DNA of 36,022 nt, from NCBI GenBank assembly GCA_021324675.1, contig JAJPIR010000130.1:1-36022 (forward strand), read 5' to 3'. The notes beneath the pieces were generated by a model, which was not told the origin of the DNA, did not search any database, and saw only the letters and a program-made list of their open reading frames with translations. The DNA is from Actinomycetota bacterium. GTDB lineage: Bacteria > Actinomycetota > Actinomycetes > Mycobacteriales > Pseudonocardiaceae. Numbering within the stretch: position 1 is the first letter of the stretch; each line of letters starts with the position of its first letter. Both the position numbers and the translations under genes were made by a program. Of this stretch, positions 1 to 36,022 are shown piece by piece.

Positions 1-126
1 AGCGCATCGCGGACCACGTTCTGCATCCAGAACGCCGTCACGAGAGGGGCGCCGGTCCCGGCTTCGGCAATCCAGGCGTGGCTGACCGGGGCGATTCAGC
101 GGTTGCGGGCAGAAGCTGCCAGGTGA
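1..126 (+). CDS. nnrD: NAD(P)H-hydrate epimerase/dehydratase, C-terminal fragment
   Basis: The reading frame is open from the first base of the window and stops with TGA at 124-126, three bases before alr. The 41 visible residues include GAPVPASAIQAWLTGAIQRL, which resembles the C-terminal end of the ADP/ATP-dependent NAD(P)H-hydrate dehydratase domain (NnrD/YjeF family), an enzyme that repairs hydrated NADH and NADPH. This gene lies just upstream of alr in many actinomycetes, and the 3-base gap suggests co-transcription. The catalytic residues are outside the window, so the call rests on the tail and on context only. Confidence 0.55.
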   Translation, partial: SASRTTFCIQNAVTRGAPVPASAIQAWLTGAIQRLRAEAAR

Positions 127-129
127 CGC

Positions 130-1335
130 ATGGTGCCAGTGCGAGTGTCAGCGTCAGTGCCACGGCCCCGTCCCCGAGCCGAAGTGGTGATCGATCTCGC
201 CGCGATCCGGCACAACGTCTGCATCCTGGCTCGGTGTGCTGCGCAATCCGGGGCTGCCACCATGGCCGTGGTCAAGGCCGACGGGTACGGCCACGGTGCG
301 GTCGACGTCGCGCTTGCGGCGCTGCAGGCCGGAGCTGGTGCGCTGGGCGTGTGTAGCATCGACGAGGCGCTTGAGCTGCGCCGCAGCGGGATCGACGCCC
401 CAGTACTGGCCTGGTTGCACGCCCCAGGAGAGGACTTCGCCGCGGGCATCGCGGCCGGAGTGGATCTGGGGATCTACTCGGTGAGCCAGCTCGACACCGC
501 AGCAGCCGCCGCCGAACTGGTCGGCTGCCCCGCGCGGGTCCACCTCAAGGTCGATACCGGGTTGACTCGCGGCGGCGCGTACCGCGCGCAGTGGCCCGGC
601 TTGGTGGACGCGGCGGCTAGGGCGTCGAACCGAGAATGCGTCGAGGTCGTCGCCGTCTGGTCACACCTGGCCCACGCCGACGATCCTGGACATCCGATCA
701 TCGAGCAGCAGGTCCGCCACTTCGATGCGGCTTACCAGGTCGCTCGGGATGCCGGGCTGCGACCGCTGCGGCACCTGGCTAACTCCGCGGCCACCCTCAC
801 CCGCCCCGACCTGCATTACGACATGGTCCGACCCGGCATCGCCGTCTACGGCCTTTCCCCGGTTCCGGGAACCGACTACCGTCTTGCCCCCGCGATGACC
901 CTGCGCTCCCAGGTTGCCATGGTCAAGCGAGTCCCCCCAGGTGAGGGCGTGTCATACGGTCACGTGTGGCATACCGATCGCGAGACTACCCTGGCCCTGG
1001 TGCCCGCCGGCTATGCAGACGGTGTGCCGAGGGCCCTCACCGGGCGGCTGGACGTATGGCTGGCCGGACGCCGGCGTCCGGTCGTAGGAAGGGTGTGCAT
1101 GGATCAGGTGATGGTTGACTGCGGGGACGACCCGGTCGCCGTCGGTGATGAGGTGATCTTTTTCGGCGCCGGCGGCAACGGTACTCCCACGGCTGCGGAA
1201 TGGGCCGACAAGCTGGGCACCATTCACTACGAGGTGGTGACGGGAATGGTGCGTCCCCGGTTGACCCGCACAGTGCTCGGTCGCCAGCCGGCCGCCCTGA
1301 GCCCGGTGCGGCACCAGCAGCGAGTAACCCGATGA
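130..1335 (+). CDS. alr: Alanine racemase
   Basis: Pyridoxal-phosphate enzyme that interconverts L- and D-alanine in the cytoplasm, supplying D-Ala for peptidoglycan. The 401-residue length is slightly above the usual 360-390. The PLP-binding lysine is K49 in AVVKADGYGHG, at the start of the N-terminal alanine-racemase barrel. The second catalytic region, with the tyrosine of GEGVSYGHVWHT, and the motif VPAGYADGVPR lie in the C-terminal beta domain together with GRVCMDQVMVD. The ATG at 130 is the first good start after the preceding stop. A start about 18 codons further in would also fit the family length. The stop overlaps the next gene's start as ATGA, typical of translational coupling. Confidence 0.96.
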   Translation: MVPVRVSASVPRPRPRAEVVIDLAAIRHNVCILARCAAQSGAATMAVVKADGYGHGAVDVALAALQAGAGALGVCSIDEALELRRSGIDAPVLAWLHAPGEDFAAGIAAGVDLGIYSVSQLDTAAAAAELVGCPARVHLKVDTGLTRGGAYRAQWPGLVDAAARASNRECVEVVAVWSHLAHADDPGHPIIEQQVRHFDAAYQVARDAGLRPLRHLANSAATLTRPDLHYDMVRPGIAVYGLSPVPGTDYRLAPAMTLRSQVAMVKRVPPGEGVSYGHVWHTDRETTLALVPAGYADGVPRALTGRLDVWLAGRRRPVVGRVCMDQVMVDCGDDPVAVGDEVIFFGAGGNGTPTAAEWADKLGTIHYEVVTGMVRPRLTRTVLGRQPAALSPVRHQQRVTR

Positions 1336-2432
1336 GACTGCAGAGGAAGCCTGCCGGTCGCATCGCCGCTGGCGTGCTCGGCACAGTCGCGGCGGCCACC
1401 ACAGTTGCCGCTGCCGTACACCACCGCCGCATCGGCGAAGTACGCAGGCAGGCGGTGGACCTGGGGGACGAACTGCCGACCCCGCTCCCACCGGACCGCG
1501 AGTACACCGTGTGGGCCGACGACGCGGTGGCACTGTCGGTGGAAGAACTCGACCCGGCCGACGGCGGGGCGCCCGAACTCACCGCCGTGTTGATCCACGG
1601 TTACACCCTTGATCGGCGCGCCTGGTTGTTCCAGCGCCACGAGCTGGCCCACTCCACCGCGCCCCGGGTCCGCCAGGTGCTCTACGACCACCGCAGTCAC
1701 GGCCGCTCCGGCCGCTCCCCCCGGGCCGCGTGCACCATCGAGCAGCTGGGCCGTGACCTGCATGCGGTGATCCAAGCCGCTGCCCCCGAAGGGCCGGTGG
1801 CACTCATCGGGCATTCCCTCGGCGGCATGACGATCATGGCGCTGGCCGAGCACTGTCCCGAGCTGTTCGCCGAGCGGATCTGCGGGGTGGCCTTCCTCAA
1901 CACCAGCGCCGGCGACATCGGCCGATCCGGTCTGCCCAAGCCGATCCTGTCCCGGCGCAACGTGATGATGCCGGTGGCCAAGCAGCTGGCGCGCTGGGAG
2001 CCCAGCGCGCGGGTGATTGACCGCGGGCGCGAGGTGGCTCGGAACCTGATCTGGGGACTGACCCGCTCGCTGTCCTTCGGCGACGAGAACGTGCACCCTG
2101 CGCTGGTCGAGCTGCTGTACATGATGATCAGGGCGACCTCATTCGAGGTGATGACCGACTTTCTGGAGGAATTCGGCCGGCACAACCGGTACGCGGCGCT
2201 GGCCGGTTTGCAACACGCCAAGGCGCTGGTGCTTGGGACCGAGGGGGATCGGATGATCCAGTACGAGCACTCTGAGGCGATCGCTGCACTGTTGCCCCAG
2301 GCGCAGCTGGTGCACATCCCCGACTCGGGACACGTGATGATGCTCGAGCAACCGAAACTGGTCAACAAGCACCTGCTCGACCTGCTTTCTCACTGCGCCG
2401 GGTCCGTAGCATCCCAGGAGAAGGGTGCATGA
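1332..2432 (+). CDS. Alpha/beta hydrolase with N-terminal membrane anchor
   Basis: A 366-residue alpha/beta-hydrolase-fold protein. Residues 1-30 form a basic stretch followed by an alanine-rich hydrophobic segment, which looks like a signal anchor or uncleaved signal. The oxyanion-hole region is LIHGYTLDRRAW, and the nucleophile elbow is ALIGHSLGGM with serine 162. The late acid/histidine region is GDRMIQYEHSEAIAALLP followed by HIPDSGHVMMLEQP, giving a complete Ser-Asp-His triad. The frame is open further upstream, but the ATG at 1332 overlaps the alr stop (ATGA) and is the natural start. A homologous hydrolase sits between alr and tsaE in many actinomycetes. The substrate is unknown; lipid or ester hydrolysis at the membrane is plausible but not shown. 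Confidence 0.9.
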   Translation: MRLQRKPAGRIAAGVLGTVAAATTVAAAVHHRRIGEVRRQAVDLGDELPTPLPPDREYTVWADDAVALSVEELDPADGGAPELTAVLIHGYTLDRRAWLFQRHELAHSTAPRVRQVLYDHRSHGRSGRSPRAACTIEQLGRDLHAVIQAAAPEGPVALIGHSLGGMTIMALAEHCPELFAERICGVAFLNTSAGDIGRSGLPKPILSRRNVMMPVAKQLARWEPSARVIDRGREVARNLIWGLTRSLSFGDENVHPALVELLYMMIRATSFEVMTDFLEEFGRHNRYAALAGLQHAKALVLGTEGDRMIQYEHSEAIAALLPQAQLVHIPDSGHVMMLEQPKLVNKHLLDLLSHCAGSVASQEKGA

Positions 2433-2944
2433 ATCTGGTGCTGGAGCTTGCGACTCCGGCCGACACCGAGCGCCTCGGTCGGGCCGTGGGCGCGCGCCTG
2501 CGCGCCGGGGACGTGGTCGTGCTCTCCGGCCCGCTGGGCGCGGGCAAGACGGTGCTGGCCCGGGGGATCGGTGCCGGGCTGGGTGTGCGGGGACCGATCA
2601 CTTCCCCGACGTTCGTGATCGCCCGCGAGCACCCGGCGCTGCCCGGGGGACGGGGTGTGCCGCTGGTGCACGTCGACGCCTACCGGCTCGGCGGCAACGC
2701 GGAGCTCGACGATCTGGATCTGGATACTGACCTACTCACCGCCGCCGTGGTGGTGGAATGGGGCGAGGGGCTGGCCGAGCGGCTGGTCGACGAGCATCTA
2801 CTGATCCGGCTCCAGCGGCCGGACGCGGATGCAGAGGGCAGCAGTGACCACAGCCGGGTGGCGCAGCTGTGCGGACCGGACCGGTTGATCCCCGAGCCGG
2901 CGTGCCTGATGGTTACCCGGCAGCCCGAGATATCCCATCCGTGA
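2429..2944 (+). CDS. tsaE: tRNA t6A biosynthesis ATPase TsaE
   Basis: P-loop ATPase needed with TsaB, TsaC and TsaD to make N6-threonylcarbamoyladenosine at position 37 of ANN-decoding tRNAs. The Walker A motif is GPLGAGKTVLARGIG, around residues 36-50. The family motifs SPTFVIARE, HVDAYRLGG and VVEWGEGLAERL follow in the expected order. Length is 171 residues, normal for actinobacterial TsaE. It starts by ATGA overlap with the hydrolase and is followed after 21 bases by tsaB. The last 40 or so residues, after IRLQRPDADAEGS, are less conserved. Placement beside tsaB and tsaD, its functional partners, makes the assignment firm. Confidence 0.96.
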   Translation: MNLVLELATPADTERLGRAVGARLRAGDVVVLSGPLGAGKTVLARGIGAGLGVRGPITSPTFVIAREHPALPGGRGVPLVHVDAYRLGGNAELDDLDLDTDLLTAAVVVEWGEGLAERLVDEHLLIRLQRPDADAEGSSDHSRVAQLCGPDRLIPEPACLMVTRQPEISHP

Positions 2945-2965
2945 CGTCCCATAAGGTCATCCTCT

Positions 2966-3619
2966 GTGCTGGTGCTGGCTGTGGATACGGCGACCTCCGC
3001 GGTAGTTGCCGGGTTGGCGCGGCTGCCTGTGGCGGGTGGCCCCGAAGTCCTCGCCGAGCGCGTCACGGTAAACGCTCGGGCTCACGGTGAACTGTTGATG
3101 CCGTCGGTGTCCGATGTGACCGCCAGTGCTGGGATCTCGCTGCGCGAGCTGGACGCGGTGGTGTGCGGAGCAGGTCCTGGTCCCTTCACCGGGCTCCGGG
3201 TGGGAATGGTCTCCGCTGCGGCGCTGGGCGATGGCCTGGGCATTCCCGTTTACCCGGTCTGCAGCCTGGACGCGATGGCTTACCGGGCCGGCGCAGGGAG
3301 TTCGCTGCTGGTGGTGACGGACGCGCGGCGACGGGAGGTGTACTGGGCGCGCTATGACGCCGCCGGGCATCGGGTCGACGGTCCACATGTGGACCGGCCC
3401 GATGATGTGCCGCTGGATGGGATGACCCGGGTGGCAGGCGCAGGCGAGGCGCTGGGGCTGCCGGTCGCCCCCCCACGGCATCCCGACCCCGCCGCGCTGG
3501 TTGCCGTGGCGGCGCCACAGTTGCGATCGCACGCGCCGCCTGGCCCGCTGACCCCGCTGTACCTGCGCCGGCCCGATGCCGCGGTACCCGGTCCAGCCAA
3601 GCGGGTCACGCCGGCATGA
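2966..3619 (+). CDS. tsaB: t6A biosynthesis partner protein TsaB
   Basis: ASKHA-fold protein that dimerises with TsaD and is needed for threonylcarbamoyl transfer to tRNA. The N terminus VLVLAVDTATSAVVAG is the first phosphate-like loop. GAGPGPFTGLRVGMVSA is the family signature around residues 70-86, followed by GIPVYPVCSLDAMA. It is 217 residues long, as expected. The start is a GTG at 2966, which gives the conserved N terminus directly; no upstream start in frame fits better. The stop overlaps the rimI start as ATGA. TsaB lacks the full catalytic metal site of TsaD and is a scaffold subunit, which is known for the family. Confidence 0.96.
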   Translation: MLVLAVDTATSAVVAGLARLPVAGGPEVLAERVTVNARAHGELLMPSVSDVTASAGISLRELDAVVCGAGPGPFTGLRVGMVSAAALGDGLGIPVYPVCSLDAMAYRAGAGSSLLVVTDARRREVYWARYDAAGHRVDGPHVDRPDDVPLDGMTRVAGAGEALGLPVAPPRHPDPAALVAVAAPQLRSHAPPGPLTPLYLRRPDAAVPGPAKRVTPA

Positions 3620-4056
3620 GCGTCGTCATCAAACCCATGGTGGCCGCTGATGCGCCGCGCTGTGCCGAGCTGGAGCGCCTGCTGTTCGCCGGCGACGACC
3701 CGTGGAGCCCGCAGGCGTTCCTCGACGCGCTGGCCGCGGGCCACTATTACCTGTCCGCACGCGACGACGACTTGCTGATCGGCTACGCGGGGCTGGCCCG
3801 GGTCGGACCGCAGGCGGAAGTCCACACCCTCGCGGTGGATCCGACGCACCACCGGCGGGGGATCGGCCGGGCATTGCTACGCGCTGTTCTCGACCGTGCT
3901 CGAGGAGCCACCGTGTTTCTCGAGGTGCGCACCGACAACGAGTCGGCGATCAACCTGTACCGCAGCGAGGGATTCGAGGTGATCGGTACGCGCCGCCGTT
4001 ACTACCGGCCCAGCGGAGCCGACGCGTTCACCATGCGCAGGCAGGCCGACCGGTGA
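3616..4056 (+). CDS. rimI: Ribosomal-protein-alanine N-acetyltransferase (GNAT)
   Basis: A 146-residue GNAT acetyltransferase. The acetyl-CoA-binding motif A is [15 protein letters not shown], with the R/Q-x-x-G-x-G/A signature. It is followed by [20 protein letters not shown] and the C-terminal [13 protein letters not shown], both typical of RimI. In Escherichia coli RimI acetylates ribosomal protein S18; in actinomycetes broader N-terminal specificity has been reported. Lying between tsaB and tsaD, with 4-base overlaps on both sides, is the standard actinobacterial arrangement. Its acceptor protein cannot be read from sequence. Confidence 0.94.
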
Positions 4057-5138
4057 CCGGGATCGTGCTGGGGATCGAGACGTCCTGCGACGAGACCGGC
4101 GTAGGCGTGGTGCGGTTGTCCTCCGACGGCACGGTGACGCTGCTGGCCGATGAGATCGCCTCCAGCGTTGACGAGCACGCCCGCTTCGGTGGTGTGGTAC
4201 CCGAGGTGGCGTCCCGAGCCCACCTTCAGGCGATGGTGCCCACCGTGCGCCGTGCGCTGCAGCGTGCCGGTGTCACGGCGCCGGATGTGGATGCCATCGC
4301 GGTCACCGCGGGTCCGGGGCTGGCCGGCGCGTTGCTGGTCGGGGTGGCTGCGGCCAAGGCGTACGCAGCCGCGTGGGACATCCCGCTGTACGGGGTAAAC
4401 CACCTCACCGCGCACGTCGCGGTGGACACCTTGGAGCACGGGCCGCTGCCGCCCGCGCTGGCCCTGCTGGTCTCCGGTGGGCACTCCAGCCTGCTGGAGG
4501 TGCCGTCGCTGGTAGCACCGATGTCTCCGCTGGGAGCCACCGTCGACGACGCCGCCGGGGAGGCGTTCGACAAGATCGCGCGGCTGCTGGGGTTGGGCTT
4601 TCCCGGCGGGCCGCACATCGACCGGGTCGCGCAGGACGGTGATCCGAGCAGCATCCGGTTCCCCCGCGGCCTGACCGGGCCTGGGGATGCGCCCTATGAC
4701 TTCTCCTTCTCTGGACTCAAAACTGCGGTGGCCCGGCACCTCGAGGCACTGGGCCGCCAGCAAGTCCCGATCCCGATCGCCGACGTCGCCGCGGCCTTCC
4801 AGGAGGCAGTGGCGGACGTGCTCACCGCCAAGGCGATCCGGGCGGCCACCGAGCGGGGCATCGACACCCTGCTCATCGGGGGTGGGGTGGCCGCCAACTC
4901 CCGGTTGCGGGCATTGGCGCAGCAACGCTGCACGGCTGCCGGCGTGCGGCTGCGGGTGCCCCGGCCCCGGTTATGCACAGACAACGGCGCGATGGTGGCC
5001 GCTCTCGGCGCCCACCTGCTCGCGGCCGGTGCGCCTCCGTCACCGCTGGACATCCCCGCCGACCCCAGCTTGTCGATCACCACTTCCCTTGTTGGTGGCT
5101 CTTCAAGTACCGCCAACCCGGCGTGGCGCTGCTGCTAA
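4053..5138 (+). CDS. tsaD: tRNA N6-adenosine threonylcarbamoyltransferase TsaD
   Basis: Catalytic subunit that moves the threonylcarbamoyl group from threonylcarbamoyl-AMP to A37 of tRNA. The start is GTG 4053, overlapping the rimI TGA and giving [18 protein letters not shown], the classical N terminus; the frame runs open into rimI but that is not coding. Metal ligands are H117 and H121 in NHLTAHVAV. Nucleotide-site motifs are [19 protein letters not shown] and [11 protein letters not shown], and [14 protein letters not shown] closes the core. Length is 361 residues, with a short non-conserved tail. It completes the tsaE-tsaB-rimI-tsaD run; the separate tsaC partner is not in the window. Confidence 0.97.
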
Positions 5139-5195
5139 CCACTACCAACCTGGCGATGTCCGCACGGACCCGGAGGGCACCCCAGCACCCTGGTT

Positions 5196-5210
5196 GAGTG
5201 TTTAGCACTC
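5196..5210. promoter_or_regulatory. Partial CIRCE-like palindrome in the groES promoter
   Basis: GAGTG-TTTAG-CACTC is an inverted repeat whose right half (TTAGCACTC, 5202-5210) is identical to the left half of the full CIRCE element 19 bases downstream. It overlaps a possible -35 hexamer TTGAGT (5194-5199), paired with TAGTCT (5218-5223) at 18-base spacing. It may be a second, weaker HrcA contact or a promoter-proximal operator. The HrcA gene itself is not in the window. Confidence 0.5.
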
Positions 5211-5228
5211 GGCGCAGTAGTCTGCTAG

Positions 5229-5255
5229 TTAGCACTCTGCCCGTCGGAGTGCTAG
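5229..5255. promoter_or_regulatory. CIRCE element (HrcA operator) of groES-groEL
   Basis: TTAGCACTC, then nine bases, then GAGTGCTAG matches the CIRCE consensus TTAGCACTC-N9-GAGTGCTAA with one difference at the last base. It sits 104 bases before the groES start, downstream of the likely -10. This implies heat-shock control by the HrcA repressor, which binds CIRCE in actinomycetes, mycobacteria and firmicutes. Confidence 0.93.
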
Positions 5256-5358
5256 CAAGGGCCCGAGCCGCCTCGACACCCGCGACGGCGGGGTGGCAGG
5301 AGCCAGTACCAGACAACCTGCCAGCTCTTCGAAGACCCCTGAAAGTGGAGGTCATACC

Positions 5359-5655
5359 GTGGCGAGCGTGAACATCAAGCCGCTCGAGGACAAGATCGTC
5401 GTTCAGGCCAGCGAGGCCGAGACGACGACCGCGTCCGGCATCGTCATCCCGGACACCGCCAAGGAAAAGCCCCAAGAGGGCAAAGTACTGGCCGTGGGCC
5501 CGGGTCGGGTCAATGACAACGGCACCCGCATCCCCATGGATGTCAACGTCGGAGACGTCGTCATCTACACCAAGTACGGCGGCACCGAGGTCAAGTACAA
5601 CGGCGAGGAGTACCTGATTCTCTCCGCGCGCGACGTGCTCGCTGTCGTCAACTGA
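5359..5655 (+). CDS. groES: Co-chaperonin GroES
   Basis: A 98-residue heptameric lid of the GroEL folding chamber. The start is GTG 5359, preceded by GTGGAGG (5345-5351), and gives [16 protein letters not shown], the family N terminus. The same frame is open 22 codons upstream, but that part is leader. The mobile loop [18 protein letters not shown] and the core motif [10 protein letters not shown] are intact, as is the C-terminal [16 protein letters not shown]. It lies under the CIRCE operator and upstream of groEL, separated by 143 bases that contain a strong hairpin. Confidence 0.98.
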
Positions 5656-5686
5656 CGGTTCTCCGTCGAAGTCAATCGTCGTGTAC

Positions 5687-5730
5687 CTGGACCGCCCCGC
5701 CGGCCCTGCAGGGTCAGCGGGGCGGTCCAG
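5687..5730 (+). terminator. Strong hairpin between groES and groEL
   Basis: A perfect 14-base stem, CTGGACCGCCCCGC (5687-5700) with GCGGGGCGGTCCAG (5717-5730), encloses a 16-base loop that itself contains the palindrome CCCTGCAGGG. No U-run follows, so it need not stop transcription. A partial terminator, an mRNA processing site or a stabilising structure that sets the GroES:GroEL ratio are all possible. Confidence 0.65.
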
Positions 5731-5786
5731 GGTTGACCTCTTGATCCCGCGAGGGGACCCCGAGGCCCATCAGATTCCGCCCGTGA

Positions 5787-7433
<1,647 letters not shown>

Positions 7434-7444
7434 GCCACCGCTTC

Positions 7445-7478
7445 CAGCTGGCAACGGGTACCCACCCGTTGCCAGCTG
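7445..7478 (+). terminator. Hairpin terminator after groEL1
   Basis: A perfect 15-base stem (7445-7459 with 7464-7478), loop ACCC, begins 12 bases after the groEL stop. It carries no U-run, as is common for terminators in high-GC actinomycetes. Confidence 0.8.
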
Positions 7479-7804
7479 CAGGGGCGGCCATCGGCCATCG
7501 TCGAGCGCTCCCCCTGCGGGGGACTTGTCACCCCTCCGACGGTCCCCAACCCCACTGTTGGGTGCGGGGCCCGTCGCTGTGGACTAACGGTAGGCGTAAA
7601 TGCCCGAATCCTCCTTGTTCACGGTACTGCCGTCAGCTGCTCACACTCGGTAGAGTGAGCGCTGCTCCACATCGGTGATGGCAGCAATCCGGAGCGCGGC
7701 TGAAGGTCCCTCAGGGAAATCCATCAGATCGTGTCAAGTTCCGGCTTCGCCTGGCCGATAGGGAGATGGGGCACATCAGTTGGCTGTAGGAGAGGAGTCC
7801 TTCC
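7479..7804 (+). promoter_or_regulatory. Leader and promoter region of the BldM-type regulator
   Basis: No gene is visible in these 326 bases. A possible -10 TAGAGT (7651-7656) lies in the near-palindrome CTCACACTCGGTAGAGTGAG (7640-7659), but no convincing -35 is seen. If that is the promoter, the transcript has a leader of about 140 bases, with a small hairpin around TCCCTCAGGGA and a good ribosome site AGGAGAGGAG just before the GTG at 7805. I did not recognise a known riboswitch in the leader. Confidence 0.35.
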
Positions 7805-8401
7805 GTGACCGCAGTTCTCATCTGCGACGACCGGCGAAGCGTCCGCGAGGGGCTCACTCGGGTGATGTCCGCGGTCCCCGGTGTCGCCCGGATCGACTGC
7901 GTGGCACACGGTGACGAGCTGTTAGCTCGCTATTCTCGCCAGCCGGTGGATGTCGTCCTGGTTGGGACCCAGCGCGCGGTGCCGGCTGGCGTGGAGGCTA
8001 CCCGCCGGCTGGTGTCGGCGCACCCCCAGGCGAACGTCATCGTCTTCGGGGCGCCGGACGACGCCGGAAGCATTGCCGCTGCAATCGCTGGAGGTGCCCG
8101 CGGCTACCTACGATGGGATGCGTCGCGTCCGGAGCTCGTCGCGGCACTGGCTCACACGCTTGCCAGCACGTCGGTGCCAGCACCCCGGCCTCCCTCCGAT
8201 CCCGGTGTCCAGCTCACTGAACGGGAGCTGCAAGTCCTCCGCGGGATGAGCCAGGGCAAAAGCAATGGCCAGATCGGGCGTGAGCTGTACCTGTCCGAGG
8301 ACACGGTCAAAACCCATGCCCGCAGGCTGTTCCGCAAGCTTGGTGTCCGTGACCGGGCCCAAGCCGTCGCGCACGGCTTCCGGCGCGGTCTGGTGGCCTG
8401 A
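7805..8401 (+). CDS. bldM: BldM-type orphan response regulator
   Basis: A 198-residue receiver plus LuxR-type helix-turn-helix protein. The C-terminal half, LTERELQVLRGMSQGKSNGQ followed by IGRELYLSEDTVKTHARRLF, is very close to Streptomyces BldM, a developmental regulator that acts as a homodimer or as a WhiI heterodimer. The position upstream of sigD and guaB, and downstream of groEL, matches the bldM neighbourhood. The receiver keeps the acidic pair in LICDDRRS, but the phosphoacceptor site reads VVLVGTQRAVPAG, with glycine where aspartate is expected. The switch lysine is also lost (GYLRWDAS where HKDAS is usual). It should therefore work without phosphorylation. GTG start 7805 follows a strong ribosome site. 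DNA targets are unknown here. Confidence 0.88.
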   Translation: MTAVLICDDRRSVREGLTRVMSAVPGVARIDCVAHGDELLARYSRQPVDVVLVGTQRAVPAGVEATRRLVSAHPQANVIVFGAPDDAGSIAAAIAGGARGYLRWDASRPELVAALAHTLASTSVPAPRPPSDPGVQLTERELQVLRGMSQGKSNGQIGRELYLSEDTVKTHARRLFRKLGVRDRAQAVAHGFRRGLVA

Positions 8402-8448
8402 CGGTGACTATCTAAGGCATCTAAGCCATCTGATCACTTTTCGCCGTG

Positions 8449-8475
8449 AAGGCCGGTGGCATCGCCACCGGCCTT
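8449..8475 (+). terminator. Hairpin terminator after bldM
   Basis: A perfect 12-base stem, AAGGCCGGTGGC with GCCACCGGCCTT, surrounds a 3-base loop, 47 bases after the bldM stop. It is followed by GTTGG rather than a T-run. It should separate the bldM transcript from sigD. Confidence 0.75.
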
Positions 8476-8648
8476 GTTGGCATTGGCTGTCGCAATCATG
8501 CCGTATCTGCGGCGATACCGCGTTACCTGTCCGATTTGTCTACCACTACGGTTACCCGCGAGGTGCCCGCGTCTCGGGATGGTGATGGATGGTCGAGACA
8601 GCGAAATGGCCACCGCCGACCGGGGTTCAGCCCGGTCGGTCCCTCGTC

Positions 8649-8674
8649 GTAACGGCAGGGCTGCATTCTGCGAT
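8649..8674 (+). promoter_or_regulatory. Possible SigD-dependent promoter of sigD
   Basis: GTAACG (8649-8654), 16 bases, then CGAT (8671-8674). This matches my recollection of the mycobacterial SigD consensus (GTAACG-type -35, CGAT-type -10). A start site about seven bases past the -10 would fall near 8681, at the in-frame GTG 8682, giving a leaderless message. It would imply autoregulation of sigD; this is inference from a single match. Confidence 0.4.
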
Positions 8675-9245
8675 GACCGCTGTGGGGGACGACCTCGAGG
8701 TCTTAATCGGCGACGCCGTCGATGGCAAGCCAGAAGCCGTCGAAGGCGTACTCCGGCGGATCCGTCCCCTTGTGGTGCGGTATTGCCGCTCCCGAGTCGG
8801 CAGTCAGGAAAGAACATTCGCTTCGGCGGATGATGTAGCCCAGGAGGTGTGTCTCGCGGTGCTCACGGCCCTGCCCAGTTACCGCGACCAAGGCCGGCCC
8901 TTTCTCGCCTTCGTGTATGGCATCGCCGCGCACAAGGTGGCCGACGCGCACCGGTCGGCGGCGCGTAATCGTGCCGAGCCGGTCGAAGAGGTGCCCGATA
9001 CTCAGGATCTGGCCGACGGTCCAGAGGCACAGCTGATGCAGGCAGAGTTCGCCGACAAGATGACCCACCTGCTGGACATGCTGCCGGACAAGCAGCGCGA
9101 GATCCTCCGTTTGCGAATCGTGGTCGGTTTATCGGCAGAGGAGACCGCCGAGGCGGTGGGCTCCACTCCGGGCGCAGTCCGGGTGGCACAGCACCGGGCT
9201 CTCGGTCGGTTGCGCGGTGTATTGGCCGCTGAGGGGGTGGTCTGA
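8673..9245 (+). CDS. sigD: ECF RNA polymerase sigma factor SigD
   Basis: ECF-family sigma factor with region 2 around SADDVAQEVCLAVLTALPSY and the very conserved RPFLAFVYGIAAHKVADAHR. Region 4 is LPDKQREILRLRIVVGLS followed by AEETAEAVGSTPGAVRVAQH. It closely resembles Mycobacterium tuberculosis SigD, which controls stationary-phase and ribosomal genes. The frame is open back to an ATG at 8589, but ATG 8673 (190 residues) or GTG 8682 gives the usual family N terminus, (M)TAVGDDLEVLIGDAV. The next gene, its anti-sigma factor, starts directly after the stop, so the pair is co-transcribed. Confidence 0.94.
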   Translation: MTAVGDDLEVLIGDAVDGKPEAVEGVLRRIRPLVVRYCRSRVGSQERTFASADDVAQEVCLAVLTALPSYRDQGRPFLAFVYGIAAHKVADAHRSAARNRAEPVEEVPDTQDLADGPEAQLMQAEFADKMTHLLDMLPDKQREILRLRIVVGLSAEETAEAVGSTPGAVRVAQHRALGRLRGVLAAEGVV

Positions 9246-10346
9246 GTGCCTGGTTGGGACGAGTACCCACACGCTGGCTACCCGCACGGGGATCCGTACG
9301 ACAAGCCGGTGGATCTAGCCGCGTTGCAGGCCGATGATGCGCTGCTGGACTTAATTGGCAGCGGTCAGTATGTCCCCAGCGAATCCGACGACGAGCTGAC
9401 CCGGGTTTTGGCTGCCTGGCGCCGCGAGGTGCATGCCGAACCGGCCAGGGAGCTAGTCGATACCAGCACCGCAATGTCGGTAATCCGGGCTGCTGCTCGC
9501 CGGCCAGCCGGTCGCCGTCACCCGATGTACGGCTCGGTTGCCGCCGCGGCAGCGGTGCTCGTGATCGCCTTCTCCGGAGTTGGCCTGGTCGCCAAGTCAG
9601 CGCAGCCGGGTGACCACCTGTGGGGTGTGACCCAGGTTCTCTACAGCGACTACGCGCGCTCGGTGGAGACCGCAGCTGCGGTCCGAACCGAGCTCAATGA
9701 GGCCAAGGTCGCGCTGAATCAGGGCCATCCCGAACGGGCCAGGGCAGCGCTGGCACACGTCCAGCAGCAGCTACCGGCGATCGGTGAGTCCGAGGGCCTC
9801 ACCGATCTGACTGCTCGCCACCGGCAGCTGGAGCAGCGGCTCAACGACCCTCCAGAGACTCAGATGACACCACCCAGTGCCCCGGTACCCGGCTCGTCCA
9901 CGCCGAGCAACGCCACCACCGATCCGACCAAGTCGGCCAATCCCAGCCAGTCACCTGCCCCCACAAGCACCACAACGACGCCCAGTACCACGACGGAGAT
10001 GCCCGACGGGGCGTCGACCACGCAATCCGACCAGTTCATGACCAACCGGGATCGCTATCGCCATTACCGTTCGGGTGCCGGTATGCCCGGAAGTGGAAGC
10101 CCGGACGGGAGCAGCAGCCTGGACAACGGGCGCTCCACCCCGGGTAGCCCGGGTATGCCTGGCCCGGGCGATAGTGCTAACGGTGACACCACGACTGCTC
10201 CTCGGCACGGAGTCGACTCTTCCGCGCCGAGCTCGCCTCCGGATTCCCCGAACCCGCCGACGGACCACGTTGGCGACCCTCGGTCTCCCGGCGGCTTTTC
10301 GCAGTTCTGTGATCACGCCGTCCCGCGGCCGCGCTTCTGTGGCTGA
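9246..10346 (+). CDS. rsdA: Membrane-bound anti-sigma-D factor RsdA
   Basis: A 366-residue protein with the N-terminal cytoplasmic sigma-binding region VDLAALQADDALLDLIGSG and DDELTRVLAAWRREV. One transmembrane helix lies around residues 96-117 (the alanine/valine-rich run after HPMYG). A helical external domain follows, about residues 117-200, containing SAQPGDHLWGVTQVLY. The remaining 160 or so residues are Ser/Thr/Pro/Gly-rich and low in complexity, likely spanning or contacting the wall. This is the layout of mycobacterial RsdA, which is longer here than the roughly 300 residues of M. tuberculosis. The GTG at 9246 immediately follows the sigD TGA. Release of SigD presumably needs intramembrane and cytoplasmic proteolysis, as known for the family. 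Confidence 0.9.
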   Translation: MPGWDEYPHAGYPHGDPYDKPVDLAALQADDALLDLIGSGQYVPSESDDELTRVLAAWRREVHAEPARELVDTSTAMSVIRAAARRPAGRRHPMYGSVAAAAAVLVIAFSGVGLVAKSAQPGDHLWGVTQVLYSDYARSVETAAAVRTELNEAKVALNQGHPERARAALAHVQQQLPAIGESEGLTDLTARHRQLEQRLNDPPETQMTPPSAPVPGSSTPSNATTDPTKSANPSQSPAPTSTTTTPSTTTEMPDGASTTQSDQFMTNRDRYRHYRSGAGMPGSGSPDGSSSLDNGRSTPGSPGMPGPGDSANGDTTTAPRHGVDSSAPSSPPDSPNPPTDHVGDPRSPGGFSQFCDHAVPRPRFCG

Positions 10347-10360
10347 GCTTGCTCAGCCAC
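10339..10360. terminator. Shared terminator containing both convergent stop codons
   Basis: GTGGCTGAGC-TT-GCTCAGCCAC is a perfect 10-base stem with a 2-base loop, followed by CGTTTT on the plus strand. The rsdA stop (10344-10346) lies in the left arm and the DUF5319 stop (10353-10355 on the minus strand) in the right arm, so one hairpin ends both genes. Confidence 0.8.
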
Positions 10361-10742
10361 CGTTTTCGGCAAGCACCGCGTCGGTGTAACCGCGGCAGTA
10401 TTCCCAGCTGACATAGCCCGCGGGGTCCGGATCATAGGCGGGTTCGTGCGGTCGCATCCGGCCGGCTTCGAGCAGTTGCTGCAGGCTGGATCGGAGCAGT
10501 TGCCAGTCGTGATAGTGCTGCTCAGCGCAGTCGGGGCAGTCCACGACGATGCCGCGTATTCCGCGGGGAGCCAGCAGAGCCTGGTAGACGGCCAGATCAC
10601 TCAAGTCAGCGAGCAGGCCAGCTCGCTCGTCGTCATCCAGCGGTTCGTCAATGCCGTCGTCGGCACTGTCCAAAGCTTCCAACGCCAGAGCCGGATCCTC
10701 CGGATCACCGGCGAAGGGGTCGGGGGGAAGTGAGTCGTGCAC
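10353..10742 (-). CDS. DUF5319 family protein
   Basis: A 129-residue cytoplasmic protein matching the actinobacterial DUF5319 family (M. tuberculosis Rv3412 type), always found between sigD/rsdA and guaB. Conserved segments are LPPDPFAGDP, DLSDLAVYQALLAPRGIRGI, a CPDC motif followed by HYHDW, and RPHEPAYDPDPAGYVSWEYC. The Cys pair with nearby His and the later Cys could bind a metal. GTG 10742 starts the conserved part (VHDSLPPDPF); the frame extends upstream to 10817, but that would cross the guaB promoter. Function is unknown. Confidence 0.88.
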   Translation of the reverse strand: MHDSLPPDPFAGDPEDPALALEALDSADDGIDEPLDDDERAGLLADLSDLAVYQALLAPRGIRGIVVDCPDCAEQHYHDWQLLRSSLQQLLEAGRMRPHEPAYDPDPAGYVSWEYCRGYTDAVLAENGG

Positions 10743-10751
10743 CACGGCTGA

Positions 10752-12335
<1,584 letters not shown>

Positions 12336-12336
12336 G

Positions 12337-13464
12337 ATGCGCGATCTCGTGGAGATCGGCATGGGCCGCTCTGCACGGCGCGCCTACAGCTTCGATGACG
12401 TCCACATCGTGCCGTCCCGGCGCACCCGTTCGTCCCGAGACGTGTCCACTGCCTGGCAGATCGATGCCTACCGATTTGACATCCCGCTGGTGACGCACCC
12501 CACCGACGCCATCGTGTCCCCGGCGATGGCCGTCCGGATCGGTGGGCTGGGCGGGCTGGCTGTACTCAATGCCGAGGGGTTATGGGGCCGCCACGCAGAT
12601 GTCGACAAGTTGCTGTTCCGGCTCACGTCCGTGATGGACGAGGCCGATGAAGCGGCGGCGGTGCGGCTGCTCCAGCAATGGCACGCAGCGCCGATCCGGA
12701 TGGAACTGCTCACCGAGGCGATCGGCCAGATCGCCGCCGCTGGTGTGACGGTCGCCGCCCGGGTCAGCCCCCAGCATGCCCGCGAGCTAGCCCCCGATCT
12801 GCTCGCTGCTGGTATCGAGATCCTCGTCGTCCAGGGCACCATCGTCTCAGCCGAGCATGTCTCCCGGGCTGCGGAGCCGCTCAACCTGGTCGAATTCATT
12901 GCCTCGATGGACGTCCCGGTAATCGCTGGTGGAGTGGACGACTACCGCACGGCGATGCATCTGATGCGTACCGGGGCCGCCGGGGTAATCGTGGGCTACG
13001 GGGCGGGCGCGAGCACGTCGACTGCCGACGTGCTGGGTATCGGAGTGCCCATGGCCACCGCCGTCGCCGACGCTGCTGCCGCCCGGCGGGACTACCTTGA
13101 CGAGACCGGCGGGCGCTACGTGCACGTCATCGCTGACGGCGGCATGCACACCAGTGGGGACCTGGCCAAGGCGATCGCCTGCGGGGCCGACGCGGTGATG
13201 CTCGGTGAACCTCTGGCCAGCGCGGTGGAGGCGCCGGGCAATGGCCTGTACTGGACTGCCGCTGCAGCGCACCCGTCGCTGCCCCGCAGCCACGTCATCG
13301 ACGTGCCCGAACGCTCGGTGGGCATCGACACCTTGCTGTTCGGTCCATCGAGTGATCCGAGCGGCACCGTGAACCTGTTCGGCGCGCTACGCCGCGCCAT
13401 GGCGAAATCCGGTTACTCCGAACTTAAGGAATTCCAGAAGGTCGGCCTCATCGTCCGCTCCTAA
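12337..13464 (+). CDS. guaB3: GuaB3 family IMP dehydrogenase-related protein
   Basis: A 375-residue TIM-barrel protein of the IMPDH/GMP-reductase superfamily, without CBS domains. The family N terminus RRAYSFDDVHIVPSRRTRSS is present, as are VIAGGVDDYRTAMHLMRTGA and VIADGGMHTSGDLAKAIACG. Where IMPDH has its catalytic Cys loop, this protein reads GYGAGASTSTADVLG (around residues 220-234), with no cysteine. Actinobacterial GuaB3 proteins generally share this change, and their reaction is not settled; cyanobacterial GuaB3 has been reported to act as a GMP reductase. It starts one base after the guaB stop, so it belongs to the guaB operon, and is followed by a tandem repeat and a palindromic repeat. 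Confidence 0.92.
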   Translation: MRDLVEIGMGRSARRAYSFDDVHIVPSRRTRSSRDVSTAWQIDAYRFDIPLVTHPTDAIVSPAMAVRIGGLGGLAVLNAEGLWGRHADVDKLLFRLTSVMDEADEAAAVRLLQQWHAAPIRMELLTEAIGQIAAAGVTVAARVSPQHARELAPDLLAAGIEILVVQGTIVSAEHVSRAAEPLNLVEFIASMDVPVIAGGVDDYRTAMHLMRTGAAGVIVGYGAGASTSTADVLGIGVPMATAVADAAAARRDYLDETGGRYVHVIADGGMHTSGDLAKAIACGADAVMLGEPLASAVEAPGNGLYWTAAAAHPSLPRSHVIDVPERSVGIDTLLFGPSSDPSGTVNLFGALRRAMAKSGYSELKEFQKVGLIVRS

Positions 13465-13476
13465 CCCCCCTTACCT

Positions 13477-13504
13477 CACCCCGCACCCCGCACCCCGCAC
13501 CCCG
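13477..13504. repeat. Tandem heptamer, four copies of CACCCCG
   Basis: Four exact head-to-tail copies of CACCCCG directly abut the first base of the long palindrome at 13504. It is a candidate variable-number tandem repeat. It lies 12 bases after the guaB3 stop, in non-coding DNA. Confidence 0.9.
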
Positions 13505-13565
13505 CAGTCTGGATGCAGACTGCTGTTTCGGAGGGCTCAAAAACAGCAGTCTGCATCCAGACTGC
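13504..13565. repeat. Nested palindromic repeat, copy 1
   Basis: A 25-base perfect inverted repeat (13504-13528 with 13541-13565) has a 12-base loop. Each arm begins with its own hairpin, GCAGTCT-6 bases-AGACTGC, followed inward by TGTTT, so read from either side it looks like an intrinsic terminator. The same element recurs at 17540 and 31097. The loop suggests that copy 1 is inverted relative to the other two. It sits between guaB3 and guaA. Confidence 0.95.
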
Positions 13566-13622
13566 TGTCGGAGACCCGGCGGCTAGCGCGCGGGGTGACG
13601 ATCACTGGCGGCCACAGTTGCC

Positions 13623-13634
13623 TACGCTGGCACT
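13623..13634 (+). promoter_or_regulatory. -10 element of a leaderless guaA transcript
   Basis: TACGCT (13623-13628) lies six bases before the guaA ATG, with no ribosome site, as at guaB. A TGACGA at 13596-13601 is a possible but distant -35 (21-base spacing). Confidence 0.45.
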
Positions 13635-15206
13635 ATGTCCCCACCCGGTCCGCTCGTGCTGGTCATCGACTTCGGCGCGCAGTATGCGCAGCTGATCGCC
13701 CGCCGGATCCGCGAGGCCCAGGTGTATTCCGAGGTGGTCGGGCACAAGACACATGCTTCGGAGATCCTGGGCCGTAAACCCGCGGCGATCGTGCTGTCCG
13801 GGGGCCCGGCCAGCGTGTACGAGCCAGGGGCGCCCCGCGTTGACCCGGCGCTGTTCGGCGCCGGGTTGCCGGTACTGGGCATCTGCTACGGATTTCAAGC
13901 GATGGCCGACGCGCTGGGCGGCGCCGTGCAACGAACCGGCACCCGTGAGTACGGGCGCACCGACCTCCAGGTGCTCGAAGGCGGCGGTGTCCTTCACCGA
14001 GAGCTACCAGCTCGCAGTCCAGTCTGGATGAGCCATGGCGATGCTGTCACGGCCGCTCCGGACGGGTTTGCCGTCACCGCACGGTCGCCGGGTTCCCCGG
14101 TGGCTGCATTCGAGAGCATCGATCGGAAGCTGGCAGGGGTGCAGTACCACCCCGAGGTGGTGCACTCGCCGCACGGCCAGGAAGTGCTGCGCCGGTTCCT
14201 GCACGAAGTCGCCGGTATCCGGCCGAGCTGGACCACCGCGAATGTGATCGAGGAAACGGTCAGCGCGATCCAAGTCCGCACGCAAGGTGGCCGGCTGATC
14301 TGCGGGCTTTCCGGCGGGGTGGACTCCGCGGTCGCCGCCGCGCTGGTGCATCGAGCCGTCGGGGACGCCCTGACTTGCGTGTTCGTTGATCACGGCTTGC
14401 TGCGCGCGGGTGAGCGAGCGCAAGTGGAAAAGGATTACGTGGCGGCCACCGGGGTCAAACTGGTCACTGTCGACGCGCGAGACCGGTTCCTTTCTGCGCT
14501 GGCAGGGCTCACCGATCCCGAGCAGAAGCGGAAGATCATCGGCCGGGAATTCATCAGGGTCTTCGAAGCCGCCGCGCGCGACATTGCCGCCGATGCGGGA
14601 CGGCATGGTCAGCAGATCCGGTTCCTGGTCCAGGGCACGCTGTATCCCGACGTGGTGGAATCCGGTGGCGGATCCGGCGCCGCGAACATCAAAAGTCACC
14701 ACAACGTCGGCGGCTTGCCTGAGGATCTCAGCTTCGAGCTGGTCGAGCCGCTGCGTGCGCTATTCAAGGACGAGGTACGCCGGGTAGGGCTGGAACTGGG
14801 ACTGCCGGAGACCATTGTGCACCGCCAGCCGTTCCCGGGCCCGGGCCTCGCAATCCGCATTATTGGCGAGGTGACGGCTGCACGTCTGGAAACGTTGCGC
14901 GCCGCGGACGCGATCGCGCGCGAGGAACTCACCGCTGCCGGGATGGACCGCGACATCTGGCAGTGCCCGGTCGTGTTGCTCGCTGACGTCCGTAGCGTCG
15001 GAGTGCAGGGCGACGGGCGAACCTACGGTCATCCCGTCGTGCTGCGGCCGGTATCGAGCGAGGACGCGATGACCGCGGACTGGTCGAGGGTGCCCTACGA
15101 CGTGCTGGCCCGGATCTCTGGCCGGATCACCAATGAAGTACCTGAGGTGAACCGGGTGGTGCTCGACGTGACCAGCAAGCCCCCCGGCACCATCGAATGG
15201 GAATGA
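13635..15206 (+). CDS. guaA: GMP synthase (glutamine-hydrolysing)
   Basis: Converts XMP to GMP using ATP and glutamine. It is 523 residues long, the usual size. The class I glutamine amidotransferase domain (about 1-200) has the nucleophile C84 in GICYGFQAM and the His/Glu pair in [12 protein letters not shown]. The ATP-pyrophosphatase P-loop is [20 protein letters not shown]. The dimerisation domain holds [16 protein letters not shown] and ends KPPGTIEWE, all conserved. It stands alone after the repeat, with a probable leaderless promoter. Confidence 0.98.
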
Positions 15207-15232
15207 TGCCGGTGACCCAGGACAGACACGAA

Positions 15233-15248
15233 GTGAGCGCTAGCTCAC
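15233..15248. other. Short inverted repeat after guaA
   Basis: GTGAGC-GCTA-GCTCAC (6-base arms, 4-base loop) begins 27 bases past the guaA stop. It could be a weak terminator or an operator for the next gene; nothing else is recognised between 15207 and 15356. Confidence 0.35.
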
Positions 15249-15356
15249 AGCGCCACTGACCGCAGCGGCGTATCACACCGTTTCAAGGCCACCTCTGTCT
15301 CAGTGCATGGTTTAGGCGGGGGCCCGGTTTACGTGGGACGGAGGTGGCGAAAGGTC

Positions 15357-15761
15357 ATGGAATCTACGATCAATGCTCCGATCGACGCGGCGGCAGCGGC
15401 GCTGGCCACCGCCGCTGCGTTGCCGATGACAGCCAGCAGTGAGGAGACTGTGGCGCTGGTCCGCGATCTGGCACGGATCGCCTGCCACCTCGGTGAGCTC
15501 ACCGCAGCGGTCCGCGATCGCTGGGCGGCGTGGGGCACGGTGACCCCGCACCTGCAGCGCGCTGAGGCGCTCGCCGCCGACGCGACCCGATGCCTCAGCC
15601 ACGCCGCTGGCATCTATGTTTTCAACAGCACCCAGCCCCTTACCGAGCAGCGTGCGGCCAGTCCCGAGCGCATCGCGTACGTCACCCGTGGTCGGCGCCC
15701 AGCGACGTCAACCACACCGGTGGAGGTGGGACATGGCCTGCCCCGTCGCCTCGACCGTTGA
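15357..15761 (+). CDS. Hypothetical helical protein
   Basis: A 134-residue protein of unknown function. It is alanine-rich and mostly alpha-helical for residues 1-95, with heptad-like patterns in VALVRDLARIACHLGELTAA and LQRAEALAADATRCLSHAAG, then an Arg/Pro/Thr-rich disordered tail. There is no signal peptide or membrane segment. ATG 15357 is preceded by GACGGAGG and AAAGG; the open frame from 15303 is probably leader. It opens the accessory block after guaA, 267 bases before the MetF-like gene, on the same strand. High third-position GC supports coding. Confidence 0.7.
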   Translation: MESTINAPIDAAAAALATAAALPMTASSEETVALVRDLARIACHLGELTAAVRDRWAAWGTVTPHLQRAEALAADATRCLSHAAGIYVFNSTQPLTEQRAASPERIAYVTRGRRPATSTTPVEVGHGLPRRLDR

Positions 15762-15823
15762 CCCACATAGCACGAAGGCGTACGCCTAGCCGCTTGTCCT
15801 CCCGAGCCATCGGTTCGAAGTGG

Positions 15824-15873
15824 GACCTAGGTCTTCACCCGTGCGAGGCAGGCCCATCACAGGTCTTAGACCT
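15824..15873. promoter_or_regulatory. Two related palindromes upstream of the MetF-like gene
   Basis: GACCTAGGTC (15824-15833, perfect) and AGGTCT-T-AGACCT (15861-15873) share the half-site AGGTC/GACCT and lie about 160-200 bases before the methyl-cycle genes. They could be operators for a transcription factor. The rest of 15762-16028 shows no gene, and I could not match it to SAM-I, SAM-II, SAM-IV, SAH or cobalamin riboswitch cores. Confidence 0.35.
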
Positions 15874-16028
15874 CCTGGTTACCGGCGGCGGCAACCTCGA
15901 CGGCGCAGTAGACAGATCAATACCATGACATTCTCTCGACGCAGCGGGCGCGGCGGAGCGCGGTCTGTGGTCCTCCGAGCCGTCGCGGTAGCAGGCGTTG
16001 CCGTCGCCGAGTGGTTAGGAGCAACGTC

Positions 16029-16922
16029 GTGACCCTCAACACCATCGCGCTCGAGCTCGTCCCGCCGAACGTGGAGCATGGTCCCCAGCGTGCCGTCGAG
16101 GAGGCGCACAAGGTTCTCGAGCTGGCCGAGCAGTTCGGCATCGACGGCCGGATCGGTCATGTGATGATCCCCGGACTGATCCACGAAGATGACGATCGGC
16201 CGGTCGAAATGAAGCCGAAACTCGATGTGCTGGAATTCTGGGCGGCCATCCAACCGGAATTGCCCGGGGTAAACGGGCTGTGTACCCAGGTCACCGCCTT
16301 CATGGACGAGTCAGCGTTACGTGCGCGGCTCACCAATCTGCGCAATGCCGCCATCGAGGGCATCATCTTCGTCGGCGTCCCGCGCACCATGAACGATGGT
16401 GAGGGCTGCGGTGTCGCACCAACCGACGCGCTGTCGCTCTACGACAACCTGGTGGAGAACCGGGGTGTGATCCTCATCCCCACCCGGGACAGCGAGCAGC
16501 GCCGGTTCGCGTTCAAGTGCGACCAGGGCGCCACCTTCGCTATGACTCAGTTGCTGTATTCCGACGCGATTGCCGGTTTTTTGGCTGATTTCGCGGCACA
16601 CACTGCGCACCGGCCGGAAATCTTGCTGTCATTTGGATTCGTTCCGAAATTCGAAAGCAAGGTCGGCCTGATCAGTTGGCTGATCCAGGACCCGGGCAAT
16701 GATGTTGTCGCCGAGGAGCAGGCAGTGGTCGCCAGGCTGGCGGACAGTGGGCCGGACCAGAAGCGCAAGCTCATGCTGGATTTGTACAAGCGGGTGATTG
16801 ACGGGGTGGCCGATCTCGGTTTCCCGCTGAGCGTCCACTTGGAGGCTCCGTACGGGGTCTCGGCGCCCGCGTTCGAGACCTTCACCGAGATGCTCGCGTA
16901 TTGGGCTCCTAACAAAAGCTGA
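16029..16922 (+). CDS. MetF-like methylenetetrahydrofolate reductase homologue
   Basis: A 297-residue protein with the fold features of 5,10-methylenetetrahydrofolate reductase, which supplies the methyl group for methionine synthesis. IALELVPPN keeps the catalytic glutamate (E9) three residues before the proline pair, as in the FEFFPP motif of MetF. GATFAMTQLLYSD corresponds to the conserved substrate/FAD segment. The usual TARDR and VTGDPP motifs are replaced by divergent sequence (GIIFVGVPRTMN), so it belongs to a distant subfamily. The GTG at 16029 has AGGAG eight bases upstream; an in-frame ATG exists at 16011. It leads the methyl-cycle block, though 1.1 kb of small or decayed genes follow before the core operon. 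The electron donor is not readable from sequence. Confidence 0.75.
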   Translation: MTLNTIALELVPPNVEHGPQRAVEEAHKVLELAEQFGIDGRIGHVMIPGLIHEDDDRPVEMKPKLDVLEFWAAIQPELPGVNGLCTQVTAFMDESALRARLTNLRNAAIEGIIFVGVPRTMNDGEGCGVAPTDALSLYDNLVENRGVILIPTRDSEQRRFAFKCDQGATFAMTQLLYSDAIAGFLADFAAHTAHRPEILLSFGFVPKFESKVGLISWLIQDPGNDVVAEEQAVVARLADSGPDQKRKLMLDLYKRVIDGVADLGFPLSVHLEAPYGVSAPAFETFTEMLAYWAPNKS

Positions 16923-16982
16923 CAGAACTGACGCGGTCGAGAGCATGGTCGCTGTTCTGTGCCCGCGGCATGGTGCACGTTG

Positions 16983-17335
16983 CCGCGTGAGGTCACCGAG
17001 CGTGGCGCGGCGTTCGCGGCTCGCGCGGTGGACCGATCCGTGTTGCGCGAACTGGCAGCTGAGCGGCCCAGCAGATCCTGTGGGCCTTCGCGTCCATGGC
17101 TGGGTAGACCAGCAGCAGGCTGAAGCCTTCAGGATCGGTACTGCGCAGCTGCGGTCACGGTCCCGCAGGGGCGCACCGTCCATGATGTGTCGCCACGGTG
17201 CTCGTTCGACATGCGCGCGGCGTGGCCGGGTGCGAACATCGACAAAGCGGGCGTATTCGTGCATACGGCCCAGCACGGTATGCGCCCGCCTAGCCGCAGC
17301 AACGCGTGTCGTCCCCACGGCATGCCGCCGGGTTG
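16983..17335 (+). pseudogene. Possible decayed gene with frame switches
   Basis: No intact gene is found between 16923 and 17351. Stretches with coding-like third-position GC occur successively in different frames: EVTERGAAFAARAVDRSVLR from about 16989, then AAQQILWAFASMAG to a stop near 17105, then WVDQQQAEAFRIGTAQL. Last comes VTVPQGRTVHDVSPRCSFDM, with its frame open to a TGA near 17335. This pattern suggests one gene broken by several small insertions or deletions. I do not recognise the parent family. Confidence 0.28.
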
Positions 17336-17351
17336 ACCGAGGAGACCGCCC

Positions 17352-17528
17352 ATGTTCGCCATCATCGCCGCCATCCTGTTCGCCATCGCGCTGATACTCG
17401 CTTTGGCCGGATTTGCGCTCGGTCCGCTCGACGTCATCACCTTCATCTCGGCTGGCTTGCTATGCCTTGCCCTGCATCTCGCTGGGATCGGAGCTGGCAC
17501 CCGGACCTGGCGCCGCAGCCGCGTCTAA
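17352..17528 (+). CDS. Small two-helix membrane protein
   Basis: A 58-residue protein starting with ATG 17352, with GAGGAG nine bases upstream. Residues 1-24 (MFAIIAAILFAIALILALAG) and about 28-48 (VITFISAGLLCLALHLAGI) are hydrophobic helices, and the C terminus is basic (RTWRRSRV). Small membrane proteins of this kind are common in actinomycetes and their roles are mostly unknown. It ends 11 bases before copy 2 of the nested palindrome. Confidence 0.72.
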   Translation: MFAIIAAILFAIALILALAGFALGPLDVITFISAGLLCLALHLAGIGAGTRTWRRSRV

Positions 17529-17539
17529 CCACACCTGCA

Positions 17540-17605
17540 CCGCAGTCTGGATGCAGACTGCGGTTTTTCAGGCTCGGAAAACAGCAGTCTGCATCCAGAC
17601 TGCGG
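17540..17605. repeat. Nested palindromic repeat, copy 2
   Basis: A 28-base inverted repeat with one mismatch (17540-17567 with 17578-17605), 10-base loop. The arm sequence is the same as copies 1 and 3, with the inner hairpin GCAGTCT-6 bases-AGACTGC followed by GGTTTTT on the plus strand and TGTTTT on the minus strand. It follows the small membrane protein and precedes the zinc-ribbon gene. Confidence 0.95.
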
Positions 17606-17752
17606 AGAGAACTCCGCGAGTTGTGGTCGAGGCACAAATGCACGCCGCGTGATTTCGTGTTCGAACCCGGTTGTTGCGGACCCTGGGGGCCCCTTTCACT
17701 AACGGTGTGGTTTGCCTCACAGGAGAGGCTCCCGCGGCGTCAGGAGGGTGCC

Positions 17753-17971
17753 ATGGCGCACGAGGTGAACTGCCCGCATTGCGGATGCCCTTTGGTCGCC
17801 ACCCAGGACAACGTCCGGGTGCCCGAGGTCGATGACGTCGAGATACTTCACCGGGAAATCGAGCACCTCCGCGCCACGGTCGCGCGGTTGCGCGGGTCTG
17901 GCTTCGACCCGCTGCAGCGGATGCCTGTGACAAATCCGGCAGCATCCTGGCCGGCTCCCCGCATTCCGTGA
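17753..17971 (+). CDS. Small zinc-ribbon protein of the methyl-cycle operon
   Basis: A 72-residue protein with a strong ribosome site AGGAGG (17742-17747) before ATG 17753. The N terminus VNCPHCGCPL is a CxxCxC zinc-knuckle-like motif. Residues about 28-48 (DVEILHREIEHLRATVARLR) form an amphipathic, possibly coiled-coil helix, and the tail is proline-rich. No second Cys pair is present, so a metal site would need dimerisation or a partner. It ends 54 bases before the 500-residue methyltransferase-fold gene and is likely its co-transcribed neighbour. The 147 bases upstream (17606-17752) hold no recognised element. Confidence 0.72.
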   Translation: MAHEVNCPHCGCPLVATQDNVRVPEVDDVEILHREIEHLRATVARLRGSGFDPLQRMPVTNPAASWPAPRIP

Positions 17972-18025
17972 CGACGCGGGCACGGGCGAAAGCGCTGACA
18001 GTGATGACTAGGGAAGGCAGCGGCA

Positions 18026-19528
18026 GTGCTGGTTGATTTCCGTCCCACCGGCAAGCTTCGGGGCAGCAAGCGCGTGGACGCGACCGCCTCTCTGGCCCCG
18101 GTGCTGGACGCGCTGGCCGAAGACTCGCTGGACCTGTCGCGGGTCCGCGTGGTGTGCGACTGGGTGCAGTACCGCAACAACTTTCGCGATGTCGTCGATC
18201 TCCGGCCGATCCTGGCTGCTCACGGTCACGAGTCCGAGGTGCTGCCGGTGGCGCTGTCAGCGGTGATGACCGAGGACGAGATGGAGGTCGCCATTGACGT
18301 AAGGCGCAGCGGTGACGTGCCACTCAAGGAGCTGACCTGCGATCTCATCCGGGCCCGCGCCGCCGGCACCAATCCTTCCCGAATCTACCTGGAACCATGG
18401 CGAGCCACCCGCAAGAGCATGATCTGGGACTTCAATGCGCTGTACTGGAAGGCTCTCGACGTATGGGAACAGGTCACCGGCCAGCAGTACGAGAAAACCC
18501 TGCCGGGAGGGGAAAGCGATGCTCGCAACCGTGACGCGGTACGCGAGATTATCACCGCTCTTCTCATTCTCTGGGATTCGCTGGCCGAGCGAAATGCGCT
18601 GCCCGACGAGCTGTATGTGGTTGAGCTAGGTCCCGGTAATGGGAGCCAGGCGAAAACTTGGCTGGACGAGTTCGTCGCCTTGGACCAGGCCCACGGCAAG
18701 GAGTATTACCGGCGGCTGCACTATCTGATGTGTGACTACTCTCCGCATGTTCTGGAAGTCGCCCGGGCCGCGGTCGCCGACCACGCGCAGCACGTCAGCT
18801 CTTTCGTGCTGGATGCTACGCAGCCGCGCACCGCGCTGGGTTTCCTGACTTATAAAATCTTCCTGGTCTACATCTCCAATGTCTATGACAACCTGCCCAC
18901 CGATGAGGTAGCGCAGATCGGCGGTCGTACGTATACCGTGGAGAGCCGGGCCTACCTACCTGCCAGCGCCGTCGCGGATATCGCGCAGCTGGTATCGGCT
19001 CAACCGGATCAAGTACCGGGATTGATCGGTAAATTGCTGCGGCTGCAGCCGGCCTTGCTTGTGGATGCGCTACCGGCGCACTTCCCGTCAATCGAAGTGG
19101 CGGTGGAATTCTGGCGCCGTAGCTGGGCGGAATTACGCCTGGAAGAGCGGTACCTGCCGCTGGCAGGGCTCGATCTCTACCAGATCGCACCGACCGTCAG
19201 CGGGGAGAACCTGCGGCCGTTGCTGGAGTCCGGCGCCGCGATCCGGATGCACGTCAACAACGGTGCGGTAGCCAGCTTTGTGGACACTCTGCCGCTGCTG
19301 CATCCCTTCGGTCGGCTGATTTGCTACGATCTTTTCGTCACCGACATCCATGCCTACCGGACCGGGTTCCGCGGCCCAGGAAAATACGACGGCTCCGTGG
19401 TAAACTGGCTCAACGGTCCGCTGCTGGCGCATATCGGACGCCGCAGAGGTTTCGATGTTGATTTCCAACGTTTTACGCACCGGACCGGCACGAACATCGT
19501 CACGATGACAGCCCAAGTAAGGGACTGA
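18026..19528 (+). CDS. Unrecognised SAM-methyltransferase-fold protein in methyl-cycle operon
   Basis: A 500-residue cytoplasmic protein. A class I SAM-binding signature lies in the middle: motif I is VVELGPGNGS (199-208), the motif II acidic segment is LMCDYSP (234-240), and then come SFVLDATQP (259-267) and ISNVYDNLP. The overall pattern recalls the MidA/NDUFAF7 family of protein arginine methyltransferases, but residues 1-190 are unlike that family as I know it. They include DFRPTGKLRG, RVVCDWVQYRNN and YLEPWRATRKSMIWDFNALY. The C-terminal third has LICYDLFVTDIHAYRTGFRG. GTG 18026 follows AGGGAAGG. The gene ends one base before the MetE-like gene. Context suggests a role in methyl transfer to or from methionine synthesis; the reaction is unknown. 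Confidence 0.7.
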   Translation: MLVDFRPTGKLRGSKRVDATASLAPVLDALAEDSLDLSRVRVVCDWVQYRNNFRDVVDLRPILAAHGHESEVLPVALSAVMTEDEMEVAIDVRRSGDVPLKELTCDLIRARAAGTNPSRIYLEPWRATRKSMIWDFNALYWKALDVWEQVTGQQYEKTLPGGESDARNRDAVREIITALLILWDSLAERNALPDELYVVELGPGNGSQAKTWLDEFVALDQAHGKEYYRRLHYLMCDYSPHVLEVARAAVADHAQHVSSFVLDATQPRTALGFLTYKIFLVYISNVYDNLPTDEVAQIGGRTYTVESRAYLPASAVADIAQLVSAQPDQVPGLIGKLLRLQPALLVDALPAHFPSIEVAVEFWRRSWAELRLEERYLPLAGLDLYQIAPTVSGENLRPLLESGAAIRMHVNNGAVASFVDTLPLLHPFGRLICYDLFVTDIHAYRTGFRGPGKYDGSVVNWLNGPLLAHIGRRRGFDVDFQRFTHRTGTNIVTMTAQVRD

Positions 19529-19529
19529 T

Positions 19530-20585
19530 ATGCTGCCAGTGCTACCCACCACGGTAGTGGGGTCGTATTCGGTTCCAGAGTGGCTTGAGCGGTTGAAAAC
19601 AGACTATTACCGCAACAGGATCAGCCGGAGCCATCTCGGTGAAATTCACGATATGGCGATAAAGGCGGCGCTCAAGGACCAAGAGGCCGCAGGTATCGAT
19701 ATCGTCTCCGACGGGGAATTGCGGCGCGACAACGACATCGACTACCTGCTGGCCCGGATAACCGGCGTGCACATTCCAGTTACCGTCAAGTCATTCTACT
19801 TCGACTACTACGACTCTCCGATGGTCGCTGAGCCGTTGCCGGTCGACCCGCCGCCACCGCTGGGCCTGGCGGAGGACTTCCGCTTCACCAGGGTGCATAC
19901 GGATCGTCCGATCAAATTCAGCTTCACCGGGCCGTTTTCGCTGTCCCGCCGGATACAGAACAAGGCGTATTCCAAACCGGCCGATCTGGTGCGAGCGCTG
20001 GCGCAGGTGCTCAACGCTGAGGCCCGGGCGCTGGCCGACGCCGGTGCTGATCTCCTGCAGATCGATGAACCCTTCCTGGCCGGGTACCCCGAAGACGTGG
20101 GTGTGGCGGTCGAAGCGATCAACATCGTGACTCGTGATGTCAACGTCACCTGGGGGCTGCACGTCTGCTACGGCAATCGCTACGCGCGGCCGTCGTGGGA
20201 GGGCCATTATGACTTCCTGTTCCCCGCGGTGCTCGACGCCAACGTAAACCAGCTCGTCCTGGAGTTCGGTCGCAAAGGCTACGAGGACCTTCCCATCATC
20301 CAACAGCTGGGATGGGACCGCGCGCTCGGACTCGGCGTGGTAGATGTCAAGACCGAGCTGATCGAATCCGCGGAACTCATCGCGGCGCGCATCCGCAAGG
20401 CGCTCGAAACGTTCCCGGCCGAGAAGCTGACTATCAATCCGGACTGCGGGCTGCGTCACCTGCCCGCCGATGTGGCCAGAGCAAAGCTGGTGGCGATGGT
20501 AGAAGGAACTCTCGCGGTTCGCCGAACCCTGCCGGAGAGCTCGGGGCTAACCCGGCCGGAACTGACCGTCGAGCAAGGAGCGTGA
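19530..20585 (+). CDS. Short MetE-like methionine synthase (catalytic domain only)
   Basis: A 351-residue cobalamin-independent methionine synthase-like protein, about half the length of normal MetE (about 750), lacking the N-terminal folate-binding half. The zinc and homocysteine site is complete: H211 and C213 in [10 protein letters not shown]245 in [10 protein letters not shown]306 in [11 protein letters not shown], plus QIDEP at 178-182. N-terminal GSYSVPEWL and [13 protein letters not shown] are typical of the domain. Families of such short core-MetE proteins are known to work without folate, taking methyl groups from a corrinoid protein or needing an extra partner. ATG 19530 follows the preceding stop by one base, and metK starts four bases after its stop, so these are tightly co-transcribed. 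Confidence 0.88.
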
Positions 20586-20589
20586 TCGC

Positions 20590-21840
20590 ATGACCCAACT
20601 GGAGTCCGCGGAATTTCTCTTCACGTCAGAATCGGTGACCGAAGGCCATCCGGACAAGATGGCCGACCAGATCTCCGACGCCGTGCTGGATGCGGCGCTG
20701 AAGGTAGACCCGAACTCCCGGGTGGCGTGCGAGACGTTGGTGACCACGGGACTGGTCGTGCTGGCTGGTGAGATCACCACCACGGCAATGCTCGACTACA
20801 CCCAAATCGTGCGGGAGACCATTTGCCGGATCGGCTACGACAACGGCAGCTTCGGCTTCGACGGCCACTGCTGCGGGGTGATGATCGCGCTGGACAAGCA
20901 GTCGCCGGAAATTGCACAAGGCGTCGATATGGCCCTCGAGCGACGCGGGGAGCTGTCTGAGGACGAGCTGGACAGCGCCGGCGCCGGCGATCAGGGGATG
21001 ATGTTCGGGTACGCCACCAATGAGACCGCTGAACTCATGCCGATGCCCATCGCGCTGGCGCACCGGCTGTCCAAGCGGCTGTCGACGGTCCGCAAGGACG
21101 GCACGCTGCCCTATCTGCGGCCCGACGGTAAAACCCAGGTCACCGTCCGGTACCGGGACGGGGTACCCGTCGGAGTGGAGAAGGTGCTGATCTCCACCCA
21201 GCACGCTGAGGACGTCACCTCCGAGCAGATCCGGGATGATCTGTGGGAGCACGTGGTGCTGGCAGTATTGCCCGCCGGCTTCTATGACGAGGCCAGGTTG
21301 GCGCGCAACTGGTACGTCAACCCGACCGGCCGGTTCGTCATCGGCGGGCCGGTGGGTGATGCTGGCCTGACCGGTCGGAAGATCATCGTGGATACCTATG
21401 GTGGGTTCGCCCGGCACGGTGGCGGTGCGTTCTCCGGCAAGGACCCATCCAAAGTGGACCGTTCTGCGGCGTATGCGAGCCGTTACGTGGCCAAGAACAT
21501 CGTCGCCGCCGGCCTGGCCGACCGCGCCGAAGTGCAGGTGGCGTACGCGATCGGTGTCGCCCGGCCGCTGTCGTTGCTGGTCGAGACGTTCAACACGGAG
21601 AAGGTGCCGCGCCGGACCATCGAGAAGCTGGTGGGCGAGCATTTCGATTTGCGCCCGGCGGCATTCCGGAACTACCTGCGGTTGCACCGGCCCATCTACG
21701 CTAAGACCGCCGCCTACGGTCACTTCGGGCGCGACGATCCCGACTTCACCTGGGAGCGCACCGACAAGGCGGCGGAATTGCGCGAGGCCGCCGGGTTGCC
21801 AGCCAGCGTCGAGCCGGTAGTGGCCTCTGGACAGGCATGA
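20590..21840 (+). CDS. metK: S-adenosylmethionine synthetase
   Basis: Makes S-adenosylmethionine from methionine and ATP. The 416-residue length is slightly above the 380-405 norm. The signature motifs are intact: [36 protein letters not shown] and [23 protein letters not shown] 20590 follows AAGGAG four bases after the MetE-like stop. The gene order MetE-like, metK, adoK, ahcY places all enzymes of the activated methyl cycle in one transcript. The genome may carry a second metK elsewhere; that cannot be judged here. Confidence 0.97.
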
Positions 21841-21852
21841 GAGGGGGAGCGC

Positions 21853-22830
21853 GTGCGCATCATCGTCACGGGGTCGATCGCCACCGATCACCTGATGGTT
21901 TATCGGGGCCGATTTACCGAGCAGATCGTGCCGGAAGCACTCGACAGCATCTCGGTGTCGTTCCTGGTGGAGGATCTGGCGATCCACCGCGGCGGGGCGG
22001 GTGCGAACATCGCGTTCAACCTGGGCTGCCTGGGGTTGGCGCCGGTGCTGGTGGGTGCAGTCGGTGCCGATTTCGCCGAGTACGGGCAGTGGCTGTCGGA
22101 GCACGGGGTAGACGTCAGCGCGGTGCACGTGTCGCAGACCAAGCACACTGCCCGGTTTTTGTGCACCACTGATTCTGACTCCAACCAGATCGCCTCGTTC
22201 TATCCCGGTGCGATGAGCGAGTCCCGCGATATCGAGCTCAAGCCGATCGTCGACCGCTTCGGCGGCACCGATCTCGTCCTGATCGGGCCTAATGATCCGG
22301 CGGCGATGTTGCGGCACACCCAGGAGTGCCGGGATCTCGGATACCCGTTCGCCGCGGACCCTTCCCAGCAGCTCGCCAGCCTGGAAGGGGATCAGATCGC
22401 CGAGCTGGTTGAGGGTGCGGCGTACCTGTTCACCAACACCTACGAGCGCGGCCTGCTCGAACGTAAGACCGGCTGGGGCAACGAAGACGTCCTCCAGCGC
22501 GTGGGTGTGTCAGTGATGACCCGCGGCGCCAAGGGCGTGACCGTGCAACGACCGGGCGAACCGGATGTCTCCGTGACGCCGCCACAGGAGTTGCAGAAGG
22601 CGGACCCCACCGGGGTCGGTGACGCATTCCGGGCTGGCTTCCTGGCCGGGGTCGAGTGGGGGGTCAGTGACGAGCGGGCTGCCCAACTCGGCTGCATGCT
22701 GGCCACCTTGGTGATCGAGTCAGTGGGTACCCAGGAACACCAGTACCAACCAGAGGCGTTTCTGCACCGGTTCAGCGAAGCCTACGGACCCGACAGCGCG
22801 GCCGAGGTGGCTGACCACCTACGTGCGTGA
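21853..22830 (+). CDS. adoK: Adenosine kinase (PfkB family)
   Basis: A 325-residue ribokinase-fold enzyme closely resembling mycobacterial Ado[21 protein letters not shown] at the N terminus, [35 protein letters not shown] and [16 protein letters not shown]. The catalytic signature is [16 protein letters not shown], with the base aspartate in GVGD. It phosphorylates adenosine to AMP, removing the adenosine released by AhcY and so pulling SAH hydrolysis forward. GTG 21853 follows GAGGGGGAG. It ends by GTGA overlap with an alternative start of ahcY. Confidence 0.93.
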
Positions 22831-22871
22831 CCGCCAACGTCGACTCAAGACCCGACAGGGAGTGCATTTCG

Positions 22872-24350
22872 ATGACTGTGGCGCCTGCCGCCGAGAACAA
22901 GCTACAAAGCCGTAACGGGATTGATTTCGCAGTCGCCGACCTGGGCCTGGCCGATTTCGGTCGTAACGAGATCCGGTTGGCCCAGCATGAGATGCCCGGT
23001 TTGATGGCGTTGCGCCGGGAGTATGCGGATGTTTTCCCGTTGCGCGGAGCGCGGATTTCCGGGTCACTGCACATGACGGTGCAGACGGCCGTGCTGATCG
23101 AGACGCTGGTCAGCCTGGGCGCCGAGGTGCGGTGGGCGTCCTGCAACATCTTCTCCACGCAGGACCATGCCGCGGCAGCGGTGGTGGTGGGACCGCACGG
23201 GTCCGCGGAGCAGCCCCAGGGCGTACCGATCTTCGCCTGGAAGGGCGAGACGCTGGCAGAGTACTGGTGGTGCATCGAGCAGGCGATGACGTGGCCTGAC
23301 GGGGCAGGGCCCAACATGATCCTCGATGATGGCGGGGACGCCACCCTGATGGTGCACAAAGGGGTGGCTTACGAGAAGGCTGGCGTGGTGCCCGCCGTAG
23401 ACGACAACGACTCCGATGAGTGGAAGGCATTCCTGGACGTCCTGCGGGCCTCGCTGGCCACTGCGCCGGGCAAGTGGACGGCGATCGGGGAGGGAATCCG
23501 CGGGGTCAGCGAGGAGACCACCACCGGAGTGCACCGGTTGTACCAGCTGGCCGCGGCAGGAGAGCTGCTGTTCCCGGCGATGAACGTGAATGACTCGGTA
23601 ACCAAGTCGAAGTTCGACAACAAGTACGGATGCCGCCATTCGCTGGTCGACGGGATCAACCGGGCAGTCGACGTGCTGCTGGCCGGGAAATTGGCGGTGG
23701 TCTGCGGATACGGGGATGTGGGCAAGGGATGCGCAGAGGCCCTGAGCGCCCAGGGTGCTCGGGTGGTGGTGACCGAGGTTGACCCTATCTGCGCGCTGCA
23801 GGCCATGATGAACGGGTTTTCGGTGGACACCCTCGACAACCTGGTCGAGCGCGCGGATGTCATCATCACCGCTACCGGCAACAAGGACATCGTCACCGTC
23901 GACCACATGGCGCGGATGAAGCACCAGGCGATCCTGGGCAATATCGGGCACTTCGATAATGAGATCGACATGGCCGGGCTGGAACGCCGGTCGGGTGCCC
24001 GCCGGTTGAACATCAAGCCGCAGGTCGACGAGTGGGTTTTCCCGGATGGGCACTCGATCATCCTGCTTTCCGAGGGACGGCTGCTGAACCTGGGCAACGC
24101 CACCGGGCACCCCAGCTTCGTGATGTCGAACTCGTTCTCCAACCAGGTGATCGCCCAGATCGAGCTGTTCACCAAGCACCAGGAATACGATCGCGAGGTC
24201 TACGTCCTGCCCAAGGCGCTCGATGAGAAGGTCGCCCGGATTCACGTCGAGGCGCTGGGCGGCCAGCTCACCAAGCTGACCAAAGACCAGGCCGAGTACA
24301 TCGGCGTTGACGTCGAGGGCCCGTACAAGCCGGACCACTACCGCTACTGA
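22872..24350 (+). CDS. ahcY: S-adenosylhomocysteine hydrolase
   Basis: NAD-dependent hydrolysis of S-adenosylhomocysteine to adenosine and homocysteine, relieving product inhibition of methyltransferases. Conserved segments are [52 protein letters not shown], the NAD loop [16 protein letters not shown] and the C-terminal KPDHYRY. The long mycobacterial-type insert is present (492 residues). ATG 22872 has AGGGAG about ten bases upstream; a GTG at 22827 that overlaps adoK would add 15 residues. It ends the operon, followed by a strong hairpin. Confidence 0.97.
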
Positions 24351-24370
24351 CCGCGCTGCCGCAGCATGAT

Positions 24371-24421
24371 CGGTTTTGGTGTCGTCAACGACACGCCGTG
24401 TCGTCGTAGGCACCAAAACCG
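24371..24421. terminator. Two-tier hairpin between convergent ahcY and lipoprotein genes
   Basis: The outer stem CGGTTTTGGTG with CACCAAAACCG (11 bases, perfect) and the inner stem ACGACAC-gcc-GTGTCGT are separated by a six-by-six internal loop. An alternative hairpin GTGTCGT-CA-ACGACAC can form in the left half. It ends 21 bases before the lipoprotein stop, so it can serve both strands as a terminator. Confidence 0.8.
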
Positions 24422-24442
24422 TGACCTTCAGGGAAGAGCGGA

Positions 24443-25036
24443 TCAACTTGGCGGTACGTGGCACTCCGGGGCCTGGTCGATGGCGGCGCGTAGTTGTGGA
24501 TCGCTGGTGAGAGTGCCGAACAAGCCCACGACGTTGCCGATCGCACCGAAAGCCTGCGCGATCGCGGCACCGTCGTTGGCGTTGGCCGCATTGATCCGGG
24601 TTGCCATCTCCTTGAGGTTGCCACGCAGTTGGGTGAGCCGGGCCCGCATCTGGTCCATCCTGCGCTCGCCGTCACTCACCGGTGGCGCGCCGATCGACGG
24701 CAGAAAGTCGATCGCCTGCTGCGTGGCCTTCTCCGCGTTGCTCAGGTAGGTGCTCAAGGCCTGTCGCGTCGCCGCCGGGTCAGCGAAGTCAGGCTCGGGT
24801 GGCATGCCGACCTGGAGGAAGGCAAACCCCAACACCTGGCACATCGACTTGGCCCAGCTGCCAACGGTCGGCTGTGGACGCGGTGGAGGCAAGCTTGTCG
24901 CCGGCTGTGATGGCGTCGTCGACGCCGTGGCCGGCGCGTTTCTGGTGTGATCGGCGCAGGCCGCCACGGTGATCGCCGTGGTGACGGCGACCACAGCCAG
25001 CGGGCGGCGCAGCCTCGCGCCTGGTAAAACGTTCAT
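24443..25036 (-). CDS. Putative lipoprotein, paralogue A
   Basis: A 197-residue protein with a lipoprotein signal: basic MNVLPGARLRRPLAVVAVTT, hydrophobic core, and lipobox VAAC with the lipidated cysteine near residue 27. A Pro/Thr-rich linker (about 30-57) follows, then a helical domain with SWAKSMCQVLG, DPAATRQALSTYLSNAEKAT, the turn LPSIGAPPVSDG, and the tail DPQLRAAIDQAPECHVPPS. The two mature cysteines (SMC and ECH) may form a disulfide bond. It is clearly paralogous to the gene upstream at 25131-25772. It is likely anchored on the outer face of the membrane; function unknown. Confidence 0.82.
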   Translation of the reverse strand: MNVLPGARLRRPLAVVAVTTAITVAACADHTRNAPATASTTPSQPATSLPPPRPQPTVGSWAKSMCQVLGFAFLQVGMPPEPDFADPAATRQALSTYLSNAEKATQQAIDFLPSIGAPPVSDGERRMDQMRARLTQLRGNLKEMATRINAANANDGAAIAQAFGAIGNVVGLFGTLTSDPQLRAAIDQAPECHVPPS

Positions 25037-25130
25037 GGCCCAGCGCTCCCGTGCTGACCGGATCAGTTATTGCCCTGGACCAGTGTGGTGCGGACGAACC
25101 GCGTTACGGGTCGACTCTGCTGAGGCCAAC

Positions 25131-25772
25131 TCAGCTGGGTGGCGCGGACGGCGTTGTGGTGGTTGTCATTGCACCCATCCCAGGCATGTTGTGGCACTCC
25201 GGTGTCTGGTCGAAGGCCGCACGCAATTCCGGGTTGCTGGTCAGTGTGCCCAGTAAGGTGACGGCGTTACCCGCCGCGCTGAAGGCTGGGCCGAGCGCCG
25301 CAGCGTCGTTCGGATTGGCCGCCTTGAGCCTGGTCGCTGCCTCGTTGAGGCTGTCGCGGAGCTGGGTGAGCTGCGTGCGTAGTTGTTCGAAGATCTGCTG
25401 TCCGTTGGCCACTGGCGGGGGGCCGATAGACGTGAGCCGGTCCATCGCTTGCTGTACAGCGTTGCCCGCGCGGCTCATGTAATCGGCGTAGGCCTGCCGT
25501 GTCGCGGTGGGATTGTTGCTGTCCGTCTGGGGTGGTGCGCCCAACTGGGCCAAAGTGGAGGTGACGGTCTGGCATATCGAAGTAGCCCAGGCGCGCGCAG
25601 GCGGCTGCGGTTGCGCGGGTGGAGTTGAGGTGACCGCAGGTGCAGCGGGCGGGGCGGACGACGTGGCGGGTGCATTGCTCGCGTTGCCGCCGCAGCCTGC
25701 CACCATGAGCCCCGCGGCCAGGACGGCTACCGCGAGCGGACGGCGCAGCGTTGCGCCGGATGAGACGTTCAT
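25131..25772 (-). CDS. Putative lipoprotein, paralogue B
   Basis: A 213-residue paralogue of the next gene. The signal MNVSSGATLRRPLAVAVLAA ends in lipobox VAGC. The mature part has a Pro/Ala linker, WATSICQTVTSTLAQLGAPP, NPTATRQAYADYMSRAGNAV and LTSIGPPPVANGQ. It ends with ELRAAFDQTPECHNMPG and a Thr/Pro tail. ATG 25772 follows a GGGGGAG site; the frame is open to 25883, but the signal peptide fixes the start. The 94 bases between the two genes show no terminator, so both probably share a message. Substrate or partner unknown. Confidence 0.82.
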   Translation of the reverse strand: MNVSSGATLRRPLAVAVLAAGLMVAGCGGNASNAPATSSAPPAAPAVTSTPPAQPQPPARAWATSICQTVTSTLAQLGAPPQTDSNNPTATRQAYADYMSRAGNAVQQAMDRLTSIGPPPVANGQQIFEQLRTQLTQLRDSLNEAATRLKAANPNDAAALGPAFSAAGNAVTLLGTLTSNPELRAAFDQTPECHNMPGMGAMTTTTTPSAPPS

Positions 25773-25896
25773 TGTCAGCTCCCCCCGTACTCGGCGTACC
25801 CGAATTGGATCGGGTGTCACCTTCGCGGGCCAGTCTGATGTGGACACATTTTCATTCCCGGTTGATGGGCCGGCTAATCCCACCCCGGCAAGCGGG

Positions 25897-27093
25897 CTAG
25901 TGGTCGGCGGGAAGCGGAATCTTCAGGCGTACCACGGTGCCGCGGCCGGGAGTGCTGTCGGCGGTGAGCTGCCCGCCCAGGAGTTCGGCGCGCTGCTGCA
26001 TGCCCGGCATGCCGTAGCCGACAGGCCCGGCACGCTCGGGCGTGTTGGCCGGATCGAAGCCGACACCGTCGTCGGAGATCTCCAGCAACACGGCACCGGT
26101 GGCAATCGACAGGCGCAGCTGGACGTGCGCCGCGCTGGCGTGCTTCATCACGTTCTGCAGCGCCTCTTGGGCGATCCGGTAGACGGCAGTCTCGACGTGC
26201 TCGGGCAGCACGGTGCTCACGGTATCCACGTGGACGTTGGGCAGCGGCGTTGACCGCGCGAGACTTTCCAGGCTCGCGGCCAGCCCGAGATCGTCGAGCA
26301 CCGGTGGGCGCAGCCCGGCGATCGCGGTGCGCGTCTCGTCCAGGGCTCCAGCGGCGAGTTCCTGCGCGCGGGCGATCTGCTCGGCAGCGCTGGCCGGATC
26401 GGAACTGACTGCATCCGCCGCCGCGGACAGGTGAAACGACAAGCTGACGATGCGCTGGCTGATCCCGTCGTGGATCTCACCGGCGAGCCGGCGGCGCTCG
26501 GTTTCCTGAAGCAGCACGATCTGCTCGGCGAAGCGTTCCATCGCCGCCTCCCGTTCGGCGAGCCTGCTGTGCAGGCGGGCGTTCTCGATTGCGCCAGCCA
26601 TCAGACCAGCCACTGAGCTGAGCAGGTCGACGTCAGCCTCGGTGAAGTCGCGGCGATCCCGGGTGTGCACGTTGAGCACCCCGACCAGGTCGCCAGGCCT
26701 CGTGATCATCGGGACAGAGGCCATCGAGATGAACTCCTCACCTCGCAGCTCCGGGATGTATCGATAGCGCGGGTCATCCCGCTTGTTGTCAGTGATGACG
26801 ACGGGCTGGCAGTGCGCGGCGACCCAGCCGGAGATCCCCTCGCCGATCGGCAGCTCGATGCGCCGGGCCAGCCGGTCGAACGGCGGTGTGGCACCCCGCA
26901 GGTGTAGCCGGTCGCCGGCCGGATCCAGCAGGTGCACGAAGCAGACGTCGGTGGACGTGGTCTCGGTGATCAAGTCGGCCACACCCTGGGCGATCCCATC
27001 CAGGTCCAGCCCGGCTGACAAAATCTCGATCACACCGTGCAGCAACCGGGCATCGGAATCGGCGTTGGCCAAGCCCACCGGCGGACGGATCAC
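25897..27093 (-). CDS. GAF-domain sensor histidine kinase
   Basis: A 398-residue soluble kinase. Residues about 17-170 form a GAF domain (IGEGISGWVAAHCQPVVITD, DLVGVLNVHTRDRRDFTEAD). The HisKA_3 dimerisation helix has the phosphoacceptor H208 in LAGEIHDGISQRIVSLSFHL. The ATPase domain has EALQNVMKHASAAHVQLRLS, DDGVGFDP and YGMPGMQQRAELLGG. There is no membrane segment, so it senses a cytoplasmic signal bound to GAF, or a redox/ligand cue. The start GTG overlaps the response regulator stop (GTGA), so the two are coupled. No GAF-bound cofactor can be inferred from sequence alone. Confidence 0.93.
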   Translation of the reverse strand: MIRPPVGLANADSDARLLHGVIEILSAGLDLDGIAQGVADLITETTSTDVCFVHLLDPAGDRLHLRGATPPFDRLARRIELPIGEGISGWVAAHCQPVVITDNKRDDPRYRYIPELRGEEFISMASVPMITRPGDLVGVLNVHTRDRRDFTEADVDLLSSVAGLMAGAIENARLHSRLAEREAAMERFAEQIVLLQETERRRLAGEIHDGISQRIVSLSFHLSAAADAVSSDPASAAEQIARAQELAAGALDETRTAIAGLRPPVLDDLGLAASLESLARSTPLPNVHVDTVSTVLPEHVETAVYRIAQEALQNVMKHASAAHVQLRLSIATGAVLLEISDDGVGFDPANTPERAGPVGYGMPGMQQRAELLGGQLTADSTPGRGTVVRLKIPLPADH

Positions 27094-27755
27094 TGGAACA
27101 CTCCCTCGCGCAGCGCGGCGGCGACCGCGCCGGACCGGTCCGCGACGTCAAGCTTGCGGTAGATGCCGCGGGCGTGTGTCTTGACGGTTTCCTCGCTGAC
27201 GGTGAGCCGGCCGGCGATGGCACGGTTGGACAGCCCGGCCACCATCAGGCCGAGCACCTCGCTCTCCCGCTGGGTCAGGCCGAGCCGAGCGCCCGGCCAG
27301 AACTCGTCGCCGCGCAGGTGCGCCACCGACATCGCGACCTTGGCGGCGAGGCTGGGATCGATGAGTACTTCACCCTGGTGGATCCGCTGCAGATGATCCA
27401 CCAGCTCCGCGCCGCGGACCCGCTTGAGCAGGAACCCGGACGCGCCCAGGCGCAGCGCCTGGTAGAGGTACTGCTCGTCGTCGTAGACGGTCAGGAACAC
27501 GACCTTGCAGGCTGGTTGCCGCTTGCGGATTTCCGCGCAGAGGTCAAGCCCGCTGGAGCCACGGAGCCGCACGTCGAGCAGGATGATATCCGGCTCCAGC
27601 AGGGTGATGGCTTTCAGTGCGAGGTCTGGTTCGGTGGCCTCTGCCAGGATCTGGACCTGTTCGGAGTAGGCGGCCAGCATCGCACGCAGGCCATCGAGCA
27701 CCATCTGGTGGTCATCGACGATGACGACCCGAACCGGGCCCGTTGCCCTGCTCAT
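27090..27755 (-). CDS. NarL-family response regulator
   Basis: A 221-residue regulator partnered with the GAF kinase. The receiver domain has the acidic pair D14-D15, phosphoacceptor D61 in IILLDVRLRG, T89 in FLTVYD and K111 in FLLKRV, all intact. The LuxR-type DNA-binding domain is LTQRESEVLGLMVAGLSNRA followed by VSEETVKTHARGIYRKLDV. It is transcribed ahead of the kinase. Nearby targets could include the lipoprotein genes or the TetR gene, but no operator was identified. Confidence 0.94.
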   Translation of the reverse strand: MSRATGPVRVVIVDDHQMVLDGLRAMLAAYSEQVQILAEATEPDLALKAITLLEPDIILLDVRLRGSSGLDLCAEIRKRQPACKVVFLTVYDDEQYLYQALRLGASGFLLKRVRGAELVDHLQRIHQGEVLIDPSLAAKVAMSVAHLRGDEFWPGARLGLTQRESEVLGLMVAGLSNRAIAGRLTVSEETVKTHARGIYRKLDVADRSGAVAAALREGVFQ

Positions 27756-28191
27756 GGAAGTAGCCTACGCACCTGAGCCGGCGGCGAGGGAAGCAGCGCC
27801 GAGCCTGGACCCACGAGGGCGATACCCGGGGTGCGGTCGTGCAGCAACGACCGATCCAGCTGCACCGCGGTAAGGAGGCTGAACAGCAACAGGCCGAGCT
27901 GACCCAGCAGGCCGATCACTTCCCGGGCGGGCGCAGGAAACAGGCACGCGGTGGGGCTGATCAGCATTCCCGGCTGGACGGGCAATGCAGGAATGCCGGG
28001 GCTGCAAAATGCGGCCAGAGAGCGGGACCCAGCAGGGTCGGTCCTAGCAGCACGCCAGCGATGATTTCGCCGACTACTCGCGGCTGACCGATCCTCGTGA
28101 ACAGGAGGCCGACCAGCTGGGTCACCGCCAGGGTGATCGTGAGATCGAACAGGACGAAACTGGCCAATGCCTGAGCCGGCAGTGCGGGCAC
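27752..28191 (-). pseudogene. Broken Na+/H+ antiporter (CPA2/KefB-like), N-terminal remnant
   Basis: The first frame (28191 to 27961) encodes a normal antiporter N terminus, including TQLVGLLFTRIGQPRVVGEI and IAGVLLGPTLLGPALWP, then stops. The second frame (about 27985 to 27752) continues the family with EVIGLLGQLGLLLFSLLTAV, QLDRSLL and TPGIALVGPG. It stops about 300 residues short of a full transporter. One frameshift near 27960-27985 plus loss of the 3' end explains both pieces. The remainder was probably deleted; the response regulator gene now abuts the break. Confidence 0.78.
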
Positions 28192-28239
28192 GTCGTTAGT
28201 GTCGTTTTCTCAGTGAGCACGTGGGTACCCCTAGTAGCC

Positions 28240-28267
28240 TTGGATGGGGCCCGCCCGTTGATACACT
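28240..28267 (+). promoter_or_regulatory. Promoter of the TetR gene
   Basis: TTGGAT (28240-28245), 16-base spacer, TACACT (28262-28267), 31 bases before the GTG at 28299. TTGA-TACACTAGG-TCAA overlaps the -10 and could be a repressor site. Confidence 0.5.
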
Positions 28268-28298
28268 AGGTCAATTTTTCTTTCACGATTGGTTGGTA

Positions 28299-28946
28299 GT
28301 GCGTCCGAAACCTCCACGTAAACCTGCCGAAGAAGCAGTGGAATCCGCCGACGTTGTCGCTGTTGTCAGCGCCGACACGGAAAGCGGCCGCGAGCGAGTC
28401 ATGCGGGCGGCGTATGACCTATTCAGCCGGCTTGGCACCCGCACCGTCGGGGTCGACGCGGTGATCGGCGAGGCCGGCGTGGCCAAGATGACGCTGTACC
28501 GCAACTTCGCCTCCAAAGATGACCTGATCTTGGCCTTCCTGGAGCGCCGGGAGACGCAGTGGACCCATGGTTGGGTGCGGGCCGAATCCCAGCGCCGTGG
28601 TGACACGCCGGCCCGGCGCCTGCTGGCCATCTTCGAGCTGTTCGGTGAGTGGTTCGCCCGGTCGGATTTCGAAGGTTGTTCCTTCATCACCACGCTGCTC
28701 GAAGTGACCACCCGGGACAGCGCGGTGCGGCAGGCCTGTGTCAGGCACCTGGCCAACATTCGCAGCTACCTGTGCGAGCTCGCGACCGAAGCGGGCGTGG
28801 CGGATCCCGATGCGTTCGCCCGCCAGTGGCACATCCTGATGAAAGGATCCATCGTCGCCGCGGCTGAGGGCGACACCCAGGCTGCAGCACGCGCTCGGGA
28901 ACTCGGCCTGCTACTGCTCAAAGAGCACGGAATCGCCCCTGATTAA
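28299..28946 (+). CDS. TetR-family transcriptional regulator
   Basis: A 215-residue regulator. After a 25-residue acidic, flexible N terminus comes the TetR helix-turn-helix: RVMRAAYDLFSRLGTRTVGV and GEAGVAKMTLYRNFASKDDL. The ligand-binding half has FGEWFARSDFEGCSFITTLL and a helical C terminus ending LKEHGIAPD. GTG 28299 places the protein after a good promoter; an in-frame ATG at 28221 lies upstream of that promoter and is unlikely. It is divergent from the antiporter remnant, which may once have been its target. The inducer is unknown. Confidence 0.9.
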   Translation: MRPKPPRKPAEEAVESADVVAVVSADTESGRERVMRAAYDLFSRLGTRTVGVDAVIGEAGVAKMTLYRNFASKDDLILAFLERRETQWTHGWVRAESQRRGDTPARRLLAIFELFGEWFARSDFEGCSFITTLLEVTTRDSAVRQACVRHLANIRSYLCELATEAGVADPDAFARQWHILMKGSIVAAAEGDTQAAARARELGLLLLKEHGIAPD

Positions 28947-29080
28947 CTAGTGCCGCCGCCCAACTCCACCACGTCGAAGTGGGCAGCTCTCCCGCCTTGC
29001 CGCTCATCCGGCATTGGAGCGCTGATTGCTGGTTTCAGCAGGCGGTCGGGGTGGACAATTCGGGGTCGGGAGGCGAAGCA

Positions 29081-30967
29081 GTGGACGCACAGCGAGCCCG
29101 GACGCTACTCGACGAGATTCGTGCCGGGCAGGTGGTGGTCTGCGACGGCGCGATGGGGACGATGCTGCACGCGGCCGGAGTCTCGCTGGACCGCTCGCTG
29201 CCAGAGCTCAATGTGTCGCGCCCGGCTCTGGTCCGGGACCTGCACGCAGCGTACGTCAACGCCGGCGCCCGGATCGTGCAGACCAACACGTTCGGCGCGA
29301 ACAGGTTACGGCTGGCCGGATCCGGGCTGGAGCACAACGTCTCTGAGATCAACATATCGGGTGCCCGGCTGGCTCGGGAGGCAGTTGCACGCGCCGGGCA
29401 TCCGGTACTGGTAGCGGGTTCAGTTGGGCCCGCGGTGAGCGCTCCGGCGGTGCGGCGGGTACCCGCCAGCGCCCGGGCGGGCAGCCTGCGAGAGCAGGTC
29501 GCGGCCTTGTGCGACTGGGTTGACCTGCTCATCCTGGAGACTTTTGGTGATCTGGAGTCGCTGATCCAGGCCGTCGAGGTGGCAAACTCGGAAAGCGACT
29601 TGCCGGTGGTGGCGCAGCTGACATTCGGTGATGATGGCCGGACCTTACGCGGTGAGGATGCCGCGCAGGTGGCCGGTGTGCTGTCTGACCTGCCGGTGAT
29701 CGCGTTGGGAGCGAATTGCACTGTCGGACCTGCGGTGTTGCTGGGCGTGGTGGCTGAGTTGGCCGGCAACACGCAGCTGCCGGTGTCTGTGCAGCCCAAC
29801 GCGGGAGTGCCCCAACGGCTGGGTGGTCAGGTGCGCTATGCGCGTAACGCGGCGTACTTCGGGGAGGCAGCGCAGCGGTTTGTCACCGCGGGGGCCACGT
29901 TGCTGGGTGGATGTTGCGGGACAACCCCCGCCCATGTGCGGGCGATCTGTCAGGCCGTGGCGGCCTCATCTCCTGTGGCGCGGCCGGTGACGGCGGCCTC
30001 TGCTGGAGCGCGTGCTGGTGGGCCAGTGGTCATCCGTGCGGTGCAGCAGCCCGAGCCAGCGTGGCCGTGGGAAGACGAACTGGTGGTGGCTGTGGGTTTG
30101 CAAGCGCCCAATGGGGCGCAGGTTGCGGAGTTCTTGGAGCAGGCAACGGCACTGCGCGCGACCGGTGCAGGGGTGTTGGCCATTTTGGACGCCGCGCCGC
30201 CGGCCGCCCGGATCAGCCCGGTGGGTGCGGCCGTGGTGGTGCGGGAACGGGTCGGCAGCGAGGTGTTGTTGCCAGTCGAGGCCGCCGATCGGAACTTGGC
30301 GGCGTTGCAAGCTGACCTGCTCGGCGCGCATGCGCTGGGTATCCGGATGGTGGTGTGCCGTACGGGCAGCCCGCGGGTGGCCGGTGACTACCCCCTCGAT
30401 CCCGGGGGAAGCCCCTGGGATGTCGACTCGGTCGGGCTGATCGCCATGCTCAGTGCGCTGAATGAGGGCATCGACTGGCGCGGGGTCGCCACCGCGGAAC
30501 GCACTCGGTTCGTCATCGGTGGCGCTGTGCACACCGCGGCTGGCGAGCTGGCTTCTGAACTGGACAAAGTCGAGGCCAAGCTCCGTGCGGGTGCGCATTT
30601 CCTGGTCACCGACGTGATCTATGACGTGGAGCAGGCGACGCGGGCACTGGGCATGCTGCGCGCCCGCGGGGTGACCCTGCCCGTACTGGCCACCCTCGCG
30701 CCGTTCGCGGATATCCGCACCCTGCAACGGCTGTCCTACGAGGTTCCGGAGGCCTCGATACCGCTGTCCGTGCTGGCTGGGACAGCCCGGTGGCAGCGGC
30801 GCCATCAAGAGGATCCGGAGCAGATCATCGAGTTCGCCATCGGCGCGGTGGAGAAGCTGCGGCACCTGATCTCTGGTGTTGTGGTGCACGTGCCCGGCGG
30901 GGTCAATGAGCAAGCCGGGCAACTGGTCAGCGCCCTGGCGCGACTGCGCCGTCCCGGGAGCCGCTGA
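29081..30967 (+). CDS. Homocysteine S-methyltransferase fused to degenerate MTHFR domain
   Basis: A 628-residue YitJ-type fusion. Residues about 10-290 are the homocysteine methyltransferase barrel with CDGAMGTMLHAAG and QTNTFGANRLRL. The zinc ligands are C213 (ALGANCTVGPA) and C278-C279 (LGGCCGTTPAH), so methyl transfer to homocysteine is plausible. Residues about 325-620 align with methylenetetrahydrofolate reductase (ADRNLAALQADLLGAHALGI, HFLVTDVIYDVEQATRA). However, the catalytic glutamate motif (VELEPP in YitJ) reads VGLQAP, with glycine at the Glu position. The start GTG 29081 has GGGAGG upstream; GTG 29051 is an alternative. It adds a second route to methionine beside the operon at 16-24 kb. 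Confidence 0.85.
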   Translation: MDAQRARTLLDEIRAGQVVVCDGAMGTMLHAAGVSLDRSLPELNVSRPALVRDLHAAYVNAGARIVQTNTFGANRLRLAGSGLEHNVSEINISGARLAREAVARAGHPVLVAGSVGPAVSAPAVRRVPASARAGSLREQVAALCDWVDLLILETFGDLESLIQAVEVANSESDLPVVAQLTFGDDGRTLRGEDAAQVAGVLSDLPVIALGANCTVGPAVLLGVVAELAGNTQLPVSVQPNAGVPQRLGGQVRYARNAAYFGEAAQRFVTAGATLLGGCCGTTPAHVRAICQAVAASSPVARPVTAASAGARAGGPVVIRAVQQPEPAWPWEDELVVAVGLQAPNGAQVAEFLEQATALRATGAGVLAILDAAPPAARISPVGAAVVVRERVGSEVLLPVEAADRNLAALQADLLGAHALGIRMVVCRTGSPRVAGDYPLDPGGSPWDVDSVGLIAMLSALNEGIDWRGVATAERTRFVIGGAVHTAAGELASELDKVEAKLRAGAHFLVTDVIYDVEQATRALGMLRARGVTLPVLATLAPFADIRTLQRLSYEVPEASIPLSVLAGTARWQRRHQEDPEQIIEFAIGAVEKLRHLISGVVVHVPGGVNEQAGQLVSALARLRRPGSR

Positions 30968-31125
30968 TGACCCGCCCGCAGATCTCTCAGCAGACCCCGG
31001 CACCCGGCAGCGATACCGCGCGCAGCTCGCTGTCCCGGCAGAACTCGATCTCCCTGGTGAGCCGAGCGCCGACGCTGCGGCGCACCTCACCCTGCGCAGT
31101 CTGGATGCAGACTGCTGTTTTTTGA
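30967..31125 (+). CDS. Small open frame ending inside repeat copy 3
   Basis: ATG 30967 overlaps the preceding stop (ATGA) and opens a 52-residue frame (MTRPQISQQTPAPGSDTARS at its start) with very high third-position GC up to the repeat. The stop TGA (31123-31125) lies in the loop of the nested palindrome. It may be the N-terminal remnant of a gene truncated by the repeat, or chance. No family was recognised. Confidence 0.3.
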   Translation: MTRPQISQQTPAPGSDTARSSLSRQNSISLVSRAPTLRRTSPCAVWMQTAVF

Positions 31126-31156
31126 GGCCCGAAAACAGCAGTCTGCATCCAGACTG
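31097..31156. repeat. Nested palindromic repeat, copy 3
   Basis: A 25-base perfect inverted repeat (31097-31121 with 31132-31156), 10-base loop. The inner hairpin of the left arm is followed by TGTTTTTT on the plus strand; that of the right arm gives TGTTTT on the minus strand. It sits between the convergent methyltransferase fusion gene and the small membrane protein gene. Confidence 0.95.
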
Positions 31157-31210
31157 GGAGGTGGGCTACTGTGCGGTGGGCTGGGGTTCAGCTTGTAGCA
31201 GCTGTTGCGC

Positions 31211-31474
31211 TCAGCGCTTGGATGACGCTGCTTTGTCCGGGCGCAGGGAGCCGATCACCAGCAGCAGGCCGACGATCAGCGCCAGTACTGCGAGCAACCA
31301 CCGGCCGTCGATGCTGGGGAGCCACGCCATGCCGCCGAGCAGGGTGGCAACTGCGATACCCAGCGCGGCCAGGCCGACGATCAGGGTGAGCAGGTCTGGC
31401 CCGCCTCGCTCGTCCAGCGCGCTGGTCTGGCCAGTTTCCTGGGGAGCAGGCATGGTCGGATCCGTTCCGGTCAT
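31211..31474 (-). CDS. Small membrane protein of the PspC operon
   Basis: An 87-residue protein with two transmembrane helices (about 28-50, LLTLIVGLAALGIAVATLLG, and 57-77, WLLAVLALIVGLLLVIGSL) and charged ends (RPDKAASSKR). Its ATG overlaps the stop of the PspC-domain gene by four bases (ATGA), so it is translationally coupled to it. It probably forms part of the same envelope-stress membrane unit. No catalytic motif is visible. Confidence 0.82.
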   Translation of the reverse strand: MTGTDPTMPAPQETGQTSALDERGGPDLLTLIVGLAALGIAVATLLGGMAWLPSIDGRWLLAVLALIVGLLLVIGSLRPDKAASSKR

Positions 31475-32685
31475 GATTCGCGATCCACTCGTACTTGGCC
31501 GATACCGGAATGCACATCCAGGATCAGCGTGCCGCCGCCGGGGCCGTCAGGTCCGTTGTCGGTGACGGTGACCTGGGACGGAGATCCCTCCGAGTCGCGG
31601 TGACCCAGGCAGTCGACGTCACCGATCTGGGTCTGGCAGCTGACCTGGGCGTCGACGTTCGATGGCAGGTAAATACGCGTCTGACCAATGCCCACCGCGA
31701 CGCTGGTCCGCACAACCTGACCAGTGGTCAGCTGCAAACCAGTCAGGTCCAGCTCGCCATTACCGAGTGTGACCGAGTAACGCGGCTGGACCTGCGCGGC
31801 GGTGGCTGGGTTCCAGTGGCTGGTGCCCACCTTGAAGCCCACGGACGGGGCTGCGCCCAGCACCCAGGTGAGCACGGCCAGTGGGATGGCGACCGCGATC
31901 AGCCCCCGGCCGCCTTGGAGGAATGCGCCGACCACCAGACCGAGTCCCACCACTCCTAGCAATATCGCGGCGATCTGGGCTGCCGACAATCCCGGCGCGA
32001 ACGCCAGTGCGATCCCGCCGACCAGCAGCGCGAGGCCGAGCGTGATGGGAGTGATTTTCCAGCGCGCACCCGGTGGCGAACCGGGAGGCTCGGGCTGCGC
32101 CGAAGGTTCCGGCAGGTCCCAGGCGAACGGTGCGACACCCAGCGGGTCCCACGCCGGCGGAGCGGGCCGCTCCGCGCTGTCAGTAGCTGGTGCGGTTGTA
32201 CCAGCTGAGATGGCCGCAGCGGGCGGCGTCTGGGGTTGCGGTTCTCCGGCCGACCGTGATCCGGGAATCTCCCCTAGCGTTCCCCGGGAGTGATGGAGCA
32301 AGAACAGGGCACCGAGTGCTACGGCGACACCGATGACGCCCGATGCGTGCCCGTCGAAGACCACCCCAGCGGCGGGAATCAACAACAGCACAAGCACGAT
32401 CGTGAGAAGCGCGGACATCGAGTTGCGTGCGCCTCTGACCACGCCTCCTGCACCAGAGGCTTGGTGGTCCAGCGGTAGCAGCAGCCAGCCCAGCAGGTAC
32501 AGCAGCACTCCTGCACCACCACAGACAGTGGCGACCACGAACGCTACCCGAACCAGCACCGGATCGACGGCGTAGCGTCGCGCGATCGCCGCCGCCACTC
32601 CGGCAATCTTGCGATCGCTGGACCGCCGGTGCGGTCTGGTGGCCCAGAAGTCCCGTGCGGTGTGTTCGAGGTTGATCTGACTCAC
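31471..32685 (-). CDS. PspC-domain membrane protein with LiaF-like C terminus
   Basis: A 404-residue protein. Residues about 18-75 are a PspC domain (SDRKIAGVAAAIARRYAVDP, VLVRVAFVVATVCGGAGVLL). Two further hydrophobic helices lie around 90-130, then a Pro-rich linker, then three more helices around 210-285. The C-terminal 110 residues form a beta-rich domain like those of LiaF/DUF2154 proteins (NGELDLTGLQ, GIGQTRIYLPSNVDAQVSCQ), probably outside the membrane. Such proteins sense or damp envelope stress. GTG 32685 starts it; the gene diverges from the sensor kinase with 117 bases between. Confidence 0.88.
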   Translation of the reverse strand: MSQINLEHTARDFWATRPHRRSSDRKIAGVAAAIARRYAVDPVLVRVAFVVATVCGGAGVLLYLLGWLLLPLDHQASGAGGVVRGARNSMSALLTIVLVLLLIPAAGVVFDGHASGVIGVAVALGALFLLHHSRGTLGEIPGSRSAGEPQPQTPPAAAISAGTTAPATDSAERPAPPAWDPLGVAPFAWDLPEPSAQPEPPGSPPGARWKITPITLGLALLVGGIALAFAPGLSAAQIAAILLGVVGLGLVVGAFLQGGRGLIAVAIPLAVLTWVLGAAPSVGFKVGTSHWNPATAAQVQPRYSVTLGNGELDLTGLQLTTGQVVRTSVAVGIGQTRIYLPSNVDAQVSCQTQIGDVDCLGHRDSEGSPSQVTVTDNGPDGPGGGTLILDVHSGIGQVRVDRES

Positions 32686-32731
32686 GCCGACCAGCCTGAC
32701 CTTTCGCCAGTGGCCGCACCATCGGGGGTCA

Positions 32732-32774
32732 CCCTGATCCGTCCCCGGTCAGGGAATACCCAGGGCTACCCTGA
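32732..32774. promoter_or_regulatory. Operator-like inverted repeats in the divergent PspC/kinase promoter
   Basis: CCCTGA (32732-32737), TCAGGG (32749-32754), CAGGG-CTA-CCCTG (32761-32773) and the final CCCTGA (32769-32774) form alternating inverted half-sites in the 117-base divergent region. They are a plausible binding site for the NarL-type regulator encoded at 34119, controlling both directions. Confidence 0.5.
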
Positions 32775-32802
32775 TACCTCAAGTCCGGTTGCCCGTGTGA
32801 CC

Positions 32803-34116
32803 ATGACAGATGTGAGCAGACCGGCAGAGCAAGCGGCCGGGACCCGGCCGCTTCCGGGGCCGGCTCATGGGCCGGTGCCTGAGCAGGTTCCTGGACAGAT
32901 GCCTGGCCCGGCCAGGTTGTGCCGCCATCGATCCGACCGGGTCCTTGCCGGGGTGTCCAGCGGTATCGCCGAGCACCTCGGCGTGCCGGTGCTGTGGGTA
33001 CGGGTGATCTTCGTCGCGCTCGCCGGCGTGGGCGGCGCCGGGCTGATCGGATACGCGCTGCTGTGGGCGTTCCTGCCAGCCACCGACATCCGTCCCCGGC
33101 GACCCAGTACCGCACGTGACCGGCAGCAGGCGGTCGGTCTGGTGGTGCTGGGCGCGGGTCTGGCCCTGGCCGGGGCAGCGCTCGGCACTCCGTGGGCTGG
33201 ATGGCTGACCGGGCCGTTAGGCGTGGCCCTGATCGGCGCTGGTGTGGTGTGGCGGGAAGCCGACGCCAGCCAGCGGACCCGCTGGCGCAGCGGGGCGGGT
33301 ATCTTCCTCGGCGGGCGGATGGCCCTGCTCCGGGTGCTGGCCGGCATTGCTCTGGTCACCAGCGGCATCGCGGTATTCTTGGTCAACCAGGGCAACCTGG
33401 GCCAAGTCCGGTTCGCGCTACTCGCGGCCGCCGCGACGCTGGTCGGGGTGGCGGTGCTCACGGTCCCCTGGTGGTTGAGGCTGATGCATGCGTTGGGTGA
33501 GGAACGCCGGGCCCGGATCCGCACCGAAGAACGAGCCGAAATCGCCGCGCACCTGCATGACTCGGTGCTGCAGACACTGGCTTTGATCCAGCAGCAGTCT
33601 GATTCGGCGCGGGAGGTTCGCCGGCTGGCCCGCGGCCAGGAACGGGAGCTTCGCGCATGGCTGTATGGTCCGCAGGGTTACGGGCGGGCTAAGACCAACG
33701 GCGCCGCGTCGCCGCCGGCGTTCGCGGCGGCGTTGCACGCTGCTGCCGGTGAGGTGGAAGACACCTACGCGGTCAGCATGCAGGTCGTGGTGGTAGGTGA
33801 TTGCGCGCTGGACGAACCGCTGCTCGCGCTGGTGCAAGCCAGCCGGGAGGCGATGGTCAATGCGGCCAAACACGCCGGAGTCGCCGAGGTCAGCGTGTAT
33901 GCCGAGGTGGAGCCAGGCCAGGTCCATGTGTTCATCCGGGACCGGGGCGCCGGGTTCGACCCTGCGGCCGTCGCTGCCGACCGGCACGGGCTGGCGGACT
34001 CGATTCACGGCAGGATGCAGCGGCACGGGGGTACGGTGACGCTGCGTACCGCGCCCGGTGACGGTACCGAGGTTCAGCTGGCCATTGCTCGCCGCAAGGG
34101 CGGGGAGGAGACATAG
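32803..34116 (+). CDS. PspC-domain sensor histidine kinase
   Basis: A 437-residue membrane kinase. The N-terminal PspC domain (SDRVLAGVSSGIAEHLGVPV) is followed by several transmembrane helices (about 62-92, 110-150, 172-195, 203-222). The HisKA_3 helix has the phosphoacceptor in AEIAAHLHDSVLQTLALIQQ (H252). The ATPase domain has SREAMVNAAKHAGVAEVSVY, DRGAGFDP and HGLADSIHGRMQRHGG. ATG 32803 is chosen over the open frame from 32629 because the latter would run through the divergent promoter; GTG 32797 is an alternative. It pairs with the regulator two bases downstream and with the PspC membrane protein transcribed away from it. Confidence 0.93.
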   Translation: MTDVSRPAEQAAGTRPLPGPAHGPVPEQVPGQMPGPARLCRHRSDRVLAGVSSGIAEHLGVPVLWVRVIFVALAGVGGAGLIGYALLWAFLPATDIRPRRPSTARDRQQAVGLVVLGAGLALAGAALGTPWAGWLTGPLGVALIGAGVVWREADASQRTRWRSGAGIFLGGRMALLRVLAGIALVTSGIAVFLVNQGNLGQVRFALLAAAATLVGVAVLTVPWWLRLMHALGEERRARIRTEERAEIAAHLHDSVLQTLALIQQQSDSAREVRRLARGQERELRAWLYGPQGYGRAKTNGAASPPAFAAALHAAAGEVEDTYAVSMQVVVVGDCALDEPLLALVQASREAMVNAAKHAGVAEVSVYAEVEPGQVHVFIRDRGAGFDPAAVAADRHGLADSIHGRMQRHGGTVTLRTAPGDGTEVQLAIARRKGGEET

Positions 34117-34118
34117 CC

Positions 34119-34793
34119 GTGCCGCAGGCCATCCGGGTATTCCTGGTGGACGACCATGCGTTGTTCCGGACCGGGGTGAAAGCCGAATTGGACCGGGCCG
34201 GCAGTGCCGATCCGGACCTGGCACCGGTCGTCGTGGTCGGCGAGGCAGGTTCGGTCGCTGAGGCGGTCGCCGGTATCGCGCACCTGCGGCCTGATGTCGT
34301 GCTTCTCGACGTCCATATGCCTGAGGGAGGCGGGGCAGAGGTGCTACGTCGGGTCCGTCCCGAGCAGCCCGACGTGGTGTTCCTCGCGCTGTCGGTGTCT
34401 GACGCAGCCGAAGACGTGATCGCGGTGATCCGCGGCGGGGCCCGCGGCTACGTAACCAAGACAATCTCCGGGCGGGAGCTGGCCGACGCAGTGCGCCGGG
34501 TGCACGCAGGTGACCCCGTGTTCTCCCCGCGGTTGGCGGGGTTCGTCCTCGATGCCTTCGCCCAACACCCCGGGTCAGCGCCGGTCGGCGACCCGGAGCT
34601 GGACCTGCTCACCCCGCGCGAGCGTGACGTGCTGCGCCTGCTGGCCCGCGGCTACGCGTACAAGGAGATCGCCGCCGAGCTGTTCATCTCGATCAAGACG
34701 GTGGAGACGCACGTCTCCTCGGTCCTGCGTAAGACCCAACTATCCAACCGCTACGAACTGTCCCGCTGGGCCTCCGACCGCCGCCTCGTCTAA
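34119..34793 (+). CDS. NarL/LuxR-family response regulator
   Basis: A 224-residue regulator with intact receiver residues: acidic pair D11-D12, phosphoacceptor D64 in VVLLDVHMPEGG, and the lysine of GYVTKTISG. The LuxR-type helix-turn-helix is LTPRERDVLRLLARGYAYKE followed by LFISIKTVETHVSSVLRKTQ. GTG 34119 lies two bases after the kinase stop and follows GGGGAGGAG. It likely controls the divergent PspC genes through the repeats at 32732-32774. The 74 bases after it contain no clear terminator. Confidence 0.95.
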   Translation: MPQAIRVFLVDDHALFRTGVKAELDRAGSADPDLAPVVVVGEAGSVAEAVAGIAHLRPDVVLLDVHMPEGGGAEVLRRVRPEQPDVVFLALSVSDAAEDVIAVIRGGARGYVTKTISGRELADAVRRVHAGDPVFSPRLAGFVLDAFAQHPGSAPVGDPELDLLTPRERDVLRLLARGYAYKEIAAELFISIKTVETHVSSVLRKTQLSNRYELSRWASDRRLV

Positions 34794-34867
34794 CCCCTTC
34801 CCAACTTTTCTCTGACATGTCTGCCTGTCGGGGTGGCCACGATGTCGGAGATCAGCAGCTGCGCTCG

Positions 34868-36022
34868 TCAGCTGGCGATCCGGGACGCGGAGCCGATCAC
34901 GATCCGGCCGACGGGTGAGGTCGTCATATTGAGGCGGTAGCGCTCGACGGTGGGCTTGCGGTTCGTCGGCTCGAACACCAGGTTCACCAGCACCGTGTTG
35001 CCCTGCACGGCAACCGGTCCGCGGATGCTGATCCGGTTGATGGTGTTCCAGAAGTTGCTGTAGTGCTGGAAGCCCTGCGCCTGTTCGGCGGCGCCGAGGT
35101 ACTGCCACGCCTCAGCGGTGTCCTCCGGCAGCAGGCCGTAATAGGTACGAACGGTCTGCTCCAGCTGGGCAGGTCGGGGTGGTTCGGCTTGTACCGGGGC
35201 TGGTGGTGACTGCGGCGCAGGCGGCGACTGCGCTGGTTGTGGTGTCCGGATCATCGGCGCGGGAGACCTGCCGGCGGTCAGTTGACCCCGTCCTGTGACC
35301 GGAATGTTTCCGAGCATGGCAAGGACCACTGCTACCACGACAAGGCATGCGGCGGTGGCGAACAATGCGGCAGGCCGCCGCCACCACGCGACCCGGCGGC
35401 GGGCTCGTCGCGGCAACGGGTGATCAGCGGGCAGGTCTACCGCGATCTTCGTCTCTTGAGTAGGCGCGGCCGCAGCCATCCCGGGACCGGCCCCTGCGAT
35501 GGTCGGCGAGGTGAACAACGGCGGCGTGGCGGCTGCGCCACCACGGGCTGCCACCGCACCAAGCGCAGCTGCCGCGTCCGGCATCGACGGGCGCGCCGCC
35601 GGATCGTCGGCCATCAACTGCATCAGGAGCGGCGCTAACGGGCCCGCCCGCCGCGGCGGCTGGACCTGGCCTTCGGCGACGGTGCGCAGCAGGGCGAGGG
35701 TGTTGTCGTCCAACCCGAATGGCGGTTGGCCCTCCACCGCGACGTAGAGCATGGAGCCCAGCGAGAAGACATCACTGGCGGGCCCAGGTTGCTCCCCGCG
35801 GGCTACCTCGGGAGCGAAGTAGGCCGGCGTCCCGGACAGCACGCCGGTGCGGGTCAAGGTGGCATCCCAGCTGGCCCGGGAGATACCGAAGTCAGTGATC
35901 TTGACGGTGCCGTCCTGCCCGAGGAGGACGTTGCCGGGCTTGACGTCCCGGTGCACGATCCCCGCCTGGTGCGCAGCAGCCAGCGCCGCGGCGACCTGGT
36001 AGCCGATCCTGGCGACCTCATG
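34868..36022 (-). CDS. Membrane Ser/Thr protein kinase, C-terminal part
   Basis: The gene runs off the window edge; 384 residues are visible. The catalytic loop IVHRDVKPGNVLL, DFGISRA and GTPAYFAPEVARGEQPGPAS belong to the Hanks-type kinase domain, whose N lobe is outside. A Pro/Ala linker leads to one transmembrane helix (ALFATAACLVVVAVVLAML). A Pro-rich stretch and an outer domain of about 100 residues follow (RTYYGLLPEDTAEAWQYLGA, then FWNTINRISIRGPVAVQGN), resembling NTF2-like folds seen in some actinobacterial kinases. It probably senses the cell envelope. It converges with the response regulator gene. Confidence 0.93.
   Translation of the reverse strand, partial: HEVARIGYQVAAALAAAHQAGIVHRDVKPGNVLLGQDGTVKITDFGISRASWDATLTRTGVLSGTPAYFAPEVARGEQPGPASDVFSLGSMLYVAVEGQPPFGLDDNTLALLRTVAEGQVQPPRRAGPLAPLLMQLMADDPAARPSMPDAAAALGAVAARGGAAATPPLFTSPTIAGAGPGMAAAAPTQETKIAVDLPADHPLPRRARRRVAWWRRPAALFATAACLVVVAVVLAMLGNIPVTGRGQLTAGRSPAPMIRTPQPAQSPPAPQSPPAPVQAEPPRPAQLEQTVRTYYGLLPEDTAEAWQYLGAAEQAQGFQHYSNFWNTINRISIRGPVAVQGNTVLVNLVFEPTNRKPTVERYRLNMTTSPVGRIVIGSASRIAS

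What the first reader, a model, noticed from the sequence alone, without database searches (positions are those of the whole stretch)
17753..24350. Methyl-cycle operon built around a short, catalytic-domain-only MetE
Zinc-ribbon protein, a 500-residue SAM-fold protein, short MetE, metK, adoK and ahcY run head to tail with small gaps (1 to 54 bases), with a MetF-like gene upstream. The short MetE keeps all zinc ligands (H211, C213, E245, C306) but lacks the folate-binding half. Known short MetE families act without folate, taking the methyl from a corrinoid protein or needing an accessory protein. Here a full S-adenosylmethionine regeneration cycle is packaged with two genes of unknown function, which suggests a self-contained, possibly new methionine synthase system.
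Basis: partly seen in the sequence, partly recalled or inferred. Interest (0 to 1): 0.75.

Follow-up and report, generated by a model that had tools for sequence, protein, structure and literature searches.

The report
Methyl-cycle operon with MidA-like methyltransferase
A rare actinobacterial gene cluster pairs a shortened methionine synthase with an uncharacterised methyltransferase and enzymes of the folate and S-adenosylmethionine cycles, and may be a vitamin-B12-free route for moving methyl groups onto folate and burning them.

Summary
The 351-residue MetE is the catalytic half only; its zinc and homocysteine residues are invariant in 40 of 40 aligned rows and it forms its own clade (100/99; MesA-C not included). 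The 500-residue neighbour ('MT500') is its real partner: in loci found by MT500 alone, 34 of 36 have this MetE directly downstream. The zinc-ribbon gene is lineage-specific. A self-contained methionine synthase is not supported: 46 of 48 host genomes carry a MetH domain, and MT500 is scarce (2 of 396 phylum genomes; 37 of 250 in one family). Relatives mostly read metV-metF-MT500-MetE, often with metK, kinase, purU or FTHFS. That MetF is 43-45% identical to MetF of four corrinoid demethylation clusters, 24% to E. coli MetF; two loci keep metF-MT500 without MetE. MT500 models as a class I SAM methyltransferase, closest overall to MidA. Best reading, inferred: a methyl-oxidation cycle in which homocysteine and SAM carry the methyl group and MT500 passes it to tetrahydrofolate. 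Rivals: SAM recycling for an unknown MT500 substrate; a two-protein methionine synthase.

The parts
16011..16922 (+). MTHFR_2: mycobacterial-type methylenetetrahydrofolate reductase; possible stand-in for the MetV-MetF pair of relatives; probably its own transcription unit
   Evidence: PF19345 519 bits; relatives have metV-metF between the zinc-ribbon gene and MT500, window, L007 and L058 do not
17540..17605 (.). 28-nt inverted repeat, 96% complementary, 10-nt loop, between MTHFR_2 and the operon; terminator-like or repeat element
17753..17971 (+). small zinc-ribbon protein (72 aa), conserved only in the window's lineage and a few relatives, where it precedes metV
   Evidence: 'zinc ribbon' read from the CPHC motif, no convincing PHROG match
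18026..19528 (+). MT500: class I SAM-dependent methyltransferase fold, closest overall to MidA, with an N-terminal extension of about 120 residues; the constant partner of this MetE
19530..20585 (+). short MetE, catalytic domain only; zinc and homocysteine residues invariant; own clade
20590..21840 (+). metK, methionine adenosyltransferase; the genome's only other match is in the second operon copy
21853..22830 (+). PfkB-family kinase, adenosine kinase by context
   Evidence: a homologue is present at 27 of 36 long loci
22827..24350 (+). ahcY, adenosylhomocysteinase
   Evidence: TIGR00936 627 bits
28979..30967 (+). YitJ-like fusion: homocysteine S-methyltransferase plus MTHFR; membership in the system uncertain, but such genes sit at 15 of 36 long related loci
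   Evidence: PF02574 and PF02219

Best explanation
The locus is a methyl-handling module in which homocysteine and SAM, rather than a corrinoid protein, carry methyl groups to tetrahydrofolate. Proposed steps: (1) short MetE (and YitJ where present) puts a methyl group from a still unknown donor on homocysteine, giving methionine; (2) MetK makes SAM; (3) MT500, a MidA-like SAM methyltransferase, passes the methyl to N5 of tetrahydrofolate, giving methyl-THF and SAH; (4) AhcY and the kinase return SAH to homocysteine and AMP; (5) MetV-MetF (or MTHFR_2, or an F420-type LLM enzyme at some loci) oxidises methyl-THF; (6) PurU or formate-THF ligase releases formate. Shown here: gene identities, MT500-MetE linkage, MT500 fold (by model), type of MetVF in relatives, no locus with both PurU and FTHFS. 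Inferred: THF as MT500's acceptor, the direction of flow, MetE's methyl donor. In the window's own lineage metV-metF is gone and no purU or FTHFS homologue was found in the window, so there the module is reduced.
Against: No enzyme assay; no SAM:THF methyltransferase of this fold is known to me. MT500's genomic partner is MetE (34 of 36) at least as much as MetF (28 of 36), which a direct MT500-MetE partnership would explain more simply. The route costs ATP at MetK and the kinase. No donor for MetE is identified. The window, L007 and the second copy lack metV-metF, and no purU or FTHFS homologue was found in them; in this genome the only metK matches are in the two operons, which looks like housekeeping use. 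Several other loci also lack metV-metF (28 of 36 have it). MetF enzymes can run either way, and the MetF tree was poorly resolved. Of 36 plasmid records with a MetV match, 24 are Acinetobacter; the one such context I viewed is not a corrinoid cluster. In the VIA list TmtA, Coq5 and GtmA tie with MidA in Z, over about 200 residues instead of 288, so the fold alone does not pick an acceptor.
Confidence: 0.36

Rival explanations
1. Dedicated SAM-regeneration operon. MT500 methylates an unknown acceptor in bulk; AhcY, kinase, MetE, MetK and MetVF rebuild SAM around it. MetE here uses folate-derived methyl groups by an unknown arrangement.
For: A set of AhcY, adenosine kinase, MTHFR, methionine synthase and MetK beside a SAM-consuming methyltransferase has a published precedent in Denitratisoma oestradiolicum, where these genes lie near emtABCD and regenerate SAM for estrogen methylation (PMC7448270, abstract and passages). 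MT500 has a conserved SAM motif and a class I methyltransferase fold. ABC-transporter-like genes flank several loci (names read from the sequences, no family search).
Against: PurU drains one-carbon units, the wrong direction for SAM supply (22 of 46 MT500 loci), although FTHFS (4 loci) would fit; MetVF is of the demethylation-cluster type; G883 and G839 keep metF-MT500 without MetE; MetE lacks the folate half and no separate PF08267 match is in this genome.
Confidence: 0.28
2. Two-protein methionine synthase: MT500 is an obligate helper of this MetE, as MesX is of MesD or the folate-binding half is of split MetE, delivering a methyl group from methyl-THF or another donor.
For: MT500 directly upstream of MetE at 34 of 36 MT500-found loci with gaps of -1 to 40 nt in the 38 loci where both frames are complete; MesX-MesD and the two split-MetE halves show the same helper-first order; metF beside it would supply methyl-THF.
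Against: Two genomes have metF-MT500 but no MetE of this clade, one on a 5.9-Mb contig; MT500 is a SAM-type methyltransferase fold, and SAM is itself made from methionine; 46 of 48 hosts have a MetH domain; PurU is unexplained.
Confidence: 0.22
3. Ordinary short MetE acting alone, in a loosely clustered methionine-cycle region with no shared mechanism.
For: All parts except MT500 and the zinc-ribbon gene are standard methionine-cycle enzymes.
Against: Linkage with MT500 and MetVF recurs across actinobacterial families in a scarce, scattered locus.
Confidence: 0.07

Closest known systems
MesD with MesX (Price et al. 2021, PMC7857596, Results and first part of Methods read)
   Same: Catalytic-domain-only MetE with E at the Glu484 position, partner gene directly upstream (L078, L080), aerobic hosts including Actinobacteria
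   Different: Window MetE is 30-32% identical to MesD, in a separate clade; partner is a MidA-like methyltransferase, not DUF1852
Split MetE (archaeal and actinobacterial catalytic half)
   Same: Closest by identity (36% to Natrinema) and by NCBIfam score (PRK04326, 303 bits, below its cut-off of 406); partner gene directly upstream
   Different: No folate-binding half beside it; genome has no PF08267 match; the tree puts it nearer MesD and other short MetE than split MetE
Corrinoid glycine-betaine/quaternary-amine demethylation clusters (MtgBCD, MttB-like, MetVF, PurU)
   Same: Same MetV-MetF type, and PurU in some; methyl groups to THF and on through one-carbon oxidation
   Different: No corrinoid protein or pterin-binding methyltransferase among the operon genes scanned, though relatives' wider flanks were not all scanned; MT500, MetE, MetK and AhcY instead
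Denitratisoma SAM-regeneration cluster for estrogen methylation (PMC7448270, abstract and passages)
   Same: AhcY, adenosine kinase, MTHFR, methionine synthase and MetK near a SAM-using methyltransferase
   Different: There MetH and a corrinoid methyltransferase; here short MetE and MT500, plus PurU at many loci
MidA / NDUFAF7 (COG1565) protein arginine methyltransferases
   Same: Fold of residues 121-500
   Different: 10-15% identity, extra N-terminal region, metabolic-operon context; no evidence of a protein substrate

Membership tests
MesD core methionine synthase | High similarity to known MesD (Price used 560 bits, about 72% identity) | tested here: not met
   30-32% identity to MesD of Rhodococcus and Acetobacter; separate clade
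MesD core methionine synthase | MesX (DUF1852) beside it | tested here: not met
   None of the ten window proteins scanned, 13635-24749, matched DUF1852; the rest of the genome was not searched for it
Split MetE | Separate folate-binding half (PF08267) | tested here: not met
   0 matches in the 95%-complete draft genome; Price et al. warn that this half is hard to detect
Full-length MetE | Both domains in one chain, TIGR01371 over cut-off | tested here: not met
   107 bits against a cut-off of 930
MesA | Similarity to methanogen MesA; methanogen host; Q at the Glu484 position | tested here: inconclusive
   Relatives are all actinobacterial records and the position is E63, both against; no MesA sequence was at hand for identity; PRK00957, which I recall as MesA, 160 bits below cut-off 258
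MesB and MesC | Similarity to MesB/MesC; Wood-Ljungdahl corrinoid protein in host | not tested
   No reference sequence at hand; acsC/acsD not searched
Zinc/homocysteine chemistry of MetE superfamily | H, C, E, C zinc ligands and S, E, D substrate residues | tested here: met
   Invariant in 40 of 40
MidA / COG1565 methyltransferase | Fold and SAM motif | tested here: met
MidA / COG1565 methyltransferase | Protein arginine methylation | not testable with these tools
   needs an assay
THF-linked demethylation module | MetF of the catabolic MetVF type with PurU or FTHFS | tested here: inconclusive
   Met in many relatives; not met in the window itself, which lacks metV-metF and where no purU or FTHFS homologue was found
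THF-linked demethylation module | An enzyme that makes methyl-THF | not testable with these tools
   MT500 is the candidate; needs an assay

The most novel reading that the evidence does not exclude
MT500 is a SAM:tetrahydrofolate N5-methyltransferase, a new activity for a MidA-type fold, and with a fifth kind of short MetE it forms a corrinoid-free cycle that takes methyl groups from outside donors through methionine and SAM to methyl-THF and formate.
Probability: 0.3. Interest if true: 0.87.

Novelty: new variant of a known kind. Interest (0 to 1): 0.62.

Why it matters
Core MetE proteins are known to differ in where they get their methyl group, and each new clade with its own partner gene is a handle on that question. 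If MT500 methylates THF, aerobic bacteria have a B12-free way to strip methyl groups through SAM, linking methionine metabolism to one-carbon oxidation in reverse of the textbook direction. If instead it is a helper, it is a third way to rescue a MetE without a folate domain. One assay separates the cases.

Tried and rejected
Rejected: zinc-ribbon gene as a core part (10 of 48 loci beside metV or MT500). Rejected: this MetE as the host's main methionine synthase (MetH domain in 46 of 48 genomes; MetE N-domain over cut-off in 20 of 48). Riboswitch regulation: nothing at gathering score in the window and five loci; permissive hits in 15200-18100 were weak or hairpin matches. MT500 on plasmids: no match. 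MT500 in PDB by sequence: no match. The N-terminal 150 residues of MT500 were submitted as a second model but had not finished, so residues 1-120 have no fold assignment here. First MetE tree mixed partial rows and one very long row and was replaced, for which L003, L004, the N-terminal half in L074 and six distant MetE-like rows were left out; it holds 24 of the available MT500-linked MetE rows; MesA, MesB and MesC sequences were not at hand. The epoxyalkane-transferase label of two rows rests on one plasmid context and recall. Literature: in the rows listed by searches I saw no paper on this locus or on SAM:THF methylation; searches had many more hits than were listed, and most subscription journals are not held. 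Reading of papers: PMC7857596 Results, first part of Methods, passages; PMC12478193 abstract, first of two parts of Results, Discussion, passages; PMC7448270 abstract and passages; PMC12366255 and PMC7005905 passages only; other papers only as search listings.
Full report
What is there. Window 17753-24350 holds, on the + strand, a 72-residue zinc-ribbon protein, a 500-residue protein ('MT500'), a 351-residue MetE, metK, a PfkB-family kinase and ahcY. Gaps are 54, 1, 4, 12 and -4 nt. A mycobacterial-type MTHFR (PF19345) ends 830 nt before the zinc-ribbon gene, with a 28-nt inverted repeat between. The short MetE covers PF01717 and lacks the N-terminal half; its zinc ligands H211, C213, E245, C306 and the residues S12, E63, D179, which align with the homocysteine-binding residues given for 3RPD in PMC7857596, are invariant in 40 of 40 aligned rows.

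Host. The window lies in a 5.6-Mb draft of 364 contigs, 95% complete, 3.5% contaminated; the nearest named relatives are Pseudonocardiales metagenome genomes. The genome has no PF08267 match, one MetH activation-domain match, no stand-alone canonical MetF (the two PF02219 matches lie in open frames of 703 and 674 codons, the second being the YitJ-like gene at 28979-30967), and a second copy of the operon on contig C341, about 82% identical to this one in MT500 and MetE. Its only two metK matches lie in the two operons.

Partnership. A search with the MetE protein gave 43 loci. MT500 is directly upstream of MetE in 40 of 43, nearby on the other strand in L042, and missing in L011 (contig starts inside MetE) and L049 (a zinc-ribbon fragment followed by the second half of MetE). 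In the 38 loci with both frames complete the gap is -1 to 40 nt. Because those loci were chosen by MetE, I searched by MT500 alone: 2 of 396 genomes of the phylum (the window's own and G305), 4 of 397 of the order (own included), 37 of 250 of the family of L018's genome. Of 36 loci so found and examined, two of them from the window's own genome, 34 have this MetE directly downstream and 28 have metF directly upstream; 18 of the 37 family genomes were already among the first set, so these counts overlap. For the other 7 of the 37, coordinates put MetE next to MT500 in five (in G847 and G943 MT500 is matched in pieces), none in G839, and G933 has only an MT500 fragment at a contig end. In a whole-genome check of the 19 new MT500-positive genomes of that family and 20 of its 213 MT500-negative ones, the MetE clade (544 bits or more) was in 16 of 19 and 0 of 20; the three without are G883, G839 and G933. 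In the phylum sample the next best matches after the window genome's two copies score 220 bits or less. G305's distant MT500 (39% identity) has no MetE on its 7.3-kb contig.

What kind of MetE. By identity the nearest references are haloarchaeal split MetE (35-36%), then other short MetE (32-35%), an epoxyalkane-transferase-like protein (32%), and MesD (30-32%). In a tree of 53 rows the MT500-linked MetE rows (24) form one group, support 100/99, apart from two MesD, eight split catalytic halves, seven split N-halves, three full MetE, two epoxyalkane-transferase-like and seven other short MetE rows; unlike the identities, the tree joins it to the epoxyalkane-like, MesD and other short MetE rows (100/99) rather than to split MetE. 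MesA, MesB and MesC were not in the tree. So it is a further clade of core MetE with its own partner, as MesD has MesX and split MetE has its folate-binding half; in the examples viewed the partner gene lies directly upstream in all three kinds.

Neighbourhood. In the 36 of 48 loci with more than 2.5 kb upstream and 6.5 kb downstream, a homologue is present somewhere in the locus as follows: metV (PF12225) 28, metF (PF02219) 28, MetE 36, metK 32, kinase 27, purU 20, pucR 18, yitJ 15, ahcY 11, FTHFS 4. purU and FTHFS never occur at the same MT500 locus (22 and 4 of 46, both 0); loci share ancestry, so no probability is given. The zinc-ribbon gene precedes metV in L008, L009, L010, L012, L014, L028 and L060, and precedes MT500 directly in the window, L007 and L058, so the window's lineage probably lost metV-metF; L007 keeps a short MTHFR_2-like stretch. 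At L021 and L037, without metV-metF, a luciferase-like (LLM) oxidoreductase, F420 type by NCBIfam in L037, lies upstream.

Direction of flow. The locus MetF is 43-45% identical to MetF of four proteobacterial corrinoid clusters, about 30-34% to YitJ-type MTHFR and 24% to E. coli MetF. A MetV search hit 36 plasmid records, 24 of them Acinetobacter; I viewed five contexts. Four carry MetV-MetF next to a methyl-THF (pterin-binding) methyltransferase and a corrinoid protein, with MttB-like enzymes in three, betaine transporter genes in one and PurU or a formyl transferase in two; the fifth, Acinetobacter, does not. A further MetF context lies beside FolD and serine-cycle genes; another fetched one, Shinella, is unannotated. 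In Ruegeria, MetF2 is the protein most induced on N-osmolytes and is proposed to oxidise methyl-THF (PMC12478193). MT500 thus sits where those clusters keep the enzyme that makes methyl-THF. G883 (metV-metF-MT500) and G839 (purU-metF-MT500) have no MetE of this clade. This is why I favour methyl transfer from SAM to THF, with MetE feeding methyl groups in through homocysteine. It is an inference from genome context; the acceptor, the direction and MetE's donor are unproven.

Rivals. A similar set of SAM-recycling genes lies near the estrogen methyltransferase of Denitratisoma, where SAM is a bulk methyl donor (PMC7448270); MT500 could likewise serve an unknown acceptor, though PurU then points the wrong way. 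MT500 could be a helper that lets MetE use methyl-THF; the two genomes without MetE and the MetH domain in 46 of 48 hosts speak against it as the only role, while the tight MT500-MetE coupling speaks for it. In the window's own lineage, with metV-metF lost and metK found only in the operons, a housekeeping SAM-cycle role is also possible.

Verdict. Real, conserved and, as far as the listed rows of the searches under Tried and rejected show, uncharacterised; a new clade and partner of a known kind, with a testable and more novel reading.

Noticed in passing
L058 (contig C341 of the same genome), 8731-15378: Second copy of the operon, 76-79% identical DNA, no match to the window beyond it and lower GC (0.62 over 20 kb against 0.67 for the window): a diverged duplicate or a contaminating contig.
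   Followed up: partly
window 17540-17605: 28-nt inverted repeat whose arms are themselves near-palindromic (CCGCAGTCTG...CAGACTGCGG).
   Followed up: no
window 25897-27755 (-) and 28221-30967 (+): Likely GAF histidine kinase (its L008 homologue was scanned) and, unscanned, a likely response regulator; then a TetR regulator directly before a YitJ-like gene.
   Followed up: partly
L036 603-1745, L026 18050-19273, L041 15149-16372, L040 16767-17972, L027, L029, L016, L022: Extra MetE-superfamily proteins of 380-495 aa near MT500 loci (of four scanned with NCBIfam, three score best on PRK06520, one of them over cut-off), possibly further methyl-entry enzymes.
   Followed up: partly
L021, L037 upstream of MT500: LLM oxidoreductase (TIGR03560, F420 type, over cut-off in L037) where metV-metF is absent; a possible stand-in reductase.
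   Followed up: partly
L150 7089-14498 (Acinetobacter plasmid): A 463-codon MetV-domain gene, perhaps a MetF-MetV fusion, with QueH and MesX-MesD plus a flavin reductase on one plasmid stretch.
   Followed up: no
L049 4394-5202: Zinc-ribbon fragment followed by the second half of MetE, without MT500: a deletion or an assembly join.
   Followed up: no
L057 5414-6934: Distant MT500 homologue (39%) beside what read like a GAF-LuxR-type regulator and sugar kinase genes (not scanned), without MetE or MetF matches on its 7.3-kb contig.
   Followed up: partly
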